From the NCBI GenBank assembly GCA_011389765.1, contig JAABTT010000004.1:1-64000 (forward strand): a stretch of 64,000 bases of DNA, read 5' to 3'. The position numbers and the translations under genes are program-made. The notes under the pieces were generated by a model, which worked only from the letters and a program-made list of their open reading frames with translations, was not told where the DNA came from and ran no database searches. Origin of the DNA: Desulfohalobiaceae bacterium S24 (GTDB lineage Bacteria > Desulfobacterota > Desulfovibrionia > Desulfovibrionales > Desulfothermaceae). Positions 1 to 64,000 of the stretch are shown in pieces (the first letter of the stretch is position 1; each line of letters starts with the position of its first letter).

Positions 1-139
1 GCTGCAGCCCCTGCAGGGCCGGCAGGTATTCCGGGTGAATCACGATCTCTGCGGACAGGCCTGCTTCATGCCCCTGCTTGGGGCAATCCGAGCGTTTGCG
101 ATACCGGGACCTGACCTGTCCGATGGGCCGCAGTTCCAT
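1..139 (-). CDS. TrmO/TsaA-like tRNA methyltransferase, N-terminal part only
   Basis: Reading leftwards from an ATG at 139, about 46 residues are visible before the window ends. They match the start of the UPF0066 (TsaA/TrmO) family: a PIGxVRS-type opening, then an AEIVIHPEY stretch like the family's AEIELxPEY. TrmO N6-methylates t6A37 in threonine tRNA using SAM. A strong ribosome site, AAGGAGAGG, lies six bases upstream of the ATG. The gene is cut by the window edge, so length and completeness are unknown. Identification rests on a short N-terminus and is moderately sure. Confidence 0.7.
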   Translation of the reverse strand, partial: MELRPIGQVRSRYRKRSDCPKQGHEAGLSAEIVIHPEYLPALQGLQ

Positions 140-484
140 GCTGCCTCTCCTTGTCCGGAGATAAAGAATTTTCGATTCTCGAATTACGAGTGTTACGACA
201 AAGAATAAGAGCTGATTCCCTGAGAGAAAAGCAAAAACTTTTTCTTAAAAGCCCAGTCCACACGCCGTTTAGAAGCTGTCTGGGTATACTCCGGTCCACC
301 CCCGTACGTCAAGGCGGGAAGCGGTCAATGGGCACAAACACTGAGGTCTGCAGCCTGTTCTTCGGCATGCATTGGGTTGCGGTCAAAGCCGGCTTTGGAT
401 AGAATGATTTCATCTTTGAAATCAGACTGAGATGATCCCTCCCGGGATCTTTCATCCATTTGGACAGGACATGGGGAGCTGTTT
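140..484. other. Intergenic stretch, no gene seen
   Basis: This 345-base gap separates the TrmO-like gene from the histone-deacetylase remnant. It holds the ribosome site of the leftward gene and a small palindrome CTCGAATTACGAG near 178-190. A stretch at about 326-365 resembles one at 43238-43275 (ATGGG[C/G]ACAAACAC followed by CCTGTT) and may be a decayed REP-like repeat. No convincing coding frame was found; the open frames here have no recognisable protein signature. Confidence 0.5.
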
Positions 485-865
485 ATGCAGATCATTTATC
501 ACCCGCGTTTCACAGAGGTCTATGCCGCAGACCCGGCCGCTGCCAGGGGGCGGCTTGATGCAGCCATTGACACCGTATCCGGGGTCTATCCAGTCTTGGA
601 GCCAAGCCCTGCCGCTGATTCGGACATCCTCCTGGTCCATTCCGAAGAGCATCTGCAGCGCATCAGGGGCAAAGACCGGGTCTACGACCTGGCCCTGCTG
701 GCCGGCGGCGGGGCCGTCAAGGCTGCCGAAACCGCCTGTTCCGGGAAACCGGGCTTCGGCCTGATCATAGACATCGATCTGCATTTCGGGGACGGAACCA
801 ACGGCTTTTACCGGCACGACCCGGACATCACCTATCATCATCTGGAGTCGAAGGTCTTGTGCTGA
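485..865 (+). pseudogene. Histone-deacetylase-family (AcuC-like) gene remnant
   Basis: The 126-residue frame starts like bacterial class II-type histone deacetylase family proteins (zinc-dependent deacetylases acting on acetyl-lysine or acetylpolyamines). It has the YDLALLAGGGAVKAAE helix and later the IDIDLHFGDGT zinc-binding loop. The segment that should lie between them, carrying the PPGHHA catalytic histidines and the GFCxFNN motif, is missing: residues SGKPGFG run straight into LIIDIDLHFGDG at about base 757. Homology stops at DPDITYHH, and roughly the C-terminal half of a normal 300-plus-residue protein is absent. The end overlaps the tail of rsmJ. The product should be catalytically dead; I treat it as a pseudogene with an internal in-frame deletion plus a 3' truncation. 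Confidence 0.75.
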
Positions 866-1682
866 GATAGATATCGTAGCGCATCCCCCTGCCCCGGATC
901 TGATGCGACGGGCGGGCCTTCCCGGACATCAGCACCGGGGCCTTTTCCGGACGCTTGAGGACCACTCTCGATTTTGCCACGCGCAGGGCCGGGTTGAGGA
1001 GCGCTTCGGACTCATCGCGGGTGTCGGCGAGCAGGGTTCGGAGGAGACGCATGGATTTTTTCTCGGCTGTTTTTCTCCTCCCATGCCCAGGAAACATCGG
1101 ATCCAGATAGACCGTATCCGGCCGTGGCAGCAGGCCTGAAGGAGCGCAGCCTGCAGAGTACTTCTCCTGCGGGGTCAATGCAGAAAGAACCTCCCGGGCC
1201 TCAGCATGGCAGAGCCGCATCCGGCGAGCGGCAGCCGGCCGGTGAATGCCCGCCCTGGCCACCCCGTCCCGCAAAAGAGCATACAGCAGAGGATTACGCT
1301 CAACAGCAATCACGGCGCAGCCCAAGGCGGCCAGAATCCAGGCATCCCGCCCCAGTCCGGCTGTGCAGTCGAGAATGACGGTTCCGGAACAAGATCTTTT
1401 TCTCGCAAGAACCGCCTTGAGCAGAGGCTGCCGCCGGCTGCCGCCGGCTTGCGAAGCAATATCCAGCCGGCCCCAATCCAGCTGCAGTGTATGGTCTCCA
1501 GGCCTATCCCCCTTGAGAGAAATCGAAAGCATGTCCCGGCAAACATCAAGAACTCCGGAGGCTTCTCGGGAGTCGGCCTCCAGCGGCAGGCACAGTTCTT
1601 CCGCCAGTGCCCGGGCTCGCTTTTGAGCGTTGTTTTTACCTGTTGCACCCCTGACCTTATATATGCTATATACAGGCATCAT
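828..1682 (-). CDS. rsmJ: 16S rRNA (guanine-1516-N2)-methyltransferase RsmJ-like
   Basis: The 284-residue protein is a class I SAM-dependent methyltransferase of the RsmJ (YhiQ) family, which methylates G1516 of 16S rRNA. Visible signatures are the SAM-binding DCTAGLGRDA (about residue 105), YLDPMFP as the catalytic loop, and KRP near the end, in the same order as E. coli RsmJ, which is about 250 residues. The start at 1682 (ATG ATG) is the only good one upstream of the conserved region. The last ten or so residues (after YDIYLSTRP) extend past the usual family end and are read from the antisense strand of the neighbouring histone-deacetylase remnant, so the tail is probably a by-product of that rearrangement. 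Confidence 0.85.
   Translation of the reverse strand: MMPVYSIYKVRGATGKNNAQKRARALAEELCLPLEADSREASGVLDVCRDMLSISLKGDRPGDHTLQLDWGRLDIASQAGGSRRQPLLKAVLARKRSCSGTVILDCTAGLGRDAWILAALGCAVIAVERNPLLYALLRDGVARAGIHRPAAARRMRLCHAEAREVLSALTPQEKYSAGCAPSGLLPRPDTVYLDPMFPGHGRRKTAEKKSMRLLRTLLADTRDESEALLNPALRVAKSRVVLKRPEKAPVLMSGKARPSHQIRGRGMRYDIYLSTRPSTPDDDR
1643..1672 (+). promoter_or_regulatory. Sigma70-type promoter for the SH3 protein
   Basis: TTGCAC at 1643-1648 and TATATA at 1667-1672 are separated by 18 bases. The predicted start of transcription near 1680 gives a leader of about 45 bases before the ATG at 1727. The site lies inside or at the start of the divergent rsmJ gene. Confidence 0.55.
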
Positions 1683-1726
1683 TCATCAGCAAAGACAGTT
1701 TTCTGGCCCATCAGAGGAGTCCTCTC

Positions 1727-2305
1727 ATGAAATACACAACACTGCTATCCATATTCCTGCTCAGCCTCTTCTTTCTCATGGGTATTCCGGCTCAGGCCGA
1801 GACCGTGTATGTCACCGACTCCATCACCATCACCATGCGAAACGGTCCCAGCACCAAGAACAAGATCCTGAAAATGATCTCATCAGGGACGCGTCTCGAA
1901 ATCATTGACCAGGCCTCCGGCTGGCTGAAAGTAGCCGCTGAAGACGGGACCACCGGATGGGTCATCAAAAATTACACCATGGAGCAGGCGCCCAAAGATC
2001 TCCGCATACAGGAGCTCGAGGCGGAGCGCAATGAGCTGAAAGCCCAGAATAATGCTTATCAAAGCGAACTGGCCCAACTGAAAAAAGAAATCAAAGCCTT
2101 CAAGGAGACCGCGGCAAATTCCGACACCCGGCTTTCCAGTCTGAAAAAAAGGGTTGCCTTCCTGCAGAACGAGGTTCAGCAGGCCCGAAAGAATGATCAG
2201 CGCAAGTGGTTTCTGTATGGAGCCGGGGTGGTCGGCGGGTCTGCTCTCATCGGTTTTGTGTTCGGCCGCATCCGTCGCAAGAAACCAAGCAGGCTCCATT
2301 TTTAA
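1727..2305 (+). CDS. SH3-domain, coiled-coil, membrane-anchored protein (TIGR04211/YgiM-like)
   Basis: The 192-residue protein has a signal peptide (cleavage likely after AQA at residue 24), a bacterial SH3 domain at about 25-90 with the typical MRNGPSTKNKIL and GWVIKNY motifs, a long Glu/Lys/Gln-rich coiled coil at about 92-163, and one transmembrane helix at about 168-186 followed by a basic tail. This order matches the TIGR04211 SH3-domain family, including E. coli YgiM. The likely topology is a periplasmic SH3 domain and coiled coil held at the inner membrane. SH3b domains often bind peptidoglycan or peptides, but the role of this family is not settled. AGAGGAG seven bases ahead supports the start. 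A terminator follows directly. Confidence 0.85.
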   Translation: MKYTTLLSIFLLSLFFLMGIPAQAETVYVTDSITITMRNGPSTKNKILKMISSGTRLEIIDQASGWLKVAAEDGTTGWVIKNYTMEQAPKDLRIQELEAERNELKAQNNAYQSELAQLKKEIKAFKETAANSDTRLSSLKKRVAFLQNEVQQARKNDQRKWFLYGAGVVGGSALIGFVFGRIRRKKPSRLHF

Positions 2306-2345
2306 GTCAGCCCTGCCTCTGGCAGGCCTGACTTATATCTTTTTG
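2303..2345 (+). terminator. Rho-independent terminator after the SH3 gene
   Basis: TAAGTCAG (2303-2310) pairs with CTGACTTA (2328-2335), and CCTGCC with GGCAGG around a TCT loop. A T-rich tract, TATCTTTTT, follows. The stem begins at the stop codon. Confidence 0.8.
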
Positions 2346-2405
2346 ATATTTATTAAAATAAACTTAAGCGAGGCCTCTGCGGATGTGGACGCATTGCTTT
2401 CCCAA

Positions 2406-4109
2406 TCAGGAGTGCGCGAGCTTCTTCTCCAGTTTGGCCCAGGAATCCCGCAAGGTCACCGTCCGGTTCAGAATGAGTTTGTCCGGGCTTGAGTCATAAT
2501 CCAGGCAAAAATATCCTTTTCGCTCCAGCTGGATGCGGGATCCAGCCTCAAATGCGGCCAATTCCGCCTCCACCGGGCAATCCCTCAGAACCTCCAAAGA
2601 ATTCTCGTTCAAATATTCCTTGAAATCCGACCTTTTTTTTGCATCCGCTGTGGGATCGGCTGTGACAAACAAACGGTCATACAAGCGCACTTCGGCCCGG
2701 CGGCAATGGTCTGCCGAGACCCAGTGCAGAGTCCCTTTGACCTTTCGGCCGTCCGGGGACGACCCGCCCCGGGTCTTTGGATCATATCGGCAATATACTT
2801 CCAGGACTTTTCCGGTCCCCTGTTCAGTGACCATTCCCACACAGGTGATATAATACGCGTAGCGCAGCCGGACTTCCCGGCCCGGGGCCAGCCGGAAATA
2901 CTTCCGGGGCGGATCGGTGCGGAAGTCCTCCTTTTCAATATAGATCTCCCGGGAAAACAGGACCTCGCGGACTCCCATCTCCGGATCTTCCGGATTGTTG
3001 ACGGCCTCCAGGGATTCTTCATCTGCTTTGGGATAATTCACGATCACGACCCTCAAGGGATCCAAAACCCCCATGACCCTCGGGGAATGCCTGTTCAGAT
3101 CCTCTCTGGCCGCATGCTCCAGCATGGACATGTCCACCAGACTAAAACTCTTGCCCACGCCGATACGTTCACAGAAATTTCGGATGGAGGCCGGCGAAAA
3201 CCCGCGTCGCCGCAAACCGCAAATGGTCGGCAGGCGGGGATCGTCCCAACCCTGGACATAGCCCTCCTGCACCAGCTGAATGAGCTTGCGTTTGCTCAAC
3301 ACGGTGTAGCCGAGATTCATTCTGGCGAATTCATACTGCCGCGGGCGGCTGGGTACCGGGAGTTCATCCAGAAACCAGTCATACAGCGGGCGATGGTCTT
3401 CAAATTCAAGAGAACACAGGGAATGGGTCACCCCTTCCAGGGCGTCGGAGAGACCGTGGGCAAAATCATAGGTCGGATAGACATGCCAGGCATTGCCGGT
3501 GCGGTGATGTTCGGCATGCAAAATCCTGTAAATAACCGGATCACGCATGTTGAGATTGGGATGGGTCATATCGATCTTGGCCCTGAGCACATGGCTTCCT
3601 TCGGGAAATTCACCCCGGCGCATCCCTGCAAACAGATCGCGATTTTCCTGGATTGAACGCCGGCGATACGGACTCTCCCGACCCGGCTCCTTGAGTGTGC
3701 CCCGAAACTCGCGGATCTCTTCCTGAGAAAGACTGCAGACATAGGCCTTGCCTGCATCGATCAAGCATACGGCAAAATCGTGCAGTTCCTGAAAATAGTC
3801 GGAGGCATAATACAGGCGCTCCCCCCAGTCGAAACCGAGCCATTGAACATCTTCCTGGATGGAAGCCACATATTCCGCCTCTTCCTTGATGGGATTGGTA
3901 TCGTCAAAGCGCAAATTGCAATGTCCGCCATAATCCAGGGCCAGTCCGAAGTTGAGGCAGATGGACTTGGCGTGGCCGATATGCAGATACCCGTTGGGTT
4001 CCGGAGGAAACCTGGTGATCACCGTGGAGTGCTTCCCCTGGGTCAAATCCTGATCAATAATGGTCCGGATAAAATTGGATACTGCTTTGTCCTTGTGATT
4101 GTCCGTCAT
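2406..4109 (-). CDS. glnS: Glutaminyl-tRNA synthetase
   Basis: Charges tRNA-Gln with glutamine in the cytoplasm. The 567-residue protein opens with a class I aminoacyl-tRNA synthetase fold: [12 protein letters not shown] contains the HIGH motif at about 43-46, and VLSKRKL is the KMSKS counterpart. LRFDDTNP is typical of GlnRS/GluRS. Length is close to the E. coli enzyme (about 554). The start ATG overlaps the stop of tsaB by four bases (ATGA-type), so the two are translationally coupled. It is the last gene of the long leftward block. Presence of GlnRS suggests direct tRNA-Gln charging. Confidence 0.97.
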
Positions 4110-4876
4110 GCTTGATTCCTTAAAAAATCCGGTATGCTTTTTTTAAAATCTTCCACTGTGATCCCGCGGCCGGCAGCGAGTTGCGGAATATTAACCTCGG
4201 CGTCGGAGGCCCGGAGATAGAGAGGCGGCGACGGTTTTTGTGAATACGAGGCCTGTCGAGCGGTCTTTAGCAATACTGCCGGAGAGGGATGGTTCAGGCG
4301 GCTCTCCAGGAGGCGAACCTCAGGCAGATTCCGGCGCCAGAAGTCTTCCTGCGAATGCACCCCGCTCCCGAGGAGGACCAGGGCTTGCTGCCGGCTGCCA
4401 AGCACTTCCAGAGCAGCATCGAGAGAACAGACGGCAATTTCCGACAGCCTGGAGCCGGCGGCGCTGAATCCCTGTACATAGACCAGACCTTTCCGGGCAT
4501 AGGTGCAAACCCATATTTCCGAGGAACAGGATGCCGCCCCGGCCGCGATTAGCGGCAGGTAGTCCAGTCCGGCCACCGGGATGTCCGCCCCTTTGGCCAG
4601 GCCCGTGCACAAAGCTATGGACACCCTGAGTCCGGTGAAGGTTCCAGGCCCGCGAACATAGGCCAGGCCGTCCAGATCCCGTGGGCTGATCCCGGTCCGG
4701 CGGAAACAGGACTCCATCGCTTGCGGCAGGATCTGCATGGTTCTGCCGCTCCCGGCTGTCTCCCTGGCGAAAACAATTTCCGCGTTACGACCCAGGACCA
4801 GCTGCACCCGGTCTTCAGCAGCATTGCAGACCAGCAACAGCTGCTTATTGGACGCTGATGAGTCGATAGATATCAT
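4106..4876 (-). CDS. tsaB: tRNA threonylcarbamoyladenosine biosynthesis protein TsaB
   Basis: TsaB is the inactive ASKHA-fold partner of TsaD in making t6A37 in ANN-decoding tRNAs. The 256-residue frame has the family core [18 protein letters not shown] at about 76-93 followed by a GLAKG stretch. The N-terminus is unusual: the motif normally reading like ILAIDTS is [10 protein letters not shown] here, with the Asp missing, and ten or more residues precede it. The upstream ATG at 4876 gives a 32-base overlap with rseP; a downstream TTG at the LLLV position would shorten this. Identification is good and the exact start uncertain. Confidence 0.88.
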
Positions 4877-5927
4877 TGTACACCGCCAGGGCCATCAGAA
4901 GAATCAAAAGACTGAGCCCGATACGGGTGGCGACTGACTGCCACTTGGGATCAAGGGGTTTTCTGAAGATGATCTCAAGCCCGAAAAACAAAAGATGCCC
5001 TCCATCCAGAACCGGGATCGGCAACAGGTTCAAAAGGGCCAGGTTGATGCTGATCAAGGCCGCCAGGGACAAAACGTCTATCAAACCTTGCTGGGCCTGC
5101 TGACTGACCAGTTGGGCGATCATGATCGGCCCGCCGATGGATTCGATGGGAACAACCCGCTCGATCATCTTGATGATCCCGGTCCAGGTCAAAGAGAAAA
5201 GCTTCCAGGTCTGCGCGACGCCCCCCCAAGCCGATTCAAACAGTCCCATGGAGCGTTCGACCCAGTCATCCGCGGCAACGATGCCGATGCGGGGCACCGT
5301 GATGGTTTCGCCAAATATATTGGTGGACTTTTCAATTTCCGGCCGGATGCTGAAAGTGTGGAGTGTGTCCTCCCGTACCACCTCGAAGCGAAGCGTCTGA
5401 CCCTGGTTTTTTTGAATCCTTGCGGCCAGGTCGCTCCAGTATTCGATTTTTTGACCGTTGATTTTCAAAACCCGATCACCCGCCTGAACACCGGCCTCCT
5501 GGGCCGGTGAATCCGGCACGACTTCACCGATCGTCGGCATGAGGACCTGCTGACCGGCAAACAGAAAGATCAAAAAATATATTGCCCAGGCCAGAAGGAG
5601 GTTAAACACAGGACCGGCGGCCACCACCAGCATCCTCTGCCAGGGAGGACGCAAACTGAAGCTGTCCGACCTGGAAAAACCCTCGGGCAGCTCAGCATCA
5701 GGTGACTCTCCAACCATTTGCACATAGCCGCCTAAAGGGACCGCTGATAAAAGGTAGTCGGTCTTCCCCAGGGTAAAGCCCGTCAAACTGGGACCAAAAC
5801 CCAGGGAAAAAGTTTTGACCCCGATCCGGAAGGCCTTGGCCACAAGAAAATGGCCCAGTTCGTGAAAAAAAATGAGCCCCCCTAAGACCAGGGCTATGGC
5901 AATAATACTCATGGACATAGCGTTCAC
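4845..5927 (-). CDS. rseP: Site-2 zinc metalloprotease RseP-like (M50)
   Basis: An integral membrane protease that cuts substrates within the membrane, such as anti-sigma factors in envelope stress. The 360-residue protein has the HELGH zinc motif at 22-26 in the first membrane helix, one periplasmic PDZ domain at about 115-200 (GVQAGDRVLKINGQ), and the NLLPIPVLDGGHL motif that supplies the third zinc ligand near the C-terminus. E. coli RseP has two PDZ domains and is about 450 residues; this shorter one-PDZ form is common. It lies in the usual dxr-rseP order, 68 bases downstream of dxr. Confidence 0.93.
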   Translation of the reverse strand: MNAMSMSIIAIALVLGGLIFFHELGHFLVAKAFRIGVKTFSLGFGPSLTGFTLGKTDYLLSAVPLGGYVQMVGESPDAELPEGFSRSDSFSLRPPWQRMLVVAAGPVFNLLLAWAIYFLIFLFAGQQVLMPTIGEVVPDSPAQEAGVQAGDRVLKINGQKIEYWSDLAARIQKNQGQTLRFEVVREDTLHTFSIRPEIEKSTNIFGETITVPRIGIVAADDWVERSMGLFESAWGGVAQTWKLFSLTWTGIIKMIERVVPIESIGGPIMIAQLVSQQAQQGLIDVLSLAALISINLALLNLLPIPVLDGGHLLFFGLEIIFRKPLDPKWQSVATRIGLSLLILLMALAVYNDIYRLISVQ

Positions 5928-5995
5928 ATTGAAAAGTACAGATTAAACAGTGATAGAACCGAAGCAAAACACAGACGCAGTTCACTCTCCGCCCA

Positions 5996-7213
5996 TCAGG
6001 CAAAAACCCCTGCAGCCTTTTGAGGATCAAGCCTGGCCCGGGTTTCCCGGTCCAAGGCCAGGATATCCTCAAGACTCTCCACCGGGACCGGCTGATGGGC
6101 GTCCAGACTTCCGGCGTTCATGGCTGCGATATCCTGAAAACCGATTTTTTTCTCTAGAAAAAGCGCAACAGCCACTTCATTCGCGGCATTGAGCACAACC
6201 GGGTAGCTCGGACCCGCCTGCAGGGCCTCCTGAGCCAGACGCAAACAGGGAAACTCCTCATCCTGAGGCGCAAAAAAACTCAAGCTCCCGTGTTCAATGA
6301 AGTCCAGAGGCTTGAGACCGAGAGACAGTCTCCGGGGATAGCTCAGGCAGAAGGCGATGGGGATGCGCATATCCGGAATCCCCATATGGGCCAGGATGGA
6401 GCCGTCCTGGTACTCGACCATGGAATGGATCAGGCTCTCGGGATGGATGATGACCTGAATCCGATCAAGGCCAAGCCCGAAAAGATAATGGGCCTCGATC
6501 AATTCCAGGCCCTTGTTCATAAGGGTCGAGGAATCAATACTAATCTTGGCGCCCATGGACCAACTGGGATGATTCAAAGCCTGTTCCAGGGTCACCCTGC
6601 GGAGAAAGTCCTTGTCTTTTCCCCGAAAAGGACCTCCGGATGCCGTAAGGATCAGCTTGCTCGCCTCGCTGCCCTCATGACCGGCCAAACACTGAAACAT
6701 GGCATTATGTTCGGAATCAACCGGCAGGATCGCAGCTTCCGAGGCCGCACACATTTTTTTAATCAAAGGACCGGCCAGGACCAGGGACTCTTTATTGGCC
6801 AAAGCCACAATCTTGCCGCTTTGCACCGCCTTGAGCGTCGGGGCCAAACCCGCCGCGCCAAGCTGGGCTGAGACCACGATATCCGCCTCTGCAAGAGAGG
6901 CCAGATATTGGTAGCCTGAGACGCCGCTGACTATTTCCGGTCGATAGTCCCTCGGCAGCAGGGCTTTGCATTCCGCAATCAGATCTTCTGATTTGACCCC
7001 GATGACGCGCGGCCTCCAGGTTGCGGCCTGGGAGGCCAAAACCTTCAGATTCCGGGCCCCGGCCAAACCGACAAGGGCAAAATCCTCAGGATGCCCGGAA
7101 ACTACCCGGAGGACGTTTTGTCCTATGGACCCGGTACTTCCCAGCACGGACAGCTTTCTCTGCCCGACGGCCAAATCTCGGGCCTTATTCAAAGAAGAAA
7201 TGTAGGAAAACAC
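5996..7213 (-). CDS. dxr: 1-deoxy-D-xylulose 5-phosphate reductoisomerase
   Basis: Second enzyme of the MEP isoprenoid pathway: NADPH-dependent conversion of DXP to MEP. Of 405 residues, GSTGSIG at about 25-31 is the NADPH-binding loop, and VDSEHNA, ASGGPFR and the MNKGLE metal/substrate stretch are all present. The start called is GTG at 7213, immediately after repeat element R1; no clear ribosome site precedes it. The first 18 or so residues before KLSVLGSTG are longer than usual, so the true start may lie a few codons further in. Its product feeds uppS upstream in the same block. Confidence 0.95.
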   Translation of the reverse strand: MFSYISSLNKARDLAVGQRKLSVLGSTGSIGQNVLRVVSGHPEDFALVGLAGARNLKVLASQAATWRPRVIGVKSEDLIAECKALLPRDYRPEIVSGVSGYQYLASLAEADIVVSAQLGAAGLAPTLKAVQSGKIVALANKESLVLAGPLIKKMCAASEAAILPVDSEHNAMFQCLAGHEGSEASKLILTASGGPFRGKDKDFLRRVTLEQALNHPSWSMGAKISIDSSTLMNKGLELIEAHYLFGLGLDRIQVIIHPESLIHSMVEYQDGSILAHMGIPDMRIPIAFCLSYPRRLSLGLKPLDFIEHGSLSFFAPQDEEFPCLRLAQEALQAGPSYPVVLNAANEVAVALFLEKKIGFQDIAAMNAGSLDAHQPVPVESLEDILALDRETRARLDPQKAAGVFA

Positions 7214-7310
7214 GACTATAGAATTGCAGATTTAATATTGAAGATATAGCATTGCTGAATATAAGAAAATCAAAGCAATAAAGCGCTTTCTCCTGCAGCA
7301 TCCACAAATA
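7214..7310. repeat. Short interspersed repeat R1 (ATTGAAG/CTGCAG family)
   Basis: The segment opens TATAGAATTG (7217-7226), continues with AATATTGAAGATATAGCATTGCTGAATATAAGAAAATCAA-type sequence, and has TCCTGCAGCA at about 7290-7300 as the matching inverted end. The same blocks in the same order occur at 8131-8288 and 20701-20813. It fills most of the cdsA-dxr gap in an otherwise tight gene block. Copies are diverged and limits approximate. Confidence 0.6.
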
Positions 7311-7342
7311 ATAACGGAAACGCGCGACTGTTTTTTCTCATG

Positions 7343-8131
7343 TTAAAAAAGCGGAATCAGACTGCGGATTCCCATATACACCGGCAGAACCAGCAGCAGG
7401 CTGTCGATCCTGTCCAACAAACCGCCATGGCCGGGAAGAAGTTTTCCTGAATCCTTGACTCCGAGCTGTCTTTTGAGTCCGGACTCAAAAAAATCGCCGA
7501 ACTGGGAGGCGATGTTTAAGACAACAGGGACCCACAACCAGTGATACCAGGGACCCTGGCCCCAAATAGCGCCCAACAGCAGGCCGAACAACAGTGATGC
7601 ACCGAAGCCGCCGAAGGCCCCGGCCCAGGTTTTATTCGGGCTGACTGCAGGCCAGATCTTTTTCCTGCCAAAAGAACGGCCGCAGTAATAAGCCCCGGAG
7701 TCGGAGAGAAAAGCCACGCCCAAAACCAGTATAATTTCAACCCGCTGCCAAAAAGGAACCCAGTGCAAGACGAGGGGGAGGTACATCCATCCGGCAATCA
7801 GGACCTGCACGAGCCCGAATGAATCTTCCCGGGTGCGGCTCCGACCGAATAAAAGCAGCAGGTTGGCGGCCCAGAACCCTGCGACAAGAAAAACAAGCGG
7901 ACTCGTTCCCAAAGCGGGACTGAAGACGATCAGCACGCCGGGCAGGAGCCCTCCGGCCTTTAGCAGCATCCTGCGCCCCGGCCAGAAAAGGGAATAGAAC
8001 TCCCACAGCCCAAGAAGGCTCACACCGGCCACTGTCAGGGTCCAGAGGACGCGCGAACCCCAAACGAGCAGCAGCAGCAGAAGCAAAAGCAGAACAAGAC
8101 CGGTGATGAGTCGCTGTTGATGAGTTGTCAT
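7343..8131 (-). CDS. cdsA: Phosphatidate cytidylyltransferase
   Basis: Makes CDP-diacylglycerol from phosphatidic acid and CTP at the inner membrane. From the ATG at 8131 the protein is 262 residues, mostly hydrophobic helices. The C-terminal CDS signature is clear: VKDSGKLLPGHGGLLDR followed by a last membrane helix. FLSDSGAYYCGRSFG and SPNKTWAG are also typical. The open frame runs 17 codons further upstream through repeat R2, but the residues there are not family-like, so I take MTTHQQR as the start. The ATG directly abuts the repeat and lacks a good Shine-Dalgarno sequence. Confidence 0.92.
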   Translation of the reverse strand: MTTHQQRLITGLVLLLLLLLLLVWGSRVLWTLTVAGVSLLGLWEFYSLFWPGRRMLLKAGGLLPGVLIVFSPALGTSPLVFLVAGFWAANLLLLFGRSRTREDSFGLVQVLIAGWMYLPLVLHWVPFWQRVEIILVLGVAFLSDSGAYYCGRSFGRKKIWPAVSPNKTWAGAFGGFGASLLFGLLLGAIWGQGPWYHWLWVPVVLNIASQFGDFFESGLKRQLGVKDSGKLLPGHGGLLDRIDSLLLVLPVYMGIRSLIPLF

Positions 8132-8288
8132 ATAGAATTGAAGAGCGAACAGTGAAGATTGCTGAATATAAAAAAAAATCAAAAAATTAGAACGACCCTA
8201 CCCCAAAAACATTTCCTTAAAGGCTGGTATATTCACTCTCCAGTTCTCCCTGCAGCAATATTCAATCTTCTATCTTCAATATTCAATG
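8131..8288. repeat. MITE-like inverted-repeat element R2
   Basis: The best-preserved copy of the family. The left end (8131-8164) and the reverse complement of the right end (8250-8287) both contain TTGAAGA and GAAGATTG blocks followed by TTGCTG(A/C)A. The element begins two bases after the uppS stop and ends at the cdsA start codon, so it exactly fills that gap. The interior AACGACCC...AAAACATTTCCTTAAAGGCTG is matched in R3. No coding capacity. Confidence 0.65.
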
Positions 8289-8289
8289 C

Positions 8290-8979
8290 CTAAAGTCCTC
8301 CAAATCTCCGCTGCCGATGCTGAAAGTCTTCAAAGGCCCGATCCAGCTCGGCTTCATCAAAATCCGGCCAGAGGACGGGGGTAAAATAGAACTCTGCATA
8401 GGCAGCCTGAAAGACAAGATAGTTGCTCAGTCTCTGCTCGCCGCTGGTTCTGACGATCAAATCCGGATCGGGCTGAGCGCCAGTGTACAGCGCACTTCTG
8501 AACAGCTGCTCATCTACTTTCTCCGGGTCTGCCCCCTGCTGGAGCAGCGACCTGCAGGCCCGGAGAATCTCATCCCGACCGGAATAATTCAAGGCCATAT
8601 TCAAAACCATTTCCCGACCGGCGCTGCTTTTGCTGCAGGCGTGCCTGAGCGCCTGTCTGACTGGAAAGGGAAGTTCCTGCGGGTCTCCCAATATATTGAG
8701 TCGTATGGAATTCTCGATCAAGGCATTGAGTTCCTGCCGCAGAAACTTAAGCAAGAGATCGAATAAAAAATTAACCTCGTGTTTGGGACGGGACCAATTT
8801 TCCCTGGAAAAGGCATACAGAGTCAAATACTCAAGTCCGCGCTTCCGGCAGGCGGTAACGATATTTTTGACTGCATCCGCACCTGCCTTATGCCCGGCGC
8901 TCCGTGACAGACCTTTTTTTTCGGCCCAGCGACCGTTTCCGTCCATTATGATCGCCAAGTGCCTGATTTTATGAGACAT
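8290..8979 (-). CDS. uppS: Undecaprenyl diphosphate synthase (cis-prenyltransferase)
   Basis: Condenses eight IPP units onto FPP to make the C55 carrier for peptidoglycan. IIMDGNGRWA is the P-loop-like substrate motif and RTSGEQRLSNYLVFQ the C-terminal cis-prenyltransferase signature; FYFTPVLWPDF follows. With the start at MSHKIRHLA (8979) it is 229 residues, near the family norm; the frame extends 12 codons upstream without support. It lies between frr and cdsA, the usual order. A weak five-base stem with six Ts (about 8992-9013) just ahead of the start could attenuate transcription. Confidence 0.96.
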   Translation of the reverse strand: MSHKIRHLAIIMDGNGRWAEKKGLSRSAGHKAGADAVKNIVTACRKRGLEYLTLYAFSRENWSRPKHEVNFLFDLLLKFLRQELNALIENSIRLNILGDPQELPFPVRQALRHACSKSSAGREMVLNMALNYSGRDEILRACRSLLQQGADPEKVDEQLFRSALYTGAQPDPDLIVRTSGEQRLSNYLVFQAAYAEFYFTPVLWPDFDEAELDRAFEDFQHRQRRFGGL

Positions 8980-9063
8980 GCTGTGTCCAATATAAAAAAT
9001 TGCCTGTTCGGGCAAAATAAATGCCGGCCCAAGCAGAAGCCTGGTGCAGCAAAAAAAGAAAAC

Positions 9064-9618
9064 TTACAGCTCCATGATTTCTTTTTCCTTTTCAGCCAGC
9101 AGAGCGTCTGCTTTCATTACATAGGCATCGGTAAGTTCCTGGGTTTTTTCCTGTCCCTTGTGCAAATCATCTTCGGTGGCGGCTTTGTCATTCTTCATTT
9201 TTTTTAAGGTTTCATTGGCTTCTCGCCGGGCATTTCTGATCACGATTTTAGCATCTTCGGTATTTTTTTTGGCAATCTTGACCAAATCCTTGCGCCGGTC
9301 CTCGGTCAGGGCGGGGATATTGATGCGAATGACTTTACCGTCATTGACCGGATTGAGGCCAAGATCGGATTTCATTATGGCCTTTTCAACATCACCGAAG
9401 CTGTTCCGATCCCAGGGTTGGATGGCAATCGTCCTGCTGTCGGGTATCGAGATTGAAGCGAGCTGATTCAGGGGCGTCGGGGTATTGTAGTACTGGACAA
9501 CAACATCATCCACCAGGGAGGTTGAGGCCCTACCCGTTCTGAGTTTGCTGAAATTTTTCTCCAGGCTCTTAATCGCCTTGTCCATATTCTGTTCACAGCT
9601 CTTAAAAACATCTTCCAT
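9064..9618 (-). CDS. frr: Ribosome recycling factor
   Basis: Splits post-termination ribosomes together with EF-G. From [13 protein letters not shown] the protein is 184 residues, the normal length, and carries LRTGRAS, the [14 protein letters not shown] loop and the [18 protein letters not shown] helix. AAAGGAGG eight bases ahead of the ATG at 9618 fixes this start and rules out the longer open frame. It follows pyrH by two bases with its ribosome site inside the end of pyrH. Confidence 0.97.
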
Positions 9619-9620
9619 GA

Positions 9621-10340
9621 TTAGCCTCCTTTGACCAGCGTTCCAATGCTCTCTCCACATACCGCCTTTTTAATATTTCCGGCTTTGATAAGATCAAACA
9701 CAATCACCGGCAGCTCATTATCCATGCACAGGGAGATGGCCGCTGAATCCATAACTTTCAAACCTTTCTGCAGGACATCCAAATATGTTAGCCGATGAAT
9801 TTTTTCTGCATCGACAAATTTCTCCGGATCCCGGTCATAGACCCCGTCCACCCGAGTAGCCTTGAGCAGGGCCTCGGCCTTCAGTTCCATAGCCCGCAAA
9901 GCCGCGGCGGTGTCCGTTGTGAAATAGGGATTCCCGGTGCCGGCCGCGCAAATGACCACCCGCCCTTTTTCCAGATGTCTGATGGCTCGGCGGCGAATAT
10001 AGGGCTCGGCCACTTCCTGCATGGTAATGGCACTCATGACCCTCGTGGTCATTCCTTGTTTTTCAAGACTGTCTTGCAGGGCCAGACCATTCATGACCGT
10101 GGCCAGCATCCCCATATAATCGGCTGACGATCGGTCCATTCCTTTGGCCGACGCCGAAAGACCACGAAAAATATTGCCGCCTCCGATAACCAGGGCGACT
10201 TCCACTCCCAAATTGACCGCCTCGGCAACATCCCGGCTGATCGCATCGATGGTGGTCGGCTCAATGCCGTACTTCCCCTCTCCCGCCAAGGCCTCGCCAC
10301 TGATCTTCAACATTACTCTGCGATAGTGAACTTTTGCCAT
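9621..10340 (-). CDS. pyrH: UMP kinase
   Basis: Phosphorylates UMP to UDP; a hexameric amino-acid-kinase-fold enzyme. From [20 protein letters not shown] the protein is 239 residues, typical. [10 protein letters not shown] and the [16 protein letters not shown] nucleotide loop are present. GAGGAGCAC before the ATG at 10340 supports the start over the upstream extension. It is followed tightly by frr. Confidence 0.97.
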
Positions 10341-10374
10341 GTGCTCCTCTGTGCTCCCGGAATCTGAAGGCGCC

Positions 10375-10404
10375 TTTATCCACAAAAATGGATTTCACAT
10401 TCAA
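10375..10404 (-). promoter_or_regulatory. Possible promoter for pyrH-frr
   Basis: On the minus strand TTGAAT (10399-10404) and GATAAA (10375-10380) are 18 bases apart, between the tsf terminator and the pyrH start. Each box matches consensus at four of six positions. Confidence 0.45.
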
Positions 10405-10423
10405 AGTCTTTGCCGGCCTGTTC

Positions 10424-10452
10424 TAAAAAAAAAACGGGCCTTTCGGCCCGTT
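10424..10452 (-). terminator. Rho-independent terminator after tsf
   Basis: ACGGGCC-GAAA-GGCCCGT stem on the minus strand followed by ten Ts. It lies seven bases past the tsf stop and separates rpsB-tsf from pyrH-frr. Confidence 0.92.
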
Positions 10453-10458
10453 CAGCGT

Positions 10459-11061
10459 TCACTCTGTTGCTTCCCCAACCTGCATTCGAACGAAACGCCT
10501 GACCTTTATTTTCTCTCCCAGCACCGCGATCAGTTCATTCATTAAATCCTGAATGGTCAGAGAATCATCTTTGATAAAAGGCTGTTCCATGAGGCAGACT
10601 TCTTTATAGTATTTCTTGAGTCGGCCTTCAACTATTTTTTCGACGACCTGGTCCGGCTTGCCTTCTTCTCTGGCCTGGTTGGCATAAATTGTTTTTTCCT
10701 GTTCCACCAGATTTTCGGGTAAATCCTCAGGCTGAACACAAACAGGGCTCGCTGCTGCGATCTGCATGGAAATATTTTTGGCGAACTCTTGAAATTTATC
10801 ACTCTTGGCAACAAAGTCGGTTTCACAATTGAGTTCCACCAAAACGCCAATCTTGCCGTTCATATGGATATAGGAACCGATCATGCCCTCGGAAGCTTCT
10901 CGTCCGGTCCTTTTTTCGGCTTTGGCAAGTCCCTTTTCCCTGAGCCAGTTCATGGCTTTTTTTGAATCGCCTGCGGCTGACTGCAGGGCCTTTTTGCAGT
11001 CCATCATGCCGGCGCCGGTCTTCTCCCGCAACTCTTTCACTTGCTTGGCTGTGATTTCCAT
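10459..11061 (-). CDS. tsf: Elongation factor Ts
   Basis: Guanine-nucleotide exchange factor for EF-Tu. The 200-residue protein has the N-terminal UBA-like helix (ITAKQVKELREKTGAGMMDCKKAL) and the CETDFVAK signature. It is the short form of EF-Ts (about 200 rather than about 280 residues), with one core subdomain reduced, as in many bacteria. Start and rpsB stop overlap as TAATG, with GGAGG inside the end of rpsB as ribosome site, so translation is coupled. Confidence 0.96.
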   Translation of the reverse strand: MEITAKQVKELREKTGAGMMDCKKALQSAAGDSKKAMNWLREKGLAKAEKRTGREASEGMIGSYIHMNGKIGVLVELNCETDFVAKSDKFQEFAKNISMQIAAASPVCVQPEDLPENLVEQEKTIYANQAREEGKPDQVVEKIVEGRLKKYYKEVCLMEQPFIKDDSLTIQDLMNELIAVLGEKIKVRRFVRMQVGEATE

Positions 11062-11933
11062 TATTTTTCCTCCGCATTTGCTTCGTGTATTGCCTCTGCT
11101 GCATCTGCTGCTTCTGCTTCTTCTACTGCCCGGGATTCGGCTGCACTGTCTGCGGCAGGCACCGAGTCCGGCTCCGGAACTGCTTCAGGCTCTTGCGGAT
11201 CGGCCTGACTTGGAGACGGCTCCTGAAAATGCTCTTCAGAGATTTCGTCCTGCCGGGCTTGCCCTTCAAGGCAGGCATCTGCAATCTTTGCAGCAAAAAG
11301 TTTGATCGCCCGGATGGCGTCGTCATTTCCCGGCACGACGTAGTCCACCAGGTCAGGATCGCAATTGGTGTCCGTCACTGCAACAATGGGAATCCCGAGG
11401 CGGCGGAACTCCTGCACGGCGATATCTTCCCGTCTTGGATCCACACAAAAACCGGCCTGGGGGTATCCTTCCATATTCTTGATCCCGCCCAAAGCAGCCT
11501 GCAATTTTACAAGCTCACGCTGCATGCCGACAATTTCTTTTTTCGGGAAGCGATTGATGCTCCCGTCTTCAAACATTTCTTCCAGCTTTTTCAAACGATC
11601 GATCCTGCCTTTGATCGTTCGAAAATTGGTCAGGGTCCCCCCCATCCAGCGCTGCGTCACATGGAACATACCGCAGCGCTCGGCTTCCTCCTGGATGATG
11701 TCGCGAGCTTGACGCTTGGTGCCCACAAAGAGCACCTTCCCTTTCTTGGCCACCACATCCTGAATAAATTCATAGGCAGCATTGAACAGCGGGATGGTCT
11801 GCTGCAGGTCGATAATATGGATTCCTTTCCTGGCCCCGAAAATGTAGGGCCGCATTTTAGGATTCCAGCGCCTGGTTTGATGTCCAAAATGGACACCGGT
11901 CTCCAACATTTCTTTCATGCTGATGTAGGACAT
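11061..11933 (-). CDS. rpsB: Ribosomal protein S2
   Basis: 30S subunit protein. From [27 protein letters not shown] the protein is 290 residues; [18 protein letters not shown] and [13 protein letters not shown] are typical. AAAGGAGTGTGT ahead of the ATG at 11933 sets the start, rejecting an 18-codon extension. After about residue 225 there is a long Glu/Ala/Pro-rich acidic tail of roughly 60 residues, encoded by CTG/TCC-rich repetitive DNA; E. coli S2 has only a short tail. It is led by a strong promoter and a hairpin leader. Confidence 0.96.
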
Positions 11934-11978
11934 ACACACTCCTTTGGTTTTTCCCCTCCATTCCGGCCAAGGCCTCAA

Positions 11979-12019
11979 CCCCCTCACTCACTAGCCTCTT
12001 GTGCAAATGAGTGAGGGGG
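11979..12019 (-). promoter_or_regulatory. Hairpin in the rpsB leader
   Basis: CCCCCTCACTCA and TGAGTGAGGGGG form a perfect 12-base-pair stem around a 17-base loop in the roughly 130-base leader of rpsB, about 45 bases ahead of the start codon. No T-run follows, so it is not a plain terminator. It could be a site of S2 feedback control, as known for rpsB leaders elsewhere, but the fold is not one I can assign to a described family. Confidence 0.55.
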
Positions 12020-12068
12020 AACCACGGCCCGCTCCGAAATGTGCGGTCTTGTTAAATGAAAGTCGAAA

Positions 12069-12097
12069 AATATATATCAAAAACAAACAACTGACAA
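12069..12097 (-). promoter_or_regulatory. Sigma70 promoter for rpsB-tsf
   Basis: TTGTCA (12092-12097) and TATATT (12069-12074) are exactly 17 bases apart on the minus strand in AT-rich DNA, giving a start of transcription near 12062. Confidence 0.75.
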
Positions 12098-12161
12098 GGA
12101 TAATTTATCGGCCGCCAAAACTCCGGAGACCTCCTCACAGGCCTTCTGTTTGAGCCTCCGT

Positions 12162-12214
12162 AAAAATCAATATTTAAAGCGAACCAGTCTGCCTGATTCG
12201 CTTCAAATATTGAT
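12162..12214 (-). terminator. Terminator overlapping the end of rnj
   Basis: A long near-perfect stem pairs 12166-12183 with 12197-12214, with TTTTTA following on the minus strand. The rising arm contains the last codons and the stop of rnj. Confidence 0.85.
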
Positions 12215-13864
12215 GACCAGAGGAATAATCACGGGGTCCCTGCCGATGGACTTCCGAAAATAGCGCCGCAAAGCCGATTTCATCCGATCACGCAGCTTCT
12301 TCCAGGCCCCTGCCGGTATTTTCTCGTAAACATCCAGCACAATGGATTCGGCCTCTTCCAGGATGTGGGGATAGAGCTGTTCAAAGACAAAGCCCTTTGA
12401 CTCCAGGCGGGGACCGAGAATAATCGTTCCGCTTTCCGTATCCACCACCAAAAGCACAACCACTATGCCTTCGTCAGCTAAAAGCTGCCGCTCCTTAAGT
12501 ATTGTTTTGCCGACATCGCCAACGCCTTTCCCATCCACAAGAACCGACTCGGCAAAAAAATCCTCCTCATACCGCAAGCCCTGTTCAAGAAGCGTGAGAG
12601 GCTGGCCGTCCTCCAGCACAATGGCCCTTTCCGGAGTCACCCCGCATTCCCGGGCCAGATGGACATGCTTGAGCAAATGCCGATATTCCCCGTGCACCGG
12701 GATGAAGTATTTCGGCCGGACCGTATCCAGCATATACTTCAATTCTGCACGGTGGGCATGTCCGGAAGCATGCACAGCCTGTACTTTTTCATACAGGACC
12801 TCTGCGCCGCGCTTGTAGAGGTTGTTGATGACTTTATTGATGGCCTTGGTGTTGCCGGGGATAAATCTGGAGGACATGACCACCGTATCCCCCTCGTGGA
12901 CCCGCAATTGCCGGTGAAAGCCTTCTGCCAAACGAGTCATGGCGGACATGGGCTCTCCCTGGGAACCGGTCACCAGCAGCACAATTTGATTGTCCGGCAT
13001 GGTTCCCAGATCTTCCAGGGAGCAAAGATTGGCTTCATCCACCTCCAGATATCCCAATTCCCTCGCGACTTCGATATTCTTGGCCAGGCTTCTGCCGCTG
13101 ACGGCAAGCTTGCGCCCAAACTGTGTGGTGAGATCATAGATCTCCTGAATCCGCTGGATATGACTCGCAAACAGGGTCAACAAAATCCGGCCCTGGGCTT
13201 TGAGAAAGATGTCCTTCAAGGTGGCCTTGACTTCTTTTTCCGTCAGGGCATACCCTTCCCGTTCGATATTGGTGGAGTCGGAAAACAGCAATTGGACCCC
13301 GGAGCGTGAAAAATCGGCAAAAGCCTCCATATCCGTGGTATGACCGCCCAACGGATTGCGGTCGATCTTGAAGTCTCCGGAATGGACAATCTTGCCCACC
13401 GGGGTTTCAATCCCCAGGCCGTAGCCATTGATAATGGAATGGCAGACCGAGAAAAAATGAAAGGTCATGTCCCCAATCTTGACCTGTTCTCTCGGCTTCA
13501 CTGGATTTGGCTGATACTTCTCCAGCAGCCCGTGTTCCCTGAGCTTGTTTTCCACCAGAGACAGGGTGAATTGTGAACTGTAAACCGGTGGCACCCGATC
13601 CAGCTCCGGAAGCAGCCAGGGCAGAGCTCCGATATGATCCTCATGCCCGTGCGTGAGCACGATGCCGCGAAGCTTGTCCTTCTTCTGATGCACATATTCC
13701 AGCCTCGGGATGACCACATCGACGCCGAAGTGAAAATCGTCGGGGAACATCAGTCCGCAGTCAATAAGGACCAGGGTCTCTTCTGTCTCCAAAAGCAGGC
13801 AGTTCTGCCCGATTTCCCCCAAACCGCCCAAGGGGGAGATTGTCAATCGTTTTTCTTGGTTCAT
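12203..13864 (-). CDS. rnj: Ribonuclease J
   Basis: Metallo-beta-lactamase/beta-CASP ribonuclease with 5'-to-3' exo- and endonuclease activity in mRNA and rRNA processing. The 553 residues include LGGLGEIGQN at the N-terminus, the zinc motif THGHEDHIGALPW at about 70-82, SDSTNIEREGY in the beta-CASP region, and VHASGHAHRAELKYM and FIPVHGEYRHL towards the C-terminus. Length matches RNase J. The start overlaps the end of plsC by four bases. The terminator stem includes its stop codon. Confidence 0.95.
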   Translation of the reverse strand: MNQEKRLTISPLGGLGEIGQNCLLLETEETLVLIDCGLMFPDDFHFGVDVVIPRLEYVHQKKDKLRGIVLTHGHEDHIGALPWLLPELDRVPPVYSSQFTLSLVENKLREHGLLEKYQPNPVKPREQVKIGDMTFHFFSVCHSIINGYGLGIETPVGKIVHSGDFKIDRNPLGGHTTDMEAFADFSRSGVQLLFSDSTNIEREGYALTEKEVKATLKDIFLKAQGRILLTLFASHIQRIQEIYDLTTQFGRKLAVSGRSLAKNIEVARELGYLEVDEANLCSLEDLGTMPDNQIVLLVTGSQGEPMSAMTRLAEGFHRQLRVHEGDTVVMSSRFIPGNTKAINKVINNLYKRGAEVLYEKVQAVHASGHAHRAELKYMLDTVRPKYFIPVHGEYRHLLKHVHLARECGVTPERAIVLEDGQPLTLLEQGLRYEEDFFAESVLVDGKGVGDVGKTILKERQLLADEGIVVVLLVVDTESGTIILGPRLESKGFVFEQLYPHILEEAESIVLDVYEKIPAGAWKKLRDRMKSALRRYFRKSIGRDPVIIPLVINI

Positions 13865-14589
13865 ACCTTCGTCTCCGTTAATAAATCCTGCATAACTGCC
13901 CGGATATCTTTTTTTAATTGTGTTCTCTGTTTCACAGTGTAGTCATCCCTGACCCGGATCGGGGCAGCCGCCCGAACCCTGACTCTGCCGGGACAAATCA
14001 TCAGGCTGCCTCGTTGAAGGACCTTCCCGGTCCCTTGAACAATGATCGGGACAAGCGGCTGCTCCGTTTTCAAAGCCAGAACAAAAGCCCCGATATGAAA
14101 ATCCTGCAACTGCCCACTGCTGAGATTTCTCGTGCCTTCTGGAAAGATAAGGATCGAATCGCCCTGTTTGATCCGCTCAGCCACTTCCTGAATATCCCGC
14201 ATCCCTTTCCGGTTGTTGTCCCTATTAATGGCCAAATGACCAACCCGCCTTATGGTTCTGCCGAAAAGCGGTATGGAGAACAAAGACTCCTTGGCCACAA
14301 ACCTGGGACGAAAAGGCGCCAGAACGCTCAAAAAAACCGGAATGTCCAGCCAGCTCTGATGGTTTCCGACAAAGAGATAGTGTGTGTCCTGCTTTAACTC
14401 CAGTCCCTGGGTCTCCAGCTGAATCCCCGCGGCAAAAACCACCCCCTTAGCCCAAAACAGCTCCACATCGCGCATCAATCTGCCGGTGCCGGGCAGCACA
14501 GCGAGAAGACCGACGCACACAATGATGAGCAGGGTAAACAGCAGGAAAAACGGTATAAAAAACAGAGTAGTGAAAACAGCGCGAAACAT
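13861..14589 (-). CDS. plsC: 1-acyl-sn-glycerol-3-phosphate acyltransferase
   Basis: Transfers an acyl chain to lysophosphatidic acid to give phosphatidic acid, the substrate of CdsA. The 242-residue protein has an N-terminal membrane helix (about 5-30), the catalytic NHQSWLD (HX4D) motif at about 76-82, and FPEGTR as the glycerophosphate-binding block. Coupled to rnj by a four-base overlap. AAAGG lies ahead of the ATG. Confidence 0.92.
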   Translation of the reverse strand: MFRAVFTTLFFIPFFLLFTLLIIVCVGLLAVLPGTGRLMRDVELFWAKGVVFAAGIQLETQGLELKQDTHYLFVGNHQSWLDIPVFLSVLAPFRPRFVAKESLFSIPLFGRTIRRVGHLAINRDNNRKGMRDIQEVAERIKQGDSILIFPEGTRNLSSGQLQDFHIGAFVLALKTEQPLVPIIVQGTGKVLQRGSLMICPGRVRVRAAAPIRVRDDYTVKQRTQLKKDIRAVMQDLLTETKV

Positions 14590-14637
14590 GCTTGCCTTTA
14601 TTCAGTCAGAGAAAGAAAAAGTTGCTCCTGCAACAGG

Positions 14638-14667
14638 ATTCTACAACGCTCCCCTTCGGATTTTCAA
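14638..14667 (-). promoter_or_regulatory. Sigma70 promoter for plsC-rnj
   Basis: TTGAAA (14662-14667) and TAGAAT (14638-14643) with an 18-base spacer on the minus strand, about 50 bases ahead of the plsC start; the short leader contains GTTGC-AGGA-GCAAC, a small hairpin. Confidence 0.65.
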
Positions 14668-14708
14668 GCAACTAGAAAATTTCACATTTTGGCCCATCGC
14701 CTACACGC

Positions 14709-14738
14709 GCAAAAGCCGCCCGAAGGCGGCTTTTGCAG
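14709..14738 (-). terminator. Terminator after the EF-G-like gene
   Basis: AAAAGCCGCC-TTCG-GGCGGCTTTT: a symmetric stem with a UUCG-type loop and flanking A and T runs, so it can work in both directions. It lies about 80 bases past the EF-G-like stop. Confidence 0.85.
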
Positions 14739-14813
14739 CAGTCCTGGGAGCTAAAGACTTCAAGACCCGCTTTTTCCCACACGCTAGCCCCCTCTGAAGC
14801 GCCGGCAGGAAAA

Positions 14814-16877
14814 TTATTTCTCTTCTTCCGCCTGTGCCTCTTCCAGGACTTTTTCCTGGATATTGGAGGGGCATTCCTCATAATGGTCAAAGGCCATGGT
14901 GAAAATGCCCTGTCCACCGGTCATGGCTCTGAGATCCGGGGCGTAGCGCAGGACTTCGGCCACGGGAACCTGAGCATTGATTTCGGTAATACCCTGATTC
15001 GACTCATAACCCAGGACCTTCCCCCTCCGGCTGGAGAGATCCCCGATAATATCCCCCATAAACTCGTCGGGGACGAAAATCTGCATCTTCATCACCGGCT
15101 CCAGGAGAGAGATGCCCGCTTTTTCCGTCGCCTTTTTAAAGGCCATGGAACCGGCGATTTTAAAGGCCATTTCCGAGGAATCCACACTGTGATAAGATCC
15201 GTCAAAAAGGGAGACCTTAAAATCAACCACCGGAAACCCGGCCAGGACACCCTTGCCGGCCGCTTCGCGAATCCCCTGATCAACAGCCGGGATAAATGTC
15301 TTGGGGATCACCCCGCCCACGATATTATTTTGAAATTCATAACCCTCACCGCGGGCATTAGGTTCTATTTTGATCCAGCAGTCACCGAATTGCCCCCGGC
15401 CGCCGGTCTGCTTTTTATACCGGCCCTGGACCTCAGCCGTCCCCTTGACCGCTTCCCTGTAGGCGACTCGAGGGGTCTTGAGCTGGACTTCAACTTTGTT
15501 CCGCCGCCGGACTTTTTCCACGGCGGTTTCAATATGCAGCTGTCCCATCCCGGAAAGCAGGATGTCCTTGGTCTCATCATTGTGCTCCAGCTTCAGGCTT
15601 GTGTCCTCCTCCAGGAGCTTCTGAATCGCGGTGACCATCTTGTCTTCGTCATCTTTGTTCGCACCTTTCAAGGAAAATGCAATGGCCTGCGGGGCCAGTT
15701 CCGGCAATGCCAGAACAAAGGAATCCTTTTCTGCGCACAGGGTGTTTCCAGTGGAGGTGTTTTTCATTTTAGCCACGGCCACGATAGCTCCGGGACCGAC
15801 TTCTTCCTTGCAGGGCTCCTGTTTTTTGCCGGTCACCCACTGCAATTGGCCCATCTTCTCCTTGCTCTGCTTGCGGGGATTCTGAACCACCATATCCGAA
15901 ACCAGAGAGCCGGACAGCACCCGGAGCATGCTCAACTGTCCCCCAAAGGGCGTGGTCGTAGTCTTGAAAACAAAACAGGACATAGGCGCATCCGGGGCAG
16001 AAGGCCGTTCGCTTCCATCTTCGGCAACCCAGGGACTGCGGTCGAGGGGTGAAGGCAGGAAATTCTGAACAATGGATAAAATCTGGCGCCCCCCTTTATT
16101 GGCCGCAGCTGCTGCAGCACAGACCGGGACCACTTCTCCGGAAAGAATCCCCTTGCGCAAGCCTTGCTGGATTTCTGCCGGCGTCAGCTCACCTTCCTCC
16201 AGGTATTTCTCCATGAGGGCTTCATCGCTTTCAGCAATATTTTCAATCGTAGTTTCAAAGAGTTCTGCCACTTTTTCCGTGAGGCCCTCAGGGACAGGAC
16301 CGGATTCCACGCTGCCGTCTTCTTTGAATAACAAGGCCGTATTCTCCAGGATATCCACGAGTCCGCTGAAATCGGCCTCCGAACCGATGGGAAGGTAGAG
16401 CAAAACCGGCTTTGCCCCGAGAACATCGGTCAGGCCTTTGAAGCATTGATCAAAGTCAGCCCGTTCCCGGTCCATCTTGTTCACCACCACCACGGTGGGC
16501 AGTCCGAATTTTTGGATATCCTTCCACATCTTTTTATCCTGAGGCTTGACGCCGCCCACCGCATCCAGGACATAGACCGCTCCGTCAACCGCCTTGAGCT
16601 GAAAAGGCATCTCTCCCAAAAAATCAGGATCACCCGGATTGTCAACAAGAAAATGTTTACTCTTTTCCCAGATATAGGTCGCATAAGCCGGCTGAATGCT
16701 GCCGCCCTTTTTGGTTTCCTCCGGCTCATAATCCAGCAGCGTGTTCCCGCTTTCTATGGAGCCCAAGCGATTGGTGGCACCGGCGGTATAGAGAATCATC
16801 TCAGACAGTGTTGTTTTGCCGGTCCCGCTGCTTCCGGCCAGAGCATACGTTCGTTGAGCTTCGAGGTTATCCTGCAT
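14814..16877 (-). CDS. Elongation factor G-like GTPase (EF-G paralogue)
   Basis: A five-domain translational GTPase of 687 residues from MQDNLEAQRTYALAG. G motifs are altered relative to canonical EF-G: G1 is GSSGTGKTT instead of AHIDAGKTT, G3 is DNPGDPDF instead of DTPGHVDF, and G4 is NKMD. Domain II, III, IV (GGRGQFGDCWIKIEPN) and V (VMKMQIFVPDEFMGDIIGDL) are all present. Such EF-G-like proteins occur beside a normal FusA in many deltaproteobacteria; their role (recycling or stress translocation) is not clear from sequence. A 56-codon upstream open extension has no family character. GGAGCG precedes the ATG at 16877. Divergent from selB. Confidence 0.88.
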   Translation of the reverse strand: MQDNLEAQRTYALAGSSGTGKTTLSEMILYTAGATNRLGSIESGNTLLDYEPEETKKGGSIQPAYATYIWEKSKHFLVDNPGDPDFLGEMPFQLKAVDGAVYVLDAVGGVKPQDKKMWKDIQKFGLPTVVVVNKMDRERADFDQCFKGLTDVLGAKPVLLYLPIGSEADFSGLVDILENTALLFKEDGSVESGPVPEGLTEKVAELFETTIENIAESDEALMEKYLEEGELTPAEIQQGLRKGILSGEVVPVCAAAAAANKGGRQILSIVQNFLPSPLDRSPWVAEDGSERPSAPDAPMSCFVFKTTTTPFGGQLSMLRVLSGSLVSDMVVQNPRKQSKEKMGQLQWVTGKKQEPCKEEVGPGAIVAVAKMKNTSTGNTLCAEKDSFVLALPELAPQAIAFSLKGANKDDEDKMVTAIQKLLEEDTSLKLEHNDETKDILLSGMGQLHIETAVEKVRRRNKVEVQLKTPRVAYREAVKGTAEVQGRYKKQTGGRGQFGDCWIKIEPNARGEGYEFQNNIVGGVIPKTFIPAVDQGIREAAGKGVLAGFPVVDFKVSLFDGSYHSVDSSEMAFKIAGSMAFKKATEKAGISLLEPVMKMQIFVPDEFMGDIIGDLSSRRGKVLGYESNQGITEINAQVPVAEVLRYAPDLRAMTGGQGIFTMAFDHYEECPSNIQEKVLEEAQAEEEK

Positions 16878-17162
16878 GGCAACGCTCCTGTAAAAAATTG
16901 AAGATTGAATCCATTGAGCAGTCAGGTCTGGCGAATAAAAAATTAAACTGACTGAATAGCATATCGCCGCATGAGATGCAACTGGAAATGCTGCAGGGGG
17001 GCCGCTTGCCGGTATAAAATAAAAGCAATTGATATAATGAGACAAATCTCTTTAAGCTCCTGGATTGCACTTCTTTTCATCTCAAGGTAATCTCTTGCCT
17101 CGTGGCCGGATGCGGCTGAGCCGCAGCAATGCAGTGCATATTGTGGATGTCCGAGGGGAAAT
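16878..17162. other. Divergent control region between EF-G-like gene and selB
   Basis: This 285-base AT-rich gap starts with AAAAATTGAAGATTGAATCC (16893-16912) and has ATGCTGCAGGGG near 16988-16999, blocks shared with the R1-R3 repeats, so it may be a decayed fourth copy. TATAAT at 17033-17038 could be a -10 box for selB, but no good -35 fits. TGCGGCTGAGCCGCA at 17111-17125 is a perfect seven-base-arm palindrome 37 bases ahead of selB; it could be an operator or a small hairpin in the leader. Confidence 0.45.
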
Positions 17163-19067
17163 ATGTCTATCATTATGGGAACGGCGGGGCACATCGATCA
17201 TGGCAAAACCTCACTGGTCAAGGCCCTGAGCGGTATAGACTGTGATCGGCTTAAAGATGAAAAAAAACGGGGCATCACCATTGAACTCGGCTTTGCCTAT
17301 CTGGACCTGCTGTCCGGAGAACGGCTGGGGATCATAGATGTTCCCGGGCATGAAAAATTTGTCAAAAACATGGTGGCCGGGGCCGCCGGAATTGATTTTG
17401 TCCTGCTCACGGTGGCGGCGGATGAAGGCATCATGCCCCAAACCCGGGAACACGTTGAAATTTGTTCGCTTCTGGGCATTCAGGAAGGCCTGGTGGCCAT
17501 TACCAAAACCGATATGGTGGATCCGGATCTCTTGGAGCTGGCAGTGGAGGAAGTCCAGGAATTCACAGCCGGCACCTTTCTGGAGGCAGCCGACATCTTC
17601 CCGGTTTCGGCCCACTCAGGCGAAGGAATTCCTGAACTCTTGAAGGCGATCGATGCGAAAGCCGCAGGTTTACGCTCCACCCACGAATCCGATCTGTTCC
17701 GGCTCCCTGTGGACAGGGCTTTCAGCATGCGCGGCTACGGGACGGTCATCACCGGAACCTTGGTCTCCGGCGAAATCAAGACCGGAGAAACGGTCCAGAT
17801 CTATCCCGGGGAGCGAAAAAGCAAGGTCCGGGGTCTCCAGGTGCACAGTCAAAGCGTGGAGACAGCCCTCACCGGGCAACGGACCGCCATGAATCTCAGC
17901 GGTCTGGAAGTTGGAGATCTGGAAAGGGGCATGTGCCTTGCCCGTCCGGGTAGCCTGTTCCCATGGCAGGTCTGGGACGTGGAGCTGACCTCCCTGCCTA
18001 CGGCGCCCAGGGCTTTGAAACACCGGAAAGAGATCCATCTCCACCATGGATCCAAAGAAATTCTGGCCCGGGTCTATCTTCTGGACCGCGATCAACTGGA
18101 GCCAGGTGAAACCTGCCCGGCCCAGATCCGTTTTTCCCTGCCGATGGTCGGCTGCTACGGAGATCGTTTTGTCATTCGGTCCTATTCCCCGCTGCGGACC
18201 GTGGCCGGCGGGGTTCTGCTCAACCCTATCGGCCGCAAAATCAAGCGATTCTCCGAGAAGGTGCAGCTCGTCAACGGGCTGAAAACCGAAGATCTGACTG
18301 AGATCATCCACTCACAATTGGAACTCGCCGGCATCCAGGGACTGGACATAGCCCGCCTGCAAGTCGTGACAGGCCGCTCGGTCAAAAAAATCCTCAAGGC
18401 GCTGCAGGAGCTTGGCTCCGCCCAAAAGACCTTTATCTTCGACCGGGAAGAACAGCGCTACATCAACGGCTCCCTGGTGCAGGAACTGACCTTGAGCCTT
18501 CTCGAACATATCCGGAACTATCATCGAAACAATCCCATGAAAGCCGGGATCGCCAAGGGAATGCTCTACTCCGGATGGGGCAAGAAGATTCCCCCCAAGC
18601 TCATTCATTTCCTGCTGGAGAAAAGCTTGAAAAACAGTGAACTGGCTTCGGAAAACGACCTCCTTCGCCTGCCGGAACATACCATATCCATGGCCAAGGA
18701 TCAGACTGAACTCAAGGAAGAACTTTGGAAGACCTACGATCAGGCCGGCCTTGAACCTCCCAATCTGAAGGATGTCCTTAAATCCCTCAAGACCGACAAA
18801 AAACAAACCCTTCCCGTCCTGGAATTGCTGATCAATGAAGGCAAAATCATCAGGCTGAATGACAATCTGTACTTCAGCTCGCGGGCCATCAAGCGGGTCC
18901 AGGAACTGGTTCTGGACCACTTTGCAGAGAAAAGCGACCTGAGCCCGACTGATTTCAAGGAGCTGAGCGGCCTGTCCCGGAAATACAGCATTCCCCTACT
19001 GGAATACTTGGACAAACAAAAAATCACCATGCGGGTAGGCGACGTCAGAAAATTGCGGCAGAGATGA
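17163..19067 (+). CDS. selB: Selenocysteine-specific elongation factor SelB
   Basis: GTPase that brings Sec-tRNA to UGA codons marked by a SECIS hairpin. The 634-residue protein opens with [17 protein letters not shown] (G1), has [11 protein letters not shown] (switch I), [12 protein letters not shown] (G3) and TKTD (G4), then domains II and III and a C-terminal run of winged-helix domains (about 380-634), the SECIS-binding part. Length is near E. coli SelB (614). No selA, selC or selD was seen nearby. GAGGGGAAAT precedes the ATG. Its presence says the organism makes selenoproteins. Confidence 0.96.
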
Positions 19068-19273
19068 GCCGGGAATACCGGGATGCCGGGATAAAGATAC
19101 AGAGGGGAAAATACCGGAATGGGCAAGCACGTCGAACATTGAACTTTCAAGGTCGAATGGATAATGAAACTACAGGCTCTATTTCCGGGAATCATCAATT
19201 GCGCTCAGCCCGTTGCTTCCAGGGGCCGGGCCCAGGCTTGCACCCAGTGACAGCATCAATTGCTGAAGCCCGG

Positions 19274-19304
19274 AAATAAAAAAGGGGGCCGAAGAAGGCC
19301 CCCT
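19274..19304 (-). terminator. Terminator after tRNA-His
   Basis: On the minus strand GGGGGCC-TTCTTC-GGCCCCC followed by TTTTTTAT, beginning eight bases past the CCA end of the tRNA. Confidence 0.9.
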
Positions 19305-19311
19305 GAATTTT

Positions 19312-19388
19312 TGGGGTGGGTGACGTGACTTGAACACGCGACCACTTGGGCCACAACCAAGTGCTCTACCACCTGAGCTACACCCACC
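19312..19388 (-). tRNA. tRNA-His (GUG)
   Basis: A 77-base cloverleaf with encoded CCA. It has a seven-base acceptor stem with the extra 5' G typical of tRNA-His, D-arm TAGCTCAGGTGGTAGAGC, anticodon stem CTTGG/CCAAG with loop TTGTGGC (anticodon GTG), and T-arm GTTCAAGTC. Confidence 0.97.
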
Positions 19389-19400
19389 GTGTGAAAAGTT

Positions 19401-19429
19401 TTTATAAACCAGAAGCCAACCAAGGTCAA
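19401..19429 (-). promoter_or_regulatory. Promoter of tRNA-His
   Basis: TTGACC (19424-19429) and TATAAA (19401-19406) on the minus strand with a 17-base spacer, 12 bases ahead of the tRNA 5' end. The -35 box overlaps the murA ribosome site, whose ATG starts at 19435. Confidence 0.8.
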
Positions 19430-19434
19430 GTTTC

Positions 19435-20694
19435 ATGGACAAATTAATATTGGAAGGGGGATGCCCCCTTCAGGGCGAAGTCACCATCAGCGGTTCCAAG
19501 AATGCTGCCCTGCCCATTCTTCTGGCCTGCATGCTCAACTCAGAAGAAGTGAAGCTGCAGGGAGTTCCTGATCTGCTGGACATCCAAACCACGGTTCGTT
19601 TACTGCAGCTTCTGGGCTGCCAGGTGGAACAGAACGGCTCTGCCCTCACCATACGGGCCGAGCACGAACTGCACCATGAAGCCCCCTATGACCTGGTCCG
19701 CACCATGCGCGCCTCGGTGCTCTGCCTGGGCCCCCTGCTGGCAAGAATCGGCCGGGCCACGGTGGCCCTGCCCGGGGGATGCGCCATCGGCAGCCGGCCC
19801 GTGGATCTTCATTTAAGCGCTCTGGAAAAAATGGGCGCCGCTTTCGTCATTGAGGGGGGGGATATTAAAGGCAGCTGCCCCCGGCTCCGCGGCGCGCATA
19901 TCAGCTTTGACTTTCCGACGGTCGGGGGGACGGAAAACCTGCTCATGGCGGCCGTTTTAGCCGAAGGAGAAACCATCCTGGAAAATGCCGCCAAGGAGCC
20001 GGAAATCCAGGACCTGGCCAATTTCTTAAACGCCTGCGGGGCCAGAATCGAAGGCCAGGGTACCAGCATCCTGAGAATTCAAGGAGTTCCCGGACTGCAG
20101 GCCTGCCGTTACACTGTCCTGCCCGACCGGATTGAAGCCGGCACCTATCTCATTGCAGCGGCCATCACCAACGGCGACCTGACGCTTCGCAACTGCCCGG
20201 TGTGGGCCATGGACGCCGTGATTTACAAACTTCGGGAAATGGGGGTGGACATTGCAGGCGATGCGGGCACGGACAGCCTGACCATTCGGCCCAATGGAGA
20301 AATCCATGGAGTCGACATCTCCACCCAGCCGTATCCGGGATTTCCCACAGACATGCAGGCCCAGTTCATGGCCTTGATGAGCGTGGCCCAAGGGTCCGGC
20401 CTGATCACGGAGACTATATTTGAAAATCGATTCATGCACGCCCAAGAGCTCATGCGGCTTGGAGCCAAAATCAAAATAACCGGAAACTCGGCCTTGGTCA
20501 GAGGCGGCCAAAATCTGAGCGGGGCCACGGTCATGGCCTCGGACCTTCGAGCCAGCGCCTCGCTGGTTCTGGCGGGACTGGCGGCCCGGGGAACCACCAC
20601 CATCCGCCGCATCTACCACCTGGACCGGGGATATGAACATATGGAGACCAAGCTTTCCCGGCTCGGAGCCCGGGTTTGGCGGGAACAGGAGTAA
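19435..20694 (+). CDS. murA: UDP-N-acetylglucosamine 1-carboxyvinyltransferase
   Basis: First committed step of peptidoglycan synthesis: transfers enolpyruvate from PEP to UDP-GlcNAc; the target of fosfomycin. Of 419 residues, SGSKNAALP (about 19-27) carries the active-site Lys-Asn, and [15 protein letters not shown] has the catalytic, fosfomycin-reactive Cys. [12 protein letters not shown] is the conserved EPSP-synthase-fold stretch. Length equals the E. coli enzyme. The start is preceded by AAGGTC, inside the promoter of the opposing tRNA-His. Confidence 0.97.
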
Positions 20695-20700
20695 GGCCTT

Positions 20701-20813
20701 CTATAATTGAAGATTGAAGATAGAATATTGCTGCATACGAGACAATCAAGAACTCAGCACGAACATACCCAAAATCATGTTCGTAAAGGCTGTATGAAAC
20801 TCCACTGCCCCCC
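20701..20813. repeat. Short interspersed repeat R3
   Basis: In the convergent gap between murA and the CoA-transferase gene. It shares ATTGAAGATTGAAGATAGAA and TTGCTGCATA with the ends of R2, then AACATACCC...AAAATCATGTTCGTAAAGGCTG, which matches the R2 interior (AACGACCCTACCCC...ACATTTCCTTAAAGGCTG) in order and spacing. The right inverted end is not evident. Confidence 0.6.
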
Positions 20814-20834
20814 AGGTGATGGCTTCGCCGCTGA

Positions 20835-21986
20835 TCAGCAGACCCCCTGTTCATGAAATCCGGTGATTTCTGCTTCGCTGTAGCCGAACTCTTGCAGGAC
20901 CTTCCTGGTGTCCGCCCCGAACTGCGGCGGCGGGGTGCGCAGAGTCCCCGGAGTCTGCTCGAGTTTGATCGGGACCCCGATTGACGGAAATTGGCCGCAT
21001 TTTCTCTCCGAGGCAATCATGTCCCGTTCCTGCAATAACGGCGAGGCAAAGGCCTCGGCCAGACTCCGTACCGGTTCGCAGCAGGCGTCCACAGTTTTCA
21101 AAATCTCCACCCACTCAGCCTGGGTCTTTTCCAAAAATTTTTCCCGGAAAAAATTTTTGATCTCCTGTCGCCTGTCTTCACAGAACTGATACGGAACATA
21201 TTCGGAACAGCCCAAACAGACGCACAGGTTTTTCCAGAATTTCTCCTCCAGGGCCCCAACCGCCATATACCGCCCGTCCTTCGTCGCATAGATGTTGTAG
21301 CAGGCAAAACGATGGGCAAGCAGATGCTCCCCCCGCTCGAACTCTCCCCCGCTTGCTTCCTGGAGAAAGGCCGCCAGGGGAAGCAGGCTGAAGCTCCCGT
21401 CGGTCATGGAGATATCGATGCACTGCCCTTTTCCTGTTGAGCTACGTTCAAAAAGAGCCAGCAGTATCCCCAGGGCCGCATTCATCCCTCCTCCCAACAG
21501 ATCAGCTATCTGAACACCCGGTATAACAGGAGGCCCTCCGGCCGGGCCGATAAGATCCAGAACCCCGGATTGGGCCAGATAATTGACGTCATGGCCGGCC
21601 CGATCCCGGTAAGAGCCTGTCTGGCCATACCCGGTGATCGAACAGTAAATAATGCCCGGATTGACCTGAGCCACCTGTTCGTAGTCCACCCCCAGTCTTT
21701 GAAGCACCCCCGGACGAAAACCCTCCAGGACAACATCGGCCTCTTCCACCAGCCTGAAGAAAATCTCCACCCCTTGTGCAGACTTCAGATTCAAGCACAG
21801 ATGCTCCTTATTCCGGTAGAGCCGTCTGGCAAAGAGAGCGCTTAGGGTTCGCGTATCCTCCACGGCCAGGACCCTCGCGCCATGATCCGCCAGAATCATG
21901 GAACAGTAAGGGCCCGGCAGAAGCCGGCTCAAATCGATAACCGTAATGCCTTGTAAGGCCCCTTTTGTGAACATATACTGCTCCAA
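20835..21986 (-). CDS. CaiB/BaiF family CoA-transferase, alpha-methylacyl-CoA-racemase-like
   Basis: The 383-residue protein belongs to the class III CoA-transferase/racemase family (PF02515). IDLSRLLPGPYCSMILADHGA is the typical N-terminus. Within the family it looks like alpha-methylacyl-CoA racemase: AGHDVNYLAQSG contains the His, and GVQIADLLGGG the Asp, that act as the two bases in racemases; the same Asp carries CoA in transferases. So it either racemises 2-methylacyl-CoA or moves CoA between acids. It stands alone behind a good promoter, with no obvious pathway neighbours. Confidence 0.85.
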   Translation of the reverse strand: MEQYMFTKGALQGITVIDLSRLLPGPYCSMILADHGARVLAVEDTRTLSALFARRLYRNKEHLCLNLKSAQGVEIFFRLVEEADVVLEGFRPGVLQRLGVDYEQVAQVNPGIIYCSITGYGQTGSYRDRAGHDVNYLAQSGVLDLIGPAGGPPVIPGVQIADLLGGGMNAALGILLALFERSSTGKGQCIDISMTDGSFSLLPLAAFLQEASGGEFERGEHLLAHRFACYNIYATKDGRYMAVGALEEKFWKNLCVCLGCSEYVPYQFCEDRRQEIKNFFREKFLEKTQAEWVEILKTVDACCEPVRSLAEAFASPLLQERDMIASERKCGQFPSIGVPIKLEQTPGTLRTPPPQFGADTRKVLQEFGYSEAEITGFHEQGVC

Positions 21987-22089
21987 CTTACTTTTTTCAG
22001 GATTCTGTCATTGAAATCAAAGGACAATCAGTCTTTGTTTCAAAAACCAAAAACTGCATCCTCCTTTTCGACTGAATCTCCTGCAGCAA

Positions 22090-22118
22090 AGTATCGAGGG
22101 AGGCGCCTTTTTTGTCAA
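22090..22118 (-). promoter_or_regulatory. Sigma70 promoter for the CoA-transferase gene
   Basis: Perfect TTGACA (22113-22118) and GATACT (22090-22095) with a 17-base spacer on the minus strand, giving a leader of about 100 bases. Confidence 0.8.
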
Positions 22119-22477
22119 GGCTCCCGGGACTTTCCAAAGGGTGGACTTCGTCACGGATTCAAAAACCTGCCGGCACTCTGCACAGTTTGCCATCAGAACC
22201 ACCTTGGGCTATATCTTGGGCACGGAAAATCTTTTACCACACATGCAATCTCAGGAGGAAGTCATTCTGGCGGGCCGGTTTCAGCCTGATGCCGGGAAAT
22301 TTTCCTCCATCCCGAAAGAAAGGTCTGCCCGGCCGGCAAGAAGGTCCTGCAGGCCACGCACCTGCAGCACGAACCCCTTATGGCCGGAATCCGGCCTTGA
22401 AACATAAGCCGTATACTGCGAAAAAGATTCAGTGACCGATGCCTCCTGAATGCAGTTTTCTTCTTGAGCGAGCCTGC
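22119..22477. other. Intergenic stretch with a small palindrome
   Basis: No convincing gene in this roughly 360-base stretch between two divergent genes. Open frames here, such as 22141-22407, have no recognisable protein features. GGCCGGA-A-TCCGGCC at 22382-22396 is a perfect seven-base-arm palindrome about 80 bases ahead of the methyltransferase; TATACT follows at about 22412 as a possible -10 box without a clear -35. Confidence 0.4.
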
Positions 22478-23119
22478 ATGGAAGAACGAATCGCCATCCA
22501 GGGCCGGGACTACCGCTTTCAGCGCCCCGCAGACCTGGAAACCCTCTGGGAGCAGTTGGATGAACAGGATTTTTGTGCAGACGAACGTCTGCCCTACTGG
22601 GTGGAAATTTGGCCGGCCGGGATTTTTCTGGCCCAATGGATCGCCCGGCAAAAAGACCGTCTCAGCATGGACTGGTGTCTGGATCTTGGCTGCGGTTTAG
22701 GGGTGAGTACCTGTGTGGCTGCAGAATTCACCGGCAGAGCCCTGGGGCTGGATTATGAATTCGCGGCCCTGTCCTATGCCCGCCGAAATGCCGGACTCAA
22801 CGGCTGTGATGCAGCCAATTGGGCCCTTATGGACTGGCGGCGGCCCGGCCTCAAACCAGGAAGTTTTGCTTTTATCTGGGGTGCGGACATCCTGTATGAA
22901 GCCAGATTTTTCCAGCCTCTGGCGCGGATTTTTCAGGAACTGCTGGCCCCCGGCGGAATCATCTGGCTCAGCACCCCGCAGCGCAAGGTCAGCGAGCCTT
23001 TCTGGAATATTCTGGCCCAAAACGACTGGCGGATCTCCCTGCAAGACACAGAACACATCGCCTATAAAACCTACCACATGCAGGTCTATCTCTGGGAAAT
23101 CACAAGGAAAACGCCTTGA
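22478..23119 (+). CDS. Class I SAM-dependent methyltransferase (METTL20/21-like lysine methyltransferase type)
   Basis: The protein of about 213 residues from MEERIAIQG has a SAM-binding glycine loop CLDLGCGLGVST and the LPYWVEIWPAGIFLAQWI stretch upstream of it. This pairing is characteristic of the seven-beta-strand protein-lysine methyltransferase group related to METTL20/METTL21 and of nicotinamide N-methyltransferase relatives. WGADILYE follows as the acidic post-II motif. The substrate cannot be told. The stop overlaps the start of the following permease (TTGA), so the two are co-translated; why a methyltransferase would precede a lone ABC permease is unclear. Confidence 0.8.
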   Translation: MEERIAIQGRDYRFQRPADLETLWEQLDEQDFCADERLPYWVEIWPAGIFLAQWIARQKDRLSMDWCLDLGCGLGVSTCVAAEFTGRALGLDYEFAALSYARRNAGLNGCDAANWALMDWRRPGLKPGSFAFIWGADILYEARFFQPLARIFQELLAPGGIIWLSTPQRKVSEPFWNILAQNDWRISLQDTEHIAYKTYHMQVYLWEITRKTP

Positions 23120-24255
23120 AATCACACGAAAAATCCGCACCGCTTGCGTATTCACCCTTCCGGGAATTCAAGGCCCGGTTTGTGAAAAACAAACCGGCTG
23201 TCAGCGGCCTTGTGGCCTTTGCCCTCTTTTTTTGTGTGGCTGTATCCGGGGCCCTGCTGACCATTGGCGAAGACCCGGTTTTCGATCCTTCTCTGGTCAA
23301 TCTCCAGAACAAACTGCTGCCTCCCCTGAGCCCTCCTGGTCCTGCACTCGACCGGACCGGCCAGCCCCCCCCCTTCGGGATCTATCTCCTGGGAACCGAC
23401 CACCTCGGCCGGGATGTCTTTTCCAGAATGCTGCAGGGGGCCTGGGTTTCTTTGACCGTAGGATTCGTAGCCGTTGGGATTTCCGTATTCGTGGGCATCG
23501 TCCTGGGAGGCCTGGCCGGATATTTCGGACCGATGATCCTGGGAATCAGGACCATGCTGGCCGGAGGCCTGCTTTTGGGAGGCCTGCTGTCGATGGTGAT
23601 CCAATTTCACCTGACGGGCCTGCTAATGATCCTGATCGGGCTCACCTTGATTTTTCTTCTGATACAGACGCGTTTAGACAAAAGGCAGAGCCGGCCGCGC
23701 GGAGCACTCGCCCGGCTTGATCAAAAAGGAATCAGCGTGGATACCCTGATCATGCGTTTTGTGGACATCATGCTCTGTTTTCCGAGCTTTTTTCTTATCT
23801 TAACGGTTATCGCCCTGCTGCCGGCCAGCATCTACAATATCATGATCGTTATCGGCCTGACCAGTTGGATGGGCACCGCCCGTTTTGTGCGGGCCGAATT
23901 TCTCTCCCTCAGGGAGCAGGACTTTGTGGTGGCGGTCAAGGCCCTGGGGGTCAGCAATACCCGGATCATCTTCAGGCATATGCTGCCCAATGCCGTGGCC
24001 CCGGTTCTGGTCTCAGCCACCATCGGCATCGCCACCGCCATTTTAACGGAAGCCGGACTGAGCTTCCTCGGATTCGGCGTTCCGCCCCCCCAGGCCACCT
24101 GGGGCAACATCCTCTCCGAGGGCAAACGCTTCATCTTTGACGCACCCTGGCTGACCCTGATCCCGGGATTGTCCATCCTCATCGTGGTCCTGGCTTTCAA
24201 CCTTTTCGGGGAAGGCCTCAGGGACGCCCTGAACCCACGCCTCAAGGACAGTTAG
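23116..24255 (+). CDS. Peptide-type ABC transporter permease (DppC/OppC-like) with internal insertion
   Basis: Inner-membrane permease of 379 residues. LLGTDHLGRDVFSRMLQGAWVS, the EAA-like loop (VAVKALGVSNTRIIFRHMLPN) and the C-terminal LSFLGFGVPPPQATWG are those of DppC/OppC proteins. Usual members are about 280-300 residues. The surplus is about 70 residues between AGYFG (about 138) and VDTLIMR (about 208), with two extra hydrophobic stretches (about 141-162 and 167-184) and a basic linker. The start is TTG at 23116 with AAGGA eight bases ahead. No partner permease, ATPase or binding protein is adjacent; an ATPase pair without permeases sits at 49.8-51.8 kb. Confidence 0.85.
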   Translation: MKSHEKSAPLAYSPFREFKARFVKNKPAVSGLVAFALFFCVAVSGALLTIGEDPVFDPSLVNLQNKLLPPLSPPGPALDRTGQPPPFGIYLLGTDHLGRDVFSRMLQGAWVSLTVGFVAVGISVFVGIVLGGLAGYFGPMILGIRTMLAGGLLLGGLLSMVIQFHLTGLLMILIGLTLIFLLIQTRLDKRQSRPRGALARLDQKGISVDTLIMRFVDIMLCFPSFFLILTVIALLPASIYNIMIVIGLTSWMGTARFVRAEFLSLREQDFVVAVKALGVSNTRIIFRHMLPNAVAPVLVSATIGIATAILTEAGLSFLGFGVPPPQATWGNILSEGKRFIFDAPWLTLIPGLSILIVVLAFNLFGEGLRDALNPRLKDS

Positions 24256-24273
24256 AGTTTTCGTTCAGGCACT

Positions 24274-24786
24274 TCAATCCTCGAGCATGGCTTCCGGAAT
24301 CCAGACGCCCAGCTTTTTTCCGCTCTTTTGGCTCACAAAAACCGCAACCCGTCTGGTTTTATTGTTCAGGGCAATTTTCTGCCCTCCGATATTGTCCTCT
24401 CCGATGACCGAATATATTTTGCGCCCTCCGGCCCGGATCGTAAGACCAGCCAGCAACCTGGAGGCAATTCCCTGCCCCCGGTAGGCCGGCTTGACCGAAG
24501 TGTAGCCGCGTTCCAGATAGGTGCTCAGATCAAGTCCGGTCTGTTCTCTGACTGAAGCGGTATACTCCGGTCTGGGCTCCTTGAGGCTCGAACAGGCGAT
24601 GAGATTGTCCTGATCCAGGACATAGCCGACAAGGAAAGCCCGCCAAAGATTGGAGCGAATCCATTCAGAACCGACCGATCCCCCGGCCTCAACAAGTCTG
24701 CAGACGGCATCGAAACACCCCTCCGGAAGATCGGCCGGCGGAGCGTAGGCATACTCCAGGACTGATTGCTGGTCCGGGTGTATCAA
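24274..24786 (-). CDS. GNAT family N-acetyltransferase
   Basis: The 170-residue protein has the GNAT acetyl-CoA loop SVKPAYRGQGIASRLL (RxxGxG/A type) at about 97-112, preceded by a beta-strand with LERGYTSV. Transfers acetyl from acetyl-CoA to an unknown amine. It converges on the permease gene with an 18-base gap. No substrate clue. Confidence 0.8.
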   Translation of the reverse strand: MIHPDQQSVLEYAYAPPADLPEGCFDAVCRLVEAGGSVGSEWIRSNLWRAFLVGYVLDQDNLIACSSLKEPRPEYTASVREQTGLDLSTYLERGYTSVKPAYRGQGIASRLLAGLTIRAGGRKIYSVIGEDNIGGQKIALNNKTRRVAVFVSQKSGKKLGVWIPEAMLED

Positions 24787-24811
24787 GTCTGCACCCCATG
24801 CTTTTGAAGTC

Positions 24812-26308
24812 TCAATTTTTTGAAAACAATTCCGCCATGTTGACGCCTGTGATTCTGTAAATCCGGTTCACAATCCGCCACCGATACAGCGCAAAATACA
24901 GAGGCTTCACCCGCAGCACCCGCAGCAGCAATGCCGCGGGATTCAAAAAAGGTCTCGCTTTCAGGGCTCGATTGACCAGGGCCACGACAAAGGCTTCATG
25001 ATCGATATCCTCCTCCAATTTCCGGAGTGTATTGCGCTGCAGCAAGACCTTTTCAATATAATCATCAGCAATAAACCCGTCATTTTTTGCTCTGTCATAC
25101 AGTTTGCTCCCGGGATAAAACATGAGCTTGTGATCGTAAATTTTCAAGGGAAGCTTTGTCCTGGACAGTTTGCGGTTCTGACGGACCAGCTCATCATAGA
25201 ACAACAGAGAGGCATAGCTGTCCTCGGCTGTTTCATAGGGATTGGAAGAAATCACATCGAGCATGACCCGGACCCCTTTGGCGCTCAGCATACGCAAGCC
25301 TTCCAGAAAGCTATCTTTTTCAAAATGCCTGTCAAAAACGACTTTATTGATCCGGACACTCGCCGACTGGAGGCCGATTTTCAGATAATGGAGTTTGATG
25401 CCGCTTTGCAGAAGGACATCAACTTTTGCTTCGCTGATGCTGTGCATGTGGGCCTGGAGATAAAAAATCGGCAGGTTGATTTTTCGGGCATAGGCCTCAC
25501 ACAGTTGTTTGAAGTCTGATTCGGAACGGAGAAAAAAATCATCATCATCAAAAATCACCCGTTTCAGCTGGGGAAGGCGATTTTTGGCCCGCTCCAGTTC
25601 TTCAATAACCCGCTGGACGGCGATGAATCTGATGGAGGGCCCTTTGCCGGCAAAAGTTTTCTTGAGGCAGCTGTTTAAACAGTAAGAGCAATGATACGGG
25701 CAGCCCCGGACAGAGAGAATGCTGTAGCTCTGGTGTATTTTCCGCATCCCTTCCTGCACCGGAAGCAATTGCCCGTCATCCTGCAAAAAAAAACCGTCCT
25801 CCAGATCCAGGATGGGAAGGGGCCCGGCGTTGACCTCAAGCAGATCCGGCAAGGGATTGCGCTGACCTGACCCATCGCCGGAACGAAAACCGAGTCCCGG
25901 GATGGCTGCGGGATCTTTCCCCTGGAGCAGGTCCTCCAACACCGGCTCGCCTTCTCCAAGGCAGACATAATCCGTGTATTGCAGATAAAATTCAGGATCA
26001 CAGATGACCGGCACGCCCCCCCAGATGATTTTCGCCTCGATCCGTGGCGCAAGATAGGCATGGATCTGGCGCGAGCGGCTTAACTGATGGGTGGTCAAGA
26101 GGGAAATCCCCACCAGAGATGCCTCCCGGCAGCACTCGGCGAGAGATTCCAAACTCTGCCGGGTCAAGAGCTTGAAAACATCATTTTTCCTCCCCTCATA
26201 ATGGACTGTGGTCACCCGGTATCCCTTGGACTTTAAGTGAGAGCTCAAATACCTGAGGGATAAATTTTCGAGGTAGGAGTTATTGATCAATACAAGATCT
26301 TTGTGCAT
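24812..26308 (-). CDS. B12-binding-domain radical SAM protein
   Basis: The protein of about 498 residues has an N-terminal cobalamin-binding-like Rossmann region (about 5-140, LGEGEPVLEDLL typical of the group) and a radical SAM core with the cluster motif GCPYHCSYC (CX3CX2C) at about 208-216. The IGLQSASVRINK stretch and LDVISSNPYET follow, as in tRNA methylthiotransferase/BchE-like halves. It lacks the His ligand context needed to be sure B12 binds. ATG at 26308 with AGGA seven bases ahead is preferred over the TTG two codons upstream. Substrate unknown; no biosynthetic neighbours. Confidence 0.85.
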   Translation of the reverse strand: MHKDLVLINNSYLENLSLRYLSSHLKSKGYRVTTVHYEGRKNDVFKLLTRQSLESLAECCREASLVGISLLTTHQLSRSRQIHAYLAPRIEAKIIWGGVPVICDPEFYLQYTDYVCLGEGEPVLEDLLQGKDPAAIPGLGFRSGDGSGQRNPLPDLLEVNAGPLPILDLEDGFFLQDDGQLLPVQEGMRKIHQSYSILSVRGCPYHCSYCLNSCLKKTFAGKGPSIRFIAVQRVIEELERAKNRLPQLKRVIFDDDDFFLRSESDFKQLCEAYARKINLPIFYLQAHMHSISEAKVDVLLQSGIKLHYLKIGLQSASVRINKVVFDRHFEKDSFLEGLRMLSAKGVRVMLDVISSNPYETAEDSYASLLFYDELVRQNRKLSRTKLPLKIYDHKLMFYPGSKLYDRAKNDGFIADDYIEKVLLQRNTLRKLEEDIDHEAFVVALVNRALKARPFLNPAALLLRVLRVKPLYFALYRWRIVNRIYRITGVNMAELFSKN

Positions 26309-26490
26309 TGGCAAGTCCTGTGCTTACAATCCTGAAAAATAGGAAAGGGGTGAGTTTTCGTCCAAAGGCTCATATAGCAAATTCCGCTTTGACCTTGCAA
26401 GACTCAGGCCTCAACAAATTAGTGATTGCCTGTTTTGGATTTTGCATATAAGCTGTTTCCGTTCAAAGAACCAAAGGACACGGTTTCAAA

Positions 26491-26578
26491 TACTGATCCA
26501 ATTTTGGGCTCCCCTCAAAAGACTGCCGATCACAAGGCTCCGGGCCAATATTTCACAAAAAGCTCAATTGGATCAGTA
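26491..26578. repeat. 88-base inverted-repeat element (TACTGATCCA family), copy A
   Basis: TACTGATCCAATT (26491-26503) and AATTGGATCAGTA (26566-26578) are perfect 13-base inverted termini. It lies 25 bases ahead of the sulfatase-modifying-factor-domain gene. A second element with the same ten-base termini is at 46624-46708. The interiors are not clearly alike. Confidence 0.6.
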
Positions 26579-26603
26579 TACAACCCGAATCTCGGAGGCA
26601 TGT

Positions 26604-27428
26604 ATGCTATTGCTCAGCAAGCCTTTCTTTTTGGTCCCTGCCCTGATCTTGAGTTTGTTATCCGTCCTTTTTCTGAGTCCGGCCTTGGCCGAGAGGAAAA
26701 AAACCTTCACCAATTCTCTGGGAATGGAATTTGTCCTGCTTGAATCGGGCAGCTTCATGATGGGCAGCCCTGAAGATGAACCCTATCGTCATGAGAGTGA
26801 AACCAGGCATAAAGAAGAAATTTCCAAAGACTTTTACATGCAGACTACAGAGGTGACCCTGGGCCAGTGGTGGGCGATCATGGGCAAAAAATGGTTCTTC
26901 GCCAGAGAAGGACCGGAAGACCTTCCGGTGACCAAGGTCTCCTGGCATGACTGCCAGAGTTTTATCAGCAAGCTGAACCGCAAAACAGAAGGGACCTATC
27001 GGCTTCCCACCGAGAAGGAATGGGAATATGCCTGTCGGGCCGGAACAACCACAGCCTACTGTTTCGGCGAGGAACTCGAGTGCTCCCAGGCCATGTTCAA
27101 CAATAATACGCTGAAGGCAAAGCAGTGTATCCCATACGTTCGATCACGTGGACTGGAGGTCAACCGGCCTGCCCCGGTCAAGAGCTATCCGCCCAATCCC
27201 TGGGGGCTCTATGACATGCACGGCAATGTCTGGGAATGGTGTCAGGACTGCTTTGGGAACTCCACCTCCCTTGTCAGCCGCGGGACTTTTGATTGCAGCC
27301 GGAGAGTCCGTCGAGGAGGGAGCTGGTATAAATACGATTATTCCTGCCGCTCAGCCAACCGGGCCTATGCCCATCCCTCGGCGAAACTCAAGACCACGGG
27401 CTTCAGACTGGTGAAGGAGGCCCCCTGA
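26604..27428 (+). CDS. Secreted formylglycine-generating-enzyme (SUMF1/FGE-sulfatase) domain protein
   Basis: The 274-residue protein starts with a signal peptide (cleavage likely after ALA, about residue 27) and is otherwise one FGE-sulfatase domain: NSLGMEFVLLESGSFMMGS, YRLPTEKEWEYACRAG, NPWGLYDMHGNVWEWCQD and a closing RSANRAY...GFRLV. The paired active-site cysteines of true formylglycine-generating enzymes are not evident; only SCRSANR has a Cys in that area, so it may be a non-catalytic relative (as in EgtB, PvdO or NirV-like proteins). The start at 26604 has GGAGG five bases ahead. It overlaps the next gene by one base (TGATG), implying a joint function. Confidence 0.85.
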   Translation: MLLLSKPFFLVPALILSLLSVLFLSPALAERKKTFTNSLGMEFVLLESGSFMMGSPEDEPYRHESETRHKEEISKDFYMQTTEVTLGQWWAIMGKKWFFAREGPEDLPVTKVSWHDCQSFISKLNRKTEGTYRLPTEKEWEYACRAGTTTAYCFGEELECSQAMFNNNTLKAKQCIPYVRSRGLEVNRPAPVKSYPPNPWGLYDMHGNVWEWCQDCFGNSTSLVSRGTFDCSRRVRRGGSWYKYDYSCRSANRAYAHPSAKLKTTGFRLVKEAP

Positions 27429-30400
27429 TGCGCCAACACCTGCTCAGGTGGCTCAAGCTCAACGAAGAAGAAATCGCTCTTTTTCTCTGGACCGCGGCCC
27501 TGCTTTTCCTGGTGCGCAGTTCCGGCATGCTGCTCAACAATTATGCCGAGACCACTTTTTTAAAACGCTTCGGGGTTGAGTATCTACCCATCGTAAACAT
27601 GCTCAACTCCTTAGCCACTTTTTTCGTAACCGGGGTCCTGGCGGTCTTTATGGCCAAACTGTCCGGGGCCAGGCTCCTCTCCTACCTCTTCATCTTCTGC
27701 GGGCTTACGATCACGGGCATTCGTCTGCTCATTCCCTATGGATATGAAATCATCTACCCCATCCTCTTCATGCTCAAAAGCCAGTTCGAGCTTCTTCAAG
27801 CCCTGCTGTTCTGGAATCTGGCCAATGACCTCTTCAACACCAGACAGTCAAAAAGAATCTTTCCCCTCTTGACCGCCGGCGGGGTTATCGGGCTCATCAT
27901 CGGGAGCTTTGCAACGCCCTATATGGCCAAGACTCTGAGATTCGACAACCTGCTTTTTGTCTATCTGCTAACCACACTACTGGGCGCCCTGGTGGTCAAA
28001 GGCATGAGCCTCCATCTTTCCGTGCTGGTCCGGGCCGAAAAAAAGGGCAAAAACCGGGGCAAGCGGACCCCGATGCTGGAAGAATTCAAAAAAATCATCC
28101 CTCTGCTCAAGGAATCGGCCCTGCTCAAAATCGTGCTCATTCTGACCTTTATGCCCAATGTGGTCGTGCCGATCATGAATTATCAATTCAACTTTGCCAT
28201 TAATGAATATTTTGCCAGTGAGTCCGGCATGATCGGTTTTTTCGGATACTTCCGAGGCGTGCTGAACATCATCAGCTTGATCGTCCTCCTGTTCGTGGGC
28301 CGGCTCTACGGCCGCTTTGGTTTGCCGGTGGCCCTGATGTTTCACCCTTTTAACTACATGATCGCCTTTATGGCCTTTCTGCTTCGCTTCGACATTTTTT
28401 CGGCCATGTACGCCAGGATGTCCACCAATATCCTTAGGACAACCATCAATATGCCGGCCAGTTCCATTCTCATCGGTCTGTTCCCGGAATCCTACCGCGC
28501 CATGATCAGACCTTTCCTCAGAGGAACAGTCGTAAGAATGGGCCTCTTTCTCGGTTCAGGCCTCATCCTCGCCTCAAACACGCTTTTTGACCCACGCTAT
28601 CTGAGCCTCGTGGCCCTTCCCTTTGTTCTGGCCTGGCTGATCGCCCCTTTTCTCCTCAAAAAAAATTATGCCTCCATTCTCATGGACTTGATCTCCAAAA
28701 ACATGCTCGACTTGAAAGGCCTGGAGGAAAACAATCTCGGGAATCTTTTCAAGAAGGATCGCGTCGGCGATGAATTGAGGCAATCCTTTCTCAAAGCCAC
28801 GGGGAAAGACACCCTCTGGTATGCCCGGCTTTTGAAAAACCTGGACCTCAAGGATCTCGACCAGCTCATTTTGCAAACGATACACCGCCAGGACGTGCAG
28901 ACCCAAATCCAGCTGCTGAAAATGCTCTCTGAACAACCGCAAAGCGACACTCTTCCCACTCTCCAAAACATGCTCGATCCAAACAAGCCCGCCTTGACGG
29001 TTGCAGTGCTCAAAGTCCTCAAACGGCTGGCCGCTGAAGACAGGATCTCACTTGATCTCTCGTCCTATCTCCGCGACCCCCATCCAGAGGTGCGCGGCCA
29101 TGCGGCAGGCTGCCTGTATGCCCGGTCCGATGAAAGCATGGATCCTCTTATCGAGTCCTGGCTGAATTCCAAAGACATTTCAGAACGGCGGGCCGGGGTC
29201 ATAGCATCTGGGGCAAGCGGTGAAGCCTCCTACATTTCCAAACTGGAGGATTTACTGCAGCAGAACGCCAATGAAGCCATTGCCGGGGACATTCTCCAGG
29301 CACTGGCCAAGCTCGAAGACCCGAACCTCAATAAGCAGGCCCTGGCCTTTCTCGACCACTCCCAGATTGAAATCCGGAAATCTGCTTTACGAGTACTTGA
29401 AATCACAGATGAAAATATCTTAAACAGGGCTATTCAGCACCTTGGCGATTCGGTAGAGGCGGTTCGAGAGCTGGCCAAAGAAAAGATCAAAGATGCTTCC
29501 TATCTCAACGGCCAGACTCTGATCGAATCTTTGAGCCGGCCGAATCACAGGCTCCGGGACGCGCTGTTCGAGCTCCTGGAAGATCTGGAGATTAAAAATT
29601 TGGACCTGTTCCGCTTCACCAAAAAGGATTTGGAACAAGCCTATCTCTGTCTGGCCAAGGCCCTGGCTCTGGAACAGGTGATCCCTGAATCCCAGCCCCG
29701 GGAACTGCTTCGACAGCATCTGCTGGAGAAAAAAAATCTCCTCGTGGAGAACATTTTCCGGGTTCTGGCGATTCATGACCAAGACCAACAGATGCGGACC
29801 GTGTTCAGGGGGCTTTTTTCTCTGGATCCACGCCATCAAGCCAACAGCATCGAACTCCTGAGCGACATCATGGACACGAAGACCTTTAACATGGTCCTGC
29901 CGCTGATTGAAAGCTCCTCGCAGAAGGAAGCCCTCTATGCCGGAAAAAAATTCTTTAAAATTCCAAATCTTGAGACTGATGCCACGCAACTCTTTACAGC
30001 GCTGCTTGTGCATGAAGACTGGCTGGAAGTTCTCCTGGCCCTGGAAATTCTGAGCCATGAGCCTGAGAGGCGCCCGGGACTGGAGTCCACGATTCAGGAG
30101 CTGCAGTCCTCGCCCAAGGTTTTCATACGCCGGCCGGCATTGAAAATTTCAGACCCAGGTCAGCGCGGGCTTGACTCAAAGGAGCACATCATGGATACTG
30201 AGATGCCTATTGTTGAGAAGATACTGCTTGTAAAAAATATCGCCATCTTTTCCGGTCTGAATGTCAGCGAACTCGGGGCCATCGCCGCCGTCACCGAAGA
30301 GGTCGACTTTGCTGAAGGGGAAACCGTGATCCAGGAGGGCGAGCCCGGTGAAAAAGTTTTTCTGATCATTTCCGGGGAGGTTTCGGTTTTCAAAACCCAG

Positions 30401-30649
30401 GAAAATAACAAACAGATTCAACTGGATACCATGGGATCAGGAAATTATTTCGGTGAGATGGCGCTTTTCGAGGAGGCAGCCCGATCAGCGAGCATTCAAA
30501 CCCTAAAACAGTCCCGGTTTCTCGTTCTGCACAAACAAGAATTCAATGAAATCGTCAGGGAATATCCACGGATAGCCCTGCAGATCTGTGCCGCCTTGAG
30601 CCACCGGCTCCGAAATTTGCAATCGAAATTAACCCAGACCGGCGAATAG
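27428..30649 (+). CDS. Nucleotide-transporter-like membrane protein fused to HEAT repeats and a cyclic-nucleotide-binding domain
   Basis: A 1073-residue fusion. Residues about 15-430 are a dozen membrane helices resembling the ATP/ADP carrier (NTT/Npt) branch, with FNTRQSKRIFPLLTAGGVIG as a recognisable stretch. Residues about 460-910 are soluble and helix-rich with HEAT-like repeats (LRDPHPEVRGHAAGCL, LGDSVEAVRELAKEKI). Residues about 925-1060 are a Crp-type cNMP-binding domain with FGEMALFEEAARSAS, including the Arg that contacts the cyclic phosphate. There is no DNA-binding domain. Transport of a nucleotide or other anion gated by cNMP is a fair inference; substrate is unproven. Coupled to the FGE-domain gene; gshB follows 22 bases later. 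Confidence 0.85.
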   Translation: MRQHLLRWLKLNEEEIALFLWTAALLFLVRSSGMLLNNYAETTFLKRFGVEYLPIVNMLNSLATFFVTGVLAVFMAKLSGARLLSYLFIFCGLTITGIRLLIPYGYEIIYPILFMLKSQFELLQALLFWNLANDLFNTRQSKRIFPLLTAGGVIGLIIGSFATPYMAKTLRFDNLLFVYLLTTLLGALVVKGMSLHLSVLVRAEKKGKNRGKRTPMLEEFKKIIPLLKESALLKIVLILTFMPNVVVPIMNYQFNFAINEYFASESGMIGFFGYFRGVLNIISLIVLLFVGRLYGRFGLPVALMFHPFNYMIAFMAFLLRFDIFSAMYARMSTNILRTTINMPASSILIGLFPESYRAMIRPFLRGTVVRMGLFLGSGLILASNTLFDPRYLSLVALPFVLAWLIAPFLLKKNYASILMDLISKNMLDLKGLEENNLGNLFKKDRVGDELRQSFLKATGKDTLWYARLLKNLDLKDLDQLILQTIHRQDVQTQIQLLKMLSEQPQSDTLPTLQNMLDPNKPALTVAVLKVLKRLAAEDRISLDLSSYLRDPHPEVRGHAAGCLYARSDESMDPLIESWLNSKDISERRAGVIASGASGEASYISKLEDLLQQNANEAIAGDILQALAKLEDPNLNKQALAFLDHSQIEIRKSALRVLEITDENILNRAIQHLGDSVEAVRELAKEKIKDASYLNGQTLIESLSRPNHRLRDALFELLEDLEIKNLDLFRFTKKDLEQAYLCLAKALALEQVIPESQPRELLRQHLLEKKNLLVENIFRVLAIHDQDQQMRTVFRGLFSLDPRHQANSIELLSDIMDTKTFNMVLPLIESSSQKEALYAGKKFFKIPNLETDATQLFTALLVHEDWLEVLLALEILSHEPERRPGLESTIQELQSSPKVFIRRPALKISDPGQRGLDSKEHIMDTEMPIVEKILLVKNIAIFSGLNVSELGAIAAVTEEVDFAEGETVIQEGEPGEKVFLIISGEVSVFKTQENNKQIQLDTMGSGNYFGEMALFEEAARSASIQTLKQSRFLVLHKQEFNEIVREYPRIALQICAALSHRLRNLQSKLTQTGE

Positions 30650-30671
30650 CCGATCCAAGAGAATCAGCACC

Positions 30672-31700
30672 ATGCAAATAGCTTTTGTCATGGACTGGCT
30701 CGAAGGGATTGATCCCCATTTTGAGACCACGGCTGCTTTGATGTATGAATGCAATCAGCGTGGGCACTCGATTTTTTTTCTCGAGCCGCATGACATTTAT
30801 ACCAGACAGCAGAAAATCGTGGCCCGGATGAAAGAAATTACTGTCGCCCGGGATCTTCCCCTGAAACACTATTGGGAGGAGATCATGATCCACGCCAAAA
30901 AGGATACCTTAAGCTTTGAAACCCTCACCGAATTGGACGCCCTGTTTCTGCGCAAGGACCCTCCCCTGAATTATAGATCAATGGAACTTCTGGCGCCCAT
31001 TCGGGATCAGGTTTTCATGATTAATAACCCCAGCGGCATGATCCTTGGAAACAGCAAACTCTACATTCTCAATTTTCCGGATCTCATCCCTGAGACCCAT
31101 ATTTCCAGAGACCCGCCCCGTCTGCGAAAAATCATCGACACCTTCGGCGGGGACATGGTCATTAAACCTCTGGGCAGGTTCGGCGGCCAGGGCATCATTA
31201 AAGTCAGCACCAAGGATCCGGAAAACCTCAATTCGTTGATCAACTATTATGTAGGAGCCCACAAAAGCTATGCGGACCGGGAACAGATCATGGTTCAGGA
31301 GTACATCAAAACCGTGAAAGACCAGGGGGATGTCCGAATTCTCCTGTTCAACGGCGAAATCCTCGGAGCCATGCGCCGCAAGCCTCCGGACGGAAGTTTC
31401 AGGACAAATATCCATGCCGGCGGAAAGGCGTATAAACACACAATCAGTCCCAAGGAAAGAGAGGTCTGCAAAAAAATCCAGTCCCGGTTGAAGCAGGACG
31501 GATTGTATTTTGTCGGTCTGGATTTGATTGACGGACAATTGATTGAAGTCAATTGCGTCAGTCCCGGGGGAATTCCCCGGATCAACAGCTTGAATAAAAT
31601 CAGGATTGAAGGCCGGATCATGGATTTCGTCGAAAAAAAAGTCCGGGAGAACCACAACCCGCCTTTTGAATCGAGCAAGGCAAGGTCCGCTTATGCCTGA
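30672..31700 (+). CDS. gshB: Glutathione synthetase (prokaryotic GshB type)
   Basis: ATP-grasp ligase joining gamma-glutamylcysteine and glycine. The 342-residue protein follows E. coli GshB (316 residues) along its length: IAFVMDWLEGIDPHFETT, LRKDPPLNYRS, MVIKPLGRFGGQGI, QEYIKTVKDQGDVRILL and the metal-binding LIEVNCVSPGGIPRIN. An extra charged tail of about 20 residues ends the protein. No gshA is seen in the window. It sits just behind the transporter/HEAT/cNMP gene and 133 bases ahead of the peptide transporter. Confidence 0.93.
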   Translation: MQIAFVMDWLEGIDPHFETTAALMYECNQRGHSIFFLEPHDIYTRQQKIVARMKEITVARDLPLKHYWEEIMIHAKKDTLSFETLTELDALFLRKDPPLNYRSMELLAPIRDQVFMINNPSGMILGNSKLYILNFPDLIPETHISRDPPRLRKIIDTFGGDMVIKPLGRFGGQGIIKVSTKDPENLNSLINYYVGAHKSYADREQIMVQEYIKTVKDQGDVRILLFNGEILGAMRRKPPDGSFRTNIHAGGKAYKHTISPKEREVCKKIQSRLKQDGLYFVGLDLIDGQLIEVNCVSPGGIPRINSLNKIRIEGRIMDFVEKKVRENHNPPFESSKARSAYA

Positions 31701-31832
31701 AAAAAATCCGCAAAACACAGTAGGATGCCAGTGAGCAAACATGAACCCTCTATGAAATATCCTCAGGCCCTTCTTTTTTTTAAATCCACAAACGCAATTC
31801 CCAGTTCTAAAAGTCTGGCTATGGAGGTATTC

Positions 31833-33539
31833 ATGAGACACCAGTTGTATCGGGCCTTTTTTGCCGCCGCCTTTTTGCTGCTTTGGTTTGGTCCAGGGAT
31901 ATCGGCCTGGGCCCAGGACTCAACCCTTCGGATCGGCATTTCCGAAGAACCCCGGACCTTGAACATCTGGCTGGCCAGCGACGCCAATTCCAGAAAAGTC
32001 CTGTCCTTGATTTATCAACCTTTGTACAACCGGGATCCGGAAACCCTCAGGATTTCGCCCTGGCTTGCAGAATCCCTTCCTGAATACGACCCGGAGACCG
32101 TCTCCTATACCGTGAAGCTCAGACCGGCCAAATGGGCCGACGGCTCCGATGTCACGGCCGACGATGTCGTGTTCACGGTCAATCTTATCCAAAAATTCAA
32201 AGTCCCCCGCTACTATTCCAAGTGGTCCTTTGTCCGCGAAGTCAAAGCTGTGGACAAGCGAACCGTCCGCTTCTTTCTCAAAGAACCCAAAGCGATTTTT
32301 GCCACCCGGACCCTGATCAATTACATCGTCTCCCGCAAGGAATGGGAGCCATTGGCCAAAAAAGCCGAGACCCAGGAAAAACCTCTGACCGCCCTGCTCA
32401 ACACCAAAGTGGATCATCCTCTGGGTTGCGGTCCCTTTGTTTTAGAAGAATGGAGGGAGGGGACCTCCCTATATCTGAAAAAGAATCCCCATTTTTTTGG
32501 ACAGGGGCAAAGCATCAACCAGCGGAAACTCGGGCCTCATGTGGACAAAATCCTCTTCAAGATTTACGGGACCGCTGATGTGGCGATCCTGGGGCTGAAG
32601 AAAGGGAAGATCGATTTCCTGTGGTGGGCGATCCAGCCCGGGTATCTCGAGGGCCTCAAGGATGACGAGAAGGTCAAGGTCTTTCTCAGTGAAAAGAGCG
32701 CCTTGTATTTCATGGGCTACAATGTCCGGAAAGAGCCTTTTTCCGATCCTGTCCTACGCCGGGCCACGGCTACGCTCATTGACAATAATTTTTTCGTCAA
32801 GCGCGTGCTCCAGGGATATGCCAGCCGTATGGATTCCATCGTCCCGGCGGAAAACAGTTTCTGGCATGCCGGCAATCTTCCGGACTACGGTCAGGGGCTG
32901 AGCAGGGCGGAGCGGATCCGCAAGGCCTCGGCCCTGCTCAGGGAAAAGGGATACAGCTGGGACACCCCGCCTGTGGATGATTCCGGGGAGATTCAGACCC
33001 CCTCTTCCATCCGGCTGCCCAACGGCCGGCCCATGCAAAAATTTGTGATCTTGACCCCCCCGGCGGATTATGACCCGAACCGGGCCACCTGCGGGCTCAT
33101 GATCCAGGAATGGCTCAACGGAATCGGGGTGCCGGCTATCGCCAGACCCATGTCCTTCGGGGCCCTGCTGCAAACCGTCAAAGGGAATCATGAGTTCGAT
33201 GCCTTTATCCTGGGATACGGCCGCCTGTCTCTAGATCCCGACTATCTGCGAAGTTTTTTCCACTCCTCCAACGACAAGTCCAGAGGCTGGAACATGAGCG
33301 GCTACCGCAACCCTGAATTCGACCGTTTGGCCGAAGCCTCGGTCTCGGCCATGGATCCTGACAAACGTCAGGATCTCATTCACAAAATGCAGCAGATCGT
33401 GATGCGGGATGTACCGTATATCCCCCTCTACAAGCCCCAGGTCATTGAAGCCGTGAGCCGGCAATTTACCGGCTGGGAGCAGATGGTCGGGGGAATCGGC
33501 AATATCTGGTCCCTCTGCCGGGTCAAGCCGGTGGACTAG
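31833..33539 (+). CDS. Peptide-type ABC transporter substrate-binding protein (SBP family 5)
   Basis: Periplasmic binding protein of 568 residues from MRHQLYRAFF, with a signal peptide ending WAQ (about residue 28). LRIGISEEPRTLNIWLASD, the WADGSDVTADDVVFT motif and MGYNVRKEPFSDPVLRRA are hallmarks of DppA/OppA-type proteins. The ligand could be peptides, nickel or sugars. GGAGG five bases ahead of the ATG at 31833 decides the start; the frame is open 36 codons further upstream. First gene of a complete transporter operon with the two permeases and two ATPases that follow. Confidence 0.93.
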   Translation: MRHQLYRAFFAAAFLLLWFGPGISAWAQDSTLRIGISEEPRTLNIWLASDANSRKVLSLIYQPLYNRDPETLRISPWLAESLPEYDPETVSYTVKLRPAKWADGSDVTADDVVFTVNLIQKFKVPRYYSKWSFVREVKAVDKRTVRFFLKEPKAIFATRTLINYIVSRKEWEPLAKKAETQEKPLTALLNTKVDHPLGCGPFVLEEWREGTSLYLKKNPHFFGQGQSINQRKLGPHVDKILFKIYGTADVAILGLKKGKIDFLWWAIQPGYLEGLKDDEKVKVFLSEKSALYFMGYNVRKEPFSDPVLRRATATLIDNNFFVKRVLQGYASRMDSIVPAENSFWHAGNLPDYGQGLSRAERIRKASALLREKGYSWDTPPVDDSGEIQTPSSIRLPNGRPMQKFVILTPPADYDPNRATCGLMIQEWLNGIGVPAIARPMSFGALLQTVKGNHEFDAFILGYGRLSLDPDYLRSFFHSSNDKSRGWNMSGYRNPEFDRLAEASVSAMDPDKRQDLIHKMQQIVMRDVPYIPLYKPQVIEAVSRQFTGWEQMVGGIGNIWSLCRVKPVD

Positions 33540-33580
33540 GCGAGTAATTATTTGACGTTTTGCTGTGTTTCTTTGCATTG

Positions 33581-33643
33581 TTCAGGTGTCTGGTTTCAGC
33601 CCTGCCAGCGGCCGGCGCTGACAACCGAGACCCGACACCTGAA
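33581..33643. repeat. Inverted repeat in the spacer between binding protein and permease
   Basis: TTCAGGTGTCTGG (33581-33593) and CCCGACACCTGAA (33631-33643) can pair with one mismatch to make a 13-base stem around 37 bases. It lies in the 149-base gap of the operon. A stem here could lower permease expression relative to the binding protein, as often found in ABC operons. Related GTGTCGG-TTTCAG words occur near 58917-58936 and 61011-61027. Confidence 0.5.
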
Positions 33644-33688
33644 ACCTCGATACCTGCTGGACCATCAGTTGCCTAAGGTCGCCTGCTT

Positions 33689-34666
33689 ATGAGCCTCCAG
33701 AAACTCATTATTCGCAGATCATTGGAGATACTGGTCATCTTCTTCGTGATTCTCTCCGGCCTGTTTCTCCTCTTTCATCTGGCACCCGGTGATCCGGTCT
33801 CCAGGATGGTCGACCCGACCATGACCCCTGAAGACGCGGAACTTTTGGTGTCTCAACTCGGACTCGACCAGCCCCTCTGGCTGCAGTACGTCTATTATGT
33901 CAAAAACTTCTTCACCGGCAACTTCGGGGTTTCCTTCCATTACGGCCGCCCTGTAGTCGAGGTGATTGGAGAACGCCTGCCCAACACGATCCTGCTCTTC
34001 ACGTCTTCTGTGATTTTGTCGGCTCTCGCCGGAATTTTCTGGGGAAAAATGGTGGCCTGGCACAAAGGCAAACCAGTGGACACCTGGGTGACCATCATCT
34101 CCCTGGTCTGTCATACCTTGTTTCTTCCCTGGATCGCCCTGCTCTTTATTTGGATCTTTGCCTATAAGATCGGAGGATTCCCTTTAAACGGGATGATCTC
34201 CCCGGAATTGTGGATGGACCCCGATTCCGGCATCTTCCTGAAAACCTTGGACATCATGCACCATATGCTGCTGCCGCTCTTGACCCTGTTTATCATCCAT
34301 GTCGGCTCCTACCTGCTGATCATGCGCAGCAGCATGCTGGAAACTCTGAGTGAAGACTACATCCTGACGGCCAGGGCCAAAGGCTTGAATGAAAAACAGA
34401 TCCGCAACCGCCACGCCGGACCCAATGCCTCCCTGCCCGTGGTCACCAGTGTCGGTTTGAGTCTGGCCTTTTCCATCAACGGGGGGGCCTTGACCGAAAC
34501 CGTCTTTACCTGGCCCGGCATCGGCCGGGAGTTGATCTTTGCCGTGAGCAACAATGACTATCCCCTGGCCCTGGCCTCTTTTTTGTTCATTTCCATTGTC
34601 GTGTTGATTGCCAACCTGGTGGTTGACGTGCTGTATGCCTTTCTGGATCCGCGGATTCGTTATTAA
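33689..34666 (+). CDS. Peptide-type ABC transporter permease (DppB/OppB-like)
   Basis: Inner-membrane permease, 325 residues and six predicted helices. FHLAPGDPVSRM near the N-terminus, LGLDQPLWLQYVYYVKNFFTGNFGVS, the coupling loop (TARAKGLNEKQIRNRHAGPNA) that docks on the ATPases, and the ending DVLYAFLDPRIRY are typical of DppB. Partner of the following DppC-like gene. Confidence 0.93.
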   Translation: MSLQKLIIRRSLEILVIFFVILSGLFLLFHLAPGDPVSRMVDPTMTPEDAELLVSQLGLDQPLWLQYVYYVKNFFTGNFGVSFHYGRPVVEVIGERLPNTILLFTSSVILSALAGIFWGKMVAWHKGKPVDTWVTIISLVCHTLFLPWIALLFIWIFAYKIGGFPLNGMISPELWMDPDSGIFLKTLDIMHHMLLPLLTLFIIHVGSYLLIMRSSMLETLSEDYILTARAKGLNEKQIRNRHAGPNASLPVVTSVGLSLAFSINGGALTETVFTWPGIGRELIFAVSNNDYPLALASFLFISIVVLIANLVVDVLYAFLDPRIRY

Positions 34667-34718
34667 GCTTCACTAAAGGGTCGTTCCGGAGTCTGTCAAA
34701 CTCGAGCCACATCAACTT

Positions 34719-35633
34719 ATGAGCAAAGAAACCCGCAGTCAAAAATCCTACACATGGCAACGATTTCTTGAAGGCTGGTCCCTGTTTTATGAAAACCTGG
34801 TGGGACGGATAGGGCTGATTCTCCTGCTTGTCTTCGGTCTCATGGCGGTCTGCAGCTACATCCCCCCCCTGATCGATCCCATGTACCATCCCATGACCGG
34901 GGTCGATCCGGATGTTTTCCGCTCCACGCCGCCGAGTGCCGCGCATTGGCTGGGAACGGACAATATCGGCCGGGATCTCTTGAGCCAGTTGCTGACCGGC
35001 GCCAGAATCGCCTTTCTGGTAGGCATCTCGGCAGCATTCATGAGCATTGTTTTCGGGACCCTGATCGGCATGATCGCCGGATATGCCGGAAGACTGACCG
35101 ACTCCCTGCTCATGCGCTTTGCGGATATGATCATGGTCATGCCCTCACTGCTCGTCGTCCTGCTTTTGTCTTCCCTGTTCGGACAATTGAATATCTGGAT
35201 CATCGTCCTGCTCATCGCCCTGTTCCGCTGGCCCGGCATCTCCCGGGTGATCAGGGCCCAGACCCTGTCCCTCAAGGAGCGGCCGTTCATTGATACGGCC
35301 CGGGTTGCCGGGGCCTCGAATCTGCGTATCATTTTCAGGCACATCCTGCCTAATGTCCTGCCCATGGCCCTGTTGTACATGACCTTCCGGGTTACCTCGG
35401 CCATCATAGTGGAAGCGGCTCTGGCCTTTCTGGGGTTCGGAGATCCGAACACCGTGAGTTGGGGAATGATGCTGCAGTGGGTCTGGAAAACCGGGCATAT
35501 GTTCCAGGCCCCCTACTGGCTGCTGCCCCCGGGCATCTGCATCTCTTTGATCACCCTGGCCTTTTACATGATAGGCCGGGCCATGGAGGAAGTTCTGGAT
35601 CCCAGACTGCGCAAGGAGGAACAAAAAGTTTAA
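34719..35633 (+). CDS. Peptide-type ABC transporter permease (DppC/OppC-like)
   Basis: Second permease, 304 residues. HWLGTDNIGRDLLSQLLTGARIA, AGYAGRLTDSLLMRFADMIM, the coupling loop (DTARVAGASNLRIIFRHILPN) and the LAFLGFGDPNTVSWGMML ending give DppC. Unlike the orphan permease at 23116, it has no insertion between the GYAG and DSLLMR blocks. Its stop is immediately followed by the ATG of the first ATPase. Confidence 0.94.
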   Translation: MSKETRSQKSYTWQRFLEGWSLFYENLVGRIGLILLLVFGLMAVCSYIPPLIDPMYHPMTGVDPDVFRSTPPSAAHWLGTDNIGRDLLSQLLTGARIAFLVGISAAFMSIVFGTLIGMIAGYAGRLTDSLLMRFADMIMVMPSLLVVLLLSSLFGQLNIWIIVLLIALFRWPGISRVIRAQTLSLKERPFIDTARVAGASNLRIIFRHILPNVLPMALLYMTFRVTSAIIVEAALAFLGFGDPNTVSWGMMLQWVWKTGHMFQAPYWLLPPGICISLITLAFYMIGRAMEEVLDPRLRKEEQKV

Positions 35634-36596
35634 ATGACACTCCTACAGGTCAACAACCTCAGCATTGCCTACCAGACCAGGACAGGGACCGCCCTGGCCG
35701 TGGACGATGTCTCCTTTGCCCTGGATAAGGGAAAATCCCTGGGGATAGTCGGGGAATCCGGCTGCGGCAAAACCACCATCGGAATGGGGCTGCTTCGTTT
35801 ACTCCCGGACAATGCGCTGATCAAACAGGGGGCAGTCCTGTTTAAGGGCTCCGATATTCTCGAGTTTTCAACTGCGGCCTTGCAGGATCTGCGCTGGAAA
35901 AAAATTTCCATGATTTTCCAGGCGGCCATGAACGCCTGGAATCCGGTCCAGAGGGTCGGCGATCAGATCATTGAAGCCATTCGGATTCACGACCCTGGTA
36001 TTTCACGGGACAAAGCCAAGCTCGAAGTGGAAAAACTCTACGAAATGGTGGACATTCCAACAAACCGTATTTTTGATTATCCCCATGAATACAGCGGCGG
36101 CATGAAGCAGCGGGCGATCATCGCCATGGCTCTCTCCTGTCGGCCCGACCTGATCATTGCCGATGAGCCGTCCACGGCCCTGGATGTCATTGTCCAGGAC
36201 CAAATCATAAAAAAAATCAAAGCAATACAAAAAAAGTTCAACATCGCCATCATCTTCATCTCCCACGATATCGGAGTGGTGGCCGACGTCTGCCACGATA
36301 TCATGGTCATGTACAAGGGCCGAATCGTGGAAACCGGCAAACGTGAAGAAGTCTTTGTTGAACCGGTCCATCCCTACACCAAGTCCCTCCTGTCTTCCTA
36401 CTTGACCCTGGACGGGGTCTTGGAATTTCAAAATGAATCTGCTCCCAAGAGCTGCCTCACATCTACGGACCAAGCTCCCGGAACCTGCGGCTTCCTCCCG
36501 AACTGTCCGCAGGCTGAGCCTTCCTGTGCAAGCGAAGCGCCGCAGTGGCAGGCAATAAGCGAGACGCACAAGGCCCTGTGCCGATTCTGCAAATAA
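35634..36596 (+). CDS. Peptide-type ABC transporter ATPase (DppD/OppD-like)
   Basis: Cytoplasmic ATP-hydrolysing subunit, 320 residues. Walker A is GESGCGKTT at about 40-48, the signature is YSGGMKQR, Walker B is LIIADEPSTALD, and the switch His is in FISHDIG. The C-terminal oligopeptide-transporter extension carries several Cys (CGFLPNC, CASEAP, CRFCK), like the iron-sulfur-binding tails of DppD-type ATPases. It starts on the base after the permease stop. Confidence 0.95.
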   Translation: MTLLQVNNLSIAYQTRTGTALAVDDVSFALDKGKSLGIVGESGCGKTTIGMGLLRLLPDNALIKQGAVLFKGSDILEFSTAALQDLRWKKISMIFQAAMNAWNPVQRVGDQIIEAIRIHDPGISRDKAKLEVEKLYEMVDIPTNRIFDYPHEYSGGMKQRAIIAMALSCRPDLIIADEPSTALDVIVQDQIIKKIKAIQKKFNIAIIFISHDIGVVADVCHDIMVMYKGRIVETGKREEVFVEPVHPYTKSLLSSYLTLDGVLEFQNESAPKSCLTSTDQAPGTCGFLPNCPQAEPSCASEAPQWQAISETHKALCRFCK

Positions 36597-36610
36597 TGAA
36601 AGGACAAGAG

Positions 36611-37447
36611 ATGTCAAGCTCAAGCCGATCACCGATTCTCCAGGTGGAGGACCTCCTCAAGACCTATCGAACTGATCGCTCCCTGATCAAAAGATCAAGC
36701 GTCAAATTGACGGCTGTGAACCGGATTTCTCTGGAGATCGAAAGAGGCGAATTTTTCGGTCTGGTCGGGGCCAGCGGTAGCGGAAAGACCACTTTGGGAC
36801 GGCTCATCCTCAAGCTGGAACCATTTGACGCCGGATCAATCCGCTTCAATGACCTCCAGATCCATGGGCTCAAGGGCTCCAAACTGAAAGCCTTCCGGCG
36901 CCAGATCCAGCTGATCCCCCAGGATCCCTATCAGTCCCTGAACCCCTATCTCTCGGTTTTCGACACCATCGCCGAGCCATTGATCATCCATAGAATGGGG
37001 AATCCCGGGGAGCGAAAGGTCCGCGCCAGAGACGCTTTGGAGGCGGCCGGCTTGAGTCCGGCGGATGATTTTTTCCCGCGTTATCCGCATCAACTCAGCG
37101 GAGGACAGCGGCAGCGGGCGGCTATTGCCCGGGCTATGGTCCTGAAACCCGAATTTGTGGTCGCTGATGAACCGACTTCAATGCTGGATGCCAGCATCTC
37201 TTTCACCATCTTCAAACTCCTGTCCGAAATCCAGAAGCAAAAAAAGGTGACCTTTTTGTTCATCACCCATGATCTGGCTGCGGCTCGCTTCCTCTGCAAC
37301 CGGATCGCGGTCATCAATCAGGGTGAAATCGTGGAGAGCGGTCCCACCCTCGATATCATCGAAAACCCGCAAACAGAGTACACCAAATCGCTGATCCAGG
37401 CCCAACCTTCCTTCAGCTTTGCCCAAAAGGCGGCTGCCGCCACCTGA
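36611..37447 (+). CDS. Peptide-type ABC transporter ATPase (DppF/OppF-like)
   Basis: Second ATPase, 278 residues from MSSSSRSPILQ. Walker A GASGSGKTT, signature LSGGQRQR, Walker B FVVADEPTSMLD and switch FITHDL are intact. It is shorter than the usual 310-330-residue DppF because the C-terminal Cys-containing extension is missing: the protein ends soon after the TEYTKSLIQAQP stretch. AAGGA ahead of the ATG at 36611 is the best ribosome site; the frame is open further upstream, overlapping the previous gene. Confidence 0.92.
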   Translation: MSSSSRSPILQVEDLLKTYRTDRSLIKRSSVKLTAVNRISLEIERGEFFGLVGASGSGKTTLGRLILKLEPFDAGSIRFNDLQIHGLKGSKLKAFRRQIQLIPQDPYQSLNPYLSVFDTIAEPLIIHRMGNPGERKVRARDALEAAGLSPADDFFPRYPHQLSGGQRQRAAIARAMVLKPEFVVADEPTSMLDASISFTIFKLLSEIQKQKKVTFLFITHDLAAARFLCNRIAVINQGEIVESGPTLDIIENPQTEYTKSLIQAQPSFSFAQKAAAAT

Positions 37448-37536
37448 ACCATTCTCATATCCCTTATGCCGGCACCCCCCGGGCGGTCCACTTTCACAGG
37501 ACCTTCCACAAAAGATTTGCGAAGGTTTGATATTCA

Positions 37537-37571
37537 CAAAAAAAAGGTGTTACTCCATTAAAGTAACACCC
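37537..37571 (-). terminator. Terminator after tRNA-Pro
   Basis: GGTGTTACT-TTAATGG-AGTAACACC on the minus strand followed by at least eight Ts, ten bases past the tRNA 3' end. Confidence 0.93.
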
Positions 37572-37580
37572 TAAAATGTA

Positions 37581-37657
37581 TGGTCGGGAAGACTGGATTT
37601 GAACCAGCGGCCCCCTGCTCCCAAGGCAGGTGCGCTACCAGACTGCGCCACTTCCCG
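37581..37657 (-). tRNA. tRNA-Pro (UGG)
   Basis: A 77-base cloverleaf with encoded CCA: acceptor CGGGAAG/CTTCCCG, D-arm with GCGCAGTCTGGTAGCGC, anticodon stem CCTGC/GCAGG with loop CTTGGGA (anticodon TGG), T-arm GTTCAAATC. Confidence 0.97.
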
Positions 37658-37667
37658 TAAAGGGAAA

Positions 37668-37696
37668 AGCTTAGATGAAATAGTTTGACCCTGCAA
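37668..37696 (-). promoter_or_regulatory. Promoter of tRNA-Pro
   Basis: TTGCAG (37691-37696) and TAAGCT (37668-37673) on the minus strand, 17 bases apart, ending 11 bases from the tRNA. Confidence 0.65.
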
Positions 37697-37978
37697 GAAA
37701 AAATTAACGAAAAAATTCTATTTTGGTGCGGATCGCCGGCCGGCGCCTGCCTGCATCAACTCGGAAATGCCTGTTCGCTTCGAACAGGCCTAGGAAAAAA
37801 CTTGCCACTTGGTTCAAAAATTTGTACTCTCTCTTTTTTAGAAGATCGCCCCGCACTGATCCAACTGTGTCTTTTCAAAGAAGAGCGGATGGCGTACTGA
37901 GCCGCAGCGCTTCGCATGCAAAAGCCGGTTGGAACAAGAGACAACAACTCCACACTATGACAATCAAAGAGGCCGTTC
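37697..37978. other. Intergenic stretch ahead of purM with a hairpin
   Basis: No gene recognised. GCCTGTTCG (37769-37777) and CGAACAGGC (37781-37789) form a perfect nine-base stem with a three-base loop; no T-run follows in either direction. CACTGATCCAA near 37853-37863 resembles one terminus of the TACTGATCCA repeat family, but no matching inverted end was found. The open frame 37685-37900 has no protein character. Confidence 0.4.
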
Positions 37979-39025
37979 ATGAACAGAAGAGGCGTCCCTT
38001 ACAAAGAAGCCGGAGTGGACCTGGAGTCTGCCGCAAGCCTGGTCCAGCGCATCAAACCCATTGCGGAAAAAACCTACACCAAAGGGGCCGTGACGAACAT
38101 CGGTCTTTTTGCCGGGATGTTCAAACCCGATCTCCAGGGCATGTCCAGACCCTTGCTGGTTTCCTCCACCGACGGGGTGGGCACCAAGCTCAAACTGGCC
38201 TTTGAACTGGACAAACACGACAGCATCGGCATCGATCTGGTGGGCATGAATGTCAACGACATCGTGGTTCATGGAGCCCAGCCCCTGTTTTTCCTGGATT
38301 ATCTCGCCGTGGATCAGTTGCGCCTGGACCAGGCCGAAGCCATCATTACGGGCATCGCCGAAGGCTGCAAGCAGGCCCAGTGCTCGCTCCTCGGCGGCGA
38401 AACAGCTGAAATGCCCGGTTTCTATGCCCCGAATGAATATGATCTCTCGGGATTCTGCGTTGGCCTGGTCGACGAATCCAATGTGATCGACGGCTCCAAT
38501 ATCGGGATCAACAACTCAGTGATTGGCTTGGCTGCATCAGGCCCCCATTCAAACGGCTACTCCCTGATCCGGAAAATACTCAAGCAAAACGGAGCGCAGC
38601 TCGAGCAGACTCTTCCGGGAAGCAGCCAGACCATCGGCCAGGCCTTGATGGAGCCAACCCGGATCTACGTGAAAAGCATTCTCAATGTCATCCGGGATTT
38701 TGAAATCCGGGGGATGGCCCACATCACCGGAGGCGGATTCTACGACAACCTGCCCAGGATACTGCCCAACGGGGTCCAGGCAGAGATCTATTTCCCCAGT
38801 TGGCCCAAAGCACCGATCTTTGCATGGCTGCAAGAGCAGGGCGGCCTGTCCTGGCAGGAAATGCTGCAGACTTTCAACTGCGGCATCGGTATGGTGCTCG
38901 TTTGTTCGAAACGGCAGACCGGAGACATCCTGCAGCGGCTCAAGGCCCTGGGCCAGGAAGCCTGGCTGATCGGCAAAGTGACCTCCGGCGAGGAAGGGCA
39001 GGAGCAGGTGCAGATCCAGTTTTAG
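37979..39025 (+). CDS. purM: Phosphoribosylformylglycinamidine cyclo-ligase (AIR synthetase)
   Basis: Fifth step of purine synthesis: ATP-dependent ring closure of FGAM to AIR. The 348-residue protein begins VPYKEAGVDLESA and has SSTDGVGTKLKLA, GMNVNDIVVHGAQPLFFLDY, GGETAEMPGFY and HITGGGFYDNLPRILP, as in E. coli PurM (345). GAGG ahead of the ATG supports the start. Convergent with mnmG, overlapping it by four bases. No other pur gene is near. Confidence 0.97.
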   Translation: MNRRGVPYKEAGVDLESAASLVQRIKPIAEKTYTKGAVTNIGLFAGMFKPDLQGMSRPLLVSSTDGVGTKLKLAFELDKHDSIGIDLVGMNVNDIVVHGAQPLFFLDYLAVDQLRLDQAEAIITGIAEGCKQAQCSLLGGETAEMPGFYAPNEYDLSGFCVGLVDESNVIDGSNIGINNSVIGLAASGPHSNGYSLIRKILKQNGAQLEQTLPGSSQTIGQALMEPTRIYVKSILNVIRDFEIRGMAHITGGGFYDNLPRILPNGVQAEIYFPSWPKAPIFAWLQEQGGLSWQEMLQTFNCGIGMVLVCSKRQTGDILQRLKALGQEAWLIGKVTSGEEGQEQVQIQF

Positions 39026-40896
39026 CTTGTTTTTTCCTCCCTGAACTTCTTGATATACACCTGCAAAAGGGAAATCGCGGCCGGGGTCATCCCGGGAATC
39101 CTCGAGGCCTGCCCCAGAGTCTGAGGGGTCACGGCCTTGAGCCGCTCCTGCATCTCATTGGACAGACCTGAAATCCTGCTGTAATCGAATCCGTCAGGGA
39201 TGTTCACCTTTTCCAGCTCCTTGTATTTCTTGATCTCGTCTTCCTGTCGAAGCAGATACCCTTCGTATTTGCACTGAATGTCCACCTGCTCCCGCACCCG
39301 GCCGGACAGCTTAGGCCCCGCCTCAGTCAGGGAAGACACCTGAGCATAGGCGATTTCCGGTCGTTTGAGGAGCTTTCCGGCAGTGATGGTCTCCTGAAGA
39401 GGGGCCGAGCCGAATGCTGCAAGGCGACTGTTCACCGCCTCTGAAGGAAAAACCTTCACCGAGTTCAACCTCTTGAGTTCCTCCTCGACCTGACGGCGCC
39501 TCTCTTCCAAGGCTGCAAGGCTCTCCCGGGACTGCAGACCGAGTTCGCATCCTTTGTGCAGAAGCCGAAAATCAGCATTGTCCTCGCGCAGGAAGAGTCT
39601 GTACTCCGCCCGCGAGGTGAACATCCGATAGGGCTCCCTGACCCCCTTCAGCACGAGGTCGTCGATCATGACCCCCAAATAGGCCTGGGAGCGGTCAAGC
39701 CGGAAGGCGGGCCGCTTCTGAACGGACAGGGCTGCGTTGATGCCGGCCCACAAGCCTTGAGCCGCGGCTTCTTCATAGCCTGAAGTCCCGTTGACCTGCC
39801 CGGCCAGGAAAAGGCCGGCCAGGAGTTTGGTCTCCAGGCTGAGCTCAAGCTGGGTCGGCTGGATAAAGTCATACTCGATGGCATAGGCCGGCCGTATGAT
39901 CTCGGCCTCCTCCAGGCCGGGAACCGATTGAATCATGGCCGACTGGATCTCCAGGGGCAGGGAATTTCCGGTCCCGCTTGCGTAGATCTCTTCCGTTTCC
40001 AAGGCTTCAGGCTGCAAAATAATATGATGGAATTCCCGATCCGGAAACTTCATAACCTTGTCTTCCAGGGACGGACAGTAGCGGGCGGAAACGCCGGAGA
40101 TGCTTCCGTCGTACAGAGGCGAAAAGTGAATATTGCTGCGGATGATCTCGTGTGTCCGGGCGCTGGTCCGCCCGAAATAGCATTTGACCTGGGGCAGGCT
40201 GAAGCCCCGGCTCGTCAAGGCAAAGGGAAGCGCTTCGGGATCGCCGCTCTGCTCCTCGAAGAGACTGAAGTCAATGCTGCGGCGATGCAGCCTGGCCGGG
40301 GTGCCGGTTTTCATCCGGCCGATTGCAAAACCGCAAGCCTGCAGCTGTTCAGGGAGTTCGTTGGAGGGAAATTCCCCGGCCCGTCCCGACGGGATCCGGG
40401 TCGAACCGATATGGACCATGCCGTGCAGAAAGGTCCCGCCGGCCAGCACCACGGCCCCGGCCTGATAGCAGCAGTTGCTCTCATCACGCACGCCGCAAAC
40501 CCGCGAATCTTCGATCAGCAAGGCTTGAACCTGAGCCTGCCTGATTTCCAGGCCTGCTTGTTTTTCCAGGGTGTGCTTCATAAGAGTCCGGTAGCGCACC
40601 TTGTCATTCTGGGTCCTGGTCCCCCGAACTGCCGGACCTTTCCTGGTGTTCAGCCTCTTGCACTGAATCGCGGAGGCATCGCAGACCTTGGCCATTTCGC
40701 CCCCCAGGGCGTCGATCTCCTTGACCAAATGGCCTTTGCCGATGCCGCCGATGGAAGGCGAACAGGGCATATGGGCCATGGTATCCGGATTCATGGTCAG
40801 CAACAGAGTCCGGCAGCCCATTCGGGCCGAAGCCAGGGCGGCCTCGCAGCCGGCATGGCCGCCGCCGATCACGATCAGGTCATATTCGTTTGTCAT
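39022..40896 (-). CDS. mnmG: tRNA uridine-5-carboxymethylaminomethyl modification enzyme MnmG (GidA)
   Basis: FAD protein that with MnmE installs cmnm5 at the wobble U34 of several tRNAs. The 624-residue protein has the FAD loop GGGHAGCEAA (about 12-21), SIGGIGKGHLVKEIDALGG, GTFLHGMVHIG, NGTSGYEEAAAQGLWAGINA, and the C-terminal MnmE/tRNA-binding region (SRAEYRLFLREDNAD, GYLLRQEDEI). Length matches the family. mnmE is not in the window. Confidence 0.97.
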   Translation of the reverse strand: MTNEYDLIVIGGGHAGCEAALASARMGCRTLLLTMNPDTMAHMPCSPSIGGIGKGHLVKEIDALGGEMAKVCDASAIQCKRLNTRKGPAVRGTRTQNDKVRYRTLMKHTLEKQAGLEIRQAQVQALLIEDSRVCGVRDESNCCYQAGAVVLAGGTFLHGMVHIGSTRIPSGRAGEFPSNELPEQLQACGFAIGRMKTGTPARLHRRSIDFSLFEEQSGDPEALPFALTSRGFSLPQVKCYFGRTSARTHEIIRSNIHFSPLYDGSISGVSARYCPSLEDKVMKFPDREFHHIILQPEALETEEIYASGTGNSLPLEIQSAMIQSVPGLEEAEIIRPAYAIEYDFIQPTQLELSLETKLLAGLFLAGQVNGTSGYEEAAAQGLWAGINAALSVQKRPAFRLDRSQAYLGVMIDDLVLKGVREPYRMFTSRAEYRLFLREDNADFRLLHKGCELGLQSRESLAALEERRRQVEEELKRLNSVKVFPSEAVNSRLAAFGSAPLQETITAGKLLKRPEIAYAQVSSLTEAGPKLSGRVREQVDIQCKYEGYLLRQEDEIKKYKELEKVNIPDGFDYSRISGLSNEMQERLKAVTPQTLGQASRIPGMTPAAISLLQVYIKKFREEKTS

Positions 40897-40933
40897 GCTA
40901 TCCTTGCTGCTCCATTCAAAATCCGGGTTCGCA

Positions 40934-40963
40934 TTTACAAGCCGGTGCGGTTTGCCCTATACT
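40934..40963 (+). promoter_or_regulatory. Sigma70 promoter for the YhcC-like gene
   Basis: TTTACA (40934-40939) and TATACT (40958-40963), spacer 18, giving a leader of about 60 bases. It overlaps the upstream region of the divergent mnmG. Confidence 0.6.
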
Positions 40964-41030
40964 CATATTTTCGCATACCTTCATTACGCCAGAACTTAAA
41001 AACAGAACATCCCAAACAAAGCAGCCGTTT

Positions 41031-41933
41031 ATGCCGTTCTACCGTGATTTCAACTCCTATCTGCGAAGCATTTTTGGCGGACGGGTCCAAAAGATCACTC
41101 TGGATGCCGGAATGACCTGCCCCAACCGGGACGGACGTCTCGGCCGGGGCGGCTGTATCTACTGCAATCCTAAAGGGTCGGGGACGGGCGCCTCCGACAG
41201 ATACAGCATCGCCGACCAGATCCAAGCCGCCAAATCCCGGCTCGCGAAACGCTACAAGGCTAAAAAATTTCTGGCCTATTTTCAATCCTTCAGCAACACC
41301 TACGCCCCCTTGCCGGTCCTGCGGCAGGTGTATGCAGAAGCCCTGGCCGATGATGACGTCCTGGGGCTGTCCATCGGCACCCGGCCGGACTGCCTCCCGG
41401 AAGAGGTGCTGGAACACTTGGAATCGCTGGCCAGGGATCGCTTGATCTGGCTGGAACTTGGGCTGCAGTCCTCCAGGGATGCGACTCTGCGCTTCATAAA
41501 TCGCGGACACGACGTGAGCCAATTCACGGATGCGCTCACCAGGATCCAGGCCCGGGGCCTGCCGGTCTGCGCCCACGTGATCCTGGGCCTCCCGGGCGAA
41601 AGCAGAGAAGACATGCTGTACACGGCCCGCTTCCTGGCCGAATCCGGCGTGGAGGCAGTCAAAATCCACCTCTTGTACGTCATCCGGGGAACCCGCTTGC
41701 ACGCCCTGTACAAACAGGGACACTACTCCTGTCTTGAACAGCGGGAGTATGCCTGTCTTGTGGGCGATTTTCTCAGCCTGCTGCCTGAGAAAACCATTAT
41801 CCAGCGCTTGACCGGAGACCCTCACCGGGAAGAGTTGATCGCCCCTGAATGGGCTCTGCAGAAACAAAAAACCCTGGCCATGATTCAGGCCTGTATGCAG
41901 CAAAACAGGCTCTCGCAGGGATCAAATTTATAG
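41031..41933 (+). CDS. TIGR01212-family radical SAM protein (YhcC-like)
   Basis: The 300-residue protein has the unusual spacing of this family's cluster cysteines: CPNRDGRLGRGGCIYC (CX12CX2C) at about 24-39. QSFSNTYAPLPVLRQVY, SIGTRPDCLPEEVL and ELGLQSSRDATLRFINRGH are typical of YhcC, which is related to the Elp3 radical SAM fold. The reaction is not established for the family. From MPFYRDFNSYL the length is right; the longer open frame to 40890 runs through the promoter and is rejected. Confidence 0.9.
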   Translation: MPFYRDFNSYLRSIFGGRVQKITLDAGMTCPNRDGRLGRGGCIYCNPKGSGTGASDRYSIADQIQAAKSRLAKRYKAKKFLAYFQSFSNTYAPLPVLRQVYAEALADDDVLGLSIGTRPDCLPEEVLEHLESLARDRLIWLELGLQSSRDATLRFINRGHDVSQFTDALTRIQARGLPVCAHVILGLPGESREDMLYTARFLAESGVEAVKIHLLYVIRGTRLHALYKQGHYSCLEQREYACLVGDFLSLLPEKTIIQRLTGDPHREELIAPEWALQKQKTLAMIQACMQQNRLSQGSNL

Positions 41934-42091
41934 AATTTTGGATTTGCGATTGTTCAGACAAAGACCAAGAGCCGGGCATCTGAGACAAAACAACTCGTAC
42001 AACCGGAGGACAACGGTGAACCGGAGTGTAAAATGCTGAAACGCAGCAAAAATTTGTACAAAACTTCTGAGACGCGATACTAGGAGGGAAC

Positions 42092-42499
42092 ATGCGATTG
42101 CCGGTTTCAGCCTTGCGTCAGGAGTGGCCGTCCCAGAACCTCCCGGAAATCGACGAACAAGAGGAGCCCGAAGACACAGAAAACGGACGGCACCTGGTCT
42201 GCGCCGGCTGTCACAATCCCATAACCCACAGCCGCTATCGAATTGCCAGGGAGGGACAGCACACACACGTTTTCTTCAACCCCCACGGACTGGTTTTTGA
42301 AATCGGCTGTTTTTCAAATGCTTCCGGCTGTCTTCAGGCAGGCCAGACCACTTCCGAGTTCAGCTGGTTCCCGGGCTACGCCTGGCAGATCGCCCTTTGT
42401 TCCGCCTGCGGTCTCCATCTGGGCTGGCGATTCCAATCCAAAGAAGGAGACGGTTTTTACGGCTTCATCCTGAGCTGTCTGCTTGAACAGCCTCTTTAA
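42092..42499 (+). CDS. Single-domain cereblon homologue (CULT domain protein)
   Basis: The 135-residue protein is an acidic leader (1-33) plus one CULT domain, the thalidomide-binding zinc fold of human cereblon. Zinc ligands fit: Cys37 and Cys40 (LVCAGC) and Cys103 and Cys106 (CSAC). The three cage tryptophans are Trp92, Trp98 (SWFPGYAW) and Trp112 (LGW). Their spacings (6, 14, and 5 from the second Trp to the third Cys) equal those of human W380/W386/W400 and C391/C394, and of the bacterial MsCI4 protein. The cage should bind cyclic-imide-like or uridine-like ligands; the natural role in bacteria is unknown. AGGAGG sets the start. It overlaps the convergent rpe by 35 bases. Confidence 0.9.
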   Translation: MRLPVSALRQEWPSQNLPEIDEQEEPEDTENGRHLVCAGCHNPITHSRYRIAREGQHTHVFFNPHGLVFEIGCFSNASGCLQAGQTTSEFSWFPGYAWQIALCSACGLHLGWRFQSKEGDGFYGFILSCLLEQPL

Positions 42500-43145
42500 A
42501 TTGTTGCCGCCGCCGGGCATAGGGCGGATGTCCGAAAAAGGCCGAACCTGAAACCAGGACATCGGCGCCGCTGTCCACAATGGCTTTGGTGTTGTCCAGA
42601 TCAACTCCGCCGTCGACCTGGATGAGGGCCTTGCTTTTCCGGTGTTCGATCATGTTTTTCAAATCCCGTACCTTCTTCAGGCTGAAGGGAATGAAGCGCT
42701 GCCCCCCAAACCCCGGATTCACGCTCATGACCAGGACCATGTCCAACCGGGGGAGCACGTACTCGAGGACATTGAGGGGGGTATGGGGATTCAGGGCCAC
42801 GGCCGGCTTGGCCCCTAATTCCTGGATGCGGCTCACCACGCGTTCCAGATGCCGGGAGGCCTCGGCGTGGACACAAATCAAATCGGCCCCGGCCCGGACA
42901 AAATCATCCAGATAGGCCTCAGGCTGTTCGATCATGAGATGGACATCGAAAAACAGACTGCTCCTAGCGCGGCATTTGGCAATCACCGGCGCCCCGAAAG
43001 TGATGTTCGGGACAAAATGACCGTCCATGACGTCCCAGTGCGCCCACTGCAGGCCGGCCTGCTCCAGAGCGGCCAATTCCTCATGCAAGCGGCTGAAGTC
43101 CGAAGAAAGCAGGGAAGGCGAAAGGATAAACCCTTGATCAGTCAT
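42465..43145 (-). CDS. rpe: Ribulose-phosphate 3-epimerase
   Basis: Interconverts ribulose 5-phosphate and xylulose 5-phosphate. Of 226 residues, PSLLSSDFSRL, WDVMDGHFVPNITFG (metal His and Asp), FDVHLMI, VMSVNPGFGGQRFIP and QVDGGVDLDNT are all family blocks. Divergent from tkt, which uses its product. Its 3' end overlaps the cereblon-like gene. Confidence 0.97.
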   Translation of the reverse strand: MTDQGFILSPSLLSSDFSRLHEELAALEQAGLQWAHWDVMDGHFVPNITFGAPVIAKCRARSSLFFDVHLMIEQPEAYLDDFVRAGADLICVHAEASRHLERVVSRIQELGAKPAVALNPHTPLNVLEYVLPRLDMVLVMSVNPGFGGQRFIPFSLKKVRDLKNMIEHRKSKALIQVDGGVDLDNTKAIVDSGADVLVSGSAFFGHPPYARRRQQFKEAVQADSSG

Positions 43146-43195
43146 GGTCTAGCTCCTGAATGTTCCCGGGGGCTTTTGGTCGAAGAAAAAAAAGA

Positions 43196-43224
43196 TTGAC
43201 TCTCGGCTCATCTCCCATTATCCG
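43196..43224 (+). promoter_or_regulatory. Possible promoter for tkt
   Basis: TTGACT (43196-43201) and TATCCG (43219-43224), 17 bases apart, about 170 bases ahead of tkt. The -10 box is only fair. The intervening leader holds the REP-like stretch at 43238-43275 and an AT-rich ATTCAATATTCAAT near the start codon. Confidence 0.35.
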
Positions 43225-43394
43225 GAGAGCGGAACGGGCTATGGGGACAAACACGCTGCTGCCTGTTTTTACGCCCAGACAGCAAGTACCGTCAAGCCAA
43301 GATTGCTCAACCATGATTGCTCATGTATTCATTTTGCTGCTGATTAAAATAATCTTAACTATTCAATATTCAATGTAAATGGAGGGGGTGCTAC

Positions 43395-45389
43395 ATGCCG
43401 ACACGCCGACAAAGGGCCAATGCCATCCGATTTCTCAGTATGGACGCCGTACAAAAAGCCAATTCCGGCCATCCCGGAGCGCCGATGGGCCTGGCGGACA
43501 TCGCTGAAGTGCTCTGGCATGATTTTCTGCGGCACAATCCCAAGGACCCCAGTTGGCCGGACAGGGACCGCTTTGTCCTCTCCAACGGACACGCATCCAT
43601 GCTCCTCTATTCCCTGCTGCATTTGACAGGCTATGACCTCCCCCTTGAAGAGCTGCAGAACTTTCGGAGGCTGCACTCCAAGACCCCGGGACATCCTGAA
43701 TACGGTCTCACCCCCGGAGTGGAGACCACCACCGGCCCTCTGGGCCAGGGTCTGAGCAACGCCGTGGGCATGGCCCTGGCCGAACGAATTCTGGCTGAAC
43801 GCTATAATCACAAGGGCCATTGCATCGTGGATCATTGGACCTACGTGGTTGTGGGCGACGGCTGCCTCATGGAAGGCATTTCCCACGAAGCGGCCTCCCT
43901 GGCCGGGACCCTTGGGCTGGGAAAATTGATCGCGGTATATGATGATAACGGCATCAGCATCGACGGAGCGGTTGACGCCTGGTTTACTGAAAACAGGGCC
44001 GAGCGCTTCAAGGCTTACGGCTGGCACGTGATCCCGCAGGTGGACGGGCATGATCCGGCACAGGTGGCCCAGGCCTTGAAAGAGGCCCGGCAGAACACCG
44101 CACAACCGAGTCTGCTCTGCTGCCAAACCACCATCGGCTTCGGCGCGCCGAATCTTGCCGGCAGCCATAAAACCCACGGAGCGCCTTTGGGTGATCCTGA
44201 AATCCAAGCTGCCAGGGCTGAACTCGAGTGGGATTTTGAGCCCTTTGTTATCCCGGAATCCATCAGCAGCGAATGGAATGCCCGGGGGAAGGGGCAAGCG
44301 CTGCAGCAGGACTGGGAATCCCGCTTTCAGGCCTTTGCCCGGGAACTGCCGCATCTGGCGGCTGAGTTTTCCAGAGTGATGAACCGGGAGCTGCCGGATG
44401 GCTTTGCAGATCAGGCGGAGCTGTTCATAGCCTCCCTGGCCAAAGAGGGGCTGGACATGGCCACCCGGAAAGCCTCAAAAGTCGCGCTGGAAGGCCTGGC
44501 CCCCATGCTCGCCGAGCTGGTGGGCGGATCCAGCGACTTGAGCGGCTCCAATCAAACCCAGTGGTCCGGGGCCAAGAGTGTGACCCGGGCGGACCTCGCC
44601 GGCAATTATATCCACTATGGGGTTCGGGAATTCGCCATGGCCGGGATCATGAACGGCCTGGCCCTGCATGGGGGGCTGATTCCTTACGGCGGCACCTTTC
44701 TCGTGTTTTCGGATTACGCCAGAAACGCCATCCGGCTGGCCGCCCTGATGAAGATCCGCACTCTTTTTGTGCTGAGCCATGATTCCATCGGCGTCGGCGA
44801 AGACGGGCCCACGCATCAGCCCATTGAACATACCGCTTCCCTCCGGCTCATTCCCAATCTCCACGTCTGGAGACCCTGCGACACCGTGGAAAGCGGGGCG
44901 GCCTGGAAAGCGTCCCTGGAAAGATCCGAAGGCCCCGCAGCCTTGATCCTGACCAGGCAGACCACCCGGTTTCAGCCCAGAAGCGAGGCCGCCATCCAGG
45001 CCATCGCCCGGGGCGGCTATATCCTCAAAGAAGCGGAGCATCCCCTGGAGGCGATCATCATCGCCACGGGTTCGGAGGTGGAGCTGGCGGTCCAGGCGGC
45101 AAAAGACTGCAGCCGCAAAGGCCGCGGGGTCCGGGTGGTCTCCATGCCCTGTCTGGACCTGTTTGAAGAGCAGGATCCCGGATATCGGGAGCAGGTACTG
45201 CCGGAGGCGATTCAGGCCAGAGTGGTGGTGGAGGCGGGCGTCACCGCCCCCTGGTACAAACATGCCGGCTGCAAGGGTCTGGTCCTGGGAATCGACCGCT
45301 TTGGAGAATCCGCCCCTGGAAAAGACCTGTTTGCCTTTTTCGAACTGACCAGGGACCGGGTGCTCCGAGCCGTGGAAGACCTGCTGTGA
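43395..45389 (+). CDS. tkt: Transketolase
   Basis: Thiamine-diphosphate enzyme moving two-carbon units between sugar phosphates. The 664 residues include [21 protein letters not shown], the ThDP-binding [18 protein letters not shown]...[28 protein letters not shown] and the C-terminal domain. Length equals E. coli TktA (663). GGAGGGG precedes the ATG. It stands between rpe and the convergent PFKFB-type gene, seven bases from the latter's stop. Confidence 0.97.
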
Positions 45390-45396
45390 CTTTGCA

Positions 45397-46614
45397 TCAG
45401 CCCGGTTCTCTGAGCTCGATGAGCCGTTTGATCTGGGTGGAGACGATATGGTAGTATCGGTTCTGAGGAACATAAATATAGGGCACATCCTGCTCCCGGC
45501 GATACAGAAAGTGGGACAGGATCATCCGGTTCGCGGCCTGATGACCGATAATGATGATATGCTCGGCCCTGGCGCTTAAAAAAAGCGCCTTTTTGATGCC
45601 CCGGTTGATCCGTTCTTTCATGGACACATAGCCTTCGCCCTCCGGGTACACATAGTAATATTTATCCTGAATCCGGGCCTGGTAGATTTCCGGTTTGTCC
45701 TGCTTGATTTCCTGATAGGTCATCCCCTCGCAGATCCCGGCATCTATTTCGCTGAACTCCGGAAGGGGCACCACCCCGCAGTCCAGGCCCTGCCGTTTTC
45801 TGATGATCTGGGCCGTTTGAATGGTCCTGATCTTCGGTCCGCAGAAGATGTAGGGCGTGGAGATCGACCGGAAGCACTCCGCCATGGATTTGGCCTGGTC
45901 AATGCCCTGGGGAGTCAGGCGGGCATCCCCGCCGATCCTGTTGACCAGGTTGTCATGGGTCTGACCATGCCGCACCAGGTAGAGATTGCTGACCGTGGTT
46001 GTCAGGACGATATCCCGGATCTGGTCGAAGTAGGGAAGGGAGTCGCCTAAGGTCATCTTGAGGATCTTGTTGTTCAGGGAATCCACCAGGATATGGTTGC
46101 GTTCGTCGCTAAAGGGATCATAAATTTTTTGATAGTACGCGATGCGCTGCTGAAAACTCTTCAAGGCCTGGTCAAAGGAAAAACGACGAAATTCAGGTAA
46201 AGTGGCCTTCCTGGCAATACTGGCATCCAAAATTTCCTGATCATTATTCACACATTCGACAAAGAGCACCGGGTGATCGCAGAGCAGGTCCTGGACCAGC
46301 AAACGTCGCTGCCGGGAAACGTTTGTGGCGTCCAGAATAGCGATCTTGCCCTCTTCTTGGAGAAAAGTTTTGGCGTTTTCAAGATTGGTCCGGGCGATTT
46401 TTTCCCGGAGAGCCGCTCCCTCTTTGTTGTCAGGATCGTAAAAATCCGCCCGGGTCGTATTCCCCTGGATCATCCAGCGGCGGAGGTCCCCGTTGTTGAA
46501 GATTTCGGCCGGGGTATCCTCGGCCAGCAGGCTGTCTTTAATCCGCGCGGCGATAGTGGATTTCCCCATCGCCGGGAGTCCGGCCATCACGATGTACATT
46601 TTTTTTGTATCCAT
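45397..46614 (-). CDS. 6-phosphofructo-2-kinase/fructose-2,6-bisphosphatase-type bifunctional protein (PFKFB-like)
   Basis: The 405-residue protein has both halves of the eukaryotic regulator of glycolysis. Kinase half (about 5-205): Walker A GLPAMGKST at 12-20, FNNGDLRRWMIQG, FYDPDNKEGAALRE, FVECVNND and QRIAYYQKIYDP. Phosphatase half (about 210-400): LVRHGQT with the phospho-His at 216, EIDAGICEGMTYQEI with the acid Glu, and IIIGHQAANRMIL with the second His. Loss of activity in either half cannot be excluded. Such proteins are rare in bacteria; fructose-2,6-bisphosphate would link to glycolysis or gluconeogenesis control. The start ATG lies inside copies of the TACTGATCCA repeat and lacks a good ribosome site; an ATG five codons in is an alternative. 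Confidence 0.88.
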   Translation of the reverse strand: MDTKKMYIVMAGLPAMGKSTIAARIKDSLLAEDTPAEIFNNGDLRRWMIQGNTTRADFYDPDNKEGAALREKIARTNLENAKTFLQEEGKIAILDATNVSRQRRLLVQDLLCDHPVLFVECVNNDQEILDASIARKATLPEFRRFSFDQALKSFQQRIAYYQKIYDPFSDERNHILVDSLNNKILKMTLGDSLPYFDQIRDIVLTTTVSNLYLVRHGQTHDNLVNRIGGDARLTPQGIDQAKSMAECFRSISTPYIFCGPKIRTIQTAQIIRKRQGLDCGVVPLPEFSEIDAGICEGMTYQEIKQDKPEIYQARIQDKYYYVYPEGEGYVSMKERINRGIKKALFLSARAEHIIIIGHQAANRMILSHFLYRREQDVPYIYVPQNRYYHIVSTQIKRLIELREPG

Positions 46615-46623
46615 ACTGATCCA

Positions 46624-46708
46624 TACTGATCCAGCGTGCCTCTTTCAGGGTCTTGGACACATTCGAAAACACGGCGTCCTTGATGTTGGACCGCTTTCTG
46701 GATCAGTA
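46624..46708. repeat. 85-base inverted-repeat element (TACTGATCCA family), copy B
   Basis: TACTGATCCA (46624-46633) and TGGATCAGTA (46699-46708) are perfect inverted termini, the same as in copy A at 26491-26578. The left terminus is duplicated in tandem (46614-46623), which brings it onto the start codon of the PFKFB-like gene. The interior differs from copy A. Confidence 0.6.
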
Positions 46709-46923
46709 TTCATGTTTTTGATCCAGAATATCACAAGGCAGGCCATTTCAGAGCTCTTTCCAGTTAGCTAAAATATTTAGAAAACTTTTGGACACTTTGT
46801 TGTGAATTCTCTGCAAATCTTGAATATAATCCAAGCATTTTAAACAGTTAAGTACTAAATTTGCCACAAAGTTACGAAGTCTAAACGTATTTCAACATCC
46901 TGAAAAGTGCGTGCAGACTTCTG
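46709..46923. other. AT-rich non-coding stretch
   Basis: Roughly 215 bases, clearly richer in A and T than the neighbours, with no coding frame. It may carry the promoter of the PFKFB-like gene, but no pair of boxes stands out. Confidence 0.4.
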
Positions 46924-47136
46924 TCATCCCCGCAATCCAGGCGCTCGAGACCGAAGCTGTTGGCCAGCCAGACGGCTCCAACGCCCAGTTTGACAAAAAC
47001 CCGATTCCCCCTCTACTCTGTTTGCGGAACACTGCCGAGGGCACAGACGGCAGTTCTCCAGTCTGCTCAATCCCTGCCGGGTTTTGTCGAGCAGTTCCCG
47101 GGAAGTGAGTTGAAGATAGGCCGGATGATGCATCAT
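46924..47136 (-). pseudogene. Radical SAM (PflA-like) protein, N-terminal remnant
   Basis: The 70-residue frame reads like the first part of the pyruvate-formate-lyase-activating-enzyme-like radical SAM family: PAYLQLTSRELLDKT, then ENCRLCPRQCSANRVEGESGFCQTG, the Cys-rich N-terminal block of those proteins. Homology fades after GRWSRLA and a stop follows; the radical SAM core (about 250 residues) that should come next is absent, replaced by AT-rich DNA and element B. I read it as a truncated remnant. Confidence 0.7.
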
Positions 47137-47209
47137 TGGGGCCTCACCGGACGCTTTGGGTTCTTTTTATCGATACATACCTTTTTGCATACAAAAACGG
47201 GTTCTGATT

Positions 47210-47827
47210 ATGGGTTTCCTTTCAGCCGGCACTTCGTTTGTCAGGTACAGGGTCATTGACGAAATCCCCAAGGGCCTGTGGCCCCAAGTAAGTGATCTTC
47301 TTCAGGAGCACTGCTTTCAGGATATTGATCAATCCAGCGAAGAGCGATCCTTCGGCTGGGTCAGCATCGACAACATGCTCGACACCACATGGAATACCGC
47401 CCCTGTGCACAAAGGAGAATTTTTGGCCTTTGCCCTGCGGGTGGATACCCGGCGGATATCGCCGGCGGTCTTTAAAAAACATTATCAACAGGCCTTTGAA
47501 GACTTGAGCGCCCGGGTCAAAGAACAGGGGAAAAAATTCATCGGCCGGGAACAGAAGAAAGAACTCCGGGAGCAGGTGCGCCTTCGACTTTTGACCCGAA
47601 CCCTTCCGGTTCCCGCCGTCTTTGACGTGGCTTGGGATCCCAAAACGAATCACATCCTGTTCGCCGGCACCCAGGAAAAGATGCGCCTTTTGTTTGAAGA
47701 CCTGTTCACCCTGACCTTCAAGCTGCACCTGGAGCCCCTGACCCCCTTTTTTCTTGCCTGGAATCTGCTCCAGGAAGAGCAGCGCCGGCAGTTGAACGAA
47801 TATGAACCCGCTGTCTTTATTGCCTGA
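47210..47827 (+). CDS. RdgC-like recombination-associated protein
   Basis: The 205-residue protein from MGFLSAGTSFVRYRV resembles the RdgC family (PF04381), whose E. coli member is a ring-shaped DNA-binding protein that restrains RecA. Shared blocks are SEERSFGWVSIDNMLDT, KGEFLAFALRVDTRRISPAV, GREQKKELREQVRLRLLTRTLPVPAVFDVAW and LHLEPLTPFFLA. It is about 100 residues shorter than E. coli RdgC, so it may form a smaller ring or need its neighbour. No clear ribosome site precedes the ATG at 47210; an upstream ATG at 47156 is possible but the residues there are not family-like. Confidence 0.78.
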   Translation: MGFLSAGTSFVRYRVIDEIPKGLWPQVSDLLQEHCFQDIDQSSEERSFGWVSIDNMLDTTWNTAPVHKGEFLAFALRVDTRRISPAVFKKHYQQAFEDLSARVKEQGKKFIGREQKKELREQVRLRLLTRTLPVPAVFDVAWDPKTNHILFAGTQEKMRLLFEDLFTLTFKLHLEPLTPFFLAWNLLQEEQRRQLNEYEPAVFIA

Positions 47828-47841
47828 AAGGATCATCACTG

Positions 47842-48375
47842 ATGCAGAACAACCCGGACCTCCACACTGCAGAGACTCTGGCGCCCTTCATTGGCCGGGA
47901 CTTTCTGACCTGGCTCTGGTATTTCAGCGACCTGAAAAACGGGACTTTTCAAACCTCACAGGGTGAGGTCTTTGCCGTCTTTCTGGAACAGAGAATCAGC
48001 GTCCAGGGAGGGGAAGGAGCTTCCCAGGATACGGCCGTGAGCAGCGGTCCCATGTCTGAATTGCGGGAGGCCAAACTCGGTCTCAAGATCGGGAAAAAAG
48101 TCAATCAGGCCAGGATCAGGATGGAGCAGGACGAAAATGCCTGGCAGATGCAGCTCAGAGCTGAAGATTTCACCCTGACCAGTTTCAAGACGCCCAAAGT
48201 GGAGATGAAACTGGAGGAAGGCGAAGATCCTGACGCCCGGTGGCTCGAGAAGATGTATCTTATTGAAAAAAGCCTCAAGATCCTGGATGAATTGTTCGCT
48301 CACTTCCTCAACATCAGATTTTCAGCGGACTGGCCTCGAGAGCTGGCGGCCATAAAAACCTGGATCGCGGCCTGA
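47842..48375 (+). CDS. Unknown protein, likely partner of the RdgC-like protein
   Basis: The 177-residue, soluble, charged protein is not one I recognise. It starts with a hydrophobic-aromatic block FIGRDFLTWLWYFSDL, has a central stretch of alternating strands (SELREAKLGLKIGKKVNQARI, WQMQLRAEDFTLTSF) and a helical C-terminus with EKSLKILDELFAHFLNIRF. It follows the RdgC-like gene by 14 bases with GAAAGGATCATC ahead of its ATG, so the two form an operon. Given that E. coli RdgC works alone and this one is short, the second protein may complete its structure; that is a guess. Confidence 0.75.
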   Translation: MQNNPDLHTAETLAPFIGRDFLTWLWYFSDLKNGTFQTSQGEVFAVFLEQRISVQGGEGASQDTAVSSGPMSELREAKLGLKIGKKVNQARIRMEQDENAWQMQLRAEDFTLTSFKTPKVEMKLEEGEDPDARWLEKMYLIEKSLKILDELFAHFLNIRFSADWPRELAAIKTWIAA

Positions 48376-48435
48376 GCCCGGCATCACCCTCATGGCAGTC
48401 CGCCGGCAGCCGGGAAAGGATTCACTTCTCCATCC

Positions 48436-49473
48436 TCAAAAAGCTGAACCCTTCGCCCCCTTCCTGAAAAAAGATTGAAAGGCCTTGATGACGGTCCGGA
48501 TATCCTCTTCACTGATATTTAGATGCGTGACCAGACGAATTTTCCCCCGACCCTGGATGAGGATGCCCTGTTGCCCGAGTTCAGCAGTCAAGGATTCAGC
48601 CTGATCGGCCTCAATCTCGAGAAAGACCATATTCGTTCGCTCCGCCGCCTGTTCCACTCGAATCTCATCGATCCGGGAAAGGCCGCGGGCCAATTGCTCG
48701 GCATTGGCATGATCCTCGGCAAGCCGCCGGACATTGTTCTCAAGGGCATAGATTCCCGCAGCCGCCAGTATGCCGGCCTGACGCCAACCGCCTCCCAAGA
48801 GTTTCCTCCAGCGGCGGGCATCTTTGATCTGCTCCCTGTCCCCGCACAGGACTGAACCCACCGGAGCGCCGAGTCCCTTGGACAGGCAAAAGGAAACAGT
48901 ATCAAACCCCCGCGTCAATTCGCTCACTGCCACCTGCTGCTTGACGGCCGCGTTGAAAATGCGGGCCCCGTCCAAATGGGTCCGCAGTCCATTGCCGGCG
49001 GCCAGACCGGTCGCTTCCCGGAGATACTCCAAAGGCAGCGGATGGCCGTTATAGGTATTCTCCAGGCAAAGCAGCCGGGTCCGGGCACAGTGGATATCAT
49101 CAGGTTTGATCGCCTGGAGCACTGTCTTAAGATCCATGACCCCGCCCGGGTCCATCTCCAGGGGTTGGGGCTGAATACCCCCAAGCACAGCCCCGCCACC
49201 GCCTTCAAGCCAATAGGTGTGGGCTTTTTGACCCACGAGGTACTCATCGCCCCGCCCGCAGTGGGTCAACAGGCCCAGGAGATTGCCCTGGGTCCCGCTG
49301 CTGATAAAGAGAGCCGCCTCGCTATTCAGAGTCTCAGCGGCCAAACGCTCCAAACGGTTGATTGTCGGATCTTCGCCGTAGACATCGTCTCCGACCTCGG
49401 CCCTGGACAAAGCCGCCAGCATTTCTGGCGAGGGTTTGGTCACCGTGTCGCTTCTCAGATCAATCTGTTGCAT
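48436..49473 (-). CDS. ltaE: Low-specificity L-threonine aldolase
   Basis: PLP enzyme splitting L-threonine or L-allo-threonine to glycine and acetaldehyde. From MQQIDLRSDTVTKPSPEML it is 345 residues. VGDDVYGEDPTINRLE, FISSGTQGNLLGLL, HLDGARIFNAAV and SFCLSKGLGAPVGS (PLP-binding Lys) are the family blocks. AAAGGAAGC ahead of the ATG at 49473 decides the start over a 32-codon extension. Its glycine could supply the glutathione synthetase encoded upstream. Confidence 0.94.
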   Translation of the reverse strand: MQQIDLRSDTVTKPSPEMLAALSRAEVGDDVYGEDPTINRLERLAAETLNSEAALFISSGTQGNLLGLLTHCGRGDEYLVGQKAHTYWLEGGGGAVLGGIQPQPLEMDPGGVMDLKTVLQAIKPDDIHCARTRLLCLENTYNGHPLPLEYLREATGLAAGNGLRTHLDGARIFNAAVKQQVAVSELTRGFDTVSFCLSKGLGAPVGSVLCGDREQIKDARRWRKLLGGGWRQAGILAAAGIYALENNVRRLAEDHANAEQLARGLSRIDEIRVEQAAERTNMVFLEIEADQAESLTAELGQQGILIQGRGKIRLVTHLNISEEDIRTVIKAFQSFFRKGAKGSAF

Positions 49474-49769
49474 AAAGCTTCCTTTCTGGTTTATCTCCAA
49501 ATTCCGGAATACGGGAAAGATGGCTGTTATTGCAAAAAACAGCCGCAGTACAGTCTGCCCCGTCCGCAAGAGTTTTCCTCAGACCGGTCCGGAATGTCAA
49601 CAGAAAGTTCTTTGAAAACAGAGCCGGAGGGAAAACAGGGGACTGATGCCTCGGCACCAAAAAGTCTTGACATTCGGCACTTGATCGATAAAAGTCAGAT
49701 TTCCTGAAAGGGCTGTCCTCCGGCAGCGGCCCGCAACACAAAGTATGAAATCTGCACCTGAAATCCACC
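49474..49769. other. Divergent intergenic region, ltaE to ATPase pair
   Basis: About 296 bases without a gene. GGCTGTT (49522-49528) and AACAGCC (49538-49544) make a seven-base stem. TTGACA at 49667-49672 is a perfect -35 word for rightward transcription, but the nearest -10-like word, GATAAA, is only 14 bases away, so the promoter is doubtful. Confidence 0.35.
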
Positions 49770-50747
49770 ATGGACCTGCTGCATATAGAAAATCTCTCTA
49801 TCCGCTTCAATACCCCGGAGGGCCCGGCCCGGGCCGTGGACCGCGTGGATTTCGAACTCGGTCCAGGAGAAACACTAGGCCTGGTGGGTGAATCCGGCTG
49901 CGGAAAAAGCGTCACCGCCCTCAGTATTCTCGGTCTTATCCCGAATCCCCCGGGAACAATTGAACAGGGCAGAATCCTCTTTTCCGGCCGGGATCTGTTG
50001 ACTCTTGATCAGGCAAGCCTGCGCCATATTCGCGGCAACACAATCGCCATGATCTTCCAGGAGCCCATGACTTCCCTGAATCCGGTCTTGACCATCGGCC
50101 GGCAGGTCACCGAACCTTTGAGAGCCCATAAGGGCCTGAACAAACAGCAAAGCGAGCAGGAGGCCCTGCATTGGCTGGAGCGGGTAAAAATCCCTTCGGC
50201 CAAGAATCACCTCCGAAGCTACCCGCACCAGCTTTCCGGAGGAATGCGCCAGCGCGTCATGATCGCCATGGCCATGGCCGTCAAACCGAACATTCTCATT
50301 GCCGATGAGCCCACAACCGCCCTGGACGTGACCATTCAGGCCCAAATCCTGTCCTTAATGCTGGAACTCAGAAAAGAGATCCGGTCCTCTTTACTGCTCA
50401 TCACCCATGACATGGGGGTGGTGGCCCAGATGGCCGACAGGGTCGTGGTCATGTATGCCGGTCAAGTCCTTGAGCAGGCTGAAACCCAGGAGTTGTTTCA
50501 GACCCCCCTCCATCCCTACACCCAGGGACTGCTCAAATCCATGCCCCGGCTGATCCGGCAGAAAGACCGCATCAGCAGCAGGCTCTCTGAAATCCGCGGG
50601 ACTGTTCCCCGCTTGACACAACACATCCCGGGCTGCAAGTTTGCGGCGCGCTGCGACTCAGCTTTTGCCCGCTGCCGTGAACAGCAGCCCGATCTCAAAG
50701 ATACGGGTACAGGCCATTTGGTCCGCTGCTGGCTCCATGCTGCCTGA
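49770..50747 (+). CDS. Peptide-type ABC transporter ATPase (DppD/OppD-like), second set
   Basis: 325 residues with Walker [11 protein letters not shown]-loop [11 protein letters not shown], signature LSGGMRQR, Walker [13 protein letters not shown] and switch ITHDMG. The C-terminal extension has the Cys pattern of this family ([15 protein letters not shown] and VRCWLH). It is followed by a DppF-like ATPase but no permease or binding protein is adjacent; candidates in the window are the orphan permease at 23116 and the binding protein at 57075. No clear ribosome site. Confidence 0.93.
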
Positions 50748-50859
50748 CCCGGACAGACCGTCGTACGAAAGCCCGACCGCAGGACGTCAAACAAACTTTT
50801 GGAGTGAGTGTCTGAACAAAAACAGCGAATTGACTTGCTTCAATCTTCAATTTTACAGA

Positions 50860-51822
50860 ATGGCCCTACTCGAAGTCCAAAACATCAGTAAATATTTTCC
50901 CCTTGGGGGGGGTCTTATCAGCAAGCCCAAGGCCTGGGCCCGGGCGGTGAACGCGGTGTCTTTTTCGCTTTCCCGTGGCGAAACCCTGGGACTGGTGGGA
51001 GAATCCGGCTGCGGCAAATCCACCCTCGGCCGAATACTCCTCGGCCTGATCAAGCCGGACAATGGATCCGTGATTTTCGAAAACCAGGACCTCCACCGCC
51101 TGAAGAAAAGCGAACTGAAGCTCCTCCGGCAAAAGATGCAGCTCATCTTTCAAGACCCGTATTCCAGTCTGGATCCCAGGATGAAAGTTGAGACGATCAT
51201 CACTGAACCCTTGCGGGCAAGTTCCGACTTGAACAGGAGTCAAAGAAGGCGCATGGCGGCTGAACTCCTTGAAAAAGTCGGTTTGAACCCGGAAGATCTC
51301 CACAAATATCCCCATGAATTTTCCGGGGGACAGCGGCAGCGGATCGGCATCGCCAGATCCTTGAGTGTGCGGCCGAAACTCATCGTGGCGGATGAACCGG
51401 TGAGCGCCCTGGATGTCTCCATTCAGGCCCAAATCATCAACCTCCTTCAGGACTTGAAAGCCGAACTCAAGCTTTCCTTTATTTTTATCGCCCATGATCT
51501 CAGTGTGGTCGATCATTTCTGCGACCGTATCGCGGTCATGTATTTGGGACAGATTGTGGAGAAAGCACCGGCTAATCTTTTTTCCGCCAACCCGGGGCAT
51601 CCCTATAGTGAAGCCCTGCTTTCGGCCGTTCCGCTGCCGGAGCCGGGACTGGGACTCCAGCCGGAACTCATGCAAGGCGAGGTCCCTGATCCGGTCAATC
51701 CTCCCCCGGGCTGCCCTTTTCATCCGCGATGCGTTCATCAGATCCCAAAATGCCGGCGAGAGAGCCCAAAACTCACGGAAGTCGAAGCAGACCACTTTAT
51801 CGCCTGCTGGAACCCCCTCTGA
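50860..51822 (+). CDS. Peptide-type ABC transporter ATPase (DppF/OppF-like), second set
   Basis: 320 residues from MALLEVQNISKYF. Walker [25 protein letters not shown], signature FSGGQRQR, Walker B LIVADEPVSALD, switch FIAHDLS, and the full C-terminal oligopeptide domain with GCPFHPRC and CRRESP. Unlike the DppF of the first operon, the Cys tail is complete. The frame is open for 73 codons upstream, overlapping the previous gene, but those residues are not family-like. The DNA just ahead (CAATCTTCAATTTTACAG) resembles the ATTGAAGATT repeats. Confidence 0.93.
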   Translation: MALLEVQNISKYFPLGGGLISKPKAWARAVNAVSFSLSRGETLGLVGESGCGKSTLGRILLGLIKPDNGSVIFENQDLHRLKKSELKLLRQKMQLIFQDPYSSLDPRMKVETIITEPLRASSDLNRSQRRRMAAELLEKVGLNPEDLHKYPHEFSGGQRQRIGIARSLSVRPKLIVADEPVSALDVSIQAQIINLLQDLKAELKLSFIFIAHDLSVVDHFCDRIAVMYLGQIVEKAPANLFSANPGHPYSEALLSAVPLPEPGLGLQPELMQGEVPDPVNPPPGCPFHPRCVHQIPKCRRESPKLTEVEADHFIACWNPL

Positions 51823-51838
51823 AAATTGGAGAAAAGCT

Positions 51839-52780
51839 ATGAAAATTACCGTGCTTGGCGCCGGAGCCATGGGCAGTCTGTTCGGAGGCCTGCTCAAAGA
51901 ATCAGGAGCCGACGTGGTCTTATTGGATCTCTGGGAGGAGCATGTCCGGACCATCAGGCAACAGGGGCTGATCCTCCTGGATGAGCAGCAGGAGAGAAAC
52001 ATTCAGGTTCAGGCCCGGACCTCACCCCGGGGAATGCCGCCGGCCGATCTGCTGCTCGTCTTCGTTAAATCCACGCAAACCGCCCAAGCCGCTCAAACCG
52101 CCAAAAAAATCCTGCACCCGGAAGGCCTGATCCTCACCCTGCAAAACGGCATGGGCAATGGAGAGGCTTTGGCGGCGGTTGTCGACCCCCGGAGTATCCT
52201 GGTGGGGACCACTTCACACGGGGCCCATGTCCTCGGCCCGGGCCGCGTCCGGCATGCCGGACGCGGCGAAACCATCATCGGACCCTGGCGGATGAGTCAG
52301 GCAGGACTGTGCAAGGCCGCGGAAGTTTCAAAAACCCTGAATGCAGCCGGCATTCGAACCCGGACTTCGGAACATGTCCTGGAAAATCTCTGGGACAAAT
52401 TGCTCATCAATGTGGGCATCAACGCGATCACCGCCTTGACCGGCATCACAAACGGCCGGATTGTGGAGATCGAGGCCGCGAAGCAGCTCGCAAAAACAGC
52501 GGTGGACGAAGCCGCCGCCGTGGCTGCTTCTCTGGGGATCAGGGTGCGCCCCGATCCGGCCGAGCATGTTTTTAAGATCGCCCGGTCCACACAGAACAAC
52601 CGCTCCTCCATGGGCCAGGATGTGGATCGGCGGCGAAAGACCGAAATCGAGGCCATCAACGGGTATGTGCTTGCTGAAGCTGCAAAAACAGGGGATCCTG
52701 CTCCTGTGAATGAGGCCTTGACCGCTTTGATCCAGACCCTGGAGACCGGCTGGCAGGGATCCTCCAGGTGTGAAGATTGA
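51839..52780 (+). CDS. panE: 2-dehydropantoate 2-reductase (ketopantoate reductase)
   Basis: NADPH-dependent reduction of ketopantoate to pantoate in the pantothenate/CoA pathway. The 313-residue protein has the Rossmann loop VLGAGAMGSLFGGLL at the start, VKSTQTAQA, QNGMGNGEAL, the catalytic Lys in ENLWDKLLINVGINAITALT, and RSSMGQDVDRRRKTEIEAING near the end. GGAGAAAAGC lies ahead of the ATG at 51839, 17 bases after the ATPase stop. The preceding enzyme of the path, panB, is 6 kb away at 59033. Confidence 0.92.
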   Translation: MKITVLGAGAMGSLFGGLLKESGADVVLLDLWEEHVRTIRQQGLILLDEQQERNIQVQARTSPRGMPPADLLLVFVKSTQTAQAAQTAKKILHPEGLILTLQNGMGNGEALAAVVDPRSILVGTTSHGAHVLGPGRVRHAGRGETIIGPWRMSQAGLCKAAEVSKTLNAAGIRTRTSEHVLENLWDKLLINVGINAITALTGITNGRIVEIEAAKQLAKTAVDEAAAVAASLGIRVRPDPAEHVFKIARSTQNNRSSMGQDVDRRRKTEIEAINGYVLAEAAKTGDPAPVNEALTALIQTLETGWQGSSRCED

Positions 52781-52864
52781 AGGCGAAGAGAAGATAGGGT
52801 TTAAACAAAGGCCTTGCAATCAATTTTAGGCTCTGCAAACACGAACCAGCAAAGGAGGCACAAA

Positions 52865-53470
52865 ATGATCTGCCGCCAGCTCCTTTTAAGTGCAATGGAC
52901 GTCTTTTGTTATATTATAGGCTGTGAACAGACCCAAAAAGGCGCGGTCATAGACCCGGGAGAAGACGCCGAGCGAATTTTCACAAAAGTCAATGAACTTG
53001 GGCTTTCCCTGGACTATATTTTGAACACCCATTTTCACCTGGACCATACCGGAGCGAATGCCGAACTGCAGGCTCTGAGCGGGGCCAGGGTAGCCATGCA
53101 TGCTGAAGATGTCCCGCTCTATGGACGGCCGGTGGACATCACCCTGCAGGAAGCAGACCGGCTCCCTTTGGGAAACTTAGAAATCCGGGTCATTCACACA
53201 CCCGGACATACCCCGGGCGGAGTGGCCTTTTATCTCCAGGGAAAGCTGTTCACCGGAGACACCCTGTTTGTCAAGGACAGCGGACGAACCGACCTGCCTT
53301 ACAGCCATCGGGAAACCCTGGGAGCCTCCATCAGAAAACTCATGGAACTTCCCAAAAACACACGGGTCTATCCGGGACATAACTACGGCCCCACCCGCAC
53401 CTCGACTCTGGAACAGGAACAGATCCACAATATCAATGCCCACGAATACGGGTTCGCCCGCACAAGCTAA
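52865..53470 (+). CDS. MBL-fold metallo-hydrolase (glyoxalase-II-like)
   Basis: 201 residues from MICRQLLLSAMDVFCYIIG. Metal ligands are plain: THFHLDHTG (HXHXDH), HTPGHTPGG, FTGDTLF and VYPGHNYG. This is the glyoxalase-II/YcbL-type hydrolase group, which cuts thioesters such as S-lactoylglutathione; the short form without the glutathione-binding C-terminal domain may act on other thioesters. AAAGGAGG precedes the ATG. Convergent with the NfeD-like gene with a five-base gap. Confidence 0.9.
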   Translation: MICRQLLLSAMDVFCYIIGCEQTQKGAVIDPGEDAERIFTKVNELGLSLDYILNTHFHLDHTGANAELQALSGARVAMHAEDVPLYGRPVDITLQEADRLPLGNLEIRVIHTPGHTPGGVAFYLQGKLFTGDTLFVKDSGRTDLPYSHRETLGASIRKLMELPKNTRVYPGHNYGPTRTSTLEQEQIHNINAHEYGFARTS

Positions 53471-53475
53471 TGGCT

Positions 53476-53895
53476 TCATGAGTCTGCGTCTGATGCGGAC
53501 GGTTCTGGCTCCACGAGAAGGGTCAAGCCTTCCTCTGCCAGAACCCGGACCCGCTGACCGGATTCAATGCGGGCCAGGCCCGGCCCGGGCCTGGCCCGCC
53601 AGCGCTCCCCCCTGATCCGGATATAACCTTCCGGGTTCAGCCTCTCCTCCGTCAGGCCTGTTTGATGCACCATGGAATACCTGTTTCCGGTTCCCGCATC
53701 ATAGGCGGGCCAGGTGTAAAAAAACAGGATGATATCTTTGATGGTCCACAGCACCAGCAAGCCGCCTGCAGCCCAGAGCGGCAATCCGGTCCAGAGCCTG
53801 AGCAGCCAGAGAAATCCGGCAAAAAGCAAGAGCGGGGGGATTTCCAGGAGGATATACTTCCGAAGCGCTTTTTGAGTCCAGCCTTTCTTAGGCAT
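53476..53895 (-). CDS. Short NfeD-like membrane protein
   Basis: The 139-residue protein has two membrane helices (about 15-36 and 40-62, the second ending in FFYTWPAY) and then a C-terminal OB-fold (about 85-135) with LNPEGYIRIRGERWRA and a closing GLTLLVEP. That is the NfeD C-terminal domain, which usually partners with stomatin-like membrane proteins or membrane proteases; none is adjacent. The start ATG at 53895 overlaps the stop of the histidine kinase gene (ATGCCTAA), so it is translated together with it. Confidence 0.8.
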   Translation of the reverse strand: MPKKGWTQKALRKYILLEIPPLLLFAGFLWLLRLWTGLPLWAAGGLLVLWTIKDIILFFYTWPAYDAGTGNRYSMVHQTGLTEERLNPEGYIRIRGERWRARPGPGLARIESGQRVRVLAEEGLTLLVEPEPSASDADS

Positions 53896-56800
53896 GGGCG
53901 GCAGCAGTTGAGGCTTCGGCCCCAAACGAGTTCTGAATCCAGTTCACAAGCTTCTCCAGCTCCGAATCAAAAGCATCCAACAATGCATACTCTGCAAGCC
54001 CCTGCTGCGTTTTGATTTCTCTTTCGAGATCGCAGATCACGGCATGCAGCGAATCCGCGCAAATCGTGGCCGCAGCCCCTTTCATGGTGTGGCAGTAACG
54101 GGCGGCTTCCTCCGGGCGCTTCGTGCGCAGCAGGTCGCGAACCCGATCCGAGCCCTGCTCATAGTTTGCGGCAAAGAGACGTAAAGATTTCTCAAATACT
54201 TGCTGTTTTCCGTTCAAGCGCTTCAGCCCCCGCCGGATGTCCACCGGCGAATCCGCGCCAGCCGTTTGCTCTAATCCGTCCGAAATGGCCCTGTCGGGCA
54301 TCGCCTGAGCCGCTTGTTCACCTGTGGCAGGTTTTTCACCAAATCCGCCGATCCAGCGTGCAACCAGAGCCATGAGCTGCTCCGGCTGCATAGGCTTGGG
54401 GATGAAGTCATTCATGCCGGCCTCCAGGCATTTTTCCCTTTCACTCTCCAAGTGATAGGCGGTCATGGCGATGATCGGGAGGTCGGCAAAGCGGTTCTCC
54501 GCTCGAATGGCTTTGCTGGCGGACAAACCATCCATCACCGGCATTTGGACGTCCATGAGAACCAGGTCCGGACGCTCATGCTTCAGGCAGGAGAGCGCCT
54601 GCCTGCCGTTATCAGCCAGCACCACCTGCAGGCCCAAGCTTTCCAGAATCTCCTTTTGAACAAATTGATTGACAGGGTTGTCTTCGGCCAAAAGTACCCT
54701 CGCCCCGTTCAATTCCGGACTTTTCATCACTTTTTCCTGTCCGCCCCGGGGCTGGTCACTGTCCGCCCCGCCACTGCCTTGCTCCAGGCTCTGCAGGATG
54801 GCCATTAGGCGGAGTCGGCAGACCGGCTTGAAAAGGACCAGGTCCGCTCCATAAGGTTTTCCGACCGCCGATTCGCAGTCGCTCCCAAAGGGAATCATGC
54901 ACACAATCTTGACTGTAAAGCCGCCTGCCGCATCCCTGATCTGCTCGGCAAAGTCTCGGCCGTCTCTATATGAAAACCTATGATCCAGAAAAACAATGTG
55001 ACAAGGTTCTCCGGCCATCACCCCGGAACGGAATATTTCCACTGCCTGCCGGGCACTGAGAGCAGATTGTGTATCAAATGCAAAGCGCTTCAGGTTTTGA
55101 CGCATCATCTCCTGGAAATCCTCATTGCTGTGAACAATCAACGCTTTTCGAGGGATTCGGGACCGGTTCCCGGTCCAGGCCTCAGCCGCGGATTCCGCCG
55201 CCGGCCTGAAACAGGCGGTGAAATAAAAAGAGGCGCCCCGGGCTACACTGCTTTCCACCCATATATGTCCCTGCATCAGGTTCACCAGACGCCGGCAGAT
55301 GGTCAACCCCAGTCCGGTTCCGCCGAAACCCCGAACATTGGAAGGCTCCACCTGGGTAAAAGGCAAAAACAGATCCGCCTGCTTCTCTTGAGGGATTCCT
55401 CTCCCGGTATCCCGGACCATAAAACGCAATTCGAGCCGGTTCTCCTTCATCCAGGCAAGCTCGATGGTCAACAGGATCTGTCCAGTATCTGTAAACTTGA
55501 AGGCATTACCGATAAGATTGGTCAAAACCTGTTCCAGACGTAAGGCGTCTCCTGTCAATTTTTCCGGTACGGCCTCTGAAAGGATGACCATCAATTCCAG
55601 GTCCTTTTCCGCTGCTTGCGCGGCAAACAACCCCAGAACACGATCCACGACCTCTTCAAGCAGAAATACATTTTCCTCCAGGCTCAGTTTGCCCTCTTCG
55701 ATCTTGGCATAATCCAAAAGATCATTGATCACCCCCAAAAGGGTCCGGGCTGATTGTTGTATCCGGTTTAAGTATTCCTGTTGTGCGGAGCTTGACTCGT
55801 CCTGTCTGATCAAACTCACCAAACCGAGGATGGCGTCCATGGGTGTCCTGATATCATGACTCACTTGGGCGATGAGTTCACTCTTAGCCTTGTTCGCCGC
55901 ATCAGCCGCCAGCTTGGACTGCTCTATCCTGTTGCGTTCGGTCACATCGCGGGCGTTGACAATGATCCCGGCAGAACGTGACGACCCGGGAAGCGTGTTG
56001 GAATTGATCTCAAAATGCCTCCAGGTTTCGTCGGCATGTCTGAATCGGCATTCGGTCAGCTCATAGTTCTCTGTTTGGGAGGAAGACAGATCAAAACGCT
56101 TTGCGAGCTTCCAATGATCATCCGCATGGATATACTCAAACACGGACTGGCCGAGCATGCCTTCCTGGTCATACCCCAGTATCCTCGAAACCGAAGGGCC
56201 GACATAGGTGAGCTTGGTCTCCCGGTCTATGACCAGGATCACATCGGAACTTTTTTCAATAAGTGACCTAAAATACTCTTCATTATACCTCAACTCCCCC
56301 ATAAGCAGCGACAGGCGATGGCTCATTTCATTGAACACCTGTCCCACTTTTCCTATTTCATCGCGGGATTGAACCTTGATGGTCCGCCCTGGACCCTCTG
56401 TACCTATCTCTTCGATCTTTGCGGACAACTCCCGTAAAGGCCGGATCAAATGATGGATGACGAACCAAAGGATCAGGCCGAGTACAACGGTGCCCGCCAC
56501 GCCGACGGAGAGCACAAAGGCCCGGGACTGCTGGATCGGCCTGTAGAGCTCCGCCTTGGGAATGGCTACCAGAAGATACCAGTTCCAGGGCTCAAAAAAA
56601 GTGTACAGGGAATACAAGGACAGATCACCCCATTCAATAAGCAAGCCCCCTTGAGTTTGTTCACGCAGGTGCCGGCGCCACCCGTTCTTCACGACTGACG
56701 CCCCGTTCTCGCCAGTATCCGGATGGCCAAGGATCCGGTCGTCGGCATCAAGCACAAAGGCAAAGCCCTTGTTTCCGATCTCAATGTCCCTGATGTTTGC

Positions 56801-57040
56801 AAGCGCGTCCTGCTGGGCCTTTTGGACGCTGGCCGGGACATCTTCCAGTTGATATTGCTTGAGCAGGGCCGTCTGTTCCCGAACGATCGCCTCCAGCTCT
56901 TGTCTCTGCAGCCGAAGCCAGTTTTCAGCGATCCCTTGCAAGGCCTGAGATGAAAAATAATAATTGATTGTAATGGATCCGAGCAAAGATACAAGCAGTA
57001 TGGGCAGTATGGACAGAAATATTTTTGAAAAAATGCTCAT
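53888..57040 (-). CDS. Hybrid sensor histidine kinase with Cache, HAMP, PAS, two receivers and HPt
   Basis: A 1050-residue phosphorelay protein. Order: TM1 (about 7-29), periplasmic Cache-like sensor (about 40-165, with IGNKGFAFVLDADDRILGHP), TM2 (about 175-197), HAMP (about 198-250), PAS (about 255-365), HisKA with SHDIRTPMD (His395), HATPase (NLIGNAFKFT, DTGRGIP, GTGLGL), a first receiver with FLDHRFSYRDG that lacks the usual acidic pair at its start, a complete second receiver (LLAEDNPVN, LMDVQMPVMDG), and a C-terminal HPt with CHTMKGAA. No separate regulator is adjacent. It lies 35 bases downstream of a solute-binding-protein gene on the same strand and overlaps the NfeD-like gene. Confidence 0.93.
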   Translation of the reverse strand: MSIFSKIFLSILPILLVSLLGSITINYYFSSQALQGIAENWLRLQRQELEAIVREQTALLKQYQLEDVPASVQKAQQDALANIRDIEIGNKGFAFVLDADDRILGHPDTGENGASVVKNGWRRHLREQTQGGLLIEWGDLSLYSLYTFFEPWNWYLLVAIPKAELYRPIQQSRAFVLSVGVAGTVVLGLILWFVIHHLIRPLRELSAKIEEIGTEGPGRTIKVQSRDEIGKVGQVFNEMSHRLSLLMGELRYNEEYFRSLIEKSSDVILVIDRETKLTYVGPSVSRILGYDQEGMLGQSVFEYIHADDHWKLAKRFDLSSSQTENYELTECRFRHADETWRHFEINSNTLPGSSRSAGIIVNARDVTERNRIEQSKLAADAANKAKSELIAQVSHDIRTPMDAILGLVSLIRQDESSSAQQEYLNRIQQSARTLLGVINDLLDYAKIEEGKLSLEENVFLLEEVVDRVLGLFAAQAAEKDLELMVILSEAVPEKLTGDALRLEQVLTNLIGNAFKFTDTGQILLTIELAWMKENRLELRFMVRDTGRGIPQEKQADLFLPFTQVEPSNVRGFGGTGLGLTICRRLVNLMQGHIWVESSVARGASFYFTACFRPAAESAAEAWTGNRSRIPRKALIVHSNEDFQEMMRQNLKRFAFDTQSALSARQAVEIFRSGVMAGEPCHIVFLDHRFSYRDGRDFAEQIRDAAGGFTVKIVCMIPFGSDCESAVGKPYGADLVLFKPVCRLRLMAILQSLEQGSGGADSDQPRGGQEKVMKSPELNGARVLLAEDNPVNQFVQKEILESLGLQVVLADNGRQALSCLKHERPDLVLMDVQMPVMDGLSASKAIRAENRFADLPIIAMTAYHLESEREKCLEAGMNDFIPKPMQPEQLMALVARWIGGFGEKPATGEQAAQAMPDRAISDGLEQTAGADSPVDIRRGLKRLNGKQQVFEKSLRLFAANYEQGSDRVRDLLRTKRPEEAARYCHTMKGAAATICADSLHAVICDLEREIKTQQGLAEYALLDAFDSELEKLVNWIQNSFGAEASTAAAHA

Positions 57041-57074
57041 AAAACGCCTTTTCGACCGGCAGTCCTGTCAGGGC

Positions 57075-58700
57075 TTAAGGGGTGAAACGCGTATTTTCAG
57101 TGAATTGAGGATACAAGGCAATACTGGCTGTCAATGGATGCCCGTAGTCAAGGTCGGGTCTGCGCAGGCAATTCTGTTTCACGGCAAACAGGGGATAGGC
57201 CGCTGCTTCGCCTAATATCCTGATCTGGGCGTGTGCCCAGAGCTGTGTCTGCTTTAAAGGGGATATTTCCTGACGGGCCGCTTCAAGCAAGCCATCGATG
57301 TTCCTGTAGTGGGAAAAATTCGTATTCGATGCCACCCCGGAGAGGGCGCTAGCGTCCGAATGAAAAAACTGGGACAAAAAGGCATCGGCAGTGGGACGCC
57401 AGGCCCCATAAAGGATGAGGTCCGCCTCGTCATTCCGGATCCGCGCATGCATCACCTGATGGGGCACAATTTCGACAGTACACTGCACATTGATCTCTTG
57501 CAGCTGTTCTTTGATAATCTGTGCACAGACCCGATAGATCCGCTTTTCAGAAACAATCATCGACAGGGAAAGTCCCTGAGCAAAGCCGGCTTCCGCCAGG
57601 AATTGCCTGGCCAGCCGCAGGTTATATTGATAGCCCAGACCGAGGGCGCACACCTTTTCCCCGCTGAGCCCTCCGGGAACGCTCTTCTCCGGGACCGGGG
57701 CGTACACGGGTTCGACAAGAATGCGGCTCGTGACACTGGAAAACGACTTTCGATCCAGGGCCAGCAGCAGGGCCCTTCGTACCAGAAGGTCATCCAATGG
57801 TTTTTGCCGAGTATTCAAATGAAGGGCCATCACCTCCCCCACCCCATACACATCAAAGACCTGTCCGGGGGCTCGGCCGGCCTGTTCCACCCACTCCGGA
57901 TCTCCCGACCCGACGAAGACGTCCAGGTCCCCCTGTTGAAAGGCGGCCTCCCGATCTGCAAGCCGGGGCATATAGCGGACAATCACCCCCCGCACTTCGG
58001 GAGAGCCCCTGAAATAGTGCTCATTGGCGGCAAGAACCACCTTTTCCCCCGGGACATAACGTTCAAAGCAAAACGGTCCGCTCCCCACCGGGTGTTGCCC
58101 AAAATGCGCCTTGCCCCTCTCCTGGACGGCCTGTTTGCTCACAATAAATCCACCTGAATAATTGCTGATCTTTGGGAAAAACAGAATCGGAGAAAGCGGC
58201 TCATCCAGGATAATTTGGATGGTGGCGGCATCGAGCTTTTCAAAGCGCATTCCGGCGTATTCGCCGGCATAATGAGACCTTTCAGGATCAGCCGCTTTTC
58301 GCAGAGAAAAGACCACATCATCCGCTGTCAATGGAACAGGATCGCCGTCTTCTCCGGCATGAAAATAGACATCCTGTTTCAATTCGACCGTCCAGATCTG
58401 CTTTTTGTCCTGTATATAAAAATCCGGAAAATCAGCGGCCAGATCCGGCTCCATCCGGGGGGCCTGTCCAGGGACATAGCGCAGCAAACCATTGAAAAGC
58501 ATATCCGCCACAGCCCGGTCCTGGGAGCCTTGGGCCAGATGGGGATCGAAAGTGCCGGCATCGGCGGCATGGACCCCGAAACGCAGCCAGCCCCCCGAAT
58601 TCCGAAAACTTTTTGCATCAACCGCACCTCCGTGAGCCTGCAGAGAGCTAAGACAAAACAGTGCACAGACCATTCCCAGAATCACAATCGTTTTTTGCAA
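57075..58700 (-). CDS. ABC-type solute-binding protein (SBP family 5) next to the hybrid kinase
   Basis: 541 residues with a signal peptide (MQKTIVILGMVCALFCLSSLQA). GTFDPHLAQGSQDRAVADMLFNGLLRY, LTADDVVFSLRKAADP and MALHLNTRQKPLDDLLVRRALLLALD mark it as a DppA/OppA-type binding protein. The best start is TTG at 58700, with GGAGG six bases ahead and a proper signal peptide; the frame is open ten codons further. No permease or ATPase is adjacent. Its position just upstream of the Cache-domain kinase suggests it delivers a ligand to the sensor, as binding-protein/kinase pairs do elsewhere; alternatively it serves the ATPase pair at 49.8 kb. Confidence 0.9.
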   Translation of the reverse strand: MQKTIVILGMVCALFCLSSLQAHGGAVDAKSFRNSGGWLRFGVHAADAGTFDPHLAQGSQDRAVADMLFNGLLRYVPGQAPRMEPDLAADFPDFYIQDKKQIWTVELKQDVYFHAGEDGDPVPLTADDVVFSLRKAADPERSHYAGEYAGMRFEKLDAATIQIILDEPLSPILFFPKISNYSGGFIVSKQAVQERGKAHFGQHPVGSGPFCFERYVPGEKVVLAANEHYFRGSPEVRGVIVRYMPRLADREAAFQQGDLDVFVGSGDPEWVEQAGRAPGQVFDVYGVGEVMALHLNTRQKPLDDLLVRRALLLALDRKSFSSVTSRILVEPVYAPVPEKSVPGGLSGEKVCALGLGYQYNLRLARQFLAEAGFAQGLSLSMIVSEKRIYRVCAQIIKEQLQEINVQCTVEIVPHQVMHARIRNDEADLILYGAWRPTADAFLSQFFHSDASALSGVASNTNFSHYRNIDGLLEAARQEISPLKQTQLWAHAQIRILGEAAAYPLFAVKQNCLRRPDLDYGHPLTASIALYPQFTENTRFTP

Positions 58701-59032
58701 ACCCAACCTCCAGGCATACCAATATAGCAAGGACGTTACGAAGTCTTATATATGCCGACTTCCGTTACAGATGGCCTCTTCAACCGGCGCGGCCGGCAAA
58801 GGAACTGACTTGAGCCCTCATGTACCTTATTTCCGGACCGGAGGCAATCAGACCTGCCGCTTTCACTTGCAGACCGCCTGATCATGAGGCATAGTCTCCA
58901 CTTGGAGCCGGAGCCCTGAAACCGGGTGTCAACGAATAGAGGCCTTAATAAATTTCTGGACCGAACTTCAGGGACCAGCTCGTAGCTCGTATTCTTTATC
59001 GTAAAAATTGAAAATTTGAGAGAGGAGGCGGC
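58701..59032. other. Divergent intergenic region, binding protein to panB
   Basis: About 330 bases without a gene. TTGCAG (58867-58872) and CATAGT (58890-58895), 17 bases apart, could be a weak panB promoter. CTGAAACCGGGTGTC (58917-58931) repeats a word family seen at 33581-33643 and 61011-61027. GAAAATTTGAGAGAGGAGG ends the region and provides the panB ribosome site. Confidence 0.4.
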
Positions 59033-59890
59033 ATGCAGAACAAAAAAGTCAGTATACATACCCTCAAGCAGGCCAAGGTCGAGCAACGCAAACTGGTCAT
59101 GCTCACGGCCTATGACTATCCGTTTGGTCTCCTGGCTGACGAAGCCGGTGCGGACATGGTTTTGGTGGGGGATTCTTTAGGCATGGTGGTCATGGGGCTG
59201 GAGGGCACCACAGCCGTGACCATGGAGACCATGCTCCATCACACCCAGGCCGTGGTCCGAGGCTGCAAAACCCCTCTGGTGGTCGGCGACATGCCCTTCA
59301 TGAGTTACAACATCTCCATTCCGGATGCCATTCGCAACGCGGGACGACTCCTGAAGGAGGGAGGCTGCGATGTGGTCAAGCTGGAAGGCGGGGTGGATTT
59401 CGCCCCCACGGTCCAGGCCATTGTCAAGGCGGGCATTCCGGTGATGGGGCATATAGGATTGACCCCCCAGACCGCTTCCGCCCTGGGCGGGTTCAAGACC
59501 CAGGGCCGGGATCTGGCCGGGGCCAAACAGATCCTGGAGGACGCCAGAGCCCTGGAGGACGCCGGTGTTTTCTCCATGATCCTGGAAGCCGTGCCCGCTC
59601 CCCTTGGAAAGCTGGTGGCGGAAAGCGTTTCAGTCCCGGTCATCGGGATCGGAGCCGGGGATGAAGTCGACGGTCAGGTCCTGGTGACCCATGATCTCAT
59701 CGGCCTTTTCGACAAATTCGTCCCCAAGTTCGTCAAACAGTACACCCGAATCCGGCCGATCATTCTTGAGGCTATGAACGCTTATAAACAGGATGTTCAG
59801 GAACAGGCCTTCCCGGACCGGGAACACTCATTTTCCATGCCGGAAGAAACCCTGGAGGCACTGAAGAGAAGCCTGGACAAGCCGGAGTGA
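59033..59890 (+). CDS. panB: 3-methyl-2-oxobutanoate hydroxymethyltransferase
   Basis: Forms ketopantoate from alpha-ketoisovalerate using methylene-tetrahydrofolate; first step of the pantothenate pathway, followed by PanE. Of 285 residues, MLTAYDYPFGLLADEAGADM, VGDSLGMVVMGLEGT, GDMPFMSYN, MGHIGLTPQT and IGIGAGDEVDGQVLV are conserved. GAGGAGG precedes the ATG. The last 20 residues are a charged tail. Confidence 0.97.
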   Translation: MQNKKVSIHTLKQAKVEQRKLVMLTAYDYPFGLLADEAGADMVLVGDSLGMVVMGLEGTTAVTMETMLHHTQAVVRGCKTPLVVGDMPFMSYNISIPDAIRNAGRLLKEGGCDVVKLEGGVDFAPTVQAIVKAGIPVMGHIGLTPQTASALGGFKTQGRDLAGAKQILEDARALEDAGVFSMILEAVPAPLGKLVAESVSVPVIGIGAGDEVDGQVLVTHDLIGLFDKFVPKFVKQYTRIRPIILEAMNAYKQDVQEQAFPDREHSFSMPEETLEALKRSLDKPE

Positions 59891-60122
59891 AAGAACAATC
59901 GACTTGACGGCGGAAAAAAGACCCGCCTTGATCAGACTCAAAGGCTCCATCAGTCGAGAAGGCAACTGCCATCCGCAACCGGCTGGCCGGCAGAGCACTC
60001 GGCAATACCCTCGACGAACTGCACAACGAAAGGCCGGGTTGCTTACAGCCGATCAGAAATTATTTAAAGTTTTTCAGAGCGTTTCATAAAATATCCTAAA
60101 AAAGGAAACCTGCAGATGTTTC
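59891..60122. other. Convergent intergenic region, panB to porB
   Basis: About 230 bases without a gene. GGCGG-AAAAAAGA-CCCGCC at about 59910-59929 is a short stem that might end panB transcription, but it has no T-run. Nothing else stands out. Confidence 0.35.
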
Positions 60123-60992
60123 TCAGGCCGGGAGGTATTTTTTATTTTTTTCCTCAGCCTGAGCCTGGATCAGCTCAATATCCTCATCGCTGAGATCCTT
60201 GAAGCGTTTCTGGGATTGGAGGTAGGTTTTGACCGGAATCGGGGAATCAGGTCTGTAGGTCTGCTGCAACTCACCGCTTTCATTCAGTTCGATCAGGGGG
60301 AAGACGCCGGAATCCACTGCCAGGCGGGTGACCTTCAGAGAATCCTGGGAATCGATTTTCCAGCCCGGAGGGCAGGCCGCCAGGAGATGAAGAAAGGTAA
60401 AGCCGTGAGCCTTCCTGGCCTTTTCAAATTTCAGGTAGAAATCTTCGGGAAAAGACACGGTGGCCGTGGCAATGTAGGCCGGGTGATGCCCGAGGACAAT
60501 GCCGATCAGATCTTTTTTCTGATAGGCGAAGTCCTTGCCTCCCGGAGTGGTGGTGGTCCAGGCCCCGCAGGGCGTGGCCGAAGACTGCTGCACCCCGGTA
60601 TTCATGTACGCTTCGTTGTCATAGCAGACATAGATGAAGTCTTCGTTGCGGTCCGCGGCCCCGGACAAGGCCTGAAATCCGATGTCAAAAGTCCCCCCGT
60701 CGCCGGCCCAGACCATGACCTGAACATCCTGGTGGCCCTTAGTAATCAGGGCCCGCCTGACTCCGGAGGCACAGGCGGCCGCCGTGGCAAACGGGACATG
60801 CAAAAGCGGCACGGACAGAGCCGTAGTGGGAAACGGCCCGGCAATGATCGACCAGCAGCAGGCCGGAATGACCACCACGGTCTTTTCCCCCAAAGCCTTC
60901 AAGGCATGGCGCATGCTGAGCGAAGCGCCGCAGCCGGGACAGCCCAGATGCCCGCTGTTCAAATATTCAACTGTCGTCACATTCCATAGCAT
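60123..60992 (-). CDS. porB: 2-oxoacid (pyruvate-type):ferredoxin oxidoreductase, beta subunit
   Basis: Thiamine-diphosphate-binding subunit of the enzyme that oxidises pyruvate or another 2-oxoacid to acyl-CoA and reduced ferredoxin. 289 residues. LGCPGCGASLSMRHAL has Cys for the proximal 4Fe-4S cluster; WAGDGGTFDIGFQALSGA is the ThDP/Mg site and YDNEAYMNTGVQQSSATP the following loop. GAGGTG precedes the ATG. Preceded by porA with a 61-base gap. Pyruvate specificity is likely but not proven. Confidence 0.92.
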   Translation of the reverse strand: MLWNVTTVEYLNSGHLGCPGCGASLSMRHALKALGEKTVVVIPACCWSIIAGPFPTTALSVPLLHVPFATAAACASGVRRALITKGHQDVQVMVWAGDGGTFDIGFQALSGAADRNEDFIYVCYDNEAYMNTGVQQSSATPCGAWTTTTPGGKDFAYQKKDLIGIVLGHHPAYIATATVSFPEDFYLKFEKARKAHGFTFLHLLAACPPGWKIDSQDSLKVTRLAVDSGVFPLIELNESGELQQTYRPDSPIPVKTYLQSQKRFKDLSDEDIELIQAQAEEKNKKYLPA

Positions 60993-61053
60993 GTAGCATC
61001 ACCTCGTATGCAGGTGTCGGTTTTCAGGGGAAAAAATTGTTCAGCTTCGTAAA

Positions 61054-62223
61054 TCAGAACCAGTTGCTGTTGACCGGCGAGAGGCCGCCCATGCCCTGCA
61101 CCACATCGATCACCGTCTCCGGGAAGACTTCTTTCCCCCCCAGACTGATGATCACATCAAATATCCGGGGACGGGACTCGAGATGATAGAGCGAGGCCCG
61201 CAGCTCCTGGGCCAGGGTCCCTCCGGCCCCATAGGAAACCGCTCGGCTGAAGGCCAGGACATCAGGGACCCCCTGCACCATTTCCAGCAGTTCCTCCCGG
61301 GGAAAGGGCCTGAACAGACGGAGCTTCACAAGACCGACCTTTTTTCCGGCATCACGAAGCCGGTCCACGGCTATCCGCACGGTTCCGGTCAGTGCGCCGC
61401 TGCTGACAATCACCACCTCAGCTCCTTCCAGGCGATACCCTTCCAGATTTGCATACCGGCGATGAAACAATCGGCTGAATCGTTCAGCGCCCTCTTCAAT
61501 CTCCTTGGGCACGTTCTTCATGGTTTTGGCCAGGGCCTTCCGGAGATTGTAGAAATTGTCAGGCGTGGCCGCAGCCCCGAAACTCAGTGGGTTTTCCGTA
61601 TCCAGGTGATAGGGCGCCTGGTAGGCGGGCAGGAAACGGTCCGCCAGATCCTGCTCCGGGACGAAGAGCTGCTCCATGGTATGGGACAGGATAAACCCAT
61701 CGATCATGACCATCACCGGAAGCATGATTCTTTCCGTCAGCCAGTAGGACAAAAGGATGGTATCCAGGGCCTCCTGGGCCGTCTCACAATAAATCTGCAG
61801 CCAGCCTGTATCCCGCTGGGCCAGGCTGTCGCTCTGGTCGGTCCAGATATTCCAGGGCGCGCCAAGGGCCCGATTGGCATTGACCATGACCAGGGGAAAC
61901 CGGGATGCGGCAAACCAGTGCAGCATTTCGTGCATCAAAGCCAAGCCGTGAGAGCTCGTCGCGGTAAAAGAACGACTGCCTGCGGCCACCGATCCAAAAC
62001 AAGCGGCGATGGCCGACATCTCGGATTCCACCTTGATATATTCACTGGGCATTTCCCCGCTGTCCACCATGCTTGATAAGGTCTCAATAATATGTGTCTG
62101 CGGGGTGATGGGATAAGCGGCGATCACTTCCGGCCTGCAGAGTTTGACGCCATAGGCGATGGCATCGCTGCCCAGCAGCATTTCTGAAGTATGCTGAGCC
62201 GGAGGGTTTTGCATAAAGTTCAT
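61054..62223 (-). CDS. porA: 2-oxoacid (pyruvate-type):ferredoxin oxidoreductase, alpha subunit
   Basis: The pyrimidine-binding and CoA-handling subunit, 389 residues. AYPITPQTHIIE (about 36-47), YIKVESEMSAIAACFGSVAAGSR, TSSHGLALMHEMLH and VMIDGFILSH match the four-subunit POR alpha chain, and the C-terminal VGLVKLRLFRPFPREEL the domain-II part. GAGGAGCACAAG ahead of the ATG. Gamma and delta subunits are not seen as separate genes here; the flavoprotein upstream carries ferredoxin motifs and may take their place in part. Confidence 0.93.
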   Translation of the reverse strand: MNFMQNPPAQHTSEMLLGSDAIAYGVKLCRPEVIAAYPITPQTHIIETLSSMVDSGEMPSEYIKVESEMSAIAACFGSVAAGSRSFTATSSHGLALMHEMLHWFAASRFPLVMVNANRALGAPWNIWTDQSDSLAQRDTGWLQIYCETAQEALDTILLSYWLTERIMLPVMVMIDGFILSHTMEQLFVPEQDLADRFLPAYQAPYHLDTENPLSFGAAATPDNFYNLRKALAKTMKNVPKEIEEGAERFSRLFHRRYANLEGYRLEGAEVVIVSSGALTGTVRIAVDRLRDAGKKVGLVKLRLFRPFPREELLEMVQGVPDVLAFSRAVSYGAGGTLAQELRASLYHLESRPRIFDVIISLGGKEVFPETVIDVVQGMGGLSPVNSNWF

Positions 62224-62414
62224 ATCTTGTGCTCCTCGCCTTCAGGCTTCCTCCCGTCTGTCCGGCGCTGTTCTTGATTCGCAGTCCTCAGCAATTCTAT
62301 TTTACTTCATTCATCATGCAAAATTCGACGTTGTTCCACATTCTCCATCCGCCGTTGCCCTTTCCGCGTTTCACTCATTTCCCTCTGCTCTCGGCCTCTT
62401 CATTCCGGCATTTT

Positions 62415-64000
62415 TCAATCTTCTTCCATCCGAATGACCCCTCTGGGGCAGACAAAAGCGCACAGGCCGCAGCCTTTGCAGTGCTCAGAATCAATCGTCA
62501 CTCCGGGAGGATCCGCCTCCGTCTCCAGGGCAATGGACACGTCCGGGCAAAAGAACCAGCACAGGCCGCAGGCGGTGCACTTGCCGCAACTCAAGCACCG
62601 GGCCGCAGCCAACTGTGCCTCATCTTCACTGAACCCCGGATCGGTTTCTACAAAGCCGGACACGCGTTCCTCCAATGCCGTCTCCCGGAGCAAAAGAGGT
62701 TTCTTTCGAGGCACATAGGTCAAGTTGACCGCCGCAGGCTCGGGCGCCGGCAACTCCGGAGCCTCCTGCTCCGGATCCAGCTGCTGCAGAATGGCCGTTG
62801 CCCCTTGCCGCCCGGTGGCCATGGCTTCGACCACCGAGGACGCCCCAAGCTGCAGATCCCCTCCCACGAACAAACGCTCCTTCGGCTCGATCCGAAGATG
62901 TTCAGTTTGTCCGACAGCCAGAACCAGAACATCCACCTCCTGTTCGGATCCGACCGGGCCTGGAACGATCCCCTGTTCCGATTTGACGGCCTGGCTGACG
63001 CTCAAGCGCAGAGCGCCCTTGTGGGGGGTGATGTCCGTTACCAGGCTTTGTTCCTGCACCGGGATGCCCTCCTCGGACAAATGGCGTTTTTCGTCTGGAT
63101 AGGCCGGCATCTCAGCGTAGGTCCGACGATAAATGATCTCCACCTCCTTGCCGTAGCGCAACAGGGACCTGGCCGCATCCACTGCTACGTTTCCGCCTCC
63201 GATCACTGCAAAACGCCGACCTTCCGGGATTCGGCCCTGCTGCAGATCGTATAAAAGATCCAGGCCCTGTCTGACCCGATCATACCCGGCAAACTCCCGG
63301 GGCAGGATCGAAGCGCCCAACCCGGGTGCGCAAAAAACCGCCTGATAATCAGAGCTAAGGGCTTCAATCTTCTCCGAAGTCATATCCTGACGGCATTCCA
63401 GACCGATATTGAAGGAGTTGATCAAATTATCCAGCTCCTGACGCAGCACGTCCTTGGGCAGACGGTATTCAGGAATGCCCCAGCGCAGGAGTCCCCCCGG
63501 TTCTGCTTCTTTTTCATAGACCGTCACCTGAATTCCGGCCCGAGCCAGAAAATAGGCAGCGGCCAGGCCGGCCGGGCCGCTGCCTACCACAGCCACCCGC
63601 TCCGATCTCTTTTTTTCCGGGGCAGGATACGGGATCTTCAGGCCATAATCGCCGAGGAAGCGTTCCACAGACCCAATCAGGACTCCCTGGTCGAGCTGAA
63701 GGCGATTGCATTCCTGCTGACAAAAACGGGGGCAGACCCGCCCGGTGATCGCGGGCAGGGGATTGCTCTCCCGGAGAATCTCAAGGGCTCTGTCCTTCTC
63801 CCCCTGATTCAAGAAATACATATACTCGGCGATATTATTCTGAATCGGGCAGGCCGTCCTGCAGGGCGATACTTTCTCCTGCAGGCAGGGGCTGAAAAAT
63901 TTCCAGCTCCCGGTCAGGTTGCCCTCGGTGGTGGTCATGGAAATCGGAGCTTCGTTCAAATCCCCCGGAGCGACCAGACTGTCCTGATTGATGATCTCCA
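62415..64000 (-). CDS. GltD-like NAD(P)-dependent flavoprotein with C-terminal ferredoxin domain, 5' end outside window
   Basis: At least 528 residues; the reading frame continues open to the window edge past the TTG at 63959, so the start is outside. Order: an N-terminal Cys block (SPCRTACPIQNNIAEYM, CPRFCQQECNR) typical of glutamate-synthase small-subunit proteins, an FAD loop VVGSGPAGLAAAYFLARAG, an NAD(P) loop VIGGGNVAVDAARSLLR, and a C-terminal 8Fe-type region (CLSCGKCTACGLCWFFCP and CKGCGLCAFVCPRG). The visible start, with SMTTTEGNLTGSWKFF, is the junction found where a POR gamma-type domain is fused ahead of GltD, so the missing part may be that subunit. With porA and porB it should link ferredoxin to NAD(P)H. 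Confidence 0.85.
   Translation of the reverse strand, partial: EIINQDSLVAPGDLNEAPISMTTTEGNLTGSWKFFSPCLQEKVSPCRTACPIQNNIAEYMYFLNQGEKDRALEILRESNPLPAITGRVCPRFCQQECNRLQLDQGVLIGSVERFLGDYGLKIPYPAPEKKRSERVAVVGSGPAGLAAAYFLARAGIQVTVYEKEAEPGGLLRWGIPEYRLPKDVLRQELDNLINSFNIGLECRQDMTSEKIEALSSDYQAVFCAPGLGASILPREFAGYDRVRQGLDLLYDLQQGRIPEGRRFAVIGGGNVAVDAARSLLRYGKEVEIIYRRTYAEMPAYPDEKRHLSEEGIPVQEQSLVTDITPHKGALRLSVSQAVKSEQGIVPGPVGSEQEVDVLVLAVGQTEHLRIEPKERLFVGGDLQLGASSVVEAMATGRQGATAILQQLDPEQEAPELPAPEPAAVNLTYVPRKKPLLLRETALEERVSGFVETDPGFSEDEAQLAAARCLSCGKCTACGLCWFFCPDVSIALETEADPPGVTIDSEHCKGCGLCAFVCPRGVIRMEED

Follow-up and report, generated by a model that had tools for sequence, protein, structure and literature searches.

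The window, the 64,000-nucleotide stretch of DNA analysed here, carries a gene for a secreted FGE-fold protein that runs into a gene for a three-domain membrane protein, with members of a recurring gene set on both sides. The features are as follows:

24274-24786, minus strand: GNAT acetyltransferase of the recurring set (HMM 262 bits)
24812-26314, minus strand: B12-binding radical SAM protein (PF04055, PF02310), adjoining the GNAT gene
26604-27428, plus strand: secreted FGE/SUMF1-fold protein, 274 residues (Pfam PF03781, 6e-51)
27428-30649, plus strand: NTT-HEAT-cNBD fusion, 1073 residues, intact open reading frame (Pfam; AlphaFold2 model)
27464-28663, plus strand: NTT-fold carrier domain of the fusion, residues 13-412, 12 long helices (PDB profile, Foldseek, hhalign)
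28727-30217, plus strand: HEAT-repeat region, residues 434-930 (PF13646; helical repeats in the model)
30230-30646, plus strand: cNMP-binding domain, residues 935-1073 (PF00027, 1.7e-22)
30672-31700, plus strand: gshB-like ATP-grasp ligase (PF02955, 2.9e-51), starting 22 bases after the fusion stop
31725-37447, plus strand: Opp-type ABC importer (SBP family 5, OppB, OppC, OppD, OppF)

The stop codon of the FGE gene and the start codon of the fusion share one base (TGATG), and an AGGAGG ribosome site precedes the fusion start. This overlap was described in an earlier, sequence-only reading of the stretch, and both open reading frames were recovered as drawn there, as were the transporter-like, HEAT and Crp-type cNMP domains, which Pfam places in this order in one chain (TLC/NTT PF03219, 8e-7; HEAT_2, 2e-13; cNMP_binding, with the E-value listed above). 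The FGE gene lies directly upstream of the carrier gene in 33 of the 35 loci of one clade (tree support 100/100), and the one-base overlap is kept in 28 of the 34 loci listed. Since homologous gene pairs whose proteins are about 50% identical retain the same order and mostly the overlap, the layout is not due to chance. The same reading had placed gshB 22 bases behind the fusion. The position is correct, but direct adjacency is limited to the window's genus and two other loci (the window, L034, L035, L109 and L058). Elsewhere gshB is only nearby (27 of the 56 enclosing-clade loci have it within 6 kb of the carrier), and we rejected it as a fixed third member.

The hydrophobic N-terminus of the FGE-fold protein ends in PALA, characteristic of a Sec signal, and the lipobox cysteine is absent, in line with the periplasmic partner originally proposed. 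Its closest solved relative in the PDB by sequence is PvdO (5hha, 5.5e-25), which is also the best Foldseek match of the predicted structure (pLDDT 79; E 2.4e-16, TM 0.71). PvdO is a periplasmic FGE-fold enzyme of pyoverdine maturation that acts on a siderophore. The window's protein scores 110 bits against the 500-bit cut-off of the NCBIfam PvdO equivalog. Cys160, Cys175 and Cys213 are conserved. At the formylglycine cysteine pair, the first position holds Lys or another residue, and just 9 of the 29 homologues have Cys at the second. A formylglycine-generating enzyme is ruled out, as the two copper-binding catalytic cysteines are not kept.

The carrier domain was related to NTT proteins by a 40-sequence profile, which alone gave matches in the PDB (9j3n, 3e-18; 9j3j, 1.7e-17), a direct phmmer search of the domain against the PDB returning none. 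Foldseek matched it to 9j3l with a target-normalized TM-score of 0.74. Two alignment methods place N57, S118, N251 and L373/F374 at the positions of Lys155, Glu245, Glu385 and Lys527 of AtNTT1, four charged residues important for ATP/ADP exchange (PMC3306366, PMC10654386). N57, S/A118 and N251 are conserved across the close family in place of the charged residues. This family strictly conserves the polar residues N57, K117, Q119, N251, Q253, R361, R365 and R370 in the core of the carrier. Because none of the four critical charged residues is kept, nucleotide transport in its known form is unlikely, which speaks against the nucleotide-carrier reading first given for this domain; as judged by its site residues, it is probably not an ATP/ADP-exchanging NTT. 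The locus suggests that the present NTT branch has left nucleotide exchange. The fusion carriers are found in sulphate-reducing bacteria.

The AlphaFold2 model of the whole fusion has a mean pLDDT of 83.9 and a pTM of 0.59, and the predicted topology would place the HEAT region and the cNMP domain on the cytoplasmic side. The cNMP domain is related to PKG, PKA and CRP, to CRP also by fold, and a DNA-binding domain is absent behind it. Its phosphate cassette contains Glu1010 (30455-30457) and Arg1019 (30482-30484). The phosphate-binding arginine noted at the outset is indeed kept: Glu1010, Arg1019 and Ser1020 are invariant in 14 of 14 relatives. Domains of this type often bind nothing or act as dimerization units. 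To our knowledge, NTT-HEAT-cNBD proteins are widespread and uncharacterized, and our literature search found binding or transport data for no NTT-HEAT protein.

The GNAT, ATP-grasp, PP-loop, gshB and Opp genes form a recurring set, present near 43 of the enclosing clade's 56 loci and near none of 20 loci outside it. Within these 56 loci, the GNAT gene is beside the NTT gene in 29, and a substrate-binding protein gene is within 6 kb of the carrier in 19. The radical SAM/GNAT pair is also present in L056 (radical SAM gene at 13629-15065, 54% identity). The window's gshB-like protein scores above the cut-off of NF003573 (276.7 vs 272) and below that of TIGR01380 (250.7 vs 299). The name of the PP-loop protein rests only on an SGGxDS motif, as it matched nothing in Pfam or NCBIfam and nothing significantly in the PDB.

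Class III cyclases accompany the carrier in many relatives. Of the 8 whole genomes examined, 6 have one within 6 kb of the carrier, where about 0.03 would be expected in each against a background of 1.8 per Mb; among the 23 clade loci whose flanks are good, 13 also have one within this distance. Desulfosarcina alkanivorans PL12 (L060), which can be cultivated, has the FGE gene, the carrier and the cyclase side by side. Taking Glu at purine site 1, a residue other than Asp at site 2 and both metal Asp residues as the marks of a guanylyl cyclase, the cyclases that relatives encode upstream of FGE carry all of them (E-G pair 8/8, both metal Asp 8/8), and we class them by residue as putative guanylyl cyclases. 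No cyclase adjoins the carrier in the window or its genus; a piecewise search of the window's own genome placed the set's cyclase on contig C1, grouped with ATP-grasp, PP-loop and radical SAM genes, and the carrier on contig C72. Since class III cyclases adjoin the gene in many relatives, the initial idea of cyclic-nucleotide control gains independent support.

We further compared the distribution of the two genes, with FGE genes collected by a phylum-level search. Of 19 FGE-positive genomes, 18 also encode the NTT carrier (naive Fisher p 1.5e-23, with kinship ignored). In 13 of these 18 the genes are apart, the FGE gene lying far from the carrier with no set member in its neighbourhood, except for one SBP5 gene about 6 kb off in L165. 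Separation of the two genes in related genomes had been named beforehand as a refuting observation; it does occur in these 13 genomes, yet both genes still co-occur there. Deep-branch carriers in L129 and L133 adjoin an FGE gene as well, convergently. The FGE-fold protein and the carrier are likely to be a functionally linked pair.

Our preferred reading, held tentatively, is that the fusion is an NTT-fold carrier in the inner membrane, regulated by a cyclic nucleotide and moving some solute that is neither ATP nor ADP, and that the FGE/PvdO-fold protein, translationally coupled to it, is its periplasmic partner. A class III cyclase, of the guanylyl type (E-G) in the copy upstream of FGE, would make a cyclic nucleotide that binds the cytoplasmic cNMP domain, and the HEAT solenoid would relay the change to the 12-helix, MFS-like carrier. 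The solute would most likely be a product or precursor of the GNAT/ATP-grasp/PP-loop/GshB-like set, and the FGE/PvdO-fold protein may bind or tailor it in the periplasm, by analogy to PvdO and its siderophore. The computations establish the domains, the pocket residues, the altered NTT site, the translational coupling, the conservation across the clade and the nearness of the cyclases; from these we infer the gating, the ligand, the substrate, the direction of its transport and the contact between the FGE-fold protein and the carrier. A more specific form, in which cGMP from a dedicated guanylyl cyclase gates a carrier of a new peptide-like metabolite of the ligase set with the FGE-fold protein as periplasmic partner, is unlikely. 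If true, it would represent a bacterial cGMP-controlled transport system; few targets of bacterial cGMP signaling are known to us. The locus offers one testable set of candidate cyclase, candidate effector and candidate substrate pathway.

The same observations were weighed under other explanations. The NTT domain could be a membrane sensor or scaffold that does not transport, with the FGE-fold protein binding a ligand and the HEAT and cNMP domains relaying or recruiting. The loss of the transport-critical residues, the protein-binding nature of HEAT repeats and an FGE-fold protein that lacks the known catalytic cysteines, and so may be structural as in PorK/GldK, all point this way, but the strictly conserved polar core is what a working translocation path would be expected to show, and we regard this explanation as doubtful. 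Improbable, in our view, is a cAMP-gated ATP/ADP-type transporter in which cAMP reports the energy state, as already published (Major et al. 2017, PMC5381601) and, in its outline of a transporter gated by a cyclic nucleotide, suggested in the earlier reading. It has clear NTT homology and the published suggestion in its favor; against it are the uncharged residues now at all four charged positions, of which N57, S/A118 and N251 are kept by the close family, a free-living host and upstream cyclases with a guanylyl signature rather than the adenylyl K-D pair.

We also give little credence to a neighbourhood without function, in which fusion and FGE each act on their own and the cyclases and gene set have stayed nearby through common descent. 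Adjacency characterizes a single clade, and the 13 genomes with separate genes have FGE away from the gene set, as this explanation would have it; however, translational coupling persists at about 50% protein identity, the genes co-occur even when unlinked, and FGE has come to lie beside deep-branch carriers by convergence. A Pycsar-like antiphage module, composed of a class III cyclase and a membrane effector with a cNMP domain, is highly improbable. The PADLOC PycC models match the cyclases and a PycTIR model matches the cNMP domain, but these matches are limited to shared domains, and the cyclases are receptors of the membrane/HAMP type. A Pycsar cyclase gene adjoins its effector gene, whereas in the window's genome cyclase and carrier are on separate contigs, and the genes follow clades of vertical descent and accompany a biosynthetic set.

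The fusion is not new, contrary to the initial statement that no such system had been described: Major, Embley and Williams reported NTT-HEAT-cNBD proteins in 2017, with these three domains arranged alike, in free-living bacteria including Deltaproteobacteria (PMC5381601). In some of these the cNMP domain is a separate following gene, as we also find in L115-L117 and L119. The main text of that paper makes no mention of an FGE partner, of cyclase genes nearby, of lost transport residues or of the recurring set, and neither the FGE-NTT pair nor the cyclase link was described in the papers searched. What emerged here beyond that work is the FGE partner, the nearby class III cyclase and the replaced ATP/ADP residues together with the gene set. 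The ATP/ADP carriers of plastids and parasites, AtNTT1 (9j3j, 9j3l) and that of Chlamydia pneumoniae (9j3n), share the fold and detectable sequence homology, but the fusion adds the HEAT and cNMP domains and replaces the four critical charged residues. PvdO, likewise secreted, is the nearest relative of the FGE partner by both sequence and fold, but no pyoverdine genes were seen around the window's FGE gene. SLC9C1 (8pd9), a cAMP-binding Na+/H+ exchanger present in the Foldseek list, is alike in outline, as in this secondary carrier, too, a cytoplasmic cNMP domain lies at the C-terminus; its TM-score to the fusion is only about 0.1, and there is therefore no overall homology. It has an unrelated carrier fold, a voltage sensor and no HEAT region. 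Finally, the E-G purine-specifying pair of the cyclases upstream of FGE is that of Cya2, the guanylyl cyclase of Synechocystis (PMC4215837), but the cyclases here are membrane-anchored and adjoin a carrier with a cNMP domain.

The pair analysed here consists of two genes, both found where the sequence-only reading had placed them.

26604-27428, + strand, FGE/SUMF1-domain protein of 274 residues with a Sec-type signal sequence (PF03781, 6e-51)
27428-30649, + strand, 1073-residue protein joining an NTT/TLC carrier, HEAT repeats and a cNMP domain (Pfam)

The FGE gene ends and the carrier gene begins within TGATG, their stop and start codons sharing one base; an AGGAGG ribosome site precedes the carrier start. 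gshB begins 22 bases 3' of the carrier gene and is followed by an Opp-type ABC importer, while B12-radical SAM and GNAT genes lie upstream on the opposite strand. The nearest named relatives were Desulfohalobiaceae MAGs (GTDB species-genome scan, taxonomy lookup). Elsewhere in the window, an orphan OppC-type permease gene (23116-24255) overlaps a methyltransferase gene, has an apparent insert of extra membrane segments and lies outside the Opp operon (31725-37447). A SelB-type elongation factor gene (17163-19067) lies 19 kb from an AIR-synthase-type gene (37979-39025; SelD/HypE/ThiL-like), and selenoprotein synthesis in this organism is therefore possible.

The nucleotide-carrier-like domain was correctly recognized, since a 40-homologue profile matched the solved ATP/ADP carriers of Chlamydia pneumoniae (3e-18) and the Arabidopsis chloroplast (1.7e-17), and the AlphaFold2 model (mean pLDDT 83.9, pTM 0.59; 12 long helices in residues 13-412) matched ATP-bound AtNTT1 with a target TM-score of 0.74 (Foldseek). 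We take chain 9j3n to be the Chlamydia pneumoniae carrier. An ATP/ADP transporter is one alternative for this protein. In AtNTT1, four charged residues (K155, E245, E385 and K527) are crucial for ATP transport, and K155 and K527 are implicated in ADP and ATP binding (PMC3306366, PMC10654386). We located these by spacing as residues 71, 161, 301 and 443 of chain 9j3j, all of the expected type. The window protein has N57, S118, N251 and L373 or F374 at these positions, with hmmsearch and hhalign differing by at most one residue. The close family keeps N57, S/A118 and N251; the most distant relatives retain an acidic side chain at some of the positions corresponding to 118 and 251. The replacement of all four residues indicates, at the level of alignment, a substrate site remodelled relative to ATP/ADP carriers, and ATP/ADP exchange is not the predicted activity.

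The cNMP domain is similar to PKG, PKA and CRP by both sequence and fold, and no DNA-binding domain lies C-terminal to it in the 1073-residue protein. The phosphate-cassette residues E1010 and R1019 and the Ser following R1019 are the same in all 14 relatives compared, in agreement with the earlier proposal that the phosphate-binding Arg is kept. In four loci (L115-L117 and L119) the cNMP domain is a separate gene 3' of the NTT-HEAT gene, an arrangement also reported from other bacteria (Major et al. 2017, PMC5381601).

The closest solved structure to the FGE-fold protein, by sequence (5.5e-25) and by fold (E 2.4e-16, TM 0.71), is PvdO, a periplasmic enzyme of pyoverdine maturation. The protein has conserved cysteines at 160, 175 and 213. 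Of the two cysteines that form formylglycine, the first is replaced by K or some other residue and the second is present in just 9 of 29 sequences, so the pair is not retained; we therefore rejected a formylglycine-generating enzyme as the predicted product of 26604-27428.

To examine conservation of the pair, we collected 35 loci from a GTDB species-genome scan (mostly Desulfobacterales) and another 40 from a phylum scan. In a maximum-likelihood tree of 76 NTT domains, a same-strand FGE gene directly upstream characterizes a single clade of 37 rows (support 100/100), where 33 of the 35 loci with visible upstream DNA have it; the 1-base stop/start overlap recurs in 28 of 34 listed loci. A co-occurrence check, as the sequence-only reading had proposed, covered 395 Desulfobacterota genomes (FGE homologue E<1e-78, 19 genomes; carrier E<1e-89, 27 genomes). 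The carrier was present in 18 of the 19 FGE-positive genomes against ~1.3 expected (naive Fisher p 1.5e-23, uncorrected for phylogeny). The genes are separated in 13 of these 18 genomes; the distance exceeds 400 kb in G379 and G332, each a single contig, and also on contig C1 of G112. Adjacency is therefore a derived arrangement. Separation of the two genes in related genomes, which the sequence-only reading had named as a refutation, thus rules out an obligate operon but leaves the functional link standing. An FGE homologue of ~50% identity is convergent with a deep-branch NTT-HEAT-cNMP gene, 25-170 bases away, in two loci (L129 12134-13099; L133 5524-6435), which suggests an older or repeated association. 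A sister carrier branch (L051, L053, L054, L118) has no FGE gene; a distant PP-loop homologue lies directly 3' of the carrier on the same strand in the last three (~27-31% identity in L053 and L054), and a cupin gene lies upstream in L051 and L053.

Class III cyclases of two kinds turn up repeatedly next to the carrier: the first immediately precedes FGE in the same orientation, and the second lies downstream and is convergent. A cyclase lies within 6 kb of the carrier in 13 of 23 FGE-clade loci with good flanks. The same holds in 6 of 8 whole genomes (~0.03 expected each, from 65 cyclase domains in ~36 Mb), a figure that is descriptive and not a test, since four of these genomes were chosen after their neighbourhood was seen. 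All eight upstream cyclases have the E-G purine-specifying pair, in common with the guanylyl cyclase Cya2; all five downstream cyclases have a Q-A pair, which assigns no substrate. This testable guanylyl-cyclase link to the carrier is, in our view, the most interesting point.

A gene set also recurs, comprising a GNAT, a RimK-like ATP-grasp, a PP-loop protein (SGGxDS, NCGxCxKC), a gshB-like ATP-grasp and an Opp substrate-binding protein. At least one member lies within 6 kb of the carrier in 43 of 56 loci of an enclosing clade (support 99/99) and in 0 of 20 loci outside it; in L124, L126 and L127 the next genes after the carrier, in the same orientation, are GNAT and PP-loop. In the window genome the set is divided: the window holds GNAT, gshB and Opp, and contig C1 carries ATP-grasp, PP-loop, radical SAM and class III cyclase together. 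This remote cluster (C1 21000-26300; L155 6981-12304), whose RimK-like ATP-grasp, PP-loop and radical SAM genes accompany a 532-codon cyclase ORF, matches genes around the carrier in Desulfobacterales. The PP-loop family typified by L056 10888-12015 (SGG[MI]DS, NCGxCxKCVRTM) had no match in Pfam, NCBIfam or solved structures; its members, which recur next to genes for GNAT and ATP-grasp proteins, seem to belong to a biosynthetic pathway not yet described. In L049 (13036-15195) a 719-aa protein has a C-terminal GNAT domain and an N-terminal part that is B12-radical-SAM-like by eye, whereas the window has separate neighbouring genes.

The anatomy, conservation, coupling, altered site and proximity described here were established computationally. 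The most economical reading is a cyclic-nucleotide-responsive NTT carrier with an exported FGE-fold partner: an NTT-fold secondary carrier whose cytoplasmic HEAT-cNMP tail would respond to a cyclic nucleotide made by the associated cyclase, and whose partner would bind or tailor the solute. The analogy with PvdO and the presence of the ligase set make a peptide-like metabolite a possible solute. Gating, the ligand and the substrate are inferred, as are the direction of transport and contact between the two proteins. Besides ATP/ADP transport, the alternatives are a sensor without transport, a Pycsar-like defence system, and a set of unrelated neighbours.

The sequence-only reading knew of no described system with this set. 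The three-domain NTT-HEAT-cNMP fusion had in fact been described (PMC5381601), with speculation that cAMP controls ATP uptake; the main text of that paper is silent on an FGE partner, cyclase genes nearby, the gene set and the replacement of the four charged residues, and our search of a limited literature collection found no other description of these. Thus, the system shares its three domains with the published fusions, to which the FGE partner, the cyclases, the gene set and the lost residues are added here.
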